The notes below the pieces were generated by a model. It was given only the letters and a program-made list of their open reading frames with translations, was not told the origin of the DNA and made no database searches. From contig CAIMDB010000035.1 of assembly GCA_903839675.1 (NCBI GenBank), forward strand, positions 180,975 through 238,040: a stretch of 57,066 nucleotides of DNA, given 5' to 3'. Positions within the stretch are counted from its first letter, which is position 1. Every line of letters starts with the position of its first letter. The translations under genes were made by a program, and so were the position numbers. Shown here piece after piece: positions 1 through 57,066 of the stretch. Source of the stretch: an uncultured Sphingomonadales bacterium (GTDB lineage Bacteria > Pseudomonadota > Alphaproteobacteria > Sphingomonadales > Sphingomonadaceae).

Positions 1-1056
1 GGCACCGCATTCATGGGCGCCGACCTCATGATCGCCACCCATATCATCGACCAGATTGACGAGGCCGGTTATCTGCCCGTCCGCCTGCTCGACATCACCA
101 ACCGTCTGGAAATCCCGCTTGCCCACGGGGAGGATATTCTCTGTGTCATCCAAACCTTCGAGCCAACGGGCGTCGGTGCGCGGACGCTGGCCGAATGCCT
201 CGCGCTACAAGCAAAGGAAGCGGATCGCTATGATCCGGCGATGGCGCGGCTCATCGACAATCTCGACCTACTGGCGCTGGGCCGCCTGCCTCAGTTGAAG
301 CGCATCTGCGGCGTCGATGATGAAGACATGGCCGATATGATCCGCGAACTGCGCGCTTATGATCCGAAGCCCGGCCTGCGCTTTGGCGGAGAGCCACTTC
401 AAACGGTCACACCCGACATCTTCATCATTGAACGCGGCAAAGGCTGGGCGGTCGAAATCAACTCTGCCAGCCTGCCCAAGGTGCTGATCAACCGCAGCTA
501 TTATGCCGAACTGGCGGGCGCCGGCTGCAAGGACCGCGCCTCAAAGACATGGCTCAACGAATGCATGGCGTCTGCCAACTGGCTGGTCAAAGCGCTCGAC
601 CAGCGCCAGCGAACCATCCTGAAGGTCGCGACCGAATTGGTGAAGCAGCAGGAAGCCTTTTTCCGGCATGGCGTGACACAATTGAAACCGCTCACCCTGC
701 GCCACATTGCCGAGGTGATCGGCATGCATGAATCGACGGTCAGCCGCGTCACGTCCAACAAGTATCTCGCCTGCGCGCGCGGGACCTATGAACTGAAATA
801 CTTCTTCACCAGCGGCATTCAGGCGTCTGACGGCGGCGATGCTGTGTCCGCCGAAGCCGTCAAAAGTGCGATCAAGACATTGATCATGGCCGAAGAGCCG
901 AAGGCGATCCTGTCCGATGACACATTGGTCGAACTGCTTCAGAAGCAAGGCTTTGATATCGCCAGACGGACTGTCGCCAAATATCGCGAAGCAATGGGCA
1001 TTGGGTCATCGGTGCAGCGGCGGCGGCAAAAGGCCATTGAGGCCCGCGCCGCCTAG
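1..1056 (+). CDS. rpoN: RNA polymerase sigma-54 factor RpoN, C-terminal part (cut by window edge)
   Basis: The frame is open from the first base, so the start lies outside the window; 351 residues are visible. RpoN directs core RNA polymerase to -24/-12 promoters that need an ATP-driven activator. The visible part begins in the core-binding region (Asp-rich IIDQIDEAGYL segment near residues 20-30). It continues through a helix-turn-helix near residues 230-260 (LTLRHIAEVIGMHESTVS) and ends with the RpoN box ARRTVAKYRE near residue 321, which reads the -24 element. The N-terminal activator-responsive region is missing only because of the edge. The gene ends 7 bases before a convergent gene. Identification is secure from the RpoN box. 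Unlike many bacteria, no hpf or ptsN follows. Confidence 0.96.
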   Translation, partial: GTAFMGADLMIATHIIDQIDEAGYLPVRLLDITNRLEIPLAHGEDILCVIQTFEPTGVGARTLAECLALQAKEADRYDPAMARLIDNLDLLALGRLPQLKRICGVDDEDMADMIRELRAYDPKPGLRFGGEPLQTVTPDIFIIERGKGWAVEINSASLPKVLINRSYYAELAGAGCKDRASKTWLNECMASANWLVKALDQRQRTILKVATELVKQQEAFFRHGVTQLKPLTLRHIAEVIGMHESTVSRVTSNKYLACARGTYELKYFFTSGIQASDGGDAVSAEAVKSAIKTLIMAEEPKAILSDDTLVELLQKQGFDIARRTVAKYREAMGIGSSVQRRRQKAIEARAA

Positions 1057-1063
1057 CGCCCAA

Positions 1064-1501
1064 TTACTGCGTATTCGGCATCCGATCCCGTACACGCTCC
1101 ATCGCATCGCCCATCTTGCGCAGAGCAGCCTCCAATTCAGGCATAGCAGCGGCCAAGCCACCTGCCATTGCACCTGCGCCAGCCACGGCACGCCGGGAAC
1201 TGTTCTGGATTCGCGCGTCAAAATTCGGATCATCCCGCGACGCCAGATCGCGCACCGTTTTGCCCTGCATTTTTGAAGACTTTCCTGTCAGCGGCTCGAT
1301 CGCCTTGGCAATGCCATCGACACGCAGATCGAGCACGGACTGGACCATAGCGTCCATGCCGCCGGCAAGTGCGGCCTGCATGACGGGATCGTTCAGCTTC
1401 TCAGCCAGAGCTTCGGCCTTCTGCGTTGCAGCAGACGGCGCCTCCTGAGCAAAAGCAGGTGCGGACATGACCAAGACAGCGGTCGCAAGAAGAATACGCA
1501 T
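1064..1501 (-). CDS. Small exported protein of unknown function
   Basis: This 145-residue product starts with a clear signal peptide (MRILLATAVLVMSAPAFAQ, cleavage after AFA), so it should be periplasmic. The mature part is rich in Ala, Met and charged residues and looks helical, with an Ala/Gly-rich stretch near residues 105-120. I recognise no family. The ATG has a good ribosome binding site (GGAGG, 7 bases upstream). It follows the DUF2059 gene on the same strand after an 88-base gap that contains a 7-bp stem (CGGCGGG/CCCGCCG at 1518-1537) without a T-run. Like its neighbour it is a small Met-rich exported protein, so the two may be functionally related, but that is inference. Confidence 0.7.
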   Translation of the reverse strand: MRILLATAVLVMSAPAFAQEAPSAATQKAEALAEKLNDPVMQAALAGGMDAMVQSVLDLRVDGIAKAIEPLTGKSSKMQGKTVRDLASRDDPNFDARIQNSSRRAVAGAGAMAGGLAAAMPELEAALRKMGDAMERVRDRMPNTQ

Positions 1502-1589
1502 CGAGCAGCCTCCATGGCGGCGGGGCGAATCCCGCCGAACGATGCAGGCAAATAGTGGTAGCTAACTTTCGCCTAGCTGAACGGGCAGC

Positions 1590-2234
1590 TTATTGGCCTT
1601 CAGGCGGTGGAGGCGGAGGAAGGTGCGCGGTCGCCGCTTCGACCTTCTTCATGATCTCCGGCATGGCCTGCATCATCGTTGGCGCAATTTTGGCCATGTT
1701 GCTGACCATTTCCGGATCAACAAAGCTCATCATCCAGCGTTGCCCAAATACTTGCCCCGTCGGCGTGCCAAGGAACGCATCCAGCTCGCCAAGCTGGCGT
1801 TCGGAATAGTCACGGGCGTACACGCGGGTCAGGCTCTCCCGAATCCCCGGCTCAATCTTTTCAACCAAGGGGATCATTTCCTTCATCATCACGTCCATGA
1901 AAATTTTCATGCGCTCGCGAAAATGGGGGTCCTTTGCTTCTGCAACTTCCAGCATCGTCTTGTCGCCAGTATCCTGGCGCGCCGCATCTTGGCCGCCTGG
2001 CGGCGCCATGTCCGACGCCTTCATGCCGAACATGGACTCCATCATGCGGTCCATCATCTTGGACATCGTGCCGTCCATCATGCGGCGATAGGTGCCGAGC
2101 GGCCAAAGCTTATCGACGACGCGGACGGCGGCGGCTTCATGGGACTTGCTGATGGAAGGAGGCGGCGTGGTCTGTGCCGACACGGGTGCCGCTGCGAGCA
2201 GGGCCAGTGGAAGTGCAATTCGACGAAGGAACAT
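1590..2234 (-). CDS. Exported DUF2059-domain protein
   Basis: Product of 214 residues. I place the start at the ATG at 2234 because GGAGGGTG lies 6 bases upstream and a signal peptide follows at once (MFLRRIALPLALLAAAPVSAQ); an upstream in-frame start would bury it. The mature part is unusually Met-rich around residues 45-75 (repeated MMD/MME). It then carries a DUF2059-like stretch near residues 130-175, with YARDYSERQLGELDAFLGTP followed by a Gly-Gln pair, the pattern seen in that family, whose function is unknown. The C-terminus is a low-complexity run of Pro. It lies 25 bases downstream of uppP, so it is probably the last gene of the epimerase-uppP unit. Confidence 0.75.
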   Translation of the reverse strand: MFLRRIALPLALLAAAPVSAQTTPPPSISKSHEAAAVRVVDKLWPLGTYRRMMDGTMSKMMDRMMESMFGMKASDMAPPGGQDAARQDTGDKTMLEVAEAKDPHFRERMKIFMDVMMKEMIPLVEKIEPGIRESLTRVYARDYSERQLGELDAFLGTPTGQVFGQRWMMSFVDPEMVSNMAKIAPTMMQAMPEIMKKVEAATAHLPPPPPPEGQ

Positions 2235-2259
2235 AAACAACACCCTCCAAAAGTGACGA

Positions 2260-3063
2260 TCAGCCGATCTGCCCCAACCAGACCAACGCAGCGATACCGG
2301 CCACAATACGATACCATGCAAACGGCCCGAAACCATAGCGTGTCACAATGGCCAGAAACGCTTTGATGACCACAATGGCGACCGCAAACGACACCACAAA
2401 GCCAATGGCGATATTGGTCACGTCCTGTGCGGCAAGGGCTGCGCCTTCCTTATAAAGCGCAAGCGTCGTTGCCCCCATCATGGTCGGCACTGCGACGAAG
2501 AAGCTGAATTCGGCTGCTGTCTTGCGTTCCACGCCCATGGCACGTGCGCCCATGATCGTGGCCCCCGAACGGCTGACGCCGGGGATCATCGACAGACATT
2601 GCACAGCCCCAATGGCCAGCGCGGTCCGCCAGCTCATCTGTTCAACGCTGGCGGTGTGGTTTTCCTTGGCGAACTTCTCAATGACCAAGATCGCAACGCC
2701 ACCGATAATCAGCGCCCAAGCGACCAGTGCCGGCGATTCCAGCATGGCCTTGATCGCCTTATAGGCAATCGCCCCGATGACTGCCGACGGCAGAAAGCCG
2801 AGCAACACATTGCGGGTGAACACAAGCGGACCCTGCTGCAGCGAGAACAGCCCTACCGCCACATCCCAGAAGCGGCGCCAGTAGAGCACAATGACGGCCA
2901 GGATCGCGCCAAGCTGAATGATGATATCAAACGCGCCGCCAGACCCGTCCTTAAAGCCCAGCAGTTCGCCTGCGAGGACAAGGTGGCCTGTCGATGAGAC
3001 GGGAATGAATTCAGTCAGCCCCTCAATGATGCCGAGGAGGATGACAGTCAGCAGATCGCTCAT
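2260..3063 (-). CDS. uppP: Undecaprenyl-diphosphatase UppP (BacA)
   Basis: Integral membrane phosphatase that converts undecaprenyl diphosphate to the monophosphate, recycling the lipid carrier of peptidoglycan and surface glycans; loss or overproduction alters bacitracin sensitivity in other bacteria. The 267-residue length is normal. The two family signatures are present: EGLTEFIPVSSTGH at residues 14-27 and PGVSRSG in the second half; these hold the catalytic Glu, Ser, His and Arg. About eight hydrophobic segments are visible. The ATG overlaps the stop of the upstream epimerase gene by 4 bases (ATGA), indicating translational coupling. Confidence 0.95.
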   Translation of the reverse strand: MSDLLTVILLGIIEGLTEFIPVSSTGHLVLAGELLGFKDGSGGAFDIIIQLGAILAVIVLYWRRFWDVAVGLFSLQQGPLVFTRNVLLGFLPSAVIGAIAYKAIKAMLESPALVAWALIIGGVAILVIEKFAKENHTASVEQMSWRTALAIGAVQCLSMIPGVSRSGATIMGARAMGVERKTAAEFSFFVAVPTMMGATTLALYKEGAALAAQDVTNIAIGFVVSFAVAIVVIKAFLAIVTRYGFGPFAWYRIVAGIAALVWLGQIG

Positions 3064-3995
3064 GCAGCCGCCCCGAAGCGGCCATGGCGGCGATATTCGA
3101 CCAGCCAGCCCTGCGCGACAGCGTCCATCGGCGTGGCAGGCACGCCAAGTGCCTTAAGACCCTTCGCCTTGGGGGCAACGACATTGTCAGACTGGAGCAT
3201 CAGCCACTGGTCGCGCGAAATCGGCGCACCGGGCAGCCAGCCGGTCAAAGTCGCCATGGCACCCGCCACAGGGTCTGGCACATCGATGAACAGCGGCGCA
3301 CGGCCCGTCCGGTCCGCGATCCACTGATTGATCTCGCGCATCGACAGCACGGTTGGCCCACCGAGCTCATATGTCGCGCCGTCAGACCCGCCGGACTTCA
3401 GCGCTGCGGCACACGCCGCATGGCCAACGTCGCCGGCAAAGACGGGCTGGAACTTGGTGTCACCGCCGATAATGGGGCAGATGGGCAACATGCGGATCAG
3501 CGCGGCAAAACGGTTGATGAACGCATCTTCCCGACCGAAGACAATGGATGGCCGCAGGATCGTCGCCTTGGGGAAGGCTTTACGCACCGCCGCCTCACCA
3601 TCGCCTTTGGTGCGTCCATAAGCCGAAGGACTGTCCGAGTCTGCGCCAATGGCCGACATTTGGACGAACGACGCCACACCGGCGCTGGCAGCCGCCTCCG
3701 CCACATTGCGCGCGCCATCGACATGAATGCGCTGCATATCCGCAAAGCTGCCGACCAGATTGATGACAGCATCAGCGCCTTCGACGGCGCGACCAAGTGT
3801 TTCCGGGCGTGTCACATCCGCGGCCACAAAGGAGATCTGGCCAAGGTTTGCCTGCGCCTTCAGATACCAGGAACTTTTCGGGCTGCGCTCTGCCACGCGT
3901 ACGCGGGCGCCGGACCGCAGAAGAGCTTCGACCACATAGCGCCCGACAAATCCGCCACCGCCAAAGACCGTAACCAAAGCTTCTTTCATCGTCAT
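3060..3995 (-). CDS. NAD(P)-dependent epimerase/dehydratase, complex I NDUFA9-like
   Basis: Atypical short-chain dehydrogenase of 311 residues. The N-terminus has the Rossmann signature VTVFGGGGFVGRYVV (Gly-rich loop). Family features follow: DVTRPETL, the NLVGSFAD segment, SAIGAD, and Y-x3-K in SAYGRTKGDGE. This pattern matches the NDUFA9 / 39-kDa complex I accessory subunit-like group, common in alphaproteobacteria, whose bacterial role is poorly defined. I start at the ATG at 3995 because AGGGA lies about 5 bases upstream; an ATG at 3989 is also possible. Longer readings would run towards the tRNA gene and add non-conserved sequence. It is coupled by a 4-base overlap to uppP. Confidence 0.85.
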   Translation of the reverse strand: MTMKEALVTVFGGGGFVGRYVVEALLRSGARVRVAERSPKSSWYLKAQANLGQISFVAADVTRPETLGRAVEGADAVINLVGSFADMQRIHVDGARNVAEAAASAGVASFVQMSAIGADSDSPSAYGRTKGDGEAAVRKAFPKATILRPSIVFGREDAFINRFAALIRMLPICPIIGGDTKFQPVFAGDVGHAACAAALKSGGSDGATYELGGPTVLSMREINQWIADRTGRAPLFIDVPDPVAGAMATLTGWLPGAPISRDQWLMLQSDNVVAPKAKGLKALGVPATPMDAVAQGWLVEYRRHGRFGAAA

Positions 3996-4115
3996 CAAAT
4001 TCCCTTGCTGAGGTAAGCCCGCCAATGCCCGCGCCGAAGCCTGTTGACAAGCGGCAATGGCCTGCCTAATCGCGCCGCTTCGTTCCGCATTGACCCACAT
4101 CGGGATCTGCGCCGT

Positions 4116-4202
<87 letters not shown>

Positions 4203-4295
4203 TTTTTCTGGTATCAGTCGCAAAATTTTAGACGCGCCGGAAATTGTCGGAAGCCCCCGCATCTTCTTTATGCGCCATGGCGTCGGCAATGCAGG

Positions 4296-5354
4296 CTAGG
4301 CCGGTTCTTTGCTGGTCCGCATGACGTCTTGCAGCACGCCAAGGAACTGGTCCGTCGAATAGTTCCAATCAAAGCTCGCGCCATATTGGGCCACGACCTT
4401 GCGATCCATTTTAACAGCGTTGCTAATGGCGTGCGCCAGATCCTCATCCAGCGCGCCCACTGGTTGCGTCAGCGCATCTGTTGGGCCGCGACCGTTAAGG
4501 CCGACGACATCCAATGGCCCCGGCACCGGAAAGCCCGCCACAGGCACGCCACAGGCCAAGGCTTCGATCATGACGAGCCCGAACGTGTCTGTCAGGCTTG
4601 GGAAGACAAAAACGTCTGCCGCGCGATAGGCACTCGCCAGAGCTTCGGCATGTAGTGCGCCAAGAAAGACAGCGTCTGGGTAGCGCTCCCTGAGCATGGC
4701 AAGGTCCGGCCCGTCGCCAACGATGACCTTGGTTCCAGCGGTGGCAAGGCCCAGAAATACTTCTAGGTTCTTTTCAACCGCGACCCGACCGACCGACAAT
4801 AAAATTGGCTTTGGCAGGTTTGCGAGTGCAGGGTGGATATCCCCTTCAGGATGGAAGACGGCTTTGTCGATGCCGCGCGTCCACAGGCGCGCCCGGTCTA
4901 TGCCCCGTCCAGCGAGCTCCTCGCCCAGCCTGGGGGTCGATACGAGCACCGCGCTGGACGATTTGTGAAACCGCCGCATGATCGGCCAGAACCGATCCGG
5001 CGAAATCCCCGTGCGGGCGGCGGCATAGTCTGGGAAGCGGGTGTGGAAGGCCGTCGTAAACCGCACACCATTGGCCTTGCACCAGGCACGCGTGGTCCAT
5101 CCGATAGGACCTTCGGTCACAATGTGGACGACATCTGGCCGGAAGGCCTTCAGCGCCCGCCGCGCGGCGAAGCGTGGGGCAATGGCGAGGCGTATTTCCG
5201 AATAGCCCGGCATCGGCACCGTCAGGAACTGATCCGGCGTGATCAGTTCAACTTCGTATCCCCGCTCCATCAGAATCCCAACCGTTGTTGAGATGCTGCG
5301 GACGACGCCGTTGACCTGCGGGAACCACGCGTCGGTGGCGATCGCAATCCTCAC
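4296..5354 (-). CDS. GT4 glycosyltransferase, Agt-like (glycolipid synthesis)
   Basis: Family 4 (GT-B fold) glycosyltransferase of 352 residues. The N-terminus MRIAIATDAWFPQVNGVVRS is the acceptor-side signature of the subgroup that includes Agrobacterium Agt, which makes phosphorus-free glycosyl-diacylglycerols during phosphate starvation. The C-terminal donor domain shows SVGRVAVEKN, VGDGP, and the EX7E-type motif around TDTFGLVMIEALACGVPV. The ATG overlaps the stop of the upstream metallophosphoesterase by 4 bases. That pairing (phospholipase C PlcP makes diacylglycerol, Agt glycosylates it) is the established lipid-remodelling gene order in several alphaproteobacteria, so substrate assignment rests on context as well as motifs. 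Other GT4 mannosyltransferases have similar N-termini. Confidence 0.8.
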   Translation of the reverse strand: MRIAIATDAWFPQVNGVVRSISTTVGILMERGYEVELITPDQFLTVPMPGYSEIRLAIAPRFAARRALKAFRPDVVHIVTEGPIGWTTRAWCKANGVRFTTAFHTRFPDYAAARTGISPDRFWPIMRRFHKSSSAVLVSTPRLGEELAGRGIDRARLWTRGIDKAVFHPEGDIHPALANLPKPILLSVGRVAVEKNLEVFLGLATAGTKVIVGDGPDLAMLRERYPDAVFLGALHAEALASAYRAADVFVFPSLTDTFGLVMIEALACGVPVAGFPVPGPLDVVGLNGRGPTDALTQPVGALDEDLAHAISNAVKMDRKVVAQYGASFDWNYSTDQFLGVLQDVMRTSKEPA

Positions 5355-6235
5355 GCGGCAACCATCGACTTGGCCGCGTTCTGGCGGTCACGCACAATCT
5401 CTGCCCAGTCGAGGATCGACATGGCGCCCGTGCGGTCTTCAACCAGCGCCGTGCAGCTTTCCACCCAGTCGCCATCGTTATAATAGGTCATGTCACCAAT
5501 CTGCCGGATTTCCGCACAGTGGATGTGGCCGCAGACAACGCCATCAACGCCGCGTTGCTGGGCTTCACGGACAACGGCTTCTTCAAACTGGTAGATAAAC
5601 TGGACGGCGTTCTTCACGCGCTTCTTCAGATAGGCCGAGAGCGACCAATAGGGCATGCCAAAGCGACGGCGGACGCGGTTGAAGATCTGGTTGACGCGCA
5701 GCAGCACCGAATAGGCCTTGTCCCCAAGGAAGGCGAGCCACTTGGCATAAAGGACAATCCCGTCAAAGGCATCGCCATGCGTGACCAACAGACGGCGGCC
5801 ATCGCGCGTTTCATGGATCGCTTCATTGTGAATGGTGATGCCGCCAAAGCTGAGGCCCGCATATTCGCGCAGCATCTCATCATGATTGCCGACAATATAG
5901 ATAACGCGGGTACCGCGATGCGCCATCTTCAAGAGGCGGCGGACGACTTCGTTATGTTCATCGGGCCAGTACCAGCCCTTGCTCAGCCGCCAGCCGTCGA
6001 TGATATCGCCCGTCAGGTAAAGCGTTTCGCATTCGACGCTGGCAAGGAAGTCGAGCAGCAAAGTCGCGTTACAGCCGGACGTGCCAAGATGAATGTCGGA
6101 AATCCAGATGGTCCGGTACTTCTGCTTGGGCGTAAAGCTGCGCGGCTCGGGATGGTCGAGCCAGGTCGGCGGACGAAAATCCATGAGACCCGTGTCGATC
6201 TGCTTTGCGATCAGTTCCTTGGTGCTCGTCGTCAT
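5351..6235 (-). CDS. plcP: PlcP-like metallophosphoesterase (phospholipase C type)
   Basis: Calcineurin-like phosphoesterase of 294 residues. Metal-binding motifs appear in order: SDIHLG (Asp47, His49), GDIIDGW (near 76), GNHDE (near 117), HGDAFDG and GHIH. These enzymes are often named UDP-2,3-diacylglucosamine diphosphatase, but the variant with YWSLSAYLK, RRRGVDGVVCGHIH-type context and NDGDWVESCTAL is the PlcP group, which removes phosphorylated headgroups from phospholipids under phosphate limitation. Direct coupling (4-base overlap) to an Agt-like glycosyltransferase supports PlcP. I chose the ATG at 6235; it is preceded by GGGGGG, whereas an in-frame ATG at 6262 has no visible ribosome binding site. 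The gap to the upstream PLP-fold gene is 59 bases, so they may share a transcript. Confidence 0.82.
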   Translation of the reverse strand: MTTSTKELIAKQIDTGLMDFRPPTWLDHPEPRSFTPKQKYRTIWISDIHLGTSGCNATLLLDFLASVECETLYLTGDIIDGWRLSKGWYWPDEHNEVVRRLLKMAHRGTRVIYIVGNHDEMLREYAGLSFGGITIHNEAIHETRDGRRLLVTHGDAFDGIVLYAKWLAFLGDKAYSVLLRVNQIFNRVRRRFGMPYWSLSAYLKKRVKNAVQFIYQFEEAVVREAQQRGVDGVVCGHIHCAEIRQIGDMTYYNDGDWVESCTALVEDRTGAMSILDWAEIVRDRQNAAKSMVAA

Positions 6236-6294
6236 ATCAACCCCCCGATGTGTTTGCGTCATTTGTGGCGATCTAAAATTTGTCTTGTCAGCGG

Positions 6295-7821
6295 CTATTG
6301 CTTGAGCTTGAGATAGCGCTCGATCCGCCCCGCAATCTGGCCGAGATCATCTGCCAGACGACGTCGGAGCGACGACGTATCCATTGCCGAAAATTCAACC
6401 ATTTGCGGCATCGACAGGCCGATACGCAGGGTCGCTCCAAAGCGACCGTCAGGCATGCGAACGCAGCGGACCGGCTCTCCCAGTCTTAGGCCGAACAGGT
6501 CCTGCACCTTGCCGTCGTCGCCATTGGCCAGCGACTGATGCAGCCCGCGCGCAAATTCGAAGTCATGCGCAGGGTTAATCTCGCTCAGATCGATCGTGGC
6601 TAGCGTCCGGATCTCCATCGGCACGGCCTGCGCTTCCCGCTCATCCATATAACCCATCGGCTTGACATGGCTCGCCCCAAGCCGCCGCGTGAGCACGGCA
6701 ATCTCTTCTTCAAAGAGATCAACCGTGCGCTTGATTTCCGTCGGGTGGAGGCGATGGAACAGTTCCAACTCAAAGATGCTCGCTTCCAGCCGCAGCAACA
6801 GCCCAAGGTTTGAGCCTTGCGGAAGCCGCCCCGCATCTGGCCAAGAGGCAGGCCATTCCGCGCGGAGAAAAACGGTTTCAAAACCGGGAGGCAGAGGCGC
6901 CGCCTTGGCGGCCGTTGCTGCAGGAACGAGCGCAAAGCCGCTGAACGGAGGGCCGCCCATGAACTTGCTGCCCGTCAGGAAAACAGTGCAGCCCCGCGCA
7001 AGATAAGCACCCACCAGGCTGCGACTTATGCGCGCCTGACAAGCATCCACCACGAAGCTCATCTTATCCCCGAAGCGGCGGCGCAGGGCGTCGATATGCC
7101 CCATGGAGGGGGCGACGAGACCCGTCTTAGACCCATGGACCACATGCACGAGCGGATGACGGCCTTGGGCGATCGCTTCGGCCACATAAGCGCCAATCGA
7201 CAAAAGGACGTCTTCGGATGGAAGCGGCTGCCCCTTGTCCGACCGGATCGGCACATCGATCACTTGTATGGTGGCGGCGAAGTCCGCATCCAGCGGAAGA
7301 CCGGCTTCCACCTTGATGCTCTGCGGCGTCACCTTCGCGAAGTGGCAGGCCTTGGCCGCATGGACGCTGCCGTCCCCAACTTCGTCTGCACCAAGCAGAA
7401 TGTTGTCGATACCGGCGGACCCTGCACGAACGGCCGTCGCAAGGCCAACATATTCAAGGTCGGTGCCCGATGCCGCGAAGACGATGTCGACGCTTGTCGG
7501 CACATTCCACGATTTGCGCAGGCGGGACCGAAGGTCTTCCAGCGCGGTTGTGTAACCGTCCTGCTCCAGGACAAAGCCGGGAGCAAGTTCCAGCACGCGA
7601 CGGCGCACTTCGGCCATCGCGGGGACAGAAATGAAGTTTGCTGTCGAAGAGGAATAGGCAATCAGCGTCTGTGGACGCGGCACTGTCAGATAGCGGTTCA
7701 GCCCCGTCGCGGGGTCGATAAGGATGCGCTCATCGCCACCATCGGTCATGATGATCGTCAGCGGGTCAGCCAGCAGGTCATCTTGGTCGTAGCTGGTAAA
7801 CTGCGTTTGAATGACGGCCAT
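6295..7821 (-). CDS. Uncharacterised PLP-fold protein, paralogue A
   Basis: A 508-residue protein that I cannot assign to a named family. It has the layout of a fold-type I (aminotransferase class V-like) PLP enzyme. A conserved VDIVFAASGTDLE near residue 111 could be the cofactor phosphate-binding loop. HVVHGSKTGLVAP lies near 226, VVDACQ near 257 (Asp259 in the place that contacts the pyridine nitrogen), and TGSKFMGGPP near 283 (Lys286 as candidate Schiff-base lysine). A C-terminal domain with MPDGRFGATLRIGLSMPQM follows. Paralogue B at 29835-31349 matches over the whole length. The start is uncertain: ATG codons at 7821 and 7833 and a GTG at 7899 are in frame, none with a good ribosome binding site; B supports a short N-terminus. 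It lies just upstream of plcP on the same strand. Confidence 0.75.
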   Translation of the reverse strand: MAVIQTQFTSYDQDDLLADPLTIIMTDGGDERILIDPATGLNRYLTVPRPQTLIAYSSSTANFISVPAMAEVRRRVLELAPGFVLEQDGYTTALEDLRSRLRKSWNVPTSVDIVFAASGTDLEYVGLATAVRAGSAGIDNILLGADEVGDGSVHAAKACHFAKVTPQSIKVEAGLPLDADFAATIQVIDVPIRSDKGQPLPSEDVLLSIGAYVAEAIAQGRHPLVHVVHGSKTGLVAPSMGHIDALRRRFGDKMSFVVDACQARISRSLVGAYLARGCTVFLTGSKFMGGPPFSGFALVPAATAAKAAPLPPGFETVFLRAEWPASWPDAGRLPQGSNLGLLLRLEASIFELELFHRLHPTEIKRTVDLFEEEIAVLTRRLGASHVKPMGYMDEREAQAVPMEIRTLATIDLSEINPAHDFEFARGLHQSLANGDDGKVQDLFGLRLGEPVRCVRMPDGRFGATLRIGLSMPQMVEFSAMDTSSLRRRLADDLGQIAGRIERYLKLKQ

Positions 7822-7893
7822 CCTTTGCCACATTTGACACGGGTAGAGTAGGCCTAGTTCGTTGCATGGAAACGACAATTTCGTTTCAAATCG

Positions 7894-7932
7894 CGTCACA
7901 AATTTGAGACAAATCTGTCATTTAAGGTCAAT
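7894..7932 (-). promoter_or_regulatory. Candidate operator of paralogue A (11-bp phased TGACA repeats)
   Basis: Read on the minus strand, the A+T-rich upstream region contains TTGACCTTAAATGACAG followed by GTCTCAAATTT and GTGACGC, in roughly 11-base steps with A/T spacers. The first part nearly repeats upstream of paralogue B. A single plus-strand CTGTCAT (7915-7921) equals one half of a PhoB box, but its partner is degenerate, so the regulator is not identified. Confidence 0.35.
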
Positions 7933-7990
7933 TGAAACCGTCCAAAGTTCACCTGGGTCCAACGCGCATTGCCGATGAGGAGCGCAAACC

Positions 7991-9664
7991 TCAGCTGCTA
8001 CGCTTCAGGTCCAGCCCCTCGGCACCGCGCACCACCTGCCACTGGCTGATGGGGAAGGTGCGATAACGTTGGGTGGCAATGTTATCCAAGCCCACAAACG
8101 TCGCTCGGCCAACAGCGCGGGTCAGTTCCAGCCGGACATAGCCCTGATGCAGATTGTCGGTCCACAACACTTCGGGATTATGCGCTGTAAAAGCAGCATC
8201 CAGCTTTGCGGAGGTCGCGCGGTCAAAGCCACTTTCGACAAAATCACCGGGCGAGGTGATACCGGCCGTTCCCAGCTCAATGCCTGTGGGGCGCCCAGAT
8301 GCATCCGCCAGGCGGTTGGCCCAGAAGCTATGGCTGTCGCCGGTCAGGAAGATGAGATCATCGGCACCAGCCGCGCGGGCCTGCGTGTAGAAGCGCTCGC
8401 GCGCCCATTCATACCCATCCCATGTGTCGGGATAGAAGGGCAGGTTCCATTTGCCTTTCCACGCCAACTCTCTGGCCGCATCGAGCGGCTTGGGCTGGGT
8501 TTCCGGGTTCGGAATGGTGCCGAGGGCCACAATATCGGGCACGCGGGTCCGTGCAATAGGCATGGGGTTGCCAATGAGCCGCCAAGGCTGCGCCAGTTGC
8601 TTTGAATTCGCCCACGCCGCAGCAAGATCGCTTTCCTGCTCAGCGCTGATCAGGCGACGGTCCGGCGCACCGATCCGGTCACGCTCCATCGCGTCTGCAT
8701 CTGCGCGACTGGTGATCGTCGTGTAAAATGGTGTGTAGTCGACCTGCAGAGCGCGCGCCGTGTGGCGCGTCTCCAGAGTGCTCAGCGTTGCAATGTCGCC
8801 AAAGGAATAATGCCGCCAGAACTGCATCCGGGTGCGGCCGGGGACCGGTTCCCGCACCGGCATCCATTCATAATAGGCCTGGATCGACGCCGCCCTGCGG
8901 GCCGCCCAATCGCCTTCCTTGTCCGGTTGATGGTTCTGCGCACCGCCAGCCCAAGGGTTGTTCGCACTTTCATGGTCATCCCAGCAGGCCAGCAATGGCT
9001 TTGCGGCCAACATGTCCTGAGAGCCGGCATCCGACTTATACTGGGCATGACGCGTCCGATAATCGGACAGGCTGACAATTTCGTGTGCGGGCTCATGGAC
9101 CCGCCCAATCTTGCGGGACACGTCTCCGCCAAAGCCGTCGACGCCATATTCATAGATATAGTCACCTGTGTGCAGCACGAAATCGACAGCCGTGTCTTTT
9201 GCGATGGCATCATAGGCGTTGAAATAGCCGAACGCGAAATTGGAGCAGGAGGCCAGCGCAATGCCCAGCCGTTCCACACGCCCCACCGGCAAAGTCCGGG
9301 TTTGCCCCGCGCGGGACACTGCGCCGCCTGCGCGGAAACGATAATGATAGCGCGCACCGGGCTTCAGTCGGCTGGCGAGAAACTTGGTCGTGAAGTCGCG
9401 ATCTGCGATCGCCATTTGGCGCGCACGCCAGACGATGTTTTGGAACGCGGCGTCGGTCGACACTTCGCATTCAACCTCGACATCAGAAGGCGTGGTGATG
9501 CGGGTCCACAAGACAACGCTGGTTGCATCCGGATCTCCACTCGCAATGCCGTGGAGGAAGGGTCCGCTGGCCGGACTGGTCTGGCCAGTCGCGTTGCCGG
9601 CGATGGTCAAAGCCGTGAGACCGGCCAATGTGGTCCGGCGGGTCAATGGGGCAAAGCGCTTCAT
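7991..9664 (-). CDS. phoD: PhoD-like alkaline phosphatase, Tat-exported
   Basis: A 557-residue PhoD-family phosphodiesterase/phosphatase, which releases phosphate from organic esters outside the cytoplasm. The N-terminus carries a twin-arginine signal (LTRRTTLAGLTALTIAG), so it is exported folded with its metals. The PhoD N-terminal domain (HGIASGDPDATSVVLWTRIT) precedes a metallophosphoesterase domain with HTGDYIYEYG, CWDDHESANN and LTGDSHSFW, supplying metal ligands. I start at the ATG at 9664, directly before the twin-arginine segment; an ATG at 9703 would add 13 residues. It lies 126 bases downstream of a TonB-dependent receptor gene but behind a terminator, so it probably has its own promoter. 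Context with plcP/agt points to phosphate scavenging. Confidence 0.9.
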   Translation of the reverse strand: MKRFAPLTRRTTLAGLTALTIAGNATGQTSPASGPFLHGIASGDPDATSVVLWTRITTPSDVEVECEVSTDAAFQNIVWRARQMAIADRDFTTKFLASRLKPGARYHYRFRAGGAVSRAGQTRTLPVGRVERLGIALASCSNFAFGYFNAYDAIAKDTAVDFVLHTGDYIYEYGVDGFGGDVSRKIGRVHEPAHEIVSLSDYRTRHAQYKSDAGSQDMLAAKPLLACWDDHESANNPWAGGAQNHQPDKEGDWAARRAASIQAYYEWMPVREPVPGRTRMQFWRHYSFGDIATLSTLETRHTARALQVDYTPFYTTITSRADADAMERDRIGAPDRRLISAEQESDLAAAWANSKQLAQPWRLIGNPMPIARTRVPDIVALGTIPNPETQPKPLDAARELAWKGKWNLPFYPDTWDGYEWARERFYTQARAAGADDLIFLTGDSHSFWANRLADASGRPTGIELGTAGITSPGDFVESGFDRATSAKLDAAFTAHNPEVLWTDNLHQGYVRLELTRAVGRATFVGLDNIATQRYRTFPISQWQVVRGAEGLDLKRSS

Positions 9665-9729
9665 ATCCGGATTTCCGTTCTTGGGAATTGTGCGGTCAAG
9701 CATCGGCAGGACCGCGGCGTTTTAACTGG

Positions 9730-9758
9730 AAAAAGGTGGCTGCCCGAAAGCAACCACC
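9730..9758 (-). terminator. Intrinsic terminator after the TonB-dependent receptor gene
   Basis: On the minus strand a 9-bp stem (GGTGGTTGC with GCAGCCACC, one wobble pair, loop TTTCGG) is followed by TTTTT. It sits 33 bases after the receptor stop codon and ahead of phoD, so it separates the two genes transcriptionally, at least in part. Confidence 0.75.
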
Positions 9759-9790
9759 TTCCCCCCTTTACGATGCAGGCCGAGCCGAAA

Positions 9791-12064
9791 TCAGAAGCCG
9801 GCCTTCAGCGTGACGAAGAACTGCTGCGGCGCGCCAGCGAGAAGGGTCTGATTGTCCCCGCTGTTGCCGAAGCCGTTCGAACCAATGGTCGACACATACT
9901 TCTTGTTGAGCAGATTGGTCGCGTTCAGCTGGAGTTCCAGTGGCGAACGCTGGCCGATGTCGAAGCGATAGCCAAGCGTGGCATCTGCAAGCGCCCGACC
10001 CGGAACCGACTGATCGTTCAGGTAGGTAAAGTAACGACGGCTCATATAGTTGAGAGAAACCTTACCGAAGAAGGTGTCGCTATCATAAGCCACTTCACCG
10101 CGGAGCAGGTGCTTCGGTGCGTCAACCACGGTCTTGCCCTTGGTTGCTGCAAGAACAGCGCCCACCCCGTTGAGAACGTCATTCCGGTACGTCGTATCGT
10201 TATAGCTGTACGATGCGAAGAGCGAGAGGCCACCGCCAAGCTTGACGTCACCCGTTGCTTCAAATCCGAGTGCGCGGACATTACCAACGTTCTGCAGAAC
10301 GGCGGGGTTGCCAACAATGCCAGCGCCCGTCGAAATTCCGAGCAGTCGGTTGCGGAAGGTGACGTAGTAAACACCCAGCGTCCCGTTAAACTGGTTGGTG
10401 TTATACCGCGCGCCCAGTTCGTACGTGTCGGATTCTTCCGGCTTCAGCGAACCGCGGATCGCATCAAAACCTGCCTGCGTGGTCGAGAACGGACCGGCAG
10501 TTGTGGCGGATGAGAAGGCACGTGTTGCCTGAGTGAAGCCTGCGAACGCTTCCAAGTTGGCATCGAACTTATGGGCGATACCAGCGTGCGGCTGGAACCA
10601 GTCTTGCGACTTGATCTTGCCCGCAGCACGGCCACCGGAAATCAGCGGCGTCGCTTCGTTGTCGACCTTGAAGCCCTTCCAACCGATGTTGATCGTCGTA
10701 TCTCCAAGGGAGATCTTGTCCGAGACATAATATTGGACCGTCTTCGTGTTGAACTCAAATTCCCACTGCGTGAAGAACGGGTTCGTCATGAACTTGCGGT
10801 GGTCACGGCCCGGCGTGTTGCGGCTGGTATAGTCGTAAAAACGACGTGCCTGATTAAAGTCGTTGTTTTCATACCAACCACCGACAGTCACATTATTCAT
10901 GCCCAGATCAGCATTCAGGCTGGTGAACAGACCGGAACGGGTCATGTCATATTCGGTCGTGCGGACCGACATTGGAACACCCGTCGGGCTGTTGACATAG
11001 GGCGTGCCCCATGTACCTTGGCCGTCGTTCTTGTGGTAGTAACCCTTCACCTTAAAAGTGATGTTGTCGCCGAAAGGAGCCGTCAGGCCAAGTGCGGCGA
11101 TCGTGTCCTTACGCAGGCCCGACGCGTCATAATAGGCGTCGTCAGCGGTCTGGATGGGTGTAGGATATGTGGTGCCAGCCGCCGGGTTGAGCGGGGTCGT
11201 ACCCGTTTCTCCGCGGTTTGAGGCAATATCAGCAACGAGAACGGCCAAAGCGTAATTTTCCGGGCCGAAGTTGTCCCAGTCATACCCAAGACGCTGGATC
11301 ATGCCGAGCGAGAGATCCTGATAATCCTGTTCCGCACGGTCAGACCGGCTGAAATAAGCATCGATTTCCGCTGCGCCGACAGGAAGAATGCCCTTGGCAT
11401 TGATCATCCAGCCGCCCTGCTTGCCGTCACCCTTCCACTTGTCTGCGGTCTGGTAGAGGCCGGAGATGAACCCACGTGCCTGATCGGCTTCACCCATGGT
11501 GACGCGGCCAAAGGCGCGCACAGTGTTTTCGCTGCCATAGGTCAGGCTGGCGTCGGCACCCAGACCATCCTTCGGGTCGAGCGAGAAGAATTCGAGCGTA
11601 CCGCCCAGATTGTTCGTCGACTGCGCACCAAGCGACCCGGAGCCCTGTGCGACGCGCGTGACCGCGATGTTTTCAGGGGCAATGGCGCGGCTGATGTGCA
11701 GGCCGTTATTGTTGCCATAGCTCATGTCGCCGAGCGGAATGCCGTCAAGGTTGAAGCCGAGCTGGTTCTGGTTGAAGCCACGGATGGTAACTCGCGTTGA
11801 CCATTCATAGTTGCCGAACGGGTCAGCCGACTGGAAGTTAACGCTTGGCAGCTTTTCAATGGCCTTGAGCGGGCTGGTGCCCGGCGTCAGGATCGTCAGA
11901 TCGGCGTTGTTCAACTCTTGGATCTGGCGGGTTTCGCCACGACCAAAAACAATGATCTCTTCGCCTGAAGTGACGTCGTCAGCCTCCGGCGTTGCAGTCT
12001 GAGCAAAAGCTGGCGTAGCCAGAATTGCGACTGTCGACAGGAGGAGGCTTGTAATTTTACGCAT
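9791..12064 (-). CDS. TonB-dependent outer-membrane receptor 1
   Basis: A 757-residue TonB-dependent receptor. It starts at the ATG at 12064, where AAGGGA stands 6 bases upstream and a signal peptide follows (MRKITSLLLSTVAILATPAFAQ); a longer frame has no support. A TonB-box-like EEIIVFGRGE follows the mature N-terminus. The plug domain spans roughly residues 45-160 (TPGTSPLKAIEKLPSVNF, VTIRGFNQNQLGFNLDGIPLG). The rest is a beta-barrel ending in aromatic FVTLKAGF. Substrate cannot be read from sequence. The next gene downstream is a PhoD phosphatase, so uptake of a phosphorylated compound or of a metal needed by PhoD is plausible; a ferric siderophore is the alternative. Confidence 0.9.
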   Translation of the reverse strand: MRKITSLLLSTVAILATPAFAQTATPEADDVTSGEEIIVFGRGETRQIQELNNADLTILTPGTSPLKAIEKLPSVNFQSADPFGNYEWSTRVTIRGFNQNQLGFNLDGIPLGDMSYGNNNGLHISRAIAPENIAVTRVAQGSGSLGAQSTNNLGGTLEFFSLDPKDGLGADASLTYGSENTVRAFGRVTMGEADQARGFISGLYQTADKWKGDGKQGGWMINAKGILPVGAAEIDAYFSRSDRAEQDYQDLSLGMIQRLGYDWDNFGPENYALAVLVADIASNRGETGTTPLNPAAGTTYPTPIQTADDAYYDASGLRKDTIAALGLTAPFGDNITFKVKGYYHKNDGQGTWGTPYVNSPTGVPMSVRTTEYDMTRSGLFTSLNADLGMNNVTVGGWYENNDFNQARRFYDYTSRNTPGRDHRKFMTNPFFTQWEFEFNTKTVQYYVSDKISLGDTTINIGWKGFKVDNEATPLISGGRAAGKIKSQDWFQPHAGIAHKFDANLEAFAGFTQATRAFSSATTAGPFSTTQAGFDAIRGSLKPEESDTYELGARYNTNQFNGTLGVYYVTFRNRLLGISTGAGIVGNPAVLQNVGNVRALGFEATGDVKLGGGLSLFASYSYNDTTYRNDVLNGVGAVLAATKGKTVVDAPKHLLRGEVAYDSDTFFGKVSLNYMSRRYFTYLNDQSVPGRALADATLGYRFDIGQRSPLELQLNATNLLNKKYVSTIGSNGFGNSGDNQTLLAGAPQQFFVTLKAGF

Positions 12065-12283
12065 ATATTGTCCCTTGCGATTTCTTGTTGCAGTGCAAAA
12101 AATAAAGGGCGTTTGTGACGTGCGGGTTCCGCTTCCGCGTCGCGACGCAGTCAATGGTGCGGCGGAACCGTGACACATGCGAAAGAGAGGTGGCGCGAAG
12201 CCCAGAAAACGGTCGATTTTTGCTGTTTGTTCTTATGTGGCAATTGTGTCACAGCCACAGGCCATATTGTCGGAGTGCATTGA

Positions 12284-13117
12284 TTGTCCCCCTTATCCGC
12301 CCAGGCCGCATCTTATCTGGCCACATTCGGTCTACCGACATTGCTGGCCTTGCTCGGCGCCTGCTGGGGGAGCTTCGCAGCCACATTGTCCGACAGGTGG
12401 CCGCAGGGTCGGTCCATTGTTCAGCCTCGATCACATTGTGAAGCGTGCCAGCGCACCTTGACGGTGCGGGACCTTATTCCTGTTTTAAGTTACATTGCTG
12501 CGCGCGGACGGTGCCGCCATTGTGGCGTGCCGGTCTCGCGCCGTTACCCGCTTATCGAAATTGCCTGTGCGAGCGTTGGACTTGTGTCCGGCCTTCTGTT
12601 GCCGTCACCGGACAGCTTTTGGGTGGCAGCCCTTGGCTGGCAGTTGCTCCTCCTCGCCATTCTGGACGCCGAACATTTCTGGCTGCCGAATCCTCTGGTT
12701 GGCCTTCTGGCGGCATCGGGCCTTGGCGTTGCGGCACTGGGCGGAACCGAGCGCCTTCTAACGGCCATTATAGGAGCCGCGGCAGGCTTTACGGTGCTCT
12801 TCGCGATTGCTTATCTGTACAAGCGTATCCGCGGCAGAACCGGCATGGGTGGCGGTGACCCCAAGTTATTCGGCGCCATCGGGGCATGGGTCGGCTGGCA
12901 AGCGCTCCCTATAGTTCTGCTCATCGGCGCGGGGTTGGGAATCGGCTTTGCCATTTTCGAGGCGATTCGTGACGGAGCTGTCACAAATGGTGGGGCGATG
13001 TGGCAACGCCGACTGCCTTTGGGGACCTGCATTGCCATCAGCACATGGGTCTGGCTCCTGCTGGACAGGATGAATCTTACAGTAATCTCTGCATTTTCAA
13101 CGATGTCATTAAACTGA
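12284..13117 (+). CDS. gspO: Type IV prepilin peptidase (GspO/PilD)
   Basis: Membrane aspartyl protease that removes the leader of prepilins and pseudopilins and usually N-methylates the new N-terminus. The 277-residue protein has the cytoplasmic zinc ribbon Cys52-x2-Cys55...Cys77-x2-Cys80. Catalytic aspartates are expected in LDAEHFWLPN (Asp128) and GMGGGDPK (Asp192), both visible. Hydrophobic segments surround them. Translation starts at TTG (12284): a stop codon lies directly before it in frame and GGAG stands 8 bases upstream. It is the first of a plus-strand series leading to gspC-N, whose pseudopilins GspG-J are its likely substrates. It is divergent from receptor 1. Confidence 0.92.
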   Translation: MSPLSAQAASYLATFGLPTLLALLGACWGSFAATLSDRWPQGRSIVQPRSHCEACQRTLTVRDLIPVLSYIAARGRCRHCGVPVSRRYPLIEIACASVGLVSGLLLPSPDSFWVAALGWQLLLLAILDAEHFWLPNPLVGLLAASGLGVAALGGTERLLTAIIGAAAGFTVLFAIAYLYKRIRGRTGMGGGDPKLFGAIGAWVGWQALPIVLLIGAGLGIGFAIFEAIRDGAVTNGGAMWQRRLPLGTCIAISTWVWLLLDRMNLTVISAFSTMSLN

Positions 13118-13267
13118 AACTCTTGCGTCGTTTTTATGAAATAATCGTGTCATTTTTGGGTCATTCCCCTCCCCTATCAGCCGTCATCGCGACGGGATGT
13201 CGGGGCGATTGCCCTGCTGTTTGCCCTTCTCGGAAACCCAGGGAGCCGGATTACCGGAACTTTTTTT

Positions 13268-14866
<1,599 letters not shown>

Positions 14867-14887
14867 TCTTAAGGCGCAGATTATTGG

Positions 14888-14928
14888 GGCGGGGCGTTGC
14901 GCGAAAGGGCAGCTCCCCGCCATTTTTT
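14888..14928 (+). terminator. Intrinsic terminator between beta-helix gene and receptor 2
   Basis: A 7-bp GC stem (GGCGGGG at 14888-14894 with CCCCGCC at 14915-14921) is followed by A and TTTTTT. It starts 21 bases after the beta-helix stop codon and ends 24 bases before the receptor ATG. Receptor expression would depend on readthrough, since there is little room for a separate promoter after it. Confidence 0.75.
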
Positions 14929-14952
14929 CAGAATTACAAAAGGGGTTTCGTG

Positions 14953-17679
14953 ATGTCGACGCCGTTCCGGCTTGCCAGCCTGCTGCTCGTCTCGTCTGCG
15001 CTAGTCGCACCATCCGTTGCTGTCGCGCAGAACGCGCCGGCCGCCAATCCGGAGCCGCAGGCCTTGCCTGTTGCGACCGAAGAAGCGCCGGCTACCGCCG
15101 ACGCCGCCACGCCAGTGGTGGAAGAAGCCGCCGAAGCGCCAGTGGATGTCTCCATCCCCGGTGGTGGTGGCGGTGACATCGTCGTGACGGGTCGACGTTC
15201 TACGTCGAACATCGCGAAATCTGCCCCGCAGGTTGTTTCAATCCTGTCCTCAGTCGATATCGCCCGTACGGGTGAAGGTGACATTGCAGGCGCCTTGTCC
15301 CGCGTGACGGGCCTCAGCGTCGTCGGCAACGGCTTCGTGTTCGTACGCGGCCTAGGGGATCGTTATTCACTGGCCCTGCTGAACGGCTCTCCGCTGTCCA
15401 GCCCCGAGCCGCTCAAGCGCGTTGTTCCGCTGGACCTGTTCCCGACCAATATCATCGCATCTTCGCTCGTTCAGAAGAGCTATTCGGTGAACTTCCCCGG
15501 TGAATTCGGCGGCGGCGTCATCAACCTGACGACGAAGGCCATTCCGGAAGAGCCCTTTCTGTCGATCAGCACATCGGTGCAGGCTGACAGTGAAGCGACA
15601 AACAAGCTTGGTTATACCTATTATGGCAGCTCGATCGACTGGTCAGGCTTCACCAATGCCAACCGTGATCTTCCGCCCGCGCTAACCTCGTTCCTCGCCA
15701 GTGGAGAGCGGTTGTCTGAAGGCACTGTGGACACGCAGGAAATTGCAGGCGAGATTTTCAACGCACGCAATTCCGTCGTCCAGCGCGTCCCCCGTCTTGC
15801 TCCAAACTTCTCGCTGGGTGTTTCCGGCGGTCGCTCTTGGGATGTGGGCGATGACACGACCCTCGGCCTGATCGCTTCGGCTGCCTATAGCAACAAGTGG
15901 CGCTCACGCGACACGCTGCAGCAAACAGCGTCGACCGAAGACCTGTCGGAAAAAGAACTCGATTTCCGCAGGGTCATTACGGACAACCGCATCGTGCTCA
16001 ACGGCCTGTTCGGTCTTGGCCTCGAATTTGGCGACAACAAGGTTCGCTGGACCAATCTCTACATCCGCGACACCCTGAAGCAGACGCGTCTGGGACAAGG
16101 CACGCGTGCGACGACGTCGCCCACCGCAACGCTGCTGCAGCAGAACACCGCTTGGTATGAGCGTCAGTTGATTGACTCACATGCGGTCGCTGAACTGAAG
16201 TTGACGCCGGAATTGAGCATGGATGTCCGCGCTGGATATGCCAACGCTCAGCGTGAAGCTCCGTTTGAAAACTCCTTCGAGTACATCCGCAGCAATATCG
16301 CGAGTGACCCTTATGGCGCCCTGTTCGTCAACCGGCTGAACAACGGTCAGTCGGGTAGTGCACAGACGGTGTTTTCAAACCTCAATGAAGACCTTTGGTC
16401 CGCCAGCACGGATTTGACCTATCGCTTCATGCCGGAACTGCGGGCCACAATCGGTTACGCCTTCTCTGATACGAAGCGTCGTACAGAGCGTCGCGAATTT
16501 CTGGTTGTTGCACCAGGCAGCATGCCCATCGGCGTGGGTCTTCTTCGCCCCGATTTGCTGCTTTCAAAGAACGTGATCAGATCGTTCAACATTGCGCTGA
16601 TCGATTCGAACGAAGGCAACCCGGTTTTTGATGCAAATCTGCGCAACCACGCAGGATATTTGCAGATCCAGGCTGAACTGACGCCGGAACTGTCACTGAA
16701 CACAGGTGTCCGTTTTGAAAAGGCGGACCAGTCGGTCACGCCGGTTCAGGTCTTCACAACCCCAACCGCTTCGCTTGCATCAACCAACCTCAACCGTGAG
16801 TATTGGCTGCCTGCATTGACACTGACCTATCAGGTCAATCCGGAAATGCAGCTGCGCCTGAACGGATCGAAGACCATCGCCCGCCCGCAGTTCCGCGAAC
16901 TGATCTTCCAGCGCTACTTTGATCCGGACGCAAACCGTCTGTTCAATGGTAACCCACTGCTGGTCGACAGCCAGCTTTACAATGCCGAAGCGCGTTACGA
17001 ATGGTATTTCGCACGTGATCAGCGCGTGTCTTTTGCTGGTTTTTACAAGAAGATCAAAAACCCGATCGAAACCTTCTCCAGCTTCAGCGACAATACGGTC
17101 GTTTCAAGCTTCGCAAACGCACCAGAAGCAACTCTTTTGGGCGCCGAAGTCGAATTGCAGAAGTACTTCCCGCTGGAAGGTCTTGGCGATGCAAGCTGGC
17201 TCGCATCACGCCGCTTGGCCGTGATTGCCAACTATACGTACACGACGTCGAAGCTCAAGGTGAAGGAAGCTGATACGGTCGCTGTCTTCTCGCAGGCTTC
17301 GACCCGCGCGCTTGACTTCTTCCGCGACGGATCTGCCCTCACAGGCCAGTCCGATCACCTCGTCAACTTACAGCTGGGCATCGAAGATCAGGACCGTCTG
17401 TCACAGCAGACCCTGCTCGTCACCTACGCCACCGACCGCGTCACCAGCCGCGGCGCGGGCTTCCAGCCGGACATCATTGAACGTCCCGGTCTGCGTCTCG
17501 ATTTCGTGGCGCGCGAAGGCTTCAAGGTCTTCGGTCGCGAAGGCGAGCTGAGCTTTGAAGCACGCAACCTTCTGCGCACTCAGTATAAAGAGTTCCAGCA
17601 GAACGGCAGCAACATCATTTATTACAACAAATACCGGATGGGGACGACGTTCGAGCTCGGCTTGACCTTCAAGTTCTGA
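14953..17679 (+). CDS. TonB-dependent outer-membrane receptor 2
   Basis: A 908-residue receptor. The start at 14953 is fixed by AGGGG 7 bases upstream and the signal peptide (MSTPFRLASLLLVSSALVAP...AQ). A Pro/Ala/Glu-rich spacer of about 60 residues leads to GGGGGDIVVTGRRS, which probably holds the TonB box. The plug contains VRGLGDRY, PEPLKRVVPLDLFP and FPGEFGGGVINLTTK, hallmarks of a receptor subgroup common in Sphingomonadales and Caulobacterales. The barrel ends in TFELGLTFKF. The ligand is not evident. It follows the lipobox beta-helix protein, which may act as its surface partner, and precedes gspC by 221 bases containing two hairpins. Confidence 0.92.
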   Translation: MSTPFRLASLLLVSSALVAPSVAVAQNAPAANPEPQALPVATEEAPATADAATPVVEEAAEAPVDVSIPGGGGGDIVVTGRRSTSNIAKSAPQVVSILSSVDIARTGEGDIAGALSRVTGLSVVGNGFVFVRGLGDRYSLALLNGSPLSSPEPLKRVVPLDLFPTNIIASSLVQKSYSVNFPGEFGGGVINLTTKAIPEEPFLSISTSVQADSEATNKLGYTYYGSSIDWSGFTNANRDLPPALTSFLASGERLSEGTVDTQEIAGEIFNARNSVVQRVPRLAPNFSLGVSGGRSWDVGDDTTLGLIASAAYSNKWRSRDTLQQTASTEDLSEKELDFRRVITDNRIVLNGLFGLGLEFGDNKVRWTNLYIRDTLKQTRLGQGTRATTSPTATLLQQNTAWYERQLIDSHAVAELKLTPELSMDVRAGYANAQREAPFENSFEYIRSNIASDPYGALFVNRLNNGQSGSAQTVFSNLNEDLWSASTDLTYRFMPELRATIGYAFSDTKRRTERREFLVVAPGSMPIGVGLLRPDLLLSKNVIRSFNIALIDSNEGNPVFDANLRNHAGYLQIQAELTPELSLNTGVRFEKADQSVTPVQVFTTPTASLASTNLNREYWLPALTLTYQVNPEMQLRLNGSKTIARPQFRELIFQRYFDPDANRLFNGNPLLVDSQLYNAEARYEWYFARDQRVSFAGFYKKIKNPIETFSSFSDNTVVSSFANAPEATLLGAEVELQKYFPLEGLGDASWLASRRLAVIANYTYTTSKLKVKEADTVAVFSQASTRALDFFRDGSALTGQSDHLVNLQLGIEDQDRLSQQTLLVTYATDRVTSRGAGFQPDIIERPGLRLDFVAREGFKVFGREGELSFEARNLLRTQYKEFQQNGSNIIYYNKYRMGTTFELGLTFKF

Positions 17680-17689
17680 GTGCGATGAC

Positions 17690-17771
17690 GGGCCGGTGGT
17701 TTTCAACCGTCGGCCCTGATGTCGACAAGGTCGGGATCAAATCGGGCCGCAGACAGAGTTCTGCGGCCCGA
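17690..17771 (+). terminator. Two strong hairpins after receptor 2
   Basis: The first stem is 12 bp (GGGCCGGTGGTT with AACCGTCGGCCC, 17690-17716, loop TTC). The second is a perfect 11 bp (TCGGGCCGCAG with CTGCGGCCCGA, 17742-17771). Neither is followed by a good T-run, so they may terminate inefficiently or protect the 3' end of the receptor mRNA. The remaining 129 bases before gspC probably hold its promoter; I identify no boxes. Confidence 0.5.
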
Positions 17772-17900
17772 ATTATGTCTGTCGCAAATGTGTAATAGAA
17801 ATGTCATAGGCGTCCCGTTCTGCAGTAAACGAGGAGTCCCGGTGGGCCCGATTACACGATCTGAATGCCCGGCCAGCCCTGCCTGTGGCGGCCCTGCGTG

Positions 17901-18677
17901 ATGCGTGCCGATTTCTGGCCGCTTGCGCGCCGCCTAACCCTGATTCTGCTTGGGGCCATCCTTGCCTTTCAGGGCGCCCGGCTGATCTGGGCCACAACAA
18001 AGCCGCTCGGACCCCTTGGCAATTGGCCGCAGGCCTCCTCCCTTCAAGGCGCGCTGGCGACGCTTGATCTTGGCACGCTGGATCCCTTTGGCGGGACGGA
18101 TGCCGACGCCAATGGTTCAACGGTCACGTCGCTCACCCTCAAGCTGTTTGGGGTGAGCCTCAACGAAGCGACCGGCCTTGGCAGCGCGATCATCGCCGCG
18201 CCGGACGGCGTGCAATCTAGCTTCGCAGTGGGGGATGAGATTGTCCCTGGCGTCCGGCTGAAGGCGGTCGCTTATGACCATGTGACATTGGACAATGGGG
18301 GCGCGGACGAAACGCTGTTCCTCGATCAGTCCGTTGCAGCCCCCGCCGGCGCAGCAGGCGATGCAAACGGCAAGACTGGGGCGTCCAGCACGGGCGCGCT
18401 CAATGCCGCAAGCTTTACCACCGATATCTCCCTCACACCGCGCAACGTGGGTGGCAAGGTGACCGGATTTCTTGTCCAGCCCAAGGGGGAAGGCGGCGCC
18501 TTCAATGCCGCCGGCCTGAAGCCGGGCGATGTCATTGTCAGCCTCAACGGCGTTCCCGCGCAATCGGTTCAAGACGCCGTCGCCGTTATTTCGCAATTGC
18601 CCGACAAGGGCAATCTGACACTCCAAGTCGAGCGCGGGGGCCAACTCGTGCCGCTCAATGCAAGGATATCAAAATGA
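17901..18677 (+). CDS. gspC: Type II secretion protein GspC
   Basis: Inner-membrane protein of 258 residues that links the inner-membrane platform to the secretin. A short cytoplasmic N-terminus leads to one membrane segment (about residues 10-27). A homology region follows (SLTLKLFGVSLNEATGLGSAII, SFAVGDEIVPGVRLKAVAYDHV), which binds GspD. A C-terminal PDZ domain (GAFNAAGLKPGDVIVSLNGVP) is present, as in the PDZ-type GspC group. I start at the ATG at 17901; an ATG at 17865 would add 12 residues with no hydrophobic character. First gene of the gspCDEFGHIJKLMN operon, overlapping gspD by 4 bases. Confidence 0.9.
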   Translation: MRADFWPLARRLTLILLGAILAFQGARLIWATTKPLGPLGNWPQASSLQGALATLDLGTLDPFGGTDADANGSTVTSLTLKLFGVSLNEATGLGSAIIAAPDGVQSSFAVGDEIVPGVRLKAVAYDHVTLDNGGADETLFLDQSVAAPAGAAGDANGKTGASSTGALNAASFTTDISLTPRNVGGKVTGFLVQPKGEGGAFNAAGLKPGDVIVSLNGVPAQSVQDAVAVISQLPDKGNLTLQVERGGQLVPLNARISK

Positions 18678-20767
18678 AACGGGTCGCAACTGGCCTCATG
18701 CTCGCACTGGCGGCCTATGCGCCGGTGATCGCGCAGACCACGCTCAACCTGCGTGACGCAGATGTGCGGGCCTTCATTCAAGACGCCTCGCGCGTGACGG
18801 GACGCAACTTCATCATCGATGGCCGCGTGCAGGGCAAGGTGACCGTCGTGTCTGACCGGCCGCTGTCGCGCTCCGAATATTTTGAGGTGTTCCTGTCCAC
18901 GTTGCGCGCCAATGGTCTTGTCGCTATTCCGACGTCGAATGGCGCTTACCGCATCCAGCCTGCTGAGACAGCGGCTGCCCAGCCGGGCAAGATCGGCTTG
19001 TCTGGGGCTGCCCGCAACCAGTTCATCACCGAAGTCTTCCGCTTGCGGTCCATTGAGGCCTCCTCGGCGGTAGATACGCTGCGGCCGCTGGTCAGCCGTG
19101 AAGGGTCTGTCACGGCCAATCGCGGCGCCAATAGCCTTGTTGTCGCCGACTATGCCGACAATATCCGGCGCATCCGGTCCCTCCTCCAGCGGATCGATTC
19201 CGATGGCGCCTCCACCGAACTGATCGCGCTGAAGAACGCCAATGCGCGTGACCTCGCCACTTCGCTGCAGCAGCTTATCACGGGCAGCAGCGGTGGCGGG
19301 GAAAACGCCCGCGGCGGCGTCGCGATCGTCGCCATCGACAGCAGCAACTCGCTTGCCTTGCGTGGAGACCGGGGCACTGTCTCCCGCTTTGCCGCCATCG
19401 CCCGTGATCTCGATAAGCGCGCCGCAAGCGGTGCCGAAGTGCGCGTCATCTGGCTCCAGCATGCCGACGCGGCCAAGCTCCTGCCCGTGCTGCAGCAGCT
19501 TGTCGGCCAAGCGGCGATTTCAAGCGGCAGCGAAGGGTCCTCGACCGGTTCCACCGCATCAGCCACCCCCGCGGCCGCTGCAGTGGCGACACCCTCATCC
19601 GGAGGCCGCAACGCACCGGTCATTGCGCGCTATGAAGGCGCGAATGCCATCATCATTTCCGCACCGTCAGACATGCAGCGCACGCTGGGAGATGTCGTCC
19701 GCCAGTTGGACACACGGCGTGAACAGGTCCTGGTCGAAGCGATCATCGTTGAGATTTCGGACACCGCCGCACGCAAGCTGGGCGTCCAGTTCCTGCTCGG
19801 TGGAAAGCCGGGCAGCAACATCCCGTTTGCCGCAACCAACTACTCGAACGCCGCCCCCAATATTCTGACGATTGCAGGCGCTGTGGCGGCACGGGACCTG
19901 AACACAACGACCACCACGATCAACGGCAACACCACAACCACGACCACCAACAATCCGGTCAGCGATCAGCTGGCCCAAGCGGCGGTCAATTCGGTTTTGG
20001 GGGCCGCAGGCGCCTTTGGCGGCTTTGCGACCAATGTCGGCAATAACGGCATTTTCGGTGCCATCATCAATGCCGTCCAGCAGGATAACAAGTCCAACAT
20101 CCTCTCGACACCATCGGTCGTCACGCTCGACAACCAAGAGGCGAAAATCCTTGTCGGGCAGGAAGTACCGATTACGACCGGCGAAAAGCTCGGCGGCAAT
20201 TTCGACAATGCCTTCCGCACCGTGCAGCGCCAAAATGTCGGCATCCAGCTTGAGGTGAAGCCGCAGGTCAATGAAGGCGACGCCATCAAGCTGTTCATCC
20301 GGCAGGAAGTCAGCTCGATTGCCGGGCCGGTGACCAACAATGGCAGTGACCTCATCCTCAACAAGCGGGAAATCCAGACGACCGTGACCGTCGATGACGG
20401 GCAGATCGTCGCGTTGGGTGGCCTGTTGGATGACAATGAACGCCGCACGATCGAGAAGATCCCCTTGCTCGGCGACATTCCGGGGCTGGGCCAGCTCTTC
20501 CGGTCGCGCGCCAAATCGCGTGAGAAGACCAATTTGATGGTCTTCATCCGTCCGACCATCCTGCGCAATGCCGAAGATGCTCGGAAGCTTGCCGAGCGTC
20601 GCTATGGCTATATCCGCGACCAGCAACTCCTGCTGCGCCCCAATGAGGAGCCGAGCCTCGACGAGCTGGTCCGCGACTATATGGGGGCGGAGCTTCCTCT
20701 CCCGGCGCCTGCCGCGACTGAAGCTGCCCCTGCCGCGCCACCGGCCGCAGAAGGGCCAAAAAATTGA
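18674..20767 (+). CDS. gspD: Type II secretion secretin GspD
   Basis: Outer-membrane secretin, 697 residues, forming the exit channel. A signal peptide (MKRVATGLMLALAAYAPVIAQ) precedes the N0 domain (LNLRDADVRAFIQDASRVTG). N1-N3 domains follow (EVFRLRSIEASSAVDTLRPL; ELIALKNANARDLATSLQQL; RVIWLQHADAAKLLPVLQQL), with a Ser/Thr/Ala-rich loop near residues 280-310. The C-terminal secretin domain has VLVEAIIVEISD, LSTPSVVTLDNQEAKILVGQ and VALGGLLDDNE. A Thr/Asn-rich insert (TTTTT pattern) lies near residue 420. No S-domain or pilotin-binding tail is obvious. AAGGA precedes the ATG; the gene overlaps gspC and gspE by 4 bases each. Confidence 0.96.
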   Translation: MKRVATGLMLALAAYAPVIAQTTLNLRDADVRAFIQDASRVTGRNFIIDGRVQGKVTVVSDRPLSRSEYFEVFLSTLRANGLVAIPTSNGAYRIQPAETAAAQPGKIGLSGAARNQFITEVFRLRSIEASSAVDTLRPLVSREGSVTANRGANSLVVADYADNIRRIRSLLQRIDSDGASTELIALKNANARDLATSLQQLITGSSGGGENARGGVAIVAIDSSNSLALRGDRGTVSRFAAIARDLDKRAASGAEVRVIWLQHADAAKLLPVLQQLVGQAAISSGSEGSSTGSTASATPAAAAVATPSSGGRNAPVIARYEGANAIIISAPSDMQRTLGDVVRQLDTRREQVLVEAIIVEISDTAARKLGVQFLLGGKPGSNIPFAATNYSNAAPNILTIAGAVAARDLNTTTTTINGNTTTTTTNNPVSDQLAQAAVNSVLGAAGAFGGFATNVGNNGIFGAIINAVQQDNKSNILSTPSVVTLDNQEAKILVGQEVPITTGEKLGGNFDNAFRTVQRQNVGIQLEVKPQVNEGDAIKLFIRQEVSSIAGPVTNNGSDLILNKREIQTTVTVDDGQIVALGGLLDDNERRTIEKIPLLGDIPGLGQLFRSRAKSREKTNLMVFIRPTILRNAEDARKLAERRYGYIRDQQLLLRPNEEPSLDELVRDYMGAELPLPAPAATEAAPAAPPAAEGPKN

Positions 20768-22275
20768 CCGAACAGGTCCCCATTGAAGCAAGCGCGGTGG
20801 ACACACTTGTCCTGCCCTATGCCTTTGTGCGCAAACATGGGGTCCTCCTCCAAGACGGCGCCGAAGGCAGCTTGCGGGTCTTAATGCGTCCCGGCGCCGA
20901 TGCCCGCGCTTTGCCGGAACTGCGCCGTTGGCTTCAGCGCCCGTTTTCGGTTGAACCGACCAGCGACGAACTTTTCGATGATCAATTGTCGCGCACCTAT
21001 GCGCTGGACGGCTCAACAGCCGCTGCCGCTGGAGAATTCGGCGCGGAAGAAGAGAGCGATCTGTTCGTCGGCGGCATGCCCTCGGCAGATGATCTGCTCG
21101 ATACCGCAGACGATGCCCCTGTCATTCGCCTGATCAACGGCATGATTGCAGAGGCGGTGCGACAGGGCGTGTCCGACGTTCATGTCGAGCCCTTTGAATC
21201 CGCGCTTGTCGTGCGGATGCGCATCGACGGATTGTTGCGTGAAGCGCTGCGTCTGCCGGCCCATGTCGCGCCTGTTGTTGTCAGCCGCATCAAGGTGATG
21301 GCGCGCCTCGACATTGCCGAACGGCGCATCCCGCAGGATGGCCGCATTTCGCTGACACTGGGCGGAAAGCAACTCGACGTGCGTGTCTCGACGCTTCCGG
21401 CCCGCGCCGGGGAACGGGTCGTGCTGCGTATCCTCGACAAGGACAATGCCGCCATGGGCCTGGATGAGCTGGGCATGGATCCGGCCAGCCTTGCGGTCTT
21501 TCGCGGTGCCCTGTCGGACCCCAATGGCATTGTGCTGGTCACTGGCCCCACCGGGTCGGGTAAGACAACATCGCTCTATGCCGGCTTGCGCCTTCTCAAC
21601 AATGGATCGCGCAACATCCTGACGGTGGAAGACCCCGTGGAATATGCCATTGAAGGCGTCGGCCAGACACAGGTGAATGCCAAGGTCGGCATGACCTTTG
21701 CCGCAGGCTTGCGCGCCATTTTGCGGCAGGACCCGGATGTCGTCATGATCGGGGAAATCCGTGACCGGGAAACAGCGGAAATTGCCGTGCAGGCCTCGCT
21801 GACCGGCCACCTCGTTCTGTCCACGGTGCACACCAATGATGCCATCGGCGCGATCACCCGCCTGCGCGATATGAAGGTGGAGCCTTTTCTGCTCGCCTCC
21901 ACATTGCGCGCGGTGCTGGCGCAGCGCCTTGTCCGGCGTTTGTGCGCCCATTGCCGGGTCGAACATGCGGCCACCGATGCCAACCGCCAACTGCCCGGCC
22001 TGAATGCAGAGCGCATCTTTGAACCCGGCGGCTGCGCCCAGTGCAATGACACCGGCTTTAAGGGCCGCGTCGGCGTTTACGAAGCGATCCGCATCGATGA
22101 CAGCATCCGCCAGATGATCAACGACGGATCAGATGAGGACCGCATTTCGCGCCATGTTTTTGCGAACGCCCCCACCTTGTCCCAATCGGTGCTCGGCCTC
22201 GTGCGCGACGGCGTCACCACCGCGGAAGAAGCCATCCGCGTTTCTCGTCAGGATGCGGGCAGTGAGCAGCTTTGA
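20764..22275 (+). CDS. gspE: Type II secretion ATPase GspE
   Basis: Cytoplasmic hexameric ATPase (503 residues) that powers pseudopilus assembly. Visible motifs are Walker A GPTGSGKT at 261-268, the Asp box around LTVEDPVEY, Walker B-type DVVMIGEIRD at 325-334, and the His box TGHLVLSTVHTNDA. A tetracysteine zinc site, Cys394-x2-Cys397 and Cys424-x2-Cys427, is also present. The N-terminal 100 residues hold the domain that contacts GspL. Translation begins at TTG (20764), embedded in the gspD stop (TTGA), a rare start that points to coupling-dependent translation. Confidence 0.96.
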   Translation: MTEQVPIEASAVDTLVLPYAFVRKHGVLLQDGAEGSLRVLMRPGADARALPELRRWLQRPFSVEPTSDELFDDQLSRTYALDGSTAAAAGEFGAEEESDLFVGGMPSADDLLDTADDAPVIRLINGMIAEAVRQGVSDVHVEPFESALVVRMRIDGLLREALRLPAHVAPVVVSRIKVMARLDIAERRIPQDGRISLTLGGKQLDVRVSTLPARAGERVVLRILDKDNAAMGLDELGMDPASLAVFRGALSDPNGIVLVTGPTGSGKTTSLYAGLRLLNNGSRNILTVEDPVEYAIEGVGQTQVNAKVGMTFAAGLRAILRQDPDVVMIGEIRDRETAEIAVQASLTGHLVLSTVHTNDAIGAITRLRDMKVEPFLLASTLRAVLAQRLVRRLCAHCRVEHAATDANRQLPGLNAERIFEPGGCAQCNDTGFKGRVGVYEAIRIDDSIRQMINDGSDEDRISRHVFANAPTLSQSVLGLVRDGVTTAEEAIRVSRQDAGSEQL

Positions 22276-23488
22276 TTACGCCGCGATTGACGCGTCCGGG
22301 CGTGAACGGCGCGGTACAATAGACGCAGAGGACGCGCGGGCCGCCCGCGACCTCCTCCAACGCCGCAATCTTTACCCCGTTGAAGTCACTCATTCGACCG
22401 GACGGACAGCGGCACGCATGCCCCTGTTTTCGCTCGCACGCTTCAAGCAGCGCAAGATGTCAGCGCAACAGCTCACCTTGTTCACGCGGCAGCTGTCGAC
22501 CCTCTGCGCGGTCTCTCCGCTGGAAGAAGCGCTGCGCACCATCGTGCGGCAGACCGAGCAGGACCATGTCCGCCAGATTGCAAGCGACGTGCATGGCGGT
22601 GTGTTTGAAGGCTTGCGCCTTGCCGAGGCGATGGCGCGCGCACCCCGCAGCTTCCCACCCCTCTTCCGTGCGATGGTGTCTGCAGGCGAAGCCGCAGGAA
22701 CCCTGCCCCAGATCCTTGACCGGCTGGCAGATCTTCAGGAACGGCAGGCCGAAGTGCGCGGACGGATTACAGCGGCACTGGCCTATCCCATCGTCCTGAC
22801 CGTGGTCGCGATGATCGTCGTGTTCGCGCTCATGGTCTGGGTCGTGCCCCGCATCGTTGAGCAGTTTGACAATGTCGGCCAGCAATTGCCGCTGCTGACC
22901 CGGATCATCATTTCGCTTTCAGGTTTTCTGGCAAGCTGGTGGCCCCTCATTCTCGCGGTGCTTTTGGGCGGCGCTCTTTTTGGGGGGCATGCCCTGCGGC
23001 AACCCGAGACGCGCCTCCGGTTTGACCGCGCCATCCTGCGGTTTCCTCTGGTGGGCAAGCTCATCCGCGATCTGCACGCAGCGCGGATGGCGCGCACCTT
23101 GGCAACGATGGTCGCCAGCCGCCTCCCCCTTCTCGAGGGCCTTCTATTGACCGGCCAGACCGTCAATAACCGCGCGCTGCGTGTTGCAACGCAGGACATT
23201 GCGGAGTCTGTGCGCAGCGGCGGCAGCCTGTCGGCTGCACTGAAGCGCGCAGGTGTCTTTCCGCCGCTTTTGGTCTATCTGACGGCGTCGGGCGAAAGCT
23301 CAGGCCAGCTGGATCAGATGCTGGAACGGTCAGCCGATTATCTCGAGCGCGAATTTGATCGCTTCACGGCGACCGCGCTCTCGCTCCTCGAACCTGCTAT
23401 CATCGTGATCATGGGCTGCGTCGTGGCGCTGATCGTGCTCGCGATCCTGCTTCCCATCCTTCAGATCGAAACGCTTGCTGCTGCTTGA
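22253..23488 (+). CDS. gspF: Type II secretion platform protein GspF
   Basis: Polytopic inner-membrane protein of about 411 residues that couples GspE to the pseudopilus. Two repeated GspF cytoplasmic domains are visible (QLTLFTRQLSTLCAVSPLEEAL...; RMARTLATMVASRLPLLEGL...). Each is followed by membrane segments, with the last near the C-terminus (IIVIMGCVVALIVLAILLPI). The ATG at 22253 overlaps gspE by 23 bases; a GTG at 22262 would give MSSFDYAAIDASG, closer to the usual family start, so the exact start is uncertain by three codons. Confidence 0.94.
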   Translation: MRAVSSFDYAAIDASGRERRGTIDAEDARAARDLLQRRNLYPVEVTHSTGRTAARMPLFSLARFKQRKMSAQQLTLFTRQLSTLCAVSPLEEALRTIVRQTEQDHVRQIASDVHGGVFEGLRLAEAMARAPRSFPPLFRAMVSAGEAAGTLPQILDRLADLQERQAEVRGRITAALAYPIVLTVVAMIVVFALMVWVVPRIVEQFDNVGQQLPLLTRIIISLSGFLASWWPLILAVLLGGALFGGHALRQPETRLRFDRAILRFPLVGKLIRDLHAARMARTLATMVASRLPLLEGLLLTGQTVNNRALRVATQDIAESVRSGGSLSAALKRAGVFPPLLVYLTASGESSGQLDQMLERSADYLEREFDRFTATALSLLEPAIIVIMGCVVALIVLAILLPILQIETLAAA

Positions 23489-23497
23489 AAGGCTGAC

Positions 23498-23941
23498 ATG
23501 AAACACAAACCCCTCCCCGCTGCAGAAACGGATCAGGACAATGAAGACGGCTTCAGCCTCGTCGAATTGCTGGTCGTCATTGTTATCCTCGGCCTCTTGG
23601 CCACCGTCGTCATGATCAACGTCTTGCCGAGCCAAGACAAGGCGATGCAGAGCAAGGCCAAGGCCGATATCGCAACGCTGAGCCAAGCCGTTGAGATGTA
23701 CCGCCTGAACACCTTGCGCTATCCGGACGGAGCCGAAGGCCTCAATGCCTTGCTCGGCGGGACGAGCACGGCGCCGGGCGGCACAGGCGGCTATATCCGC
23801 AAGCTCCCCAAGGACCCTTGGGGCAAGGACTACCAATACCGCCTGCCCGGCCAGCATGGCGCCTTTGATGTCTATTCCTTCGGGGCCGACGGTGCCGAAG
23901 GCGGCGAAGGCGACGCGGCTGACATCGGCAGCTGGCAGTAA
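23498..23941 (+). CDS. gspG: Major pseudopilin GspG
   Basis: Main subunit of the type II secretion pseudopilus, 147 residues. The prepilin site is Gly18-Phe19, followed by SLVELLVVIVILGLLATVV with Glu at position +5. The prepeptide (18 residues, acidic) is longer than usual. The C-terminal part has the GspG pattern LNTLRYPDGAEGLNAL, YIRKLPKDPWGKDYQYR and DVYSFGADGAEGGEGDAADI, which contains the calcium-binding loop. It is a substrate of the prepilin peptidase at 12284. It lies 9 bases after gspF, so it is not overlapped, in keeping with higher expression of the major subunit. Confidence 0.96.
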   Translation: MKHKPLPAAETDQDNEDGFSLVELLVVIVILGLLATVVMINVLPSQDKAMQSKAKADIATLSQAVEMYRLNTLRYPDGAEGLNALLGGTSTAPGGTGGYIRKLPKDPWGKDYQYRLPGQHGAFDVYSFGADGAEGGEGDAADIGSWQ

Positions 23942-23958
23942 CGGACCAGTCCTCGCAC

Positions 23959-24432
23959 ATGATCCGCAGATCGGCACCCCATGAGACACCAGAGGACCAA
24001 CAGGGATTTACCCTGGTGGAACTGATGGTCGTGGTGGCCATATTGGGCGTCGCGACAACGGCGGTCGCGCTCAACATGCGCGACCCCGCAGGTTCGGTGC
24101 GGAACGAAGCGGAGGCCTTTGCGGCGCGGACCTCAGCCTTGCGGGATGCCGCGATCATCGAGGGCCGCGACATGGCTGTTGCCATTGGGCCGCAAAGCTA
24201 CCGGTTCGAACGGCGGCTGGATGGCCGTTGGATGGCCATGACCGAAAAGCCGTTCGCGCCGGTGCGCTGGGATGAAAAAACGCGAGCCAATACAGCCGCC
24301 AATGGGGACTTACGGATCGTATTTGATCCCACCGGCCTGCCCAGTGAACCGGCGAAGGTGTCCCTCTTGCACAATGACACCGCCATTGGCGTGTCGATTG
24401 ATGCCGAAGGCGCGGTCCATGTCGGATCGTGA
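23959..24432 (+). CDS. gspH: Minor pseudopilin GspH
   Basis: Minor pseudopilin of 157 residues. The prepilin cleavage site is Gly16-Phe17 followed by TLVELMVVVAILGVATTAV (Glu at +5). The remainder is short and beta-rich (FERRLDGRWMAM, LRIVFDPTGLPS), as expected for GspH, which joins GspI, J and K at the pseudopilus tip. It begins 17 bases after gspG and overlaps gspI by 14 bases. Confidence 0.88.
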   Translation: MIRRSAPHETPEDQQGFTLVELMVVVAILGVATTAVALNMRDPAGSVRNEAEAFAARTSALRDAAIIEGRDMAVAIGPQSYRFERRLDGRWMAMTEKPFAPVRWDEKTRANTAANGDLRIVFDPTGLPSEPAKVSLLHNDTAIGVSIDAEGAVHVGS

Positions 24433-24781
24433 GTCCGGCTTTACACTTATCGAAATGATGGTGGCGCTGGCCATCTTCAGTCTCGCCGCGCTCGCCCTGA
24501 TCCGGCTGAATGCAGCGACAGTGCGCACGTCAGCAGATGTCGCCACGCGGACCTTTGGGCAGATCGTGGCGCAGAACATTGCTGCGGAAACAATCACCGA
24601 TCCCGTAGCGCCGTCGGTTGGCCGTGCGGTTGGCACCACCGAAAATGGCGGCCGCAGCTGGATTTGGGCGCGCACAACAAGCCGCACGGCGGACCCGGCC
24701 CTTCTCCGCGTCGACGTCACAGTCACAGACCCCCAACGCCGCTTTGCTGGCGCCCTGACGGTCGTGCGGAAATCGAAATGA
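24419..24781 (+). CDS. gspI: Minor pseudopilin GspI
   Basis: A 120-residue minor pseudopilin. The start at 24419 gives a 7-residue leader ending Gly7-Phe8, followed by TLIEMMVALAIFSLAALAL with Glu at +5. The C-terminal half contains WIWARTTSRTADPALLRVDV, close to the GspI pattern. It overlaps gspH by 14 bases and gspJ by 4 bases. A longer reading upstream would run inside gspH and has no leader. Confidence 0.9.
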   Translation: MSDRESGFTLIEMMVALAIFSLAALALIRLNAATVRTSADVATRTFGQIVAQNIAAETITDPVAPSVGRAVGTTENGGRSWIWARTTSRTADPALLRVDVTVTDPQRRFAGALTVVRKSK

Positions 24782-25374
24782 CCGCCGCCACGCCTGAAAC
24801 GCAGGGCTTTACCCTTGTCGAGTTGGTCGTCGCGCTAGCGATTTTCGGCCTATTGGCCGCCGCGGGTACAAGCATGCTTGGCGCGGCCGTCTCCACACAG
24901 GCAGCCGTCGGCACGGCGCTGGGCAAGGTGGCCGGAGAGCGGCGCATTTCGGCGTTGCTACAGGCCGATCTGCAACAGGCCGTCGCACGCCCGACGCGCG
25001 ATGCCAATGGCCGACTAGAACCGGCCTTTGCCGGTCCCGGTGATGGGCGTTTGCTCTCCTATGTGCGGGCCGGCTGGTCGAACACGACCGACGCTTCAAG
25101 GGCGGAACTCCAGCGCGTGGACCTGCGCATGGAGGGCAACCGTCTGGTGCGCGCTGCCCGCCCCATGCTGGATGGCGCCGGGTCGGAAACGGAAATGACG
25201 CTGGCGCAGGACCTCGCCTCAGCAACGGTCCGGCTGCGAGATGCGAAGGGCCAATGGGGCGACGGCGCGACCAATGAAGATCCGACAGCCCTTCCCGTGG
25301 CCGCAGAGCTCACACTCGTCCAGCGTGACGGGGTATCCGTACGTCGCGTCTTTCTGGTCGGGGCAGGCGCATGA
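24778..25374 (+). CDS. gspJ: Minor pseudopilin GspJ
   Basis: A 198-residue minor pseudopilin. Starting at 24778 it has a 10-residue leader ending Gly10-Phe11, followed by TLVELVVALAIFGLLAAAG with Glu at +5. Family features include SALLQADLQQAVARPTRD and LSYVRAGWSN. It overlaps gspI and gspK by 4 bases each. In the tip complex GspJ contacts GspI and GspK. Confidence 0.92.
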   Translation: MTAATPETQGFTLVELVVALAIFGLLAAAGTSMLGAAVSTQAAVGTALGKVAGERRISALLQADLQQAVARPTRDANGRLEPAFAGPGDGRLLSYVRAGWSNTTDASRAELQRVDLRMEGNRLVRAARPMLDGAGSETEMTLAQDLASATVRLRDAKGQWGDGATNEDPTALPVAAELTLVQRDGVSVRRVFLVGAGA

Positions 25375-26357
25375 TCGGCGAGAGCAAAACCGATCGGGGC
25401 AAAGAAGAAGGCGCCGCCCTCCTGACGGTGCTGTTGCTGGTCGCCGTCATATCCGTCCTCGCCATGTCGGCACTGGACAAGCTGACGATTGCGACGCGCC
25501 TTGCCGGAAACATGTCGGCGATGGACCAGTCCCGCGCTTATGCGCAGGCCGGTGAACTGGTCGCGGCCTCCCGCATTGCCAGCATCGCGCAGGCATCGCC
25601 GGGGCGCACAACCTTGGCCGGTGGCTGGATGGGCAAACCCATGCCCTTTCCCATCGATGGCGGCACCGCCACGGTGACGCTGCGTGATGCCGGAAACTGC
25701 TTCAACCTGAACTCGCTTGTCATAGGCGGCGGGGAAGGCGGCTATACCGCGCGGCCTGCCGCGATCGTGCAGTTTGAAGGCCTGATGGTCGCCATCGGTA
25801 TCGCCAGACCGACCGCACGCCGGATTTCGCTGGCCGCGACCGACTGGATCGATAGCGATACCCAGCCGCTGCCCGGTGGGGCGGAAGATGAGAGTTATGA
25901 CGGTTATCGCACCGGCAATACGCTGATGGCCGACGCCAGCGAGTTGCGGGCCGTCGCGGGTGTTTCGCCTGAGGTCTTTACAGCCTTACGCCCCTGGATC
26001 TGCGCCCTTCCCGATACGGAATTGTCGCCACTCAACGTCAATACGTTGACCGAGAAGCAGTTTCCCTTGCTGATGATGCTGTTGCCGGGCCAATTGCCCG
26101 ATGCCTCTGCCCGCAAGCTCATCGCGGAGCGGCCCGCCGATGGCTATTCGAGCATGGTTGATTTCTGGAAGCTACCGGCACTGGGCGGGGTTACACCCGC
26201 GGCGGAAGTGCTCGGCCAGCCACAATTGCGGACGACCTGGTTTGATTTGGCTATTGCGATCGAACTGGGCGGCATCCAATTCCGTCAGTCCAGCTTGCTG
26301 GATGGCCGGATGCAGGTCATCAAAACCGTCCGGCGAAGTTTTGGGGGAAATTCGTGA
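25371..26357 (+). CDS. gspK: Minor pseudopilin GspK
   Basis: The largest minor pseudopilin, 328 residues, capping the pseudopilus. The leader ends Gly14-Ala15 and is followed by ALLTVLLLVAVISVLAMS. The usual Glu at +5 is replaced by a hydrophobic residue, which is normal for GspK. The globular part includes the two helical repeats typical of the family (ELRAVAGVSPEVFTAL; LNVNTLTEKQFPLLMMLLPG) and DWIDSDTQPLPGGAED, which matches a GspK loop. It overlaps gspJ and gspL by 4 bases each. Confidence 0.94.
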   Translation: MIGESKTDRGKEEGAALLTVLLLVAVISVLAMSALDKLTIATRLAGNMSAMDQSRAYAQAGELVAASRIASIAQASPGRTTLAGGWMGKPMPFPIDGGTATVTLRDAGNCFNLNSLVIGGGEGGYTARPAAIVQFEGLMVAIGIARPTARRISLAATDWIDSDTQPLPGGAEDESYDGYRTGNTLMADASELRAVAGVSPEVFTALRPWICALPDTELSPLNVNTLTEKQFPLLMMLLPGQLPDASARKLIAERPADGYSSMVDFWKLPALGGVTPAAEVLGQPQLRTTWFDLAIAIELGGIQFRQSSLLDGRMQVIKTVRRSFGGNS

Positions 26358-27412
26358 CAGAGTATACGGGACTGGTTCTCTTAGCTGGAGAACAGACGCG
26401 CTGGTGGCGCTTTACGGACGGCGCGCCGGTCGCATCCGGCACCGGCTTGCCCGAACGTGCCGAGAATGAAGCGGTCGCGGCCATTTATCCGGCAGCTGAA
26501 ACGACGCTCTTCATGGGCCTTGGTGCCGGGCTACCGCGCGCTCAGGCGGTCGCCATTGGCCAACGCATGGCAGCAGACAGTGTCCTTGCCGCGCCTGAGG
26601 ACCTGCATTTTGCAGCGGGTGCCCATATCGCTGTTGTTGACCGCCACCGCTTCGCCGCTTGGCTGGCAGACCTGACAGAGGCGGGCCTCGCGCCTGCACC
26701 GATCATTCCGGCACAGCTTGTTCCGGCGGCTGTGGAACAGGGCTTTGTCCGCATGGCCGTGGGCGAAGAAACGGTGCTGCGGAGCAGCGACCTCGCCTTC
26801 CTATCGGACCCCGCCTATGACGAGGTTCTGATTGCCAACCAGCATGTTGAGCAGCTGTCCGAGGAAGATGAGGTCCTCCAGCTGGCCCGTGCGGTGGTGG
26901 CCGCCGAGGTTGATCTGCGGCAGGGGGCCTTTGCGCCCGCCCGCTCTTGGGGATCAACGCGACGCTTTGCCCAGATATGCGGCGTCCTTGTCAGCCTCAT
27001 CTTGCTGGCGACCGTTCTCACCCCGTTGATGCTTGCCGTGCGCCTGCAACTGTCGGCAGCTCAGATTGACCGGACATCCGATGATCTTGCCCGCACCGTC
27101 GTCGCCGGGGAAGAATTGGAACCTCAGGCCGCGCTGGAACGACGACTGACGGCACTGCGCGGACCCGGCCTTGGCTTTAGCGCAACGGCGGCGGCGCTAC
27201 TGGATGCGGTGAAATCGACCAAGGGCAGTTCGCTCGCTGCGCTCACCTTCGATGCGCAGGGCGTTGCCAAGGCGACGGTACAGGCACCGAATGAGGCAGA
27301 CTTGCTAGCGATGGCAGACCGCATCCGGGCCGCTGGACTAGACGTTAACCGGGGGCCGACCAGCGTGACCAATGGCGCGCGCCGCACCGCATTTGAAGTG
27401 AGGGTGAAATGA
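26354..27412 (+). CDS. gspL: Type II secretion protein GspL
   Basis: A 352-residue bitopic inner-membrane protein that recruits GspE. The N-terminal part (about 1-205) is the actin-like cytoplasmic domain. One membrane segment follows near 212-235 (ICGVLVSLILLATVLTPLML), then a periplasmic ferredoxin-like domain. The start is GTG at 26354, overlapping the gspK stop (GTGA). Sequence conservation of GspL is low, so identification rests partly on its place between gspK and gspM. Confidence 0.88.
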   Translation: MTEYTGLVLLAGEQTRWWRFTDGAPVASGTGLPERAENEAVAAIYPAAETTLFMGLGAGLPRAQAVAIGQRMAADSVLAAPEDLHFAAGAHIAVVDRHRFAAWLADLTEAGLAPAPIIPAQLVPAAVEQGFVRMAVGEETVLRSSDLAFLSDPAYDEVLIANQHVEQLSEEDEVLQLARAVVAAEVDLRQGAFAPARSWGSTRRFAQICGVLVSLILLATVLTPLMLAVRLQLSAAQIDRTSDDLARTVVAGEELEPQAALERRLTALRGPGLGFSATAAALLDAVKSTKGSSLAALTFDAQGVAKATVQAPNEADLLAMADRIRAAGLDVNRGPTSVTNGARRTAFEVRVK

Positions 27413-27885
27413 TGGACGACCTGCGGGACTGGTGGCTTGGCCGGACGCCACGCGAACACATCCTTTTGCTGGTTCTTGCAGCCTTGGTTGCCGGAATGGT
27501 CGCTTGGCTGCTGATCTGGCGGCCGGTGAATGCTTATCTTGAAACGTCGCGAACGGTGCAGTCCGAGGCGCTCGATCGGCTGTCCCGCACACAGGCCATG
27601 GTCGCCGAGGCGAAGCGCATTGGCGCGGCGCCTGCCAGCAGCGGGCTGGATATCGGGGCGGTCATCACCCAATCGGCGATTGAGGCAGGCTTCACGCTCG
27701 CCAAGAACGAACAAGGCCAGCCCGGCCAATATCAGGTGGTCATCAGCGCGGCGAAAGCGCGCGCTCTATTTGCTTGGCTCGGCGGGCTTGAACGGCAGGG
27801 CGTGATTGCGCAGACCGCTTCTATTCGCGCCAACGGGGACGGCACCGTGACTTTTGATGCTGTCCTAAGGGCACGCGGCGCATGA
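27409..27885 (+). CDS. gspM: Type II secretion protein GspM
   Basis: A 158-residue inner-membrane protein partnering GspL. A short basic N-terminus (WWLGRTPREH) leads to one membrane segment at about 18-38 (ILLLVLAALVAGMVAWLLIW). A coiled segment and a small periplasmic domain follow. The start is at 27409 (overlapping gspL by 4 bases), with a second ATG three bases later. GspM sequences vary; the WW-x-R-x-PREH pattern and the position make the call safe. Confidence 0.9.
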   Translation: MMDDLRDWWLGRTPREHILLLVLAALVAGMVAWLLIWRPVNAYLETSRTVQSEALDRLSRTQAMVAEAKRIGAAPASSGLDIGAVITQSAIEAGFTLAKNEQGQPGQYQVVISAAKARALFAWLGGLERQGVIAQTASIRANGDGTVTFDAVLRARGA

Positions 27886-28601
27886 TGTCCCGCATCTCTC
27901 CAAGGCACGCATGGACCGCTTTTGGCGTTGTTACGCTCGGCGGCTTTGCGCTTTGGCTTCTCCCTTTGGCTGTCCTTGCCTCAGTAGCGGGGCTTGGCGG
28001 GACCAGCCTTACCGCGCGGACCGTGGATGGCACCGCTTGGACGGGCCGGATGCTGGACGCCTCCTTCAAAGGCGCGCGCTTGGGCGATCTTCAGGTGCGG
28101 GTTTCCCCCCTTGATCTCTTGACCGGCACGGCCCGCTTCCAGGTCTCCGCGCTCTCGGGCGAGGTAGTGTCTGGCGAAGGCTATGCAGGGCTGTCCGGCC
28201 AAGGCGTCCGCAATGTGGATGCCCGGCTTGTGCTGGGCCGCGACATGCGCGCTGCTGGTGTGGAGACAGCCCGGCTCTCCGGCCTAAGCCTGCGCTATCG
28301 GAATGGCAGCTGCACCGAAGCCAGCGGCCAGATGACCGTGTATCTTGCCGATGGCCTCTTAACCCGCGCGGTCGGGCCACAAATGTCGGGGGCGGCGGTG
28401 TGTGCGAACGGCCAGCTGTCATTCCGGCTGAGCGATCCGGAGGCGAAGGGCACCCTTACCCTCGAATTCCCGGATAAGGGCCAACAGCGCTTCATCATGA
28501 TCCTGCGCCCCAGCGACACCCTTGATAAGGGTGCGCTGAAGGCGCTTGGATTTGTCGAGACACCTGTCGGGTACAAATTGACAGGTGTGATCCCCGGCTA
28601 G
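27882..28601 (+). CDS. gspN: Type II secretion protein GspN
   Basis: A 239-residue protein with one N-terminal membrane segment (about 12-35) and a periplasmic domain. Family-like features include GTSLTARTVDGTAWTGRM, LGDLQVRVSPLDLLTG and ALGFVETPVGYKL. GspN is an accessory component present in only some type II systems; its exact role is unsettled. It overlaps gspM by 4 bases and is the last gene of the operon, followed by a hairpin and a convergent gene. Confidence 0.88.
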   Translation: MMSRISPRHAWTAFGVVTLGGFALWLLPLAVLASVAGLGGTSLTARTVDGTAWTGRMLDASFKGARLGDLQVRVSPLDLLTGTARFQVSALSGEVVSGEGYAGLSGQGVRNVDARLVLGRDMRAAGVETARLSGLSLRYRNGSCTEASGQMTVYLADGLLTRAVGPQMSGAAVCANGQLSFRLSDPEAKGTLTLEFPDKGQQRFIMILRPSDTLDKGALKALGFVETPVGYKLTGVIPG

Positions 28602-28626
28602 GGTTGCCGCCGACGCGCGGCAAACC
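28602..28626 (+). terminator. Hairpin at the end of the gsp operon
   Basis: A stem GGTT-GCCGC with GCGGCAAACC (one bulged base) begins directly after the gspN stop and is followed by TTGTTA. It lies between convergent genes and may serve both. The T-run is weak. Confidence 0.5.
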
Positions 28627-28629
28627 TTG

Positions 28630-28995
28630 TTAGCGGGCGGCTGTCTGCTTGCGGGAGTCCTTTGCCAGCTTGGCCAGCGCAAGGCGGGCGGCATGACGGG
28701 AATCGACGACGCTGCCATCGGCCAGCTCAAGATCATAGCGGATGTCGCTATACATGGCGCGGCGGAAGGCATCAGAGGCATTCGCAAAGTCACCAAGGCG
28801 CGCATAAGCGGTGCCAAGGTTGATCAGACGTGCCGGATCATTGACCTGATCCAGACTTCCCTGACGGAGCTCGGAGACCGCCTGGCGATATTGGCCATTG
28901 GCCAAAGCCTCACTGGAAACGGACGCTTCGGGCTGAGCCGCCATGGCAGATCCACATACAGCGACCAAGGGTAGCAGGAAACGATAGACCGACAT
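28630..28995 (-). CDS. Small exported TPR-like protein
   Basis: A 121-residue product. It starts at the ATG at 28995, with GGAGA about 5 bases upstream; an in-frame GTG at 29007 is less likely. The signal peptide is MSVYRFLLPLVAVCGSAMA. The mature protein has one to two tetratricopeptide-like helical pairs (LANGQYRQAVSELRQG; LINLGTAYARLGDFANASDAFRRAM), suggesting a protein-protein contact role in the periplasm. It faces the gsp operon convergently; no functional link is shown. Confidence 0.75.
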   Translation of the reverse strand: MSVYRFLLPLVAVCGSAMAAQPEASVSSEALANGQYRQAVSELRQGSLDQVNDPARLINLGTAYARLGDFANASDAFRRAMYSDIRYDLELADGSVVDSRHAARLALAKLAKDSRKQTAAR

Positions 28996-29171
28996 GACAT
29001 TCTCCACTTCGTTTGTTCTTCAATGTCACGAAGCTGACCTAATTTCGGCGGAATGCAACATTAGGAGCCTTCATTCATCGATTATGACAAGAAAATAGCT
29101 AGAAATCTTCATTTTTGTGGATATGTGTGTTACAAAGTATGTTCATTGAAACTCTATAGGCCTTACATCTC

Positions 29172-29450
29172 ATGAGTGACGCCACCTTCACCTTCCGCGT
29201 TGATGACGATCTCAAGCGGGCATTTGTGGAGTCTGCAAAGGCTGCAGACCGTCCGGCGGCCCAAATTTTGAGGGCCGCGATGCGCCAGTTCATCGCCGAA
29301 CAGGATGCAGTCGCTGTCGCCGCAGGTTGGCTTCCCGCCAAGTTACGGCGCGCCCGCGCTGATGTGGCGGCTGGCCGGATCTATGACCATGATGATATGA
29401 AAGCCCGTTTCGCGCGATATCGGGCAGCAGCAAGGGCCGCCGCGATATGA
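29172..29450 (+). CDS. Ribbon-helix-helix antitoxin (ParD/RelB-like)
   Basis: A 92-residue protein with a ribbon-helix-helix N-terminus (TFTFRVDDDLKRAFVESAKAADRPAAQILRAA pattern, read in two parts). Such antitoxins bind their own promoter and, through the C-terminal tail, the toxin. It overlaps the toxin gene by 4 bases. The 80 bases upstream are markedly A+T-rich and probably contain the autoregulated promoter; I find no clean operator palindrome. Confidence 0.85.
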   Translation: MSDATFTFRVDDDLKRAFVESAKAADRPAAQILRAAMRQFIAEQDAVAVAAGWLPAKLRRARADVAAGRIYDHDDMKARFARYRAAARAAAI

Positions 29451-29722
29451 ACGTCCGTTGGACCGTCTCTGCCGAAGCTGATCGCATTGCCATTTTTGCC
29501 TTCACAGCAAAGGACAGCATCTTTGCGGCCGACGCCCTTGATATGCTGTTTGAAGAAGGCGTCGATGCGCTGGCAGAGCTTGGCGGCGGCTCAACCCTCG
29601 GCGCCCGGCTCGACACGCGCGAAATGGTCGTGCACCCCAAATATAAGCTGATCTATGATCGGCTGGGGGACAATGTCACGATCCTTGCGATTGTCGACGT
29701 CCATCGGGAATGGCCCAATTAG
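29447..29722 (+). CDS. ParE/RelE-superfamily toxin
   Basis: A 91-residue product with the compact RelE/ParE fold pattern: an N-terminal WTVSAEADRIAIFAF strand-helix, a central helix, GARLDTREMVVHPKYKLIYDR, and a C-terminal strand ILAIVDVHREWP. RelE members cleave mRNA on the ribosome and ParE members inhibit gyrase. The R-x-x...Y-x-L-x-Y-D arrangement and the ending VHREWP fit the ParE side better, but the target cannot be settled by reading. Coupled to the antitoxin by a 4-base overlap. Confidence 0.85.
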   Translation: MNVRWTVSAEADRIAIFAFTAKDSIFAADALDMLFEEGVDALAELGGGSTLGARLDTREMVVHPKYKLIYDRLGDNVTILAIVDVHREWPN

Positions 29723-29781
29723 CCTCAGCCCCCTCCCCATAATGCCGACGCAATGGAGAGCGGCGGTGGACTGCATTAAAA

Positions 29782-29810
29782 TTGTCACATAAATGACCTT
29801 AAAATGTCAC
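29782..29810 (+). promoter_or_regulatory. Candidate operator of paralogue B (11-bp phased TGTCAC repeats)
   Basis: TTGTCAC (29782-29788) and ATGTCAC (29804-29810) are exactly 22 bases apart, with ATGACCT midway at 29793, each followed by an A/T-rich tetramer. This 7+4 spacing resembles tandem PhoB half-sites (CTGTCAT-N4), although the middle unit is degenerate. The part ATGACCTTAAAATGTCA recurs with one indel upstream of paralogue A. Confidence 0.4.
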
Positions 29811-29834
29811 TGAATTTTCTTAAAACCTCGGTTT

Positions 29835-31349
29835 ATGGCCAGTTCGAGCACCCTTTCCGCAAGGCTCCCCTTCCTATCTGAAGGGTCTTCGCTCACTTAT
29901 GCAGCGACGCATTTTCTGACACAGGGCGGCGGACCCACGCTCCTGCTTGATGAGACGTCGGGGCTGAACGCGTTCCACGTCTCTGCAACGCCGACGCCAG
30001 ACCCGTCTTATGCGTCTGCCTTTGCAAACAATATTTCGTCCGGCGCCTTCGCGGCCGTCCAACGGCTTTTGGCGGACTTGGACGCGCCTTATGACATCGC
30101 GGGCAAAGACTATGGCACCCAGTTGGAAAAGCTGCGGCTGCGCTTGCGCGAAAGCTATAATCTGCCGCATTCGGTGGACATCGTTTTCGCGGCCTCTTGC
30201 GTAGATCTGGAGCATGTGGCTCTGGCACTTGGGCGCCGCGACACCAGTGCGGGGCTGACCAGCATTGTGCTGGGCCTAGAGGAGGCAGACACTGGCTGCG
30301 CGCAGGCGGCCGCAGGGCTCCATACCGAAGACAGAACAGCTGCCGTGCTGCCCGTCGCCAAGGGAGAGCCCGTCAACCCGGAGCTCGCTGCCCAGATCCA
30401 GCTGCTTTCCCTCCCGCTGCGGGACTTGGCGGGTGATCCCATTCCATCTGAAGATGCGATGCTGGCCATCGCCTCTGCGGTGGAACTGGCGCAGCGTGAC
30501 GGCCGCCAACCATTGGTTCGGATCGTGCATGGCAGCCTGAGCGGCCTTGTCGCGCTTTCCATCCCGCATCTCGATACGCTCCGCAGGCGCTTTGGCCCGG
30601 CGATTCTCCTCGTCGTCGATGCGACGCAGGGGCGGATCAGCCGCGACAATATAGCCGCCTATCTCTCCCGCGGGGCGACGGTCCTCTTGTCCGGTTCCAA
30701 ATTTCTGGGTGGCCCGCCGTCCAGTGCCTTTGCGCTTGTGCCTGCAGCGGCGCGAAACGGGATGACCGCCCTTCCCGAAAGCTACGCCAGCCTCTTTTCA
30801 AAGCATGAATGGCCCGCTTCCTGGCCTGGCGTGGAACGCCTGCCCGATCACGCCAATCTCGGCTTACTCGTGCGGTTGAGTGCGGCCATCTATGAGCTTG
30901 AGCTTTACACCACGCTTGCCCCCGGCGAACTCCGGCGGGTGGTGCACCAGTTCGACGCCGCCGCAAAGAGATTGATGCGCGAAATGGGCTTTGGACCCGT
31001 TTCGGTCGCCCATTCAAAATATACCAATGAAGATCAGCCCCGCCCGCTGGAGGTCCAAACGTCGGTGATGATGGACATTAGCCGACGGCGGCTTGCAGAG
31101 GACCATATTGCCGCGCGCAGCCTGCATTTGCAGCTCATCAATGCAAAGCTGCGCGGATCGCGCCCGGTGCGCCTGGGCCCACCGGTGAAGGGCTTCAAAC
31201 TGCCGGATGGCCGCTTCGCCGGAAACCTGACCCTGAGCCTCTCCATGCCCCAGATCGTGGAACTGGCGGCGATGGAGACCCAGTCGATCGCCGATCAATT
31301 GGACGGCGATTTCCAGACCATTGCGAAGCGTATCCGCGAACTCACTTAG
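29835..31349 (+). CDS. Uncharacterised PLP-fold protein, paralogue B
   Basis: A 504-residue protein, clearly homologous over its length to paralogue A at 6295-7821. Shared blocks are SVDIVFAAS-x2-DLE (near 113), PSED near 204, VHGS-x-SGLVA near 231, LVVDATQGRISR near 259 (Asp262), SGSKFLGGPP near 286 (Lys289, candidate Schiff-base lysine), EWPASWP, NLGLL-x-RL and PDGRF...LSMPQIVE near the end. This is the pattern of a fold-type I PLP enzyme, which I infer; no reaction can be assigned. Differences such as DACQ in A against DATQ here suggest diverged substrates. It is a single-gene unit behind the toxin-antitoxin pair and has its own A+T-rich promoter region. Confidence 0.78.
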   Translation: MASSSTLSARLPFLSEGSSLTYAATHFLTQGGGPTLLLDETSGLNAFHVSATPTPDPSYASAFANNISSGAFAAVQRLLADLDAPYDIAGKDYGTQLEKLRLRLRESYNLPHSVDIVFAASCVDLEHVALALGRRDTSAGLTSIVLGLEEADTGCAQAAAGLHTEDRTAAVLPVAKGEPVNPELAAQIQLLSLPLRDLAGDPIPSEDAMLAIASAVELAQRDGRQPLVRIVHGSLSGLVALSIPHLDTLRRRFGPAILLVVDATQGRISRDNIAAYLSRGATVLLSGSKFLGGPPSSAFALVPAAARNGMTALPESYASLFSKHEWPASWPGVERLPDHANLGLLVRLSAAIYELELYTTLAPGELRRVVHQFDAAAKRLMREMGFGPVSVAHSKYTNEDQPRPLEVQTSVMMDISRRRLAEDHIAARSLHLQLINAKLRGSRPVRLGPPVKGFKLPDGRFAGNLTLSLSMPQIVELAAMETQSIADQLDGDFQTIAKRIRELT

Positions 31350-31381
31350 CGGCTTGCCAGAGCAACCCTCAGCGCCAGGTC

Positions 31382-31609
31382 CTAACGGCTGCCCGCGTGT
31401 TCAAAGGCGGCGATGGCCTTTTGGGCGCGTTCGCGCTCTTTCGCCGTCAAACCGTCAGATCCCCGACCCGCCGTCGCAGTGGCGCTATTACCGTCCTCAG
31501 GTGCTTCAGCCTCAGGCACGGACATATAGGCGAAAAGCAGTATCGAGGCGGCAAACCACAAGGCGCGCCAGCGGCTGGCAAATACGGTTGTGATACGGGG
31601 TCCGAACAT
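31382..31609 (-). CDS. Small membrane-anchored protein of unknown function
   Basis: A 75-residue product with a basic start (MFGPRITTVFASRWRALW), one membrane segment (about 17-30), and a hydrophilic tail ending in a charged helix (LTAKERERAQKAIAAFEHAG). No ribosome binding site is obvious before the ATG. The membrane-then-acidic design suggests a real small inner-membrane protein, but no function can be given. It faces paralogue B convergently with a 32-base gap. Confidence 0.55.
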   Translation of the reverse strand: MFGPRITTVFASRWRALWFAASILLFAYMSVPEAEAPEDGNSATATAGRGSDGLTAKERERAQKAIAAFEHAGSR

Positions 31610-31682
31610 GGGCGACAGAATGACGGGGCAAGGTTAACAAATCCCCCTCACCTCTGCCGCCCAATATATCGTGCCAGAAGGC

Positions 31683-31970
31683 TCAGAGCGTTTCGGTGAT
31701 GAAGACGCGGTAGTCCGACCCGAGATGCCGGTGCTGACGCGCTTCGACATAGGCCGGACTGTCATACCAGGCGCGCGCGGCCGCCATGTCAGGAAACTCA
31801 ATGACGACAACACCTTCAACAGGCGCGCCTTCCAGCGTTTCGCATGGCCCGTAAAAGGCCCGCGGCGTCCCGGGATGACCGGCCAGCGTCGGCCCGGCCT
31901 TTTTTCCGTAAGTTTCGAACGCGCTCGCATCGCGGATACGTTCGCGGATAAAAATGATCATGGCACCCAT
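31683..31970 (-). CDS. DUF1330 family protein
   Basis: A 95-residue single-domain protein of the dimeric alpha/beta-barrel type. Features include MIIFIRERIRDASAFETYGKK, the loop PRAFYGPCETLEG, VVVIEFPDMAAARAWYDSP and EARQHRHLGSDYRVFI; the last two are diagnostic of DUF1330. Function in the family is unknown. The ATG at 31970 is preceded by AGGAGA about 9 bases upstream; an in-frame ATG at 31961 is a less likely start. Longer upstream readings lack any family similarity. Confidence 0.88.
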   Translation of the reverse strand: MGAMIIFIRERIRDASAFETYGKKAGPTLAGHPGTPRAFYGPCETLEGAPVEGVVVIEFPDMAAARAWYDSPAYVEARQHRHLGSDYRVFITETL

Positions 31971-32130
31971 GGTTTCGTCTCTCCTATTTAATACGGGGCC
32001 TCCGTTACAGCGCCCAGCGGCGGGAGCAAGCCTTGCTGCGCTCCAACGAAATTCGTCTGCCTTCAACGGGAATAAGCTGGGACGTCCGACGTTATCAAAT
32101 CGGGTGCCTGCGGGTCGCAAGGGCACCCAT

Positions 32131-32268
32131 ATGACCGAAGAACGGATTGGCGTGCATTTGCCCCCGCGTGCCGATCCACTGGGCGCGATGACCGGCTTTC
32201 AGCCGCCCCCATCCCGCCTGCCAAATCTGACCCCACCGGCCAACCGACCGGTGGGGTCATTTTTATAG
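32131..32268 (+). CDS. Possible 45-residue protein overlapping a terminator
   Basis: A short frame with a good ribosome binding site (AAGGG, 7 bases before the ATG). The product is Pro-rich (GVHLPPRADPLGAM, FQPPPSRLPNLTPP) with no signal or membrane segment. Its last codons are formed by a 12-bp terminator stem and T-run. It could be a real small protein, or the leader of a small RNA of about 130-200 bases that ends at this terminator. This also describes most of the gap between 31970 and 32298, which otherwise holds only promoter sequence for the divergent DUF1330 gene. Confidence 0.4.
   Translation: MTEERIGVHLPPRADPLGAMTGFQPPPSRLPNLTPPANRPVGSFL
32228..32264 (+). terminator. Strong intrinsic terminator
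   Basis: A perfect 12-bp stem (TGACCCCACCGG with CCGGTGGGGTCA, 8-base loop) followed by TTTTT, oriented on the plus strand. No larger plus-strand gene ends here, so it marks the end of an otherwise unrecognised plus-strand transcript. Confidence 0.85.
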
Positions 32269-32297
32269 GCGCCTCCAAAAAGAAGCGCGTGGAAAGA

Positions 32298-32933
32298 TCA
32301 GGCGGTTACCATCGTCCCGCGACGACGCATCGCGCCACCGACAAGGCCGAAGCCTGCGAGCATCATGGCCCAAGCCGCAGGTTCGGGCACGCCGCCAGCA
32401 CCTCCGACTGTGACCGAACCAATATCCCAGAAGATGCTGTGGTCGTTGCCGATTGCCGATCCGCTCGATGCGATGAAGTAAGTCGCGCCGGCAAAGTTCA
32501 ACGTGCCTGACTTTCCGGCGGCAAAGTCCTTTTCATAGGTTGTGCTGAAGCTGCCTAACAGAACATCGGCAGCATTGTAGGCCTGAATGAGGACAGGGCT
32601 GTCGTCGTCGCCGCCCGTATCACCAAAGTTGAAGGTGATGCTGTCGATTGTCTGATTGAAAGCAAATTTGACGGGCGAGAACTGAAACCCCTGAAGTGGG
32701 TTCGTGAGTGTACCAATGACTCCACGGCCAACGAGGGCAGGCGAAAAGGCGTCATCAACGTACAGAAATGCGCCCCGCGCCGCGCTTGAAATCGTCAGGC
32801 TCAGCGCGCCATCATTCACGACAATCGACGTATAATACCCTTCGGCAACGCCTTCCAGATCAAACGGAGTCGCCGCCACAGCAGGCGTGGTTACACCGCC
32901 CACAAGAGCGAGACCAAGTGCAAGATTCTTCAT
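32298..32933 (-). CDS. PEPxxWA-CTERM sorting-domain protein
   Basis: A 211-residue exported protein. It starts at the ATG at 32933 (GGGGAA 5 bases upstream) with signal peptide MKNLALGLALVGGVTTPAVA. The C-terminus has the PEP-CTERM tripartite signal VPEPAAWAMMLAGFGLVGG followed by MRRR, which exosortase-type systems recognise for sorting to the cell surface. The body is beta-rich and Asp/Gly/Ser-rich (FNFGDTGGDDDSP), typical of PEP-CTERM cargo that becomes part of extracellular matrix. No exosortase gene lies in this window. Confidence 0.9.
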   Translation of the reverse strand: MKNLALGLALVGGVTTPAVAATPFDLEGVAEGYYTSIVVNDGALSLTISSAARGAFLYVDDAFSPALVGRGVIGTLTNPLQGFQFSPVKFAFNQTIDSITFNFGDTGGDDDSPVLIQAYNAADVLLGSFSTTYEKDFAAGKSGTLNFAGATYFIASSGSAIGNDHSIFWDIGSVTVGGAGGVPEPAAWAMMLAGFGLVGGAMRRRGTMVTA

Positions 32934-33048
32934 ACAAATTCCCCAGTTGATACAACAACAGGAGCGGACCTTTGGCCTCTGCCCCACTTTTGCGACCGCG
33001 ATCATCCTGATGGATCAAGGCCGGTTGGGCAAGAATTGGGTTGTCCAC

Positions 33049-33071
33049 TCTTGTCTCATAATGGGACAAGA
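33049..33071. promoter_or_regulatory. Near-perfect 19-bp palindrome between divergent exported-protein genes
   Basis: TTGTCTCATAATGGGACAA (33051-33069) has two 9-base arms around a single A with one mismatch, and the flanks extend the match to TC...GA. It lies 116 bases before the PEP-CTERM start and 137 bases before the gene at 33208. An operator for a dimeric repressor is the simplest reading; the regulator is unknown. Confidence 0.5.
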
Positions 33072-33207
33072 CAGGATAATAGGCCCCTGCTGACGCGTAG
33101 TGCGCTGTTTTCAAAAACTAACGGCAGTCGGGCGCTCAATATTGGAAACCTGTTCCCGCTAAGATAATGAGAGCCTGTCACAGATAAATCTTCGAAGGGG
33201 TCGCAAA

Positions 33208-33951
33208 ATGAAAAATGCATTTAAAGTGGCGGCAGCATCTGCCGCCCTGCTGTCCAGCACATCCGTCCTAGCGCAGGAGGCCGCCGCACCGGCCCCTGTC
33301 GCCTCAACGCCGACAGAAGACACTGCCAAGTGTGAACTGCATGTGTGGCCGACGGAAAACTATATCGGCATCCAAATGGGGCTGCTGTCCGGCTTTGGCA
33401 TCGTCGGTGCTGTGGCCGATATGGCCGCGCATGATGGCCGCGTGAAAACGACGAAGGATCTGATGCGCGAATATCTCGGGCCGGATGTCCAGATGGAGGA
33501 GCTCAACAAGCTTGGCATTCAGAAGACGCTGCAGCTGCAGGATTACAAGATCATCGTAGAGGCGCCGACGCCGTTCAACGAAGACCTGAAAACCAATCCG
33601 GAGCTGAAGGCCAAGGTCAAAGCGATGAACGCCAAGATCAAAGCGGGCGAGCGCCTGACGGACTCAAAGCACCCCTGTTATGCGGAACTCGTCACCACGC
33701 ACATCTTCTACCACAAGGCGATGATGTACGGATCAAACCTGTTCACCGGCTGGATCTACCGCGAATTCGGCGACAAGCCCAAGGCGACCAAAACGTCAAC
33801 GGGTCAGGTCAAGAACCCGCTGGAAAACTTCCCGCCCAAAACGCCCGAAATGGTCGACGCCGCCAAGGCCGAACTGCGCGACGCCTATTCCAAGGACTTT
33901 GTGGAATATGTGGCGAAAAAGGTGCAGCCGGGGGTTCCGGCTGGGAAGTAG
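33208..33951 (+). CDS. Exported protein of unknown function
   Basis: A 247-residue product with a good ribosome binding site (GAAGGGG) and signal peptide MKNAFKVAAASAALLSSTSVLAQ. The mature part starts with an Ala/Pro-rich stretch, then CELHVWPTENYIGIQMGLLSGFG, a mixed helical region with many Lys, one more Cys (HPCYAEL), and a Lys-rich C-terminus. The two Cys could form a disulphide. I recognise no domain. It is divergent from the PEP-CTERM gene and may share control through the palindrome at 33049. Confidence 0.78.
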   Translation: MKNAFKVAAASAALLSSTSVLAQEAAAPAPVASTPTEDTAKCELHVWPTENYIGIQMGLLSGFGIVGAVADMAAHDGRVKTTKDLMREYLGPDVQMEELNKLGIQKTLQLQDYKIIVEAPTPFNEDLKTNPELKAKVKAMNAKIKAGERLTDSKHPCYAELVTTHIFYHKAMMYGSNLFTGWIYREFGDKPKATKTSTGQVKNPLENFPPKTPEMVDAAKAELRDAYSKDFVEYVAKKVQPGVPAGK

Positions 33952-33975
33952 GTTGTTTGATTGATGGATTGAGCG

Positions 33976-34000
33976 CGGCGCGGGAGGGCATCTCGCGCCG
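33976..34000. terminator. Hairpin between convergent genes
   Basis: A GC stem CGGCGCG...CGCGCCG with a two-base bulge lies between the exported protein gene and the HNH gene. No good T-run follows on either strand, so it is a weak bidirectional terminator candidate. Confidence 0.4.
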
Positions 34001-34019
34001 TTGCTTGGGCCACGAAAAC

Positions 34020-34928
34020 TTAGCGCTTAAAAACGTGCTCGCGATGCCAGCCTAAGAAATGAGGATGTGGATGGCTGGCTGCCATAGCGGGCGCTGTCGC
34101 TCGCCTGCTAGGATGGATAAAGTTCCAAATGCTATCCACATCGTTGACGTGCCGTGAAACTCGGATGGTTAGGTCATCCTCAAGGGTGATCAAGCCACGA
34201 TCAAACATCCAATGCGCGGTGCCTGAAAGTGCAAGTCCATTTGAAATGGCGTCCGGGCCGCCGCGTTCAACGGGGCGTATGTGGGCAGCTTCGACTTCAG
34301 CTCTGCCACCGCCATTGATTAGCTTGAGACCAGAGAACGCACAGCGGCTATCGTAAGCGGCCAACACATTTTTTCGAAACGCCCGGTCTCGAACAGGCCG
34401 CGAGGTCAGAGACTCGACGCGATCTCGTTCTATCTCAAACCCAAACGGTGCATGATCGTTGAATGCTAGCGGCACCTGCTCAGCGGCGATGGGATCGCCG
34501 GTCCTAGGCAGAACATCAGATTCGTCTGCAAGTCCGCGGGCAATAATCCTAGCGAAATCGCTCTCGGATAACGGGCGAACGGCGGTCTGCTTGTTTCCCG
34601 ATGCTTCGCCTCTGGCGTTTAACAAGCCACGCTCAATTGGCCCATTCTCATCGCTAAATGGCACATGGTTGTCGAACTCAACGTAGCTGCCAGGCTCCAT
34701 GAGCGCCAAATGCATCTCAGAATTTGTAGGGTCAGGCAAAATCGCCTGCACCTTTGCCGTCGCGAAGTATCCGCGCTTTCCCCCGCGTCGTGGCTCTAGG
34801 TAGATAATCCAATCATCAACAAAGCTAGACGCTCTGGAAAGATATCGTGCCGAGGGAAACTGATACTGGGCAGTCGGATCATCTCTGTATTGAGAATCTG
34901 CGCGATGGATGAAAACGCCCTTTGTCAC
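34020..34928 (-). CDS. HNH endonuclease domain protein
   Basis: A 302-residue protein. The C-terminal third is an HNH_2-type nuclease domain: YDSRCAFSGLKLINGGGRAEVEAAHI, PVERGGPDAISNGLALSGTAHWMFDRGLI (both given as parts of one motif). Key residues are the Cys-x2-Ser/Gly turn, His of AAHI, Asn of ISNGLAL and His of TAHWMFD. The N-terminal part (Tyr/Asp/Pro-rich, with a DWIIYLEPRRGGKRGYF core) is the companion domain often found with HNH in presumed restriction-type nucleases. Start is a GTG at 34928 without a clear ribosome binding site. The DNA is visibly richer in A+T than its neighbours, hinting at transfer. Confidence 0.82.
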   Translation of the reverse strand: MTKGVFIHRADSQYRDDPTAQYQFPSARYLSRASSFVDDWIIYLEPRRGGKRGYFATAKVQAILPDPTNSEMHLALMEPGSYVEFDNHVPFSDENGPIERGLLNARGEASGNKQTAVRPLSESDFARIIARGLADESDVLPRTGDPIAAEQVPLAFNDHAPFGFEIERDRVESLTSRPVRDRAFRKNVLAAYDSRCAFSGLKLINGGGRAEVEAAHIRPVERGGPDAISNGLALSGTAHWMFDRGLITLEDDLTIRVSRHVNDVDSIWNFIHPSRRATAPAMAASHPHPHFLGWHREHVFKR

Positions 34929-34967
34929 GCGCGCTATTCTAGAACGATCTTGGCGAAGCCGAAAGGC

Positions 34968-35237
34968 CTATAAGTCTTCCGAAAGCAGTTCGCGAAATCG
35001 CGTCTGCACTTCTTCCATTTCGCCGTCATCATCCTCCCGTGCCTCTTCGGCGGCCATTCGGCCTGCTTGAGCAAGAATCAGCTGCTCATCAAGGCCGCGG
35101 CCCCGAGCTAGGTGCAGCAAATTACAGATGAGGTCTGCAATTGCATCGCGGGCTGTGTCGACGCCTGTGGAAGCCGAAAATTCTTTCAATGCGGAAAATG
35201 CTAGGTCGGCCCGGTCGGCGTTCGTGATCTCATACAC
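34968..35237 (-). CDS. Small helical protein of unknown function
   Basis: A product of about 89 residues if translation starts at the GTG at 35237. An ATG at 35363 would give 131 residues but would overlap the neighbouring gene by 89 bases. It is helical and acidic at the C-terminus (EEAREDDDGEMEEVQTRFREL), with a conserved-looking ARDAIADLICNLLHLARGRGLD segment. That segment resembles a small uncharacterised alphaproteobacterial family. The start is uncertain. It lies between the winged-helix gene and the HNH gene on the same strand. Confidence 0.55.
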   Translation of the reverse strand: MYEITNADRADLAFSALKEFSASTGVDTARDAIADLICNLLHLARGRGLDEQLILAQAGRMAAEEAREDDDGEMEEVQTRFRELLSEDL

Positions 35238-35274
35238 TACTAAGCAAACCTTCCCTGAAAATTGACGGTTCCGG

Positions 35275-35514
35275 CTAACTTCTAAGAATCCAAGTTCTGT
35301 TCTTACCGAGCTTGACCAGTTTTCTTTCCTTTTGAAGCTCTTGAGCGGCCCACCGCATTCCATACTGCCAAGTGTAGAACAAATCTCCGGCCGCCCTTAG
35401 TTCGCTTTCGTGGTTGTCCCAAATGTGCTTGGCCACGTGGACAACTCTTGCCTCCCCGCCAAGGGCGGCAAGAGCATCAAGTATCCAAGGTTTGAGCTGC
35501 GCGTTTCCTGCCAC
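35275..35514 (-). CDS. Small winged-helix protein
   Basis: A 79-residue protein predicted to be a single winged helix: KPWILDALAALGGEARVVHVAKHIW (helices 1-2), WQYGMRWAAQELQKERKLVKLG (recognition helix and wing), RTWIL (final strand). It resembles the small DNA-binding domains found beside restriction-type genes. The GTG start shares one base with the nrdB stop codon (TAGTG), so translation is probably coupled to nrdB. DNA binding is inferred from fold only. Confidence 0.65.
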   Translation of the reverse strand: MAGNAQLKPWILDALAALGGEARVVHVAKHIWDNHESELRAAGDLFYTWQYGMRWAAQELQKERKLVKLGKNRTWILRS

Positions 35515-36569
35515 TACTCCGCAGCAACCCCCGCCGCTTCAAACATGTCCTTCTCCACCACAACGACTTCCGGCACGTCATTGGCGGCCTTGGCGCCCTT
35601 GCGGAGGTCGAAACTGTCCCAAACCTGATTCCATTCACCGCGGGTGGCGGCTTTGGCGTATTCGGTGGCGCGGGTTTCGAAGAAGTTGGCGTGCTCCACC
35701 CCGTTGAGGAGCGGGGCCAGCCAGGGGAGCGGGTGCTCCTCGATCATGTACATCGGTGAGAAGCCGAGCTGACCCAGACGCCAGTCGGCGATGTAGCGGA
35801 TGTAGCGCTTGATTTCCTTGGGCGTCATGCCGGAGACCGGGCCCTGTTCGAACGCGAGATCGATGAACGCGTCTTCCAGACGGACCGTCTTCTGGCAGCA
35901 ATCCAGAATGTCGTCCTTCACCGCCTTGGTGAGGCAGCCGCGTTCCTGCGTGAAGGCGTGGAACAGCTTGGTGATGCCTTCGCAGTGCAGGCTTTCATCG
36001 CGGATCGACCAGGTGACGATCTGCCCCATGCCCTTCATCTTGTTGAAGCGCGGGAAGTTCATCAGCATCGCGAACGAGGCGAACAGCTGCAGCCCTTCGG
36101 TGAAGCCACCGAACATGGCGAGCGTGCGGGCAATGTCTTCATCATTATCGACACCAAAGGTGTTCAGATAATCATGCTTGTCCTTCATTTCCTTATACTG
36201 AAGGAACATGCCGTATTCGCTTTCGGGCATGCCGATGGTGTCGAGCAAATGCGAATAGGCCGCAATGTGCACCGTTTCCATGTTGGAAAAAGCGGTGAGC
36301 ATCATCTTCACTTCGGTCGGCTTGAACACGCGGCCATAATGTTCGTGGTAGCAATTCTGCACCTCGACATCGGCCTGTGTGAAGAAGCGGAAAATCTGCG
36401 TCAGCAGATTGCGTTCGTGATCGGACAGCTTCTGCGCCCAATCGCGGCAATCTTCGCCCAACGGCACTTCTTCCGGCAGCCAGTGGATCTGCTGCTGGCG
36501 CTTCCAGAATTCATAGGCCCAGGGGTACTGGAACGGCTTGTACTGATTGCGGGCTACGAGAAGGGACAT
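35514..36569 (-). CDS. nrdB: Ribonucleotide reductase class I, beta subunit
   Basis: The 351-residue radical-bearing subunit that, with NrdA, makes deoxyribonucleotides. Di-metal ligands and radical site are visible in order: FTQADVEVQNCYHEHYGRV (Glu and nearby residues), NMETVHIAAYSHLLDTIG (Glu, His, and Tyr in the place of the stable tyrosyl radical), and later SIRDESLHCEGITKLFH (Glu, His). The ATG at 36569 has AGGA upstream. It follows nrdA by 65 bases and is expected to share its NrdR-controlled promoter. The stop codon overlaps the start of a small winged-helix gene. Confidence 0.95.
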   Translation of the reverse strand: MSLLVARNQYKPFQYPWAYEFWKRQQQIHWLPEEVPLGEDCRDWAQKLSDHERNLLTQIFRFFTQADVEVQNCYHEHYGRVFKPTEVKMMLTAFSNMETVHIAAYSHLLDTIGMPESEYGMFLQYKEMKDKHDYLNTFGVDNDEDIARTLAMFGGFTEGLQLFASFAMLMNFPRFNKMKGMGQIVTWSIRDESLHCEGITKLFHAFTQERGCLTKAVKDDILDCCQKTVRLEDAFIDLAFEQGPVSGMTPKEIKRYIRYIADWRLGQLGFSPMYMIEEHPLPWLAPLLNGVEHANFFETRATEYAKAATRGEWNQVWDSFDLRKGAKAANDVPEVVVVEKDMFEAAGVAAE

Positions 36570-36634
36570 GATTGTCTTCCTAGTTTAATTCTGTGTTTGG
36601 GCAGGCCAGAGTGCTTCCATTGTCAGTGACCCCG

Positions 36635-38545
36635 TCACTGACAAGCGAGGCACTCGTCATAATCCGTCGACGCTGCGAGTTCGTACTTGGGCGCTTCCGC
36701 CGTGTTGTCCGCCTCTACGCCGCCGGCAAAGCCTGCGCGCTGGATCGACTTGGACCGGAGATAATAAAGCGACTTCACACCCAGTTCCCATGCGCGGAAG
36801 TGAAGCATGAGGAGATCCCATTTTTCCACGTCCGCCGGGATGAACAGGTTCAGCGAGGTCGCCTGATCGATATAGGGCGTCCGGTCTGCCGCGAGTTCGA
36901 TCAGCCAGCGCTGGTCAATCTCAAAGCTCGTCTTGAACGTGTCCTTTTCATCCTGACTGAGAAAGTCGAGGTGCTGGACGGAACCGCCCTGCTCAAGGAT
37001 CGAATTCCACACATTGTCGCTGTTCTTCGACTTTTCGATGAGCAGCTTTTCAAGATGCGGGTTGCGGATCGAGAAGGAGCCGCTGAGCGTCTTGTGCGTG
37101 TAGATGTTGGCCGGAATCGGCTCAATGCAGGCGCTGGTGCCGCCGCAGATGATCGAGATCGACGCCGTCGGCGCAATCGCGGTCTTGCAGCTGAAGCGTT
37201 CCATCACGCCACGTTCTTCGGCATCCGGGCAGGCGCCGCGTTCGGTGGCGAGCAGCATCGACGCTTCGTTGACCTTGGCCGCGATGTGCTTGAACACGCG
37301 CAGGTTCCAGCTCTTGGCCATGGCGCCTTCGAACGGAATGTTGCGCGCCTGCAGGAAGCTGTGGAAGCCCATGACTCCCAGCCCGACCGAGCGTTCGCGC
37401 GTTGCCGAATATTTGGCGCGGGCCATTTCCGGCGGGGCGCGGTCAATATAGTCGGTCAGCACATTGTCGAGGAAGCGCATCACGTCTTCCACAAACTGCT
37501 TGTCGCCATTCCACTCTTCCCATGTTTCCATGTTGAGCGAGGAGAGGCAGCAGACAGCCGTGCGGTCATTGCCAAGGTGATCGCGGCCCGTAGGCAGCGT
37601 GATTTCCGAACACAGGTTCGACGTCGAGACCTTGAAGCCCAGTTCGCGGTGATGCTTTGGCATCGCCTTGTTCACCGTGTCGCTGAACACGATGTACGGC
37701 TCACCGGTCGCGAGACGGGTTTCAACGAGCTTCTGGAACAGGCTGCGCGCATCCACCGTGGCGCGGACTTCGCCGGTCTTGGGGGATTTGAGGTTCCATT
37801 CCGTACCTTCGCGGACCGCTTCCATGAAAGCGTCGGTCAACAGCACGCCGTGGTGCAGGTTGAGCGCCTTACGGTTGAAGTCGCCCGAGGGCTTACGGAT
37901 TTCGAGGAATTCCTCGATTTCGGGGTGGTCGATGTCGAGATAGACCGCGGCCGAACCACGGCGCAGCGAGCCTTGCGAGATCGCCAGCGTGAGCGAATCC
38001 ATCACGCGGACAAACGGGATGATGCCGCTCGTCTTGCCGTTGAGGCCAACAGGCTCCCCAATGCCGCGCACGCTGCCCCAATAGGTGCCGATGCCGCCGC
38101 CGCGCGAGGCGAGCCAGACGTTTTCGTTCCAGGTGTTGACGATGCCTTCAAGGCTGTCATCGACCGAGTTCAGATAGCAGGAGATGGGCAGGCCGCGGCC
38201 GGTGCCGCCGTTGGAGAGGACGGGCGTGGCGGGCATGAACCACAGCTTTGAGATATAGTCATAGATGCGCTGGGCGTGCGCCTGATCATCCGCATAGGCA
38301 GAGGCCACGCGAACAAAGAGATCCTGATAGCTTTCGCCCGGCAACAGATAGCGGTCGCGCAGCGTTTCCTTGCCGAAGTCGGTCAGCAACGCGTCGCGGC
38401 TACGGTCGATCTCCAGCGGATAGGCTTCATCCACCGTGCGCGTGTCCTTCACGCCCTTGCTCTTCGCCTTGGGAGCGACCGGTGCTTCTACCATCGTTGC
38501 CACATTATCTCCGCTTGCTTCTGCCTGCGTATCCCGAAAATCCAT
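36635..38545 (-). CDS. nrdA: Ribonucleotide reductase class I, alpha subunit
   Basis: The 636-residue catalytic subunit. Active-site motifs are present: PISCYLNSVDD (first redox Cys), SNLCSEITLPTGR (Asn, catalytic thiyl Cys, Glu), AVCCLSSLN (second redox Cys), PTASISIICGGTSACIEP, and a C-terminal CLAC pair that reloads the active site. The N-terminus lacks the roughly 90-residue ATP-cone of E. coli-type NrdA, so overall activity control by dATP may be absent or different. Start chosen at the ATG at 38545 (GGGGGCAAGA upstream); an ATG at 38560 adds five residues. Confidence 0.96.
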   Translation of the reverse strand: MDFRDTQAEASGDNVATMVEAPVAPKAKSKGVKDTRTVDEAYPLEIDRSRDALLTDFGKETLRDRYLLPGESYQDLFVRVASAYADDQAHAQRIYDYISKLWFMPATPVLSNGGTGRGLPISCYLNSVDDSLEGIVNTWNENVWLASRGGGIGTYWGSVRGIGEPVGLNGKTSGIIPFVRVMDSLTLAISQGSLRRGSAAVYLDIDHPEIEEFLEIRKPSGDFNRKALNLHHGVLLTDAFMEAVREGTEWNLKSPKTGEVRATVDARSLFQKLVETRLATGEPYIVFSDTVNKAMPKHHRELGFKVSTSNLCSEITLPTGRDHLGNDRTAVCCLSSLNMETWEEWNGDKQFVEDVMRFLDNVLTDYIDRAPPEMARAKYSATRERSVGLGVMGFHSFLQARNIPFEGAMAKSWNLRVFKHIAAKVNEASMLLATERGACPDAEERGVMERFSCKTAIAPTASISIICGGTSACIEPIPANIYTHKTLSGSFSIRNPHLEKLLIEKSKNSDNVWNSILEQGGSVQHLDFLSQDEKDTFKTSFEIDQRWLIELAADRTPYIDQATSLNLFIPADVEKWDLLMLHFRAWELGVKSLYYLRSKSIQRAGFAGGVEADNTAEAPKYELAASTDYDECLACQ

Positions 38546-38993
38546 TCTTGCCCCCAACATATCGCAACTGCGATGTTCTACTCTTGTTCGACTCGGGTCG
38601 AAACCCTGCTCATACCATGTTTGGCGGTTTGCACCGCCGGAATCTCAGACTGCCCCCGATATCCACAGAGCACAAAATGGCCAGTGTCGCAAATCGCTCT
38701 GCGCGTCTCCAACCACTACTACTTGGGTTGCCCCCCGGCTCAGCCACTATCCATAGTGCCTCATCCACGCTGAGACGCAAGAGGGTATTTGACAGTTTCG
38801 AGACTCAACTCGTCGCAGATCTGAGTCGGTTCACAGCATCCATTTCGCGCTGTGATGCAGCGACGCGCGGACTTGCCTAGGCTTTCCAAATTGCAAGCTG
38901 GACGAAAAGATTTTTTAAATATTCCGCGCCACGATCTGTGCCAATGCGGTGGTGTTTATAACCACTACGGAAAAGCGTTCCGGCGACGCCAAT
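38546..38993. other. Gene-free region holding the nrdAB promoter
   Basis: 448 bases between nrdA and the DUF1905 gene without a credible coding frame. It contains the paired NrdR-like boxes, a perfect ATCGCA-AC-TGCGAT inverted repeat (38561-38574) just before the nrdA start, an 8-of-9 match to a DnaA box (ATATCCACA around 38659), and four GANTC sites (38590, 38640, 38802, 38823) of the type methylated by CcrM. The last 100 bases before 38994 show nothing I can name. Confidence 0.5.
38714..38758 (-). promoter_or_regulatory. Twin NrdR boxes upstream of nrdA
   Basis: CACTATCCATAGTG (38745-38758) is a perfect palindrome apart from its centre and fits the NrdR box pattern. A weaker copy, CACTACTACTTGGG (38714-38727), starts exactly 31 bases away, the three-turn spacing known for NrdR sites. 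NrdR with bound (d)ATP represses ribonucleotide reductase genes from such pairs. Confidence 0.7.
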
Positions 38994-39293
38994 TCAGATG
39001 GTGATGGTTACCGCCACCCTATCCCCCACCGCGAATCCCTCTGCCTTGCGCACGGCAGCCTTCAGCGGAAGGATAAATCCGCCTGACGCCTTGCTGGGGA
39101 AAAGCGAGGTGCGCCAGCGCGTCTTGCCGATCATTACCTCCACCGACACCGACCCGAAGCCGCGCGTCAGCCCCAGCGACGCATAACGCACCTCAGCGGA
39201 CGCCTCCCCGTCCACCGTCAGAAAATGCCAGGACGCGCCCTTGGACGTCCACAGCCAGACTTCGGCATCAAGGGAGATAGTGGCGCGGTCCAT
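38994..39293 (-). CDS. DUF1905 family protein
   Basis: A 99-residue protein whose features match DUF1905: an N-terminal strand pair with WLWTSKGASWHFLTV, then GFGSVSVEVMIGKTRWRTSLFP and a C-terminal GGFILPLKAAVRKAEGFAVGD followed by VAVTITI. The family forms a small beta-barrel of unknown function. It starts 5 bases after the topA stop and is probably co-transcribed with topA. Confidence 0.88.
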   Translation of the reverse strand: MDRATISLDAEVWLWTSKGASWHFLTVDGEASAEVRYASLGLTRGFGSVSVEVMIGKTRWRTSLFPSKASGGFILPLKAAVRKAEGFAVGDRVAVTITI

Positions 39294-39298
39294 GGGGC

Positions 39299-41848
39299 CT
39301 ATTCGGCGGCAGCCTTCTTCTTCGGTGCAGCCTTCTTCTTGGCCGGAGCCTTCTTCTTGGCAGGCGCCTTCTTCTTGCCCTTGGGCGGCGCCTTGGCGGC
39401 GCGTTCATCGATCAGCTGGGCGGCCTCCTCCAGCGTCAGCGCCTCAGGCGTGACAGTCTTGGGCAGCGTCGCGTTGGTCGTGCCGTCGGTCACATAAGCG
39501 CCGTAGCGGCCCTCCATGACCTTCAGCTCCAGTTCTGTGCGCGGATGGGCACCGAGCACCTTGAGCGGCTCCCGTGTGGCCCCACGGGCGCGTCCGCCGC
39601 CTGCGGCAGCTTCAGCCAGCTTCACGACGGCGGCGTTCATGCCGGTTTCAAAGACATCGCGGGTCGACTGGAGCCGCCCGTACTTGCCGTCATGCGCCAG
39701 ATAAGGGCCATAGCGCCCGATGCTGGCGGTGATCGGCTTGCCCGTTTCCGGATGGTCGCCAATGGTGCGCGGCAGATCAAGCAGCTTCACGGCCCACTCC
39801 AGCCCGAACTCTTCGCCCGGAATATCCTTGGGGATGGAGGCGCGCTTGGCCTCCTTGCCCTCACCCATTTCCACATAGGGGCCAAAGCGACCTGACTTGC
39901 GGCTGATGTCCTGACCTGTTTCGGGATGTTGGCCGAGCACTTCCGGGCCGTTTGACCCGGCGTCGCCCTCACCGCCCGGTTGACCGAACTTACGGGTGAA
40001 CTTGCATTCCGGGTAATTGGAACAGGCGACAAACGCCCCATAGCGGCCGCCGCGAAGAGCAAGCTTGCCGGCTTCGCATGCAGGGCATTGGCGCGGATCG
40101 CTGCCATCTTCCTTTTCAGGGAAGAGGAAAGGCGCGAGAAACTTATCAAGGGCCTCCGTCACTTCGGACGGCTTTTGCTCCATGACCTCAACGGTCTTGG
40201 GCTTAAAGTCGCGCCAGAAAGCTTCGAGCACGGCCTGCCACTGCGCGCGGCCACCCGAGACATCGTCAAGCTGATCTTCAAGGCCCGCAGTGTAATCGTA
40301 CGCGACATAGCGTTCAAAGAAGCGTTCGAGGAACGCGATCACCAGACGCCCGCTTTCATTGGGCGTGAAGCGGTTGCGGTCCACAGTTACATAGTCGCGG
40401 TCCTTGAGCACCTGAAGCACCGAGGCATAGGTCGACGGACGCCCGATGCCGAGCTCTTCCATCTTTTTGACAAGGCTGGCTTCGGAATAGCGCGGCGGCG
40501 GCTGGGTGAAATGCTGTTCGGATTCAACAGACTTCTTAGCCGGCGCATCGCCTTCGCTCATCCGCGGCAGGCGGCGTGCATCATCATCGCCGTCACTGTC
40601 GTCGACGCTTTCTTCGTAGAGCGCGAGGAAGCCGGGGAAGAGCACGACTTGGCCCGTGGCGCGCAGACCCGTTTGGCCGGTGCCGTCCAGCATCTCAACG
40701 GTGGTGCGTTCCAGACGAGCGGACGCCATTTGGCTCGCCAAAGCCCGCTTGAAAATCAGATCATATAGCCGGGCGTGATCGCCGCTTCCGGCGCGGTCCT
40801 TGGTGAACTCGGTTGGGCGGATCGCTTCATGCGCTTCCTGTGCGTTCTTGGCCTTGGTTTGATATTGGCGGGGCTTATCCGGCACATATCCCGCATCATA
40901 TCGGTTGGCGATGGCGTTGCGCGCCGCGCTGATGGCAGACCCATCCATCTGGACGCCGTCGGTTCGCATATAGGTGATGGCGCCGTCTTCGTAGAGCGCC
41001 TGCGCCAGACGCATCGTGTGCGTGGCCGAAAAGCCAAGCTTACGCGCTGCTTCCTGCTGAAGGGTCGATGTCGTGAACGGCGGCGGAGGGTTGCGGGTGA
41101 GCGGCTTTGTCTCGACACTCGCCACAGAAAAACGACCGTCTTCAACAGCCTTTTTGGCAGCAGCGGCATCGCCTGCATTTCCGATGGTCAGCCGGTCAAT
41201 TTTTTCGCCCTTATGGCGCACGAGCCGCGCGACGAAGGGCACGCCGTCCTGCTCCATATTGGCGAGCACGGACCAATATTCCTGCGCCTTGAACAGCTCA
41301 ATCTCACGTTCGCGATCCACGATCAGACGCAGCGCCACAGATTGGACGCGACCGGCGGACTTTGCGCCCGGCAACTTGCGCCACAAAACGGGGGAGAGTG
41401 TGAAGCCGACCAGATAATCAAGCGCACGGCGGGCGCGATAGGCGTCGATCAGATCATGGTCGAGGCCACGGGGGCGCGCCATCGCCTCCAGCACAGCCGC
41501 TTTGGTAATGGCGTTAAACGTCACGCGTTCCACATGGGCCGGCAACAGCTTCTTCTTGGCGAGCACTTCTTGCACATGCCAGGAAATCGCCTCGCCTTCG
41601 CGGTCAGGGTCAGTCGCGAGGATGAGCGTGTCGGCAGTCTTCGCCTCATCGGCGATCGCCTTTAGCTGCTTCGACTTATCGGCATAAGGCTCCCAAGTCA
41701 TGGCAAAGCCGTCATCCGGGTCAACCGATCCATCCTTGGCCGGCAAGTCGCGGACATGGCCGAAGCTCGCCAGCACCCGATGGCCGGGGCCGAGGTATTT
41801 TTCGATGGTCTTTGCCTTTGCAGGCGACTCAACAACTACAAGCTTCAT
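39299..41848 (-). CDS. topA: DNA topoisomerase I (type IA)
   Basis: The 849-residue enzyme that relaxes negative supercoils. Motifs: MKLVVVESPAKAKTIEKYLG (Toprim, Glu7), DPDREGEA (Asp80, Asp82), and ITYMRTDG with the active Tyr293. A single C4 zinc ribbon lies near residue 600 (CPACEAGKLALRGGRYG...C...C). Three or so Topo_C_Rpt repeats follow (FGPYVEMGEG, GRYGPYLAHDGKYGRL, GRYGAYVTDG). A Lys/Ala/Pro-rich tail (KKKAPAKKK repeats) likely binds DNA nonspecifically. Start placed at 41848 where the conserved MKLVVVE begins; the frame is open further upstream, but that part has no family similarity and would overlap amtB. Confidence 0.97.
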   Translation of the reverse strand: MKLVVVESPAKAKTIEKYLGPGHRVLASFGHVRDLPAKDGSVDPDDGFAMTWEPYADKSKQLKAIADEAKTADTLILATDPDREGEAISWHVQEVLAKKKLLPAHVERVTFNAITKAAVLEAMARPRGLDHDLIDAYRARRALDYLVGFTLSPVLWRKLPGAKSAGRVQSVALRLIVDREREIELFKAQEYWSVLANMEQDGVPFVARLVRHKGEKIDRLTIGNAGDAAAAKKAVEDGRFSVASVETKPLTRNPPPPFTTSTLQQEAARKLGFSATHTMRLAQALYEDGAITYMRTDGVQMDGSAISAARNAIANRYDAGYVPDKPRQYQTKAKNAQEAHEAIRPTEFTKDRAGSGDHARLYDLIFKRALASQMASARLERTTVEMLDGTGQTGLRATGQVVLFPGFLALYEESVDDSDGDDDARRLPRMSEGDAPAKKSVESEQHFTQPPPRYSEASLVKKMEELGIGRPSTYASVLQVLKDRDYVTVDRNRFTPNESGRLVIAFLERFFERYVAYDYTAGLEDQLDDVSGGRAQWQAVLEAFWRDFKPKTVEVMEQKPSEVTEALDKFLAPFLFPEKEDGSDPRQCPACEAGKLALRGGRYGAFVACSNYPECKFTRKFGQPGGEGDAGSNGPEVLGQHPETGQDISRKSGRFGPYVEMGEGKEAKRASIPKDIPGEEFGLEWAVKLLDLPRTIGDHPETGKPITASIGRYGPYLAHDGKYGRLQSTRDVFETGMNAAVVKLAEAAAGGGRARGATREPLKVLGAHPRTELELKVMEGRYGAYVTDGTTNATLPKTVTPEALTLEEAAQLIDERAAKAPPKGKKKAPAKKKAPAKKKAAPKKKAAAE

Positions 41849-42000
41849 AACCGGCCAGAAACCTTCTCTCGTGTATACGCGCGAGGGTGATGGCCTTTCG
41901 GGTCGTCCGTCAAGGGACCATTTTAGCCCATGTCGGACTTGCAGGACGGCGCATCTGCATTTAGCAAACGCGCAAATATAAGGGTCCAAGGGGAAAAAGC

Positions 42001-43296
42001 ATGAAGTTGGGTCGTTTAGCGGCGCTTGTTGCAGGTGCGCTCGCATTTCCGGCAACTGCCTATGCGCAGCCAGAAATTGTATCCGACAGCGGGGACACCG
42101 CGTGGATCCTGACAGCATCTGCCCTCGTTTTGATGATGACGATTCCCGGCCTTGGCCTGTTCTATGGCGGCCTTGTCCGCGCCAAGAACGTGCTGTCGGT
42201 CATCATGCACAGCTTTGTAATTCTCTGCACCGTCTCGCTGCTCTGGGCCGTTTTTGGCTACAGCCTCGTCTTCGGGGCCGGAACGCCCTGGCTGGGCGGC
42301 TTTGGCAACGCGATGTTGGCTAACCTCGCCGATCTGCGCGCCGGGACGACCTTGCCGGAATCCACCTTTGCCCTCTTCCAGATGACCTTTGCGATCATCA
42401 CACCGGCTTTGGTTATCGGCGCCTTTGTAGAGCGCGTGCGCTTCGGCTGGGTGGTCGCTTTCTCCACGCTTTGGACAATCCTCGTTTATCTCCCCGTGGC
42501 CCGATGGATCTGGGGCGGCGGTTGGCTGGCTGCAGATGTCGGCACGCTCGATTTTGCAGGCGGCATTGTTGTGCACACAACAGCCGGCGTGGCCGCGTTG
42601 ATCGTCGCCAAGCTGCTCGGGCCGCGCCGTGGCTTCAGCAAGACGCTGTTGGCCCCGCACAGCCCGGCCTTGACCATGGTTGGCGCAGGCCTGCTCTGGG
42701 TGGGCTGGTTCGGCTTTAACGGCGGCTCTGCCTTGGCTGCGAACGACGATGCCTCCACGGCCATCTTCAACACGCATCTCGCCGCGTGCACGGCCGCTTT
42801 GGTCTGGTCGCTGATTGAGCGCATCCGCATCGGTAAGGCGACCTCTATCGGTATCGTCACAGGCGCGGTGGCGGGGCTTGCCACTGTCACACCGGCTGCA
42901 GGCTATGTCGGCCCGATGGGCGCGATCATCCTCGGCTTGCTCGGTGGTTCGGTCTGCTTCTTCCTCGTGCAGGTTGTGAAGCACAATTGGAAAATTGATG
43001 ACTCGCTCGACGTCTTTGCCGTTCATGGTGTCGGTGGCATCCTCGGCTCGCTCTTCATGCCCATCCTGTTTTCAGAGATGTTCGGCGGCGGCGGCTTCGC
43101 TGAAGGCGCAAATGTCTCGACGCAGTTGGTCGCCCAATTGGTCGGCGTGGTGACGGTGGCGGCATGGACCGCCATCATGACGCTGATCGCCGCCTGGATG
43201 GTCTCCTTCGTCATCCCCATGCGCGTGGACGAAGAAGCCGAACATGACGGCCTCGACCTCCACAGCCATGGCGAACGCGGCTGGGAACTGGACTAG
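42001..43296 (+). CDS. amtB: Ammonium transporter
   Basis: A 431-residue Amt/Mep/Rh channel. A cleavable signal peptide (MKLGRLAALVAGALAFPATAYAQ) precedes 11 membrane segments. Conserved features include GLGLFYGGLVRAKNVLS, the pore His pair in VVHTTAGVAALIVAK and FAVHGVGGILGSLF, and GWFGFNGGSAL. The C-terminal tail is short and acidic. AAGGGG lies before the ATG. Amt proteins are usually gated by GlnK and activated under nitrogen limitation, but no glnK is adjacent and I find no sigma-54 promoter in the 150 bases upstream. Confidence 0.95.
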   Translation: MKLGRLAALVAGALAFPATAYAQPEIVSDSGDTAWILTASALVLMMTIPGLGLFYGGLVRAKNVLSVIMHSFVILCTVSLLWAVFGYSLVFGAGTPWLGGFGNAMLANLADLRAGTTLPESTFALFQMTFAIITPALVIGAFVERVRFGWVVAFSTLWTILVYLPVARWIWGGGWLAADVGTLDFAGGIVVHTTAGVAALIVAKLLGPRRGFSKTLLAPHSPALTMVGAGLLWVGWFGFNGGSALAANDDASTAIFNTHLAACTAALVWSLIERIRIGKATSIGIVTGAVAGLATVTPAAGYVGPMGAIILGLLGGSVCFFLVQVVKHNWKIDDSLDVFAVHGVGGILGSLFMPILFSEMFGGGGFAEGANVSTQLVAQLVGVVTVAAWTAIMTLIAAWMVSFVIPMRVDEEAEHDGLDLHSHGERGWELD

Positions 43297-43355
43297 GGGG
43301 AGGGCCTCAACGGCCTCCCTCATCCATCGTTTGCGCCACCCAAACTCCGCTCGCC

Positions 43356-43423
43356 CTGAGCCTGTCGAAGGGCTGTCCTTCCTGCTTTGCGGCAAAGTAA
43401 GGACAGTGCTTCGACACGCTCAG
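43356..43423. repeat. Extragenic inverted repeat, CTGAGC-type (REP-like)
   Basis: Arms CTGAGCCTGTCGAAG and CTTCGACACGCTCAG enclose a second stem (CTGTCCTT...AAGGACAG), giving a long cruciform or hairpin between convergent amtB and the nitronate-monooxygenase gene. The arm sequence is a well-known dispersed element in sphingomonad genomes. It may act as a bidirectional terminator. Confidence 0.8.
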
Positions 43424-43474
43424 CACAAACGGGATTGTTAGACTAAATCAGATAGATCCAGCGCCGGCGCCCGA

Positions 43475-44878
43475 TCAATCGCCCGTCAGGATACGATCCA
43501 CGAGCTGCTTCACCGTCGGCACAAATCCGTTCGAATAGAACGGGTCGCGCTTGAAGTTGTAGGCGTTGTGCCCGGCAAACATCAGATTCTGGTCCACATC
43601 GCCGCCATGGGCGATGTCCTGCAGCGTCTTTTGGATGCAGAAGCTGCGCGGGTCGGCCAGATAGCCGGTGGTGTAATCATCATGGTCTTTCCATGACGAA
43701 AAGCCGCAATGCGACAGGCAGCCCATGCAGTCGGCCTGATCCTTCTGGATCACCTTGCGCTCGGCATCGGTCACGAAGACGAGCGTATCGGCCGGCGTCT
43801 TGAGCGCAAAGGCAAATCCGGCGCCAAACCATTCGCGCGCGCGCTTCAGATCGGCGAGCGACACCCAGTAATTCTTGCCCTTCACGCCGACGTCGAGCTC
43901 GTGCGTGAGCGTTTCCGTCTGTTCGCGGCCATAGGCGATCTGGCGGTCGCTGCGCGCCTGTAGGTTAAGCAGGAACGGCGTCTTGACCGCGCTCGAATAA
44001 AAACCCGTGGGCGAGAATTTGTGGAGCAGGACATCGCCTTCCTCCAGCGTCATCAACCGGTCTTTCCAGCCTGACGGGATCGGGCTTTCCTGCGTCAGCA
44101 GGGGCCGTGTGCCGAACTGGAAGGCGATCTGGCCAAGCTCGGGATTGTCGATCCATTCATTCCAGTCGCGCAGATACCAGACACCGCCCGCCATCACGAT
44201 CGGTGTCGCATCGGGAATGCCCGCTTCGCGCATCACATCGCGCAACGCTTTCACGCGCGGATAGGGGTCTTCGGGCTTCAACGGGTCTTCGGCGTTGGAC
44301 AGGCCGTTATGGCCACCCGCCAGCCAGGGATCTTCATAAACGACCGCGCCCAAAAGCTCTGGCACCTTGGAATATGCCCGCTTCCAAAGCGCGCGGAAGG
44401 CGCGGCCGGAGCTGACGATGGGCAGATAGGAGACACCAAATTCCGCAGCGATTTCAGAAAGCTTATACGGCATGCCCGCGCCACAGGTGACGCCGTGGAT
44501 CAGGCCCTTGGTCTGTTCCAGAACGCCGCGCAAAATCGGCTGCGCGCCGCCCATTTCCCACAGGACGTTGATGTTGATGGCGCCCTTGCCCGACGAGATT
44601 TCGTGGGCCAGCTTCACCTGCGCAACGGCGCCTTCAATGCCGAACCGGATCAGCTCTTCATGCCGTTCCCGGCGCGTCTTGCCGTCGTAGACTTGCGGCG
44701 CGATCTTGCCCGTTGGATCATAGCTGTCGGCGTTGACCGCAGAGACAGTGCCGATGCCGCCGGCCGCCGCCCAAGCGCCGGAACTGGCATGGTTGGTCGC
44801 AGAAACGCCCTTGCCGCCTTCCACCAGCGGCCAGACTTCGCGTCCGTGATAAACGATCGGCTTCAATCCCTTAAACAT
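43475..44878 (-). CDS. Nitronate monooxygenase-like flavoprotein with C-terminal Cys cluster
   Basis: A 467-residue TIM-barrel protein of the nitronate monooxygenase / 2-nitropropane dioxygenase family. FMN-binding features include GGIGTVSAVN, VTCGAGMPYKLSEIA, LPIVSSGRAF, EDPWLAGGHNG and PIVMAGGVWYLRDW with QFGTRPLLTQES. The family oxidises alkyl nitronates to carbonyl compounds, often as detoxification. About 100 residues beyond the usual core hold Cys384-x2-Cys387-x3-Cys391 and Cys414, an arrangement that could bind an iron-sulphur cluster or zinc. The substrate is unknown, and the long C-terminus separates it from classical enzymes. Confidence 0.82.
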   Translation of the reverse strand: MFKGLKPIVYHGREVWPLVEGGKGVSATNHASSGAWAAAGGIGTVSAVNADSYDPTGKIAPQVYDGKTRRERHEELIRFGIEGAVAQVKLAHEISSGKGAININVLWEMGGAQPILRGVLEQTKGLIHGVTCGAGMPYKLSEIAAEFGVSYLPIVSSGRAFRALWKRAYSKVPELLGAVVYEDPWLAGGHNGLSNAEDPLKPEDPYPRVKALRDVMREAGIPDATPIVMAGGVWYLRDWNEWIDNPELGQIAFQFGTRPLLTQESPIPSGWKDRLMTLEEGDVLLHKFSPTGFYSSAVKTPFLLNLQARSDRQIAYGREQTETLTHELDVGVKGKNYWVSLADLKRAREWFGAGFAFALKTPADTLVFVTDAERKVIQKDQADCMGCLSHCGFSSWKDHDDYTTGYLADPRSFCIQKTLQDIAHGGDVDQNLMFAGHNAYNFKRDPFYSNGFVPTVKQLVDRILTGD

Positions 44879-44939
44879 AGCGCCCCTGTCAGCATCCCTT
44901 TTGTGCGACCCCTATACGCAGTTGAATTCAAAATGCGCG

Positions 44940-44968
44940 GATTTTGTTCGCGCCTCCGAACGAAAATC
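44940..44968. other. Inverted repeat in intergenic region
   Basis: GATTTTGTTCG (44940-44950) faces CGAACGAAAATC (44957-44968), an 11-bp stem with one bulge. It lies after the glycosyltransferase gene and 62 bases before the nitronate-monooxygenase start, so it is either a terminator without a T-run or an operator. Confidence 0.4.
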
Positions 44969-44987
44969 GGGTCAAAATAATTCGACG

Positions 44988-46118
44988 TTATGCGGCAACA
45001 CCGGTGGCCGGATCGGGCAGGCCATAGAGCGCCGCATAACGCGAGATCATCGCCGTTTCGTCGAAGGCCGCGCGCGCGCTCTCCGCATTGGCAGAACCAA
45101 GCTGACGCCGCATGGTTGCATCCCAAGCGAGAAGATCCAGCGCCGCTGCAAAGGACGGTTCGTCTGTCGCCGGCACAATGAGATCGCGGTTTTCATGAGC
45201 GACCATAGCCTTCACATCGCCCACATCCGTCGTGACAGCAGGCAGTCCGGCCGCCATCGCCTCCACCAGCGAGATCGGGAACTGTTCACTGTCCGACGAC
45301 AGCGCGAAGATATCAAAATGGCCGACATAGCGATGCGGTTGGGCAAGAAAGCCCGGCATCAGCAGGCGATCTGCCATGCCAAGCGAAGTTGCCTCTGCGA
45401 CGATGTTATCGCGCTCTGGCCCCTCCCCCACGATCACCAGCTTCACATGCGCTGGCAGCGCCGCCACGGCCCGCACAAGGCGGGGCAGGTTCTTCACCGC
45501 CCGCAGACCGGCCAGCGTGCCGATGATGATATCGCCCTCTTGCCGCATCAAACCGGGGATCGCCCCGGCCTTCGGCGGGACAGCATATCGGCCCGTATCG
45601 ATGCCATTGGGAATGCGGTGGAGCCGGTCGAGCGGCTGATGCCAGATGGTGCGCGCAATCCCCTCCAGCCGCTCGCTCGGCACCACCAGCGCCTCTGCTG
45701 TGGGCAACATCATCCGCCGGAACAGATTGCGCTTCCAGTTGAGCCGGTCCGCCTCATCGGCGTTAAAGCCGTCCTCATGGTGGATCAGCGGGGGACATCC
45801 GGCAGGGAACATCCGCCGCGCGCCGACGACATCCATGGACCCCCAATTATAGCTCAACACCAGATCGAACCCGCGCATATAGTCCGCCAGCGCGCGATAG
45901 CGGCCCGGCCCCGGCTTGCCTTGAAGCGAGGGCGCGTCGGTTGGGAATTGCACGGCAATGGCAGAATCAATCGCATCGCGGGCGCCCATCTGGTCCGGCA
46001 TGGCGGACAGGATGGTGTGTTCAGCGGCGTCGCCAAAGGCGTTCATCAACCGCACCGCCCGCGCTTCCTTTCCACCCAGAGAAAAGGTGGAATGGCAATG
46101 CAGGATGCGGCGGGTCAC
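44988..46118 (-). CDS. GT4 glycosyltransferase
   Basis: A 376-residue GT-B glycosyltransferase. The N-terminal acceptor domain starts RILHCHSTFSLGGKEARAVRLM. The donor domain includes NGIDTGRY, GTLAGLRAVKNLPRLVRAV, IVGEGPERDNI, MPGFLAQPHRYV and SDSEQFPISLVEAMAAGLPAV, the EX7E-type motif. It probably adds a sugar to a lipid or surface glycan, but donor and acceptor cannot be read. The GTG start overlaps the stop of the upstream alpha/beta hydrolase by 4 bases (GTGA), so the two proteins are made together. Confidence 0.88.
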   Translation of the reverse strand: MTRRILHCHSTFSLGGKEARAVRLMNAFGDAAEHTILSAMPDQMGARDAIDSAIAVQFPTDAPSLQGKPGPGRYRALADYMRGFDLVLSYNWGSMDVVGARRMFPAGCPPLIHHEDGFNADEADRLNWKRNLFRRMMLPTAEALVVPSERLEGIARTIWHQPLDRLHRIPNGIDTGRYAVPPKAGAIPGLMRQEGDIIIGTLAGLRAVKNLPRLVRAVAALPAHVKLVIVGEGPERDNIVAEATSLGMADRLLMPGFLAQPHRYVGHFDIFALSSDSEQFPISLVEAMAAGLPAVTTDVGDVKAMVAHENRDLIVPATDEPSFAAALDLLAWDATMRRQLGSANAESARAAFDETAMISRYAALYGLPDPATGVAA

Positions 46119-46990
46119 GTCATGACAGCTTTCAGCAGGGCCCCGATCGCACGTGTCGCTGCCGGTTCATTAAGGACAGGCGCATGGCCCACGCCGTTTA
46201 CGGTCGTCAGCTTGGCGTTGGGCAGACGGCGCGCCATGTCCTTGGCGGTCGCCTCACTCAACAGATCGGACAAGCCGCCGCGCAAAATAGAAACGGGGGC
46301 ATCGCCCAACGCTTCATAAAAGGGCCACAGGTCCACGGCGAGGCCGGGATCGGCCTTGAGTGGTTCCGCAATGCGCAGATCATGATCAAAGACGACCCGC
46401 CCCTTTTTGGTCAGGCGGCAGACGCGCTTGGCATAGGCCAGCCAGTCTTCCAGCGTGTAGGACGGGTAGACCACGCGCTGCTGGTCTCCCAGATCCCGCG
46501 CAGCATGGATCCATGTGGGCCACGTGTAGCTGCGCCCGACGCTGGACCGTATACGGGCAAGACCGCGCGGGTCGAGCACTGGCCCGATGTCATTGAGCAA
46601 CGCGCCGACGACCCGGCCCGGCTTGGCGGCTGCCAGCAGCATCGTCACCAGTCCGCCCAATGAGGTGCTGATCGAGACAAATTTCTTGATCTTCAGTTCA
46701 GCGAGCAACAGTTCCATGTCCTCCACATAAGTGGCCGGAACATAAGTCATCGGGTCCTTGGCATGCTCGCTTTCGCCGCGCCCGCGCAGTTCGACACAGA
46801 TCACGCGCCAGTCGCCTGCCAGCCGCTTGGCGACATGTTCAAAATCCCGCGCATTGCGCGTCAGGCCGGGAATACAGATGATCGGCGGGCGGCTTTTGCT
46901 GCCCGGATAATCGCGGTAATGCAGCCTTAGGCCGTCTTTCGACGTCCAATAGCCGTCCGAGTATTGCGCTTGGCCACCCATCCCCCCCAT
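46115..46990 (-). CDS. Alpha/beta hydrolase
   Basis: A 291-residue alpha/beta-hydrolase-fold enzyme. Features are the oxyanion segment IICIPGLTRNARDF, the nucleophile elbow ISTSLGGLVTM (Ser of S-x-S-x-G in place of the usual Gly-x-Ser-x-Gly), the acid region GGLSDLLS, and the catalytic His in NGVGHAPVLNEP. The substrate is unknown; the R-G-R-G-x-S stretch after ELRG is common in ester and lactone hydrolases. ATGs at 46990 and 46981 are both possible starts. Only 8 bases separate it from the divergent selO ATG. Confidence 0.88.
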   Translation of the reverse strand: MGGMGGQAQYSDGYWTSKDGLRLHYRDYPGSKSRPPIICIPGLTRNARDFEHVAKRLAGDWRVICVELRGRGESEHAKDPMTYVPATYVEDMELLLAELKIKKFVSISTSLGGLVTMLLAAAKPGRVVGALLNDIGPVLDPRGLARIRSSVGRSYTWPTWIHAARDLGDQQRVVYPSYTLEDWLAYAKRVCRLTKKGRVVFDHDLRIAEPLKADPGLAVDLWPFYEALGDAPVSILRGGLSDLLSEATAKDMARRLPNAKLTTVNGVGHAPVLNEPAATRAIGALLKAVMT

Positions 46991-46998
46991 ATCGCTTT

Positions 46999-48396
46999 AT
47001 GTCTTCCATCCCGCAAGCACCGCTTTTCCATCCCGCCCGCACCATCGACGAAGTCGCTGACTTTCTTGCAGATCCTGTAAGGGCCGCCGATTTCCCCGAG
47101 ACCATTTTGCGCTTCCGCAATGATCGGGCAGCCGCAACTATAGGCCTCGACACGCTGAACGACGCAGATTGGGTGCGCCATTTCGGGCGGTTTGAGCCGC
47201 TTCCCGGCAGCCTGCCGGAACCCTTGGCCCTGCGCTATCACGGCCATCAATTCCGCGTGTACAATCCCAATATCGGCGACGGGCGCGGCTTTTTGTTCGC
47301 GCAGATGCACGACAGGGCGGGTCGCCTGATGGACCTCGGCACCAAGGGATCAGGCCAGACACCGCATAGCCGGTCCGGCGATGGGCGACTGACACTGAAA
47401 GGGGCTGTCCGCGAAATCCTAGCAACAGAACTGCTGGAGGCCTTGGGGGTCGAAACGAGCCGGACCTTCTCCGTCATCGAGACAGGCGAAGCGCTCCACC
47501 GCGGCGACGAACCCAGCCCGACGCGTTCCGCTGTGCTCATCCGCCTGTCGCACGGACATATCCGCATCGGCAGTTTTCAGCGGCTGGCGACTTTGGGGGA
47601 AGAGGACAACCTCCGCCGCCTGACAGCCTATGCGCTGCGCCATTATTATGGCGAAGAGCGGGGCGACGACGCCGATGCCCCCGTCCGCTTGGTGCGGCTG
47701 GTCATCGAGCGGACCGCGCAAATGGCGGCCAGCTTCATGGCGGCCGGCTTTGTCCACGGCGTCCTCAACAGCGACAACATCAACGTCTCGGGCGAAAGTT
47801 TCGACTATGGCCCCTGGCGTTGGACGCCGACCTTTGACCCCAATTTCACCGCCGCCTATTTTGACGAACAGGGGCTCTATGCCTTTGGTCGTCAGGCTGA
47901 AGCGATCCATTGGGACGCCGTCCAGCTCGCCAATGCGTTGCTAACGATTGCAGACCGGGATGCGCTGGTGGAGGCCATTGAGGGCTATGCCCCTGCCTAT
48001 CGCAAGGCGATTGTCGAACGCGTCCTGTGGCGATTGGGCGTCACCCCGCGTAGCGAGCGCGAAGATATCGCCGTCGTCACCGCCCTGGAGACGGCGCTAT
48101 TTGCCAGCAAGGTGGAAATTGACCGTTTTTACTTTGACTGGGCCGGCGGGCAGCTTCGGGAAAGTGCTGATCCCAACCTCTACAGCAATGAATATTTCGA
48201 ACCGCTGATCCGCACCTTGCAGGGCTATGCGCCGTCCCGCAGCTTTGACCACCCCTATTGGCAGGGGGCAGGGCCCTGTTCGATGCATATCGCGGAAGTA
48301 GAAGCCATTTGGGCGCCGATTGCCGATGCCGATGACTGGACGCTGCTAGAAAATAAAGTGCAACAAATCCGACAGTTGGGCGAAGCGATGTGGTAA
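46999..48396 (+). CDS. selO: Protein adenylyltransferase SelO (YdiU family)
   Basis: A 465-residue pseudokinase-fold enzyme that transfers AMP from ATP to Ser, Thr or Tyr of target proteins, known in other species to respond to oxidative stress. Family blocks: LALRYHGHQFRVYNPNIGDGR, DLGTKGSGQTPHSRSGDGR (nucleotide-binding), GAVREILATELLEALGV, VHGVLNSDNINVSGESFDYG (metal-binding Asp-Asn) and WTPTFDPNFTAAYFDEQGLYAFG. There is no C-terminal selenocysteine or CSS-type motif, so this is the form without the redox-active tail. It is slightly shorter than the E. coli protein. Confidence 0.94.
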   Translation: MSSIPQAPLFHPARTIDEVADFLADPVRAADFPETILRFRNDRAAATIGLDTLNDADWVRHFGRFEPLPGSLPEPLALRYHGHQFRVYNPNIGDGRGFLFAQMHDRAGRLMDLGTKGSGQTPHSRSGDGRLTLKGAVREILATELLEALGVETSRTFSVIETGEALHRGDEPSPTRSAVLIRLSHGHIRIGSFQRLATLGEEDNLRRLTAYALRHYYGEERGDDADAPVRLVRLVIERTAQMAASFMAAGFVHGVLNSDNINVSGESFDYGPWRWTPTFDPNFTAAYFDEQGLYAFGRQAEAIHWDAVQLANALLTIADRDALVEAIEGYAPAYRKAIVERVLWRLGVTPRSEREDIAVVTALETALFASKVEIDRFYFDWAGGQLRESADPNLYSNEYFEPLIRTLQGYAPSRSFDHPYWQGAGPCSMHIAEVEAIWAPIADADDWTLLENKVQQIRQLGEAMW

Positions 48397-48490
48397 AACA
48401 GGAAATGGCTGCTTTTCGGCCACCTCCGTAGTAAAGAGACGTTCACCATTGTCCGATATCGACCTTCTGAACGAGTGTACCGAGCGTAGC

Positions 48491-49924
48491 ATGTCTGAGA
48501 CTGAGATCATTTCCACCGAGCCTGCAACGGGTGCGACCTATTGGCGCGGCCCTGTGAGCAATGTGGAGACAGAAGTCGCGCTGGCACGGGATGCCGGACC
48601 AGAGTGGAGCGCCCGCCCGCTGACCGTCCGCGTGGAAACGCTGCGCCGCTTTGTGAATGTCGTCCGGCAAAAGTCCGATGCCCTTGCAGACTGCATCTCG
48701 CGCGAAACCGGCAAGCCCCTTTGGGAGGCCCGCACTGAAGTCGAATCGGTCATCAACAAGGTCGAAATCTCGATCCGCGCTTATGCTGACCGCACGCCGC
48801 AGCGCAGGCTGGAGGGTAATCTCGGCGCCCGCACGGCCATCCGCCATAAGCCGCACGGGATTATGGCCGTCCTTGGGCCCTATAACTTCCCCGCGCATTT
48901 GCCGAACGGACACATTGTCCCGGCGCTGCTCGCGGGCAATGCTGTCGTTTTCAAACCGTCCGAGAAAACGCCCGCAACCGGCAAGATGCTGGTCGATCTG
49001 TTCCACGCCGCCGGCGTGCCGACAGGGGTGCTTCGGCTGGTCATTGGCGGTGTCGATGAAGGCAAGGCGCTCGTGGCGCATCCCGATGTCGAAGGCATTC
49101 TGTTCACAGGCTCCGCCCGCACGGGCATCATGCTCAACCGCCAATTTGCGGACCAGCCGGGCAAGATGCTTGCGCTGGAAATGGGCGGCAACAACCCCAT
49201 CGTCGTGTGGGATACACCCGATATTGCAACCGCCGCGATACTGGTCGTCCAGTCCGCCTATCTGAGCGCCGGGCAACGCTGCACCGCCGCCTCCCGCCTG
49301 ATTGTGCGCGACGGCATGCATAAGCCGCTGATCGAAGAAATCAGCAAGCTCGCCAGCCGCCTGATCGTGGGCGAACCCTTTTCTGACCCCGCCCCCTTCA
49401 TGGGGCCGGTGATCGACAATGAGGTGGCGGACAACCTTCAGGAAAGTTTCCTGACGCTGATGATGAAGGGCGGTGTGCCGATCATCCAATTGCTGCGCCC
49501 CATTGAAGGCCGCCCGTTCCTGACGCCGGCGCTGATCGACATGACGGACGCGAGTGAGCGGCCTGATGTCGAACTGTTCGGCCCCATTCTCCAGATGGTG
49601 CGCGTGCCGGATTTCGATGCGGCGATCGAAGAAGCCAACGCCACACGTTATGGCCTGTCCGCCGCGCTCATCGGCGGCACACCGCAACAATATGACCGGT
49701 TCTGGGCGAATGTCCGCGCCGGCGTGATCAACTGGAACAGGGCGACCAATGGCGCACCGTCGTCCGCACCCTTTGGTGGTGTCGGCCTTTCGGGCAACCA
49801 CCGGCCAAGCGCTTATTATGCGGCGGATTACTGCGCTTATCCCGTGGTTTCGACAGAAGAAGAACAGGCCCGCGCCTCGATTGGCATCGGCCTGAGGGAC
49901 ATCACGCCAAGTTTCGCTAAATAG
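48491..49924 (+). CDS. astD: Succinylglutamate-semialdehyde dehydrogenase
   Basis: A 477-residue NAD-dependent aldehyde dehydrogenase that oxidises N-succinylglutamate 5-semialdehyde, the fourth step of arginine succinyltransferase catabolism. Catalytic residues are Cys264 in AGQRCTAASR and Glu230 in LALEMGGNNP. AstD-specific features include PYNFPAHLPNGHIVPALLAGN and NRATNGAPSSAPFGGVGLSG followed by NHRPSAYYAADYCAYP. Start placed at the ATG at 48491; a TTG at 48449 is an alternative. No astA, astB, astC or astE is in this window, so its partners lie elsewhere. Confidence 0.92.
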   Translation: MSETEIISTEPATGATYWRGPVSNVETEVALARDAGPEWSARPLTVRVETLRRFVNVVRQKSDALADCISRETGKPLWEARTEVESVINKVEISIRAYADRTPQRRLEGNLGARTAIRHKPHGIMAVLGPYNFPAHLPNGHIVPALLAGNAVVFKPSEKTPATGKMLVDLFHAAGVPTGVLRLVIGGVDEGKALVAHPDVEGILFTGSARTGIMLNRQFADQPGKMLALEMGGNNPIVVWDTPDIATAAILVVQSAYLSAGQRCTAASRLIVRDGMHKPLIEEISKLASRLIVGEPFSDPAPFMGPVIDNEVADNLQESFLTLMMKGGVPIIQLLRPIEGRPFLTPALIDMTDASERPDVELFGPILQMVRVPDFDAAIEEANATRYGLSAALIGGTPQQYDRFWANVRAGVINWNRATNGAPSSAPFGGVGLSGNHRPSAYYAADYCAYPVVSTEEEQARASIGIGLRDITPSFAK

Positions 49925-49977
49925 CAGGCAATATTCTCTGCTTTGCGATGGGACGCTGTCAGGCCCATCTGCCACCT

Positions 49978-50745
49978 ATGAATTCTGGACGAGTCATACT
50001 TGTCGGCGCGGGGCCGGGTGATCCCGATCTGTTGACGATCAAAGCCGCCCGCGCGCTCGCGGCGGCGGACGTGATCGTCCATGACGGGCTCGTGGACGAC
50101 GCCATCTTGGCGCTCGGAAACCCCACAGCGCGCTACATCTCCGTTGCCAAACAGCGCAGCCGCCACACGGTGCCGCAAGACCAGATCAACGCGCTGCTCG
50201 TTGCCGAAGCGCGCGCCGGACATCTTGTGATCCGCCTGAAATGCGGTGACCCGTTCATCTTCGGGCGGGGCGGCGAAGAAGCCGAAGAATGCCGTGCCGA
50301 TGGCGTTGATGTCGAAGTCATCCCCGGCATCTCAGCCGCCGTCGGCTGTGCCGCACAGGCGATGCTCCCCCTCACCCACCGCGATGCCTCAAGTGCAGTC
50401 AGCTTTGTGGCGGGCCAATGCAAGGGCCTGTCAGAGCAGGATTGGTCAGGTCTCGCCGGCAAAGGGCGGACGCTTGTGATTTACATGGGCGTCGCCACGG
50501 CCAACGAAATTGCGGAAAAGCTGATCGCAGACGGCGTGTCGCCTGACATGCCGGTTGCGGTGCTGGAGCGCGGCACGCGGCACGGCGCGCGCGCCATCCG
50601 CACGATATTGACCGATCTGGGCGATATGATCGCCCGTGACGGGGTGAAGAGCCCGGCCCTCATTGTGGTCGGCGATGTGGTTCTGCGTTCGGATGCCGAA
50701 GACCGGCTTCGTGCGCTCGCAAAACAGGCGGAAAAAACTCTATGA
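49978..50745 (+). CDS. cobA: Uroporphyrinogen-III C-methyltransferase
   Basis: A 255-residue S-adenosylmethionine enzyme making precorrin-2, the precursor of siroheme and cobalamin. Signature blocks: VILVGAGPGDPDLLTIKAARAL (SAM site 1), VIVHDGLVD, VIRLKCGDPFIFGRGGEEAEE, and VIPGISAAVGCAAQAMLPLTHR. It lacks the CysG dehydrogenase/chelatase domain. Its place at the head of the cysI-cysH operon says that its product feeds the siroheme of sulfite reductase. The ATG at 49978 is preferred over an upstream in-frame start at 49948. It overlaps the DUF2849 gene by 4 bases. Confidence 0.93.
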   Translation: MNSGRVILVGAGPGDPDLLTIKAARALAAADVIVHDGLVDDAILALGNPTARYISVAKQRSRHTVPQDQINALLVAEARAGHLVIRLKCGDPFIFGRGGEEAEECRADGVDVEVIPGISAAVGCAAQAMLPLTHRDASSAVSFVAGQCKGLSEQDWSGLAGKGRTLVIYMGVATANEIAEKLIADGVSPDMPVAVLERGTRHGARAIRTILTDLGDMIARDGVKSPALIVVGDVVLRSDAEDRLRALAKQAEKTL

Positions 50746-51038
50746 AATTGCTGACGGGAAATGACCTCGCTTCGGGCGCGGTCACATGGTGGACGGGGAG
50801 CGGATGGTCGCTTCATGTCGAAGACGCAGCGGATGTCGGGGACCAGGGCGATAGCATTCTGGCAACCGAAGAAGCCGCGCGCCGCGTGAACGCGCCGTAT
50901 ATCATCGATGCTGTGGCAACGCCGCAGGGCCCCCGCCCCGCACATATCAAGGACCGTGTCCGTGCACTCGGCCCGACCGTCCGTTTGGACCTGACACTGA
51001 AACCCGCTGATCCAGCGGCTGGCAACTGGGTGATCTGA
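50742..51038 (+). CDS. DUF2849 protein of the sulfite-reduction operon
   Basis: A 98-residue protein that starts MKLLTGNDLASGAVTWWTG, the hallmark of DUF2849. It contains repeated Asp-rich turns and a basic middle. Function is unknown, but across alphaproteobacteria the gene sits between cobA and cysI, as here, with a 4-base overlap on one side and a 1-base overlap (TGATG) on the other. A role as a small subunit or assembly factor for sulfite reductase is a fair inference. Confidence 0.9.
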   Translation: MKLLTGNDLASGAVTWWTGSGWSLHVEDAADVGDQGDSILATEEAARRVNAPYIIDAVATPQGPRPAHIKDRVRALGPTVRLDLTLKPADPAAGNWVI

Positions 51039-52669
51039 TGTACAAGTACGACCAATATGACCAGGCGATCGTTGATGCGCGCGTCGACGAATTCCGCGAT
51101 CAGGTGCGCCGCCGCATGGCAGGCGAGATGACCGAAGACCAGTTCAAGCCGCTGCGGCTGATGAACGGGCTCTATCTTCAACTCCACGCCTATATGCTGC
51201 GCGTCGCCATCCCCTATGGCACGCTCGACAGCCGCCAGATGCACATGCTGGCGCACATCGCGCGCAAATATGACCGCGATTACGGCCACTTCACCACGCG
51301 CCAGAACATCCAATATAACTGGATCAAGCTGGAAGACGCCGGTGACATTCTGGCGGACCTCGCGACTGTTGAGATGCATGCCATCCAGACGTCGGGCAAT
51401 TGCATCCGCAACATCTCGTCAGACCAATATGCTGGTGCTGCGGCGGACGAAGTCACCGATCCGCGGCCTTGGGCAGAGCTGTTGCGCCAATGGTCCACCT
51501 TCCATCCGGAATTCAGCTATCTGCCGCGCAAGTTCAAGATTGCGGTTATCGCGTCGGACGAAGACCGTGCCGCGATGCGCCTGCATGACATTGGCATCCA
51601 GCTGGTGGAACGTGAGGGCAAGCTTGGGGCTGCGTTCTACGTCGGCGGTGGCATGGGCCGCACGCCGATGATCGCGCCGCTCATCAAGGACTTCGTGCCG
51701 ATTGAGGATTTCCTCAGCTATTCGGAAGCCTGCCTGCGCGTTTACAACCGCTATGGCCGCCGCGACAACATCTACAAGGCGCGCATCAAGATCCTCGTCC
51801 ATGAAATTGGCGCCGATGAATATCGCCGTCAGGTCGAGGAAGAGTTCGCCCATGTAAAGACGCTGGGCATTGATCCGCCGGTGGCTGAGCTGGAGCGCAT
51901 CACCGCCTTCTTCGCGCCACCTGCGTTTGAAGCCGGCATCACCGATAGCGTCGACCGCAGCGACCCTGACTTCGCCGTCTGGCTTGACCAGAATGTGAAG
52001 GCGCACAAGCAGGCGGGCTATGCCATCGTCAACATCAGCCTGAAGAAGACAGGCGATATTCCGGGCGATGCGTCCTCCGCGCAGATCGACGTGATGGCCG
52101 ACATTGCCAAGGACTACAGCTTTGATGAGCTGCGCGTGACGCATGCGCAGAACATCGTCTTGCCGCATGTCGCCAAGCGTGATCTCTATGCCGTCTGGCA
52201 GAAGCTCGTCGAAGCGGATCTGGCCGCTGCAAACCTTGACCTCATCAGCGACATCATCGCCTGCCCCGGTCTCGATTATTGCAGCCTTGCCAATGCCCGT
52301 TCGATCCCGGTCGCACAGAAGATTGCCAAGCGCTTTGCCGATCCAGCCCGCCAGCGCGATCTGGGTGAGCTGAAGCTCAAAATCTCGGGCTGCATCAATG
52401 CGTGCGGCCACCACCATGCAGGGCATATCGGCATCCTCGGCGTCGATAAGAAGGGCACAGAGAACTACCAGCTCTCGCTCGGCGGATCGGGTGCGGAAGA
52501 TACCAGCATCGGCAAGATCACTGGCCCCGGCTTTGATGAAGATGGCATCGTCGATGCTGTTGAGCGCGTGACCGACAAGTATATTCAACTGCGCGAAGGC
52601 GATGAGCGTTTCCTCGACACCTATCGCCGCGTCGGGTTCGACCCTTTCAAGGAGGCGATCTATGGGTAA
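51038..52669 (+). CDS. cysI: Sulfite/nitrite reductase hemoprotein, CysI type
   Basis: A 543-residue siroheme-[4Fe-4S] enzyme that reduces sulfite to sulfide with six electrons. The two ferredoxin-like half-domains are visible (RVAIPYGTLDSRQMHMLAHIARKY; AGYAIVNISLKKTGDIPG). Substrate-binding basic residues lie in HFTTRQNIQYN and QTSGNCIRNISSDQYAG. The cluster/siroheme ligands are CPGLDYC and SGCINACGHHHAGHIG. Genes around it (cobA, cysH) show that the substrate is sulfite rather than nitrite. No NADPH-flavoprotein CysJ is adjacent, so a ferredoxin or another donor is likely. Confidence 0.94.
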   Translation: MYKYDQYDQAIVDARVDEFRDQVRRRMAGEMTEDQFKPLRLMNGLYLQLHAYMLRVAIPYGTLDSRQMHMLAHIARKYDRDYGHFTTRQNIQYNWIKLEDAGDILADLATVEMHAIQTSGNCIRNISSDQYAGAAADEVTDPRPWAELLRQWSTFHPEFSYLPRKFKIAVIASDEDRAAMRLHDIGIQLVEREGKLGAAFYVGGGMGRTPMIAPLIKDFVPIEDFLSYSEACLRVYNRYGRRDNIYKARIKILVHEIGADEYRRQVEEEFAHVKTLGIDPPVAELERITAFFAPPAFEAGITDSVDRSDPDFAVWLDQNVKAHKQAGYAIVNISLKKTGDIPGDASSAQIDVMADIAKDYSFDELRVTHAQNIVLPHVAKRDLYAVWQKLVEADLAAANLDLISDIIACPGLDYCSLANARSIPVAQKIAKRFADPARQRDLGELKLKISGCINACGHHHAGHIGILGVDKKGTENYQLSLGGSGAEDTSIGKITGPGFDEDGIVDAVERVTDKYIQLREGDERFLDTYRRVGFDPFKEAIYG

Positions 52670-53084
52670 TCTGCGTTTTCGCGATGATGCGGCGCTGGAC
52701 CAGCCCGCTGTCGCCCTCAGCGCCTTTCTCGATCAGTCGAATGCGACGGCTGTGCGGCTGGAGCCGGGCGAAGACGCCCGCCTGCTGATCCCGCATCTGG
52801 ACCGTATTGCGCTAATCGAAGTCGCCTTCCCTAAGTTCCGCGACGGGCGTGGCTATTCCGCCGCGCGCATTTTGCGGGAAGCGGGCTATGCGGGCGAACT
52901 GCGCGCGCAGGGCGATGTCCTTGTCGATCAGATCCGTGAAATGCGCCGCTGCGGCTTTGACAGCTTTGTGCCGGACAAGCCGCTCGATGCTGCTGTCGTG
53001 AAGACCACGCTGGAACGCTACGACAATGTCTATCAGCGCGCAGCCGATGCCGCTGTGCCTGTGTGGAAGCTGCGTCATGGCTGA
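52662..53084 (+). CDS. DUF934 protein of the sulfite-reduction operon
   Basis: A 140-residue protein starting at the ATG at 52662, behind a strong ribosome binding site (AAGGAGG), and overlapping cysI by 8 bases. DUF934 features are visible: VRLEPGEDARLLIPHLDRIALIEVAFPKFRDGRGYSAARILREAG and AQGDVLVDQIREMRRCGFDSF (each read in parts). The family is conserved beside cysI/cysH and is thought to be a sulfite-reduction accessory protein; no biochemical function is established. Confidence 0.9.
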   Translation: MGNLRFRDDAALDQPAVALSAFLDQSNATAVRLEPGEDARLLIPHLDRIALIEVAFPKFRDGRGYSAARILREAGYAGELRAQGDVLVDQIREMRRCGFDSFVPDKPLDAAVVKTTLERYDNVYQRAADAAVPVWKLRHG

Positions 53085-53853
53085 AGCACAGGATCGGGTG
53101 ATCGATCGTATCGACACGCAACCGCGGTACACAGAGTCGGATGCCATCCGGCTCAACAACATGTTCCGCGGGCGTGACACGGTCGAGGTGCTCGAAACTG
53201 TGCTCCAGGAAAACATGCTGGGCGAAGTTGCCGCCGTCTCCTCCTTTGGGGCGGAAGCGGTCGTGCTGCTGCATCTCATCTCCCGCATCGATCCCGCGCT
53301 GCCGGTGCTCTTTCTGGAAACAGGCAAGCACTTCCCGGAAACGCTCGCCTATCGGGATGAGGTGACCGCACTGCTCGGCCTCACCGATGTGCGCAGCCTG
53401 ACGCCCGATGCCGACGCCATCAAAGCCAAGGATGAAACGGGTCTGCGCTGGTCTTACGACCCAGATGGCTGCTGCGAGATCCGCAAGGTCATCCCGCTCA
53501 AAGAGGCGCTTGCCGGGTTTGACGCGCAGATTTCAGGCCGCAAGGCGTTCCAATCGTCCACCCGCGCCGCGCTCCCGCGGTTCGAGATTGAGGAAGGCCG
53601 GCTGAAGTTCAATCCGCTCGCCGATTGGGACAAGGCACGGATCGAAGCCTATTTCGCCGAACACAACTTGCCCCGCCACCCGCTGGAGGCGCAAGGCTAT
53701 CTCTCCATCGGCTGCGCGCCGTGCACCAGCATCGTGAAACCCGGCGAAGACCCGCGCGCGGGCCGCTGGCGCGGGTGGGATAAGGTCGAATGCGGCATTC
53801 ACACAGAAGTGACGCCGCTCGACGACAGTGGAGCGAACGACCCGGCGTTTTGA
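53077..53853 (+). CDS. cysH: Adenylyl-sulfate (APS/PAPS) reductase
   Basis: A 258-residue assimilatory reductase converting activated sulfate to sulfite with thioredoxin. It has the APS-reductase type cysteines: Cys132-Cys133 (DGCCEIRK) and Cys213-x2-Cys216 (SIGCAPCTS), which together hold a [4Fe-4S] cluster. The C-terminal catalytic Cys239 lies in VECGIHT. The N-terminal PP-loop region is SSFGAEAVVLLHLI. The cluster motif indicates APS as substrate rather than PAPS. Start at the ATG at 53077, overlapping the DUF934 gene by 8 bases. It ends the operon that supplies sulfite to CysI. Confidence 0.95.
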   Translation: MAEAQDRVIDRIDTQPRYTESDAIRLNNMFRGRDTVEVLETVLQENMLGEVAAVSSFGAEAVVLLHLISRIDPALPVLFLETGKHFPETLAYRDEVTALLGLTDVRSLTPDADAIKAKDETGLRWSYDPDGCCEIRKVIPLKEALAGFDAQISGRKAFQSSTRAALPRFEIEEGRLKFNPLADWDKARIEAYFAEHNLPRHPLEAQGYLSIGCAPCTSIVKPGEDPRAGRWRGWDKVECGIHTEVTPLDDSGANDPAF

Positions 53854-53873
53854 TTGGGGTAGACCTTCGTCCC

Positions 53874-53978
53874 CGTCATGCTGAACTTGTTTCAGCATCC
53901 ATGAACACAGACTTCAACGGAAGTCCTCCGTTCGTGTACCATGTTGCCAATGGATCCTGAAACAAGTTCAGGATGACG
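53874..53978. repeat. Extragenic inverted repeat, GTCAT-CTGAACTTG type
   Basis: A 29-base arm at 53874-53902 (starts CGTCATGCTGAACTTGTTTC) matches the reverse complement of 53950-53978 at nearly all positions, with a 47-base spacer. It fills the gap between convergent cysH and the TSUP permease and may terminate both. The sequence belongs to a dispersed repeat common in sphingomonads. Confidence 0.85.
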
Positions 53979-53987
53979 ATTGGGGCG

Positions 53988-54740
53988 TTACCCCACCAAT
54001 TTCCAAACCAGCTGCCCCGCCACATAGAGGATCAACACCCCCGTCGCGCGTTTGACGAGGGTGGGGCTGAGCACCTTTGTGCCCGCGAAACTCCCAATCT
54101 GTCCGCCGATGATGACCGCAAGCGCCAACGGCCAGTAAGCAGCCACATCCGGCAGCGCGCCGGTGCTGCCGAGTTTCAGCAACTGCCCGCCAAGGCCCGC
54201 GATGGAATTGACGAGGATGAACAGGCTCGCGGTTGCCGCAATCTGTTTGGCGCCTGCCCAGCGGGTGATGTGAAGATAGGGCGCTAGGAAGATGCCGCCG
54301 CCAATGCCGACCAGCCCTGCGAGATAGCCGACGCCCGCGCCCGTCAGCAGGTCGGCGATGGTTGCCTTGCGGTCGGGAACGGCCTCCGCATCCGCACGGT
54401 CCCTTTGCAACAACAGCGCAGCACCCGCGACAAATAGACTCGCGGCCAGCAGCGACAGAAACAGCGTCTCCTTGATCGGCGTCAGACCGCCCGCCCAAGC
54501 AAAGGGGGCGGAGATGACGACCAGCGGCAATGCGCGTTTCCAGGGCAGCAACCCCGCCTTGTGGAACCGCCAGGTGCCACCAATCACAACCAGAATATTG
54601 CACGTCAAAGCCACGGCGGGCAGCAACCGATAGTCAACATCGGCCAGCGCCAGCAGCGCGTTATAGGTTGATCCCCCACCAAAGCCGACGCTGGCGTAGA
54701 GCAGCGCGGTGAGGAAGAAGGCGGGGGTCAGCCAAGTCAT
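53988..54740 (-). CDS. TSUP (TauE/SafE) family permease
   Basis: A 250-residue membrane protein of about eight segments, with the two family repeats SVGFGGGSTYNALLAL and GAGVGYLAGLVGIGGGIFLAPYL. TSUP carriers move sulfite, sulfoacetate and other sulphur or carboxylate anions. Its position next to the sulfate-reduction operon, although convergent, makes a sulphur anion plausible; direction and substrate are unproven. It ends opposite cysH across an inverted repeat and lies 25 bases downstream of secA. Confidence 0.88.
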   Translation of the reverse strand: MTWLTPAFFLTALLYASVGFGGGSTYNALLALADVDYRLLPAVALTCNILVVIGGTWRFHKAGLLPWKRALPLVVISAPFAWAGGLTPIKETLFLSLLAASLFVAGAALLLQRDRADAEAVPDRKATIADLLTGAGVGYLAGLVGIGGGIFLAPYLHITRWAGAKQIAATASLFILVNSIAGLGGQLLKLGSTGALPDVAAYWPLALAVIIGGQIGSFAGTKVLSPTLVKRATGVLILYVAGQLVWKLVG

Positions 54741-54765
54741 TCAGGCACTCCCGCCTCACCCAAAA

Positions 54766-57066
54766 CTAAAGCGCGCCGTGACAGTGCTTATATTTATCGC
54801 CCGAACCACACGGGCATGGCGCGTTGCGGCTGACGACGCCTTCCCAGCTTGCCGGGTCTTCACCCAGCATTTCTTCCGGATCGGGCTGGATGATCTGCAG
54901 CGGTGGCAGGCGCGTGGAGACGAGGCCCATCGAGGCGGCGTCAAAGTCTGCGCTGTTGTCTTCGCCGGTCAGCGGATCGATGTGCGTCGTCAGGAAGTCC
55001 GGCATTTTGGGGAGTTCAGGCGGCGCTTCGAACTGGAACTGCGCGTGGGACAGGATCTTCGTCACATCCTCACGGATGAGAACGAGCATCCGTTCAAACA
55101 GCGCAAAGGCTTCGCGCTTATACTCGTTGATCGGCGTCTTCTGCGCGTAGGCGCGCAGATGGATGACAGCGCGCAGCGCGTCGAGCGTGGACAGGTGTTC
55201 TTTCCAACGGTGGTCGAGCGACTGAAGCAGCACGCTTTTTTCCACCTGACGCCACATGTCGAGCTCCAGCTCGGCCTGCTTGGCAGACATCATCGCGTCG
55301 GCGGCTTCGCGGACCCGGTCTTCGACCATTTCCGGCTCAATCTCGGCTTCCTTCGCCCAGTCTTCCACCGGCAGTTCAAGCCCGAAGATTTCATGGATGC
55401 GGGTCTTCAACCCCTCCACATTCCATTGTTCGGGATAGCTGTTGGGCGGGCAGGCATCGCCGACGATCTCGTTGATCGTCTCATAGCGCATGTCGATGGT
55501 GACATCGTCCACGGTTTCGGCATCCATGATGTCGCCGCGCTGTTCATAGATGACCTTGCGCTGGTCGTTCATCACGTCATCATATTCGACGACCTGTTTG
55601 CGGATGTCATAGTTGCGGGCTTCGACCTTCTTCTGCGCGGTCTCAATCGCCTTGGACAGCCAGCGGGAGCCAATGGCTTCACCGTCCGCCAGATTGTTGT
55701 TCATCATCTTGGAGAACAAGGTGTCCGGACCAAAGATGCGCAGCAGATCGTCATCCAGACACAGGTAGAACTTCGTGCGCCCCGGATCGCCCTGACGGCC
55801 GGAGCGGCCACGTAGCTGGTTGTCGATGCGGCGGCTTTCATGCCGTTCCGTGCCGATGACGAACAGGCCGCCGGCATCCAGCACGCGCTGACGCTCGACG
55901 TCGATCTCGGCGCGGATGCGCTCGATTTCCTTGTCCTTCGGCGCGCCGGCTTCCATCGCCGACAGCTCATCATTGGTGCGGAACTCAAGGTTGCCGCCCA
56001 GCTGAATATCGGTCCCGCGACCGGCCATGTTGGTGGCGATGGTCACGGCGCCCAAGCGACCGGCCTGCGCGATGATGTGCGCTTCTTGTTCATGGTAGCG
56101 CGCGTTGAGGACGCTGTGATCGACGCCTTCCTTGTTGAGGAATTCGCTCAGCAATTCTGACTTTTCGATGGAGACGGTGCCGACCAGAACCGGCTGACCG
56201 GCTTCCGCGCGCTCCTTGATGAGCTTGGCGATGGCGCCAAACTTATCCAGCGTGTTCTTGTAGAACTCATCCTCATCATCGATGCGCTGCACGGGAACGT
56301 TGGTCGGGATGGTGACGACATTCATCTTGTAGATGTCGAAGAATTCCTGCGCCTCGGTCGCCGCCGTGCCGGTCATGCCGCCAAGCTTGGGGTACATGCG
56401 GAAATAATTCTGGAAGGTGATGGAGGCGAGCGTCTGGTTCTCCGGCTCAATATTGACGCCTTCCTTGGCCTCGACGGCCTGATGCAGACCGTCTGACCAG
56501 CGGCGCCCGTCCATCATGCGGCCGGTAAACTCGTCAATGATGACGACCTTATTGTCCTTCACGATGTAATCGGTGTCGCGCTTGAACATCACATTCGCGC
56601 GCAGCGCCTGATTCAAGTGATGGACAACCTGCGTGTTTTCATAGTCGTACAGGTTCGCACCTTCGAGGAGGCCCGCATTTTCGAGAAGGCGTTCGACCTT
56701 CTCGGTGCCGTCTTCGGTCAGGACGATCGAGCGCTGCTTTTCGTCCTTCTCATAATCGCCTTCCTCGACAAGCTTCACGATCTTGTCGACCTGCATATAG
56801 AGTTCCGACTTATCATCGGTCGGGCCGGAAATGATCAGCGGCGTGCGGGCTTCGTCGATGAGGATCGAGTCGACTTCATCGACAATGGCGTAGTTGAAGG
56901 GGCGCTGGACCATCTGCTCACGCTCATACTTCATATTGTCGCGCAGATAGTCGAAGCCGAATTCATTGTTCGTGCCGTAGGTGATGTCCGCGGCATAGGC
57001 GTCGCGGCGTTCCTGATCCGACAGATTGGGGACGATGACACCCACCGAGAGGCCGAGGAAACGGTA
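54766..57066 (-). CDS. secA: Preprotein translocase ATPase SecA, C-terminal part (cut by window edge)
   Basis: The frame stays open to the last base, beginning [11 protein letters not shown]; the first part of the gene (nucleotide-binding domain 1 start) lies outside. 766 residues are visible. Landmarks are [81 protein letters not shown] and the helical scaffold with [10 protein letters not shown]. The C-terminus has the zinc-binding SEC-C motif [17 protein letters not shown] (Cys-x-Cys...Cys-His), which binds SecB and lipids. SecA drives export of the signal-peptide proteins listed here, including the type II secretion substrates. Confidence 0.97.

Follow-up and report, generated by a model that had tools for sequence, protein, structure and literature searches.

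A predicted PLP-dependent enzyme family partnered by an ATP-grasp gene in Sphingomonadales, and its diverged paralogue

Among the class V enzymes of PLP fold-type I, the His of the Glu-His-His motif stacks on PLP and is used by cysteine desulfurases. In lipid remodelling, PlcP-Agt is a known phosphate-starvation pair, and an Agt homologue makes MGDG and GADG in E. coli, as stated in the part of PMC4796936 used here. A type II secretion system lies beside a phosphate-starvation lipoprotein gene in Caulobacter, according to the part of PMC2996285 used here. The window, which is the whole stretch of 57,066 nucleotides analysed from an uncultured Sphingomonadales bacterium, contains two related genes, A and B.

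Gene A lies at 6295..7821 on the minus strand with its ATG at 7821 and encodes 508 residues; a GTG start at 7899 is also possible and would give 534 residues. Gene B (29835..31349, plus strand) encodes a diverged paralogue of 504 residues. The alignment of A and B showed 215/479 identical residues (45%, E 7e-128), and the two genes are the sole matches in the 2.9-Mb window assembly, which is 96% complete. The earlier note, which gave no strand, had placed both genes correctly. Each of the six shared blocks that it quoted was found in both proteins, and the lysines that it named, Lys286 of A and Lys289 of B, are those of the GSK motif. Its statement that no named family could be recognised agrees with Pfam and NCBIfam, which gave no above-threshold match for A or B. 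Pfam returned nothing for A, with no PF00266 (Aminotran_5) match up to E 10, and NCBIfam had no match to either protein. No paper on this PLP family was recognised in the literature searches. For B, a Pfam match to OAM_dimer below the cut-off (E 0.064) and a PDB phmmer match to a designed protein (E 0.42) were taken as chance, and the PDB sequence search with B gave chance matches alone.

The predicted structure of A is a confident model with a fold-type I PLP (aspartate-aminotransferase-like) fold and a small C-terminal domain. Its fold matches cover about 350 residues of class V enzymes at 10–15% identity. The top matches by Z are NifS, the high-ranking ones by E-value include carbon-sulfoxide lyases, among them Egt2, and PntC-AEPT and PhnW are also present. 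By sequence, the connection with class V is weak (hhalign E 0.011; PDB profile E 0.44), and the best PDB profile match, itself weak, is a cysteine desulfurase. Ser118, Gly119, Thr120, Gly149, Ser231, Lys232, Asp259, Gln262, Arg264, Gly284, Ser285, Lys286, Phe287 and Arg344 do not vary among the 61 core and 15 distant homologues compared, and neither does Arg466 save for one gap. Lys286 (codon 6964..6966, minus strand) is the putative Schiff-base lysine in the GSK motif, and Lys289 of B (codon 30699..30701, plus strand) is its retained counterpart. By alignment, the Schiff-base Lys, the pyridine-N Asp and the class V Gln are present in both A and B. By analogy with the motifs of class V enzymes, Gly119-Thr120 presumably form part of the phosphate cup, and we take Arg466 to be the substrate-carboxylate Arg. 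The earlier note had proposed a PLP fold and had named structure prediction, fold search and conservation of the Lys and Asp as checks. The model gave that fold with class V enzymes closest, both residues are invariant, and the model, the fold matches and the invariant Lys, Asp and Gln all agree. The extra C-terminal domain that it described did not hold up. The NifS and AGXT alignments extend to residue 508, and therefore the C-terminal part is an ordinary small domain with insertions. From the computed fold and the PLP residues, A is predicted to be a class V-like PLP-dependent enzyme of fold-type I, in a family that has no curated model.

These matches could be read as a class V family of the cysteine-desulfurase or C-S-lyase type (NifS/SufS/EgtE-like), acting in sulfur delivery or C-S cleavage. 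The ranks of NifS by Z and of Egt2-type lyases by E-value, together with the weak desulfurase profile match, agree with it; however, all class V groups score alike at such distance. In the weak hhalign alignment (E 0.011), the Glu-His-His site of class V is Glu-Val-Gly in A (Val148-Gly149), so the His appears to be absent. Among the gene neighbours that were named, the recurrent partners are ATP-grasp ligases and not Fe-S or sulfur-carrier genes, save one Fe-S protein attributed to local synteny. We regard sulfur chemistry of this type as quite unlikely. A also carries RLGEPVRC at 446-453, where B has Gly at the Cys; this segment of A is a mere candidate for a counterpart of the desulfurase catalytic Cys loop.

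When public genomes were scanned with a DNA pattern, 348 relatives came up, and nearly all of the best 80 are Sphingomonadales by title. In the loci of these best 80, an ATP-grasp gene was found by tblastn in 76, and 75 of the 76 are divergent from the PLP gene and within 500 bp of it. Codon-scored gene calls alone had missed some genes and found it in 72/80, so the final count was made by tblastn. Three of the four remaining loci (L053, L074 and L088) start at or within about 500 bases of a contig end, and the fourth, L076, is that of a B orthologue. The partner protein matches Dala_Dala_lig_C of Pfam, and its structure model matches D-Ala-D-Ala ligases; against NCBIfam its scores are far below the curated Ddl cut-offs. 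At the genome level (249 genomes; matches at E < 1e-100, 87 of 98 reported), the ATP-grasp gene is present in 37/39 PLP-positive versus 50/210 PLP-negative genomes (Fisher p 1.1e-17). The pairs are less than 500 bp apart in 36/37 cases and 1.2 kb apart in the other, and all are divergent. The two PLP-positive genomes without the ligase gene are the window genome and G002, which belong to the same genus. The 50 PLP-negative genomes that carry the ATP-grasp gene alone count against the pairing. The computation shows a conserved gene partnership between the PLP enzyme and the ATP-grasp ligase across Sphingomonadales. A belongs to a genuine subfamily that lacks curation, has a known fold and is strongly associated with a partner, an association that appears undescribed. 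Such a family, whose ligase partner hardly ever changes, suggests that Sphingomonadales and, judging by distant relatives, other proteobacteria have a pathway of amide formation not yet described. Two ATP-grasp copies were seen per locus in L019, L028 and L054; in L019 and L028 the second copy is more diverged, with 47% and 53% identity to the first alignment row.

The PLP gene itself was found in 39/249 genomes of the window's family, 8/60 genomes in a draw of relatives, 4/190 genomes in a draw of the class (single-sequence search) and 25/398 genomes of the phylum (profile search), the window's own genome being included in every count. Therefore, its distribution is patchy, not universal. One of the four matches in the class, L013, is weak (E 1e-3); its sequence reads as a relative from the class V aminotransferase-like superfamily, and it was not accepted as a family member. 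In L035 (8924-11542) and L006, the PLP gene lies within a long open frame of about 870 residues. Its additional N-terminal stretch coincides with the ATP-grasp gene of the opposite strand (G022), so the long frame probably results from faulty gene calling and does not mark a fusion. In G326 (C7:107379-108790), the PLP gene is split into two pieces that overlap in different frames, owing to a frameshift or an error of sequencing, and adjoins two ATP-grasp copies (L114).

Other neighbours were compared as well. A MobA/IspD-like nucleotidyltransferase gene (Pfam name from one member) directly follows the ATP-grasp gene in 30/76 loci, and some PLP loci hold flippase-like, acyltransferase and DAG-kinase-like genes. 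These could fit an aminotransferase that feeds a nucleotide-activated product, like the PntC-AEPT fusion, and the PntC-AEPT and PhnW fold matches and the flippase-like genes near some loci agree with such a role. However, 10/13 regions of PLP-negative genomes also have the nucleotidyltransferase directly after the ATP-grasp gene, and none was seen beside A or B, which makes this role unlikely. The 13 regions remained from 14 after L103 was dropped for lack of an ATP-grasp gene call, and 5/13 hold a "sugar-transfer associated ATP-grasp" (Pfam run on two of the five). Recurrent neighbours in Erythrobacteraceae (a 2Fe-2S/4Fe-4S protein, AFG1, RNase E, a PBP and an amidase) were taken as local synteny and not as function.

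Distant relatives occur in other company. Fourteen distant regions were taken (12 plus L111 and L112), and 11 gave a PLP-family gene call (L143, L147 and L150 were dropped); the counts are not independent, with three genomes of one genus and two of another. A Pyridoxal_deC-type gene lies within two genes of the PLP gene in 8/11 regions, and a ninth region, L112, has one within 4 kb (Pfam run on four of this decarboxylase group). A RimK-like ATP-grasp gene is present in 7/11. This label is based on a PDB profile match to 3vpd (E 3.6e-4) and an NCBIfam rimK_fam match below the cut-off (E 0.014); the hhalign alignment of a RimK-like relative with the partner ATP-grasp alignment is weak (E 0.12). 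A flagellin gene is next door in L112, FlgK- and FlgE-like genes are found in L139, and L145 and L149 share FlgK-/FlgE-like genes by clustering. Relatives were also found in 33 plasmid records (Rhizobium 18, Sinorhizobium 14, Neorhizobium 1). The 12 plasmid matches listed are all annotated "hypothetical protein". Eleven of the 12 listed share sequence with a gene of the NRPS, AMP-binding or adenylation type, and most of these come from a single species, S. medicae. The RimK-like ATP-grasp and NRPS/adenylation neighbours suggest that the partner forms amide or peptide bonds in several settings.

In the window, a PlcP-like metallophosphoesterase gene (5351..6262, minus strand) lies just downstream of A and is overlapped by an Agt-like GT4 glycosyltransferase gene (4296..5354, minus strand). 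The earlier note had placed one copy beside plcP-agt. Pfam supports the calcineurin-like phosphoesterase and GT4 families, and the names plcP and agt rest on gene order and literature (PMC4796936); the NCBIfam matches of both genes are below curated cut-offs. A PhoD-like phosphatase gene (7991..9703, minus strand) lies upstream of A on the same strand. In Chakrabartia godavariana (L015), an ATP-grasp gene and an acyltransferase gene are divergent from the A orthologue, and PlcP-like and Agt-like genes lie downstream of it; the window PlcP-like gene is 90% identical over 286 residues to the gene downstream of that orthologue. In the window, PhoD occupies the place of the C. godavariana ATP-grasp and acyltransferase genes. 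No ATP-grasp homologue was found in the whole window genome. This genome appears to have lost the ligase, which is likely but not certain because the assembly is only 96% complete.

Control by phosphate was considered with a Pho-box score for three 11-bp TGTCA units. The consensus of the Pho box is that of E. coli, and the pstS-like promoter of the window genome, used as a control, scores 14.5. Phased 11-bp repeats of the TGTCA type, as expected for the PhoB regulon, are present in the promoters of A and B. The three best sites in the window lie upstream of B (29782..29810, plus strand; score 15.0; 0/300 region shuffles), upstream of a type II secretion operon located between the two genes (17779..17807, plus strand; 15.0) and upstream of A (7893..7921, plus strand, opposite to A; 14.5; 0/300 region shuffles). 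The array of B is kept before the B orthologue in L076 (14.0). A, B, the B orthologue, L015, L016 and L017 all lie in one clade (support 100/100), and 6/6 of their promoters score 14–17, values equalled in 0 or 1 of 300 region shuffles each, whereas 0/53 of the remaining divergent promoters of the family reach 14 (58 taken; L030, too short, and L109, a duplicate of L015, left out). Among control promoters of other genes in these loci, 5/646 reach 14. The plcP-like gene of C. godavariana, present in two loci, accounts for two of these five, and the C. godavariana orthologue of the window gene at 13268-14866, likewise present twice, accounts for two more. The window's own plcP-like gene scores 10.5 (61-bp gap). 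The test was chosen after the promoters of A and B had been seen. Simple motif counts over the whole window gave 63 against 71.6 expected, with no excess, and whole-window shuffles attain 15.0 in at least 2/40. Also against a phosphate reading, the array of A lies on the strand that points away from the gene, and most of the PLP family is without a Pho box. Because of the Pho boxes upstream and the company of plcP-, agt- and phoD-like genes, A is probably induced in phosphate starvation and would act in envelope remodelling.

Two side observations were made in this region. The window gene at 13268-14866 (plus strand) encodes 532 residues for which Pfam gave nothing at E 0.001 and NCBIfam nothing significant, and its L015 orthologue (870-2447) has the highest Pho-box score, 15.0, among the 646 control promoters. 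The type II secretion operon (17865-28601, plus strand) includes GspC, D, E, F and GspN; its block also holds TonB receptors and PhoD and looks like a phosphate-starvation island.

The reading that we favour, with a probability of about one half, is that A makes or reshapes an amine which a partner ligase attaches to an envelope molecule, with a link to Pho control and with B as a changed copy. A small amine or amino acid would be held as an external aldimine on Lys286, with its carboxylate bound by Arg466. The product would then be attached to an envelope glycolipid, glycan or peptide by an amide-forming partner, which would be the D-Ala-D-Ala-ligase-like ATP-grasp protein here and a RimK-like ATP-grasp protein or NRPS in relatives. 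In the window lineage, A would be induced at low phosphate for envelope remodelling. No ligase is detectable in the window genome, so the paired mechanism is incomplete there unless another ligase serves. A genome with partner loss and a Pho link is a tractable place to seek the pathway product. In a bolder version, the PLP enzyme would work with the Ddl-like ligase in a phosphate-starvation pathway, making an amine that is then amide-linked to an acidic glycolipid, e.g. an Agt-type uronic-acid glycolipid from PlcP-released diacylglycerol, giving a phosphorus-free zwitterionic stand-in for phosphatidylethanolamine, and B would be a recently recruited variant with new chemistry, arisen in the genus of ligase loss. 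This version is a long shot.

The earlier note had described a diverged pair with an undescribed role. This stands in a sharper form, in which B is the diverged member. The ATP-grasp partner, the lack of that partner in the window genome and the Pho boxes go beyond what the note had described. In the tree, which that note had suggested as a check, B and its orthologue share a branch that measures 1.46 changes per column and lies within the clade of A. At 110 columns conserved at 92% or more in 50 other members, B departs at 33 and its orthologue at 30; every other member departs at 7 or fewer (median 2). Asp30, Arg32, Thr60, Gly119, Thr120, Gly149, Lys232, Cys261 and Arg466, among others, are changed in B, and Asp259, Gln262, the Lys286 position, Ser231, Arg264 and Arg344 are kept. 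For B, dN/dS (NG86, each gene against one relative) is 0.13, compared with 0.11 in A, 0.12 in Agt and 0.08 in the PlcP-like gene; the values are rough because dS is near 1. The missing ATP-grasp partner and the 33 changed residues of B could mean that A and B are decaying leftovers of ligase loss, but both are constrained like Agt, have no stops, and the Pho box is kept before the B orthologue, so decay is very improbable. B looks neofunctionalised instead, and judged from its residues it most likely catalyses another reaction or serves a purpose other than catalysis. The loss of Gly119, Thr120, Gly149, Lys232 and Arg466 under purifying selection would also suit a PLP-binding or PLP-free pseudoenzyme, e.g. 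a regulator, a tentative but serious possibility set against the retained Lys, Asp, Gln, Ser231, Arg264 and Arg344. The B orthologue was found in G002, a genome where no A was found, which argues against B being simply a partner of A. B appears to be limited so far to the window genus. As a natural experiment, B is of value, since core PLP and substrate residues were lost under purifying selection. A ParE-like toxin gene lies directly upstream of B (29447-29722, plus strand) and is kept before the B orthologue in L076.

Compared with known systems, A has a PlcP-Agt-like pair just downstream of it, as well as Pho-box-like repeats, and this context suits a phosphate-lipid role well; the part of PMC4796936 used here mentions no PLP or ATP-grasp enzyme, and the lipid role of A is a prediction. 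The ATP-grasp partner has the same fold as D-Ala-D-Ala ligases but falls far short of the Ddl cut-offs. PntC-AEPT, which joins a phosphonate cytidylyltransferase and an AEP transaminase, has in common with many A relatives a PLP fold and a nearby nucleotidyltransferase. However, PntC-AEPT is a fusion, whereas in the A relatives the genes are separate and the nucleotidyltransferase goes with the ATP-grasp gene. Class V fold-type I enzymes (NifS/SufS, AGXT, PhnW; Aminotran_5) have the same fold, and their Asp, Gln and Lys are in register with those of A in the weak profile alignment. In contrast to them, A has no Pfam model match, only 10–15% identity, about 120–150 more residues and apparently no His at the Glu-His-His site, and it carries motifs of its own, SGTD, GSKF and R-x3-SMPQ.
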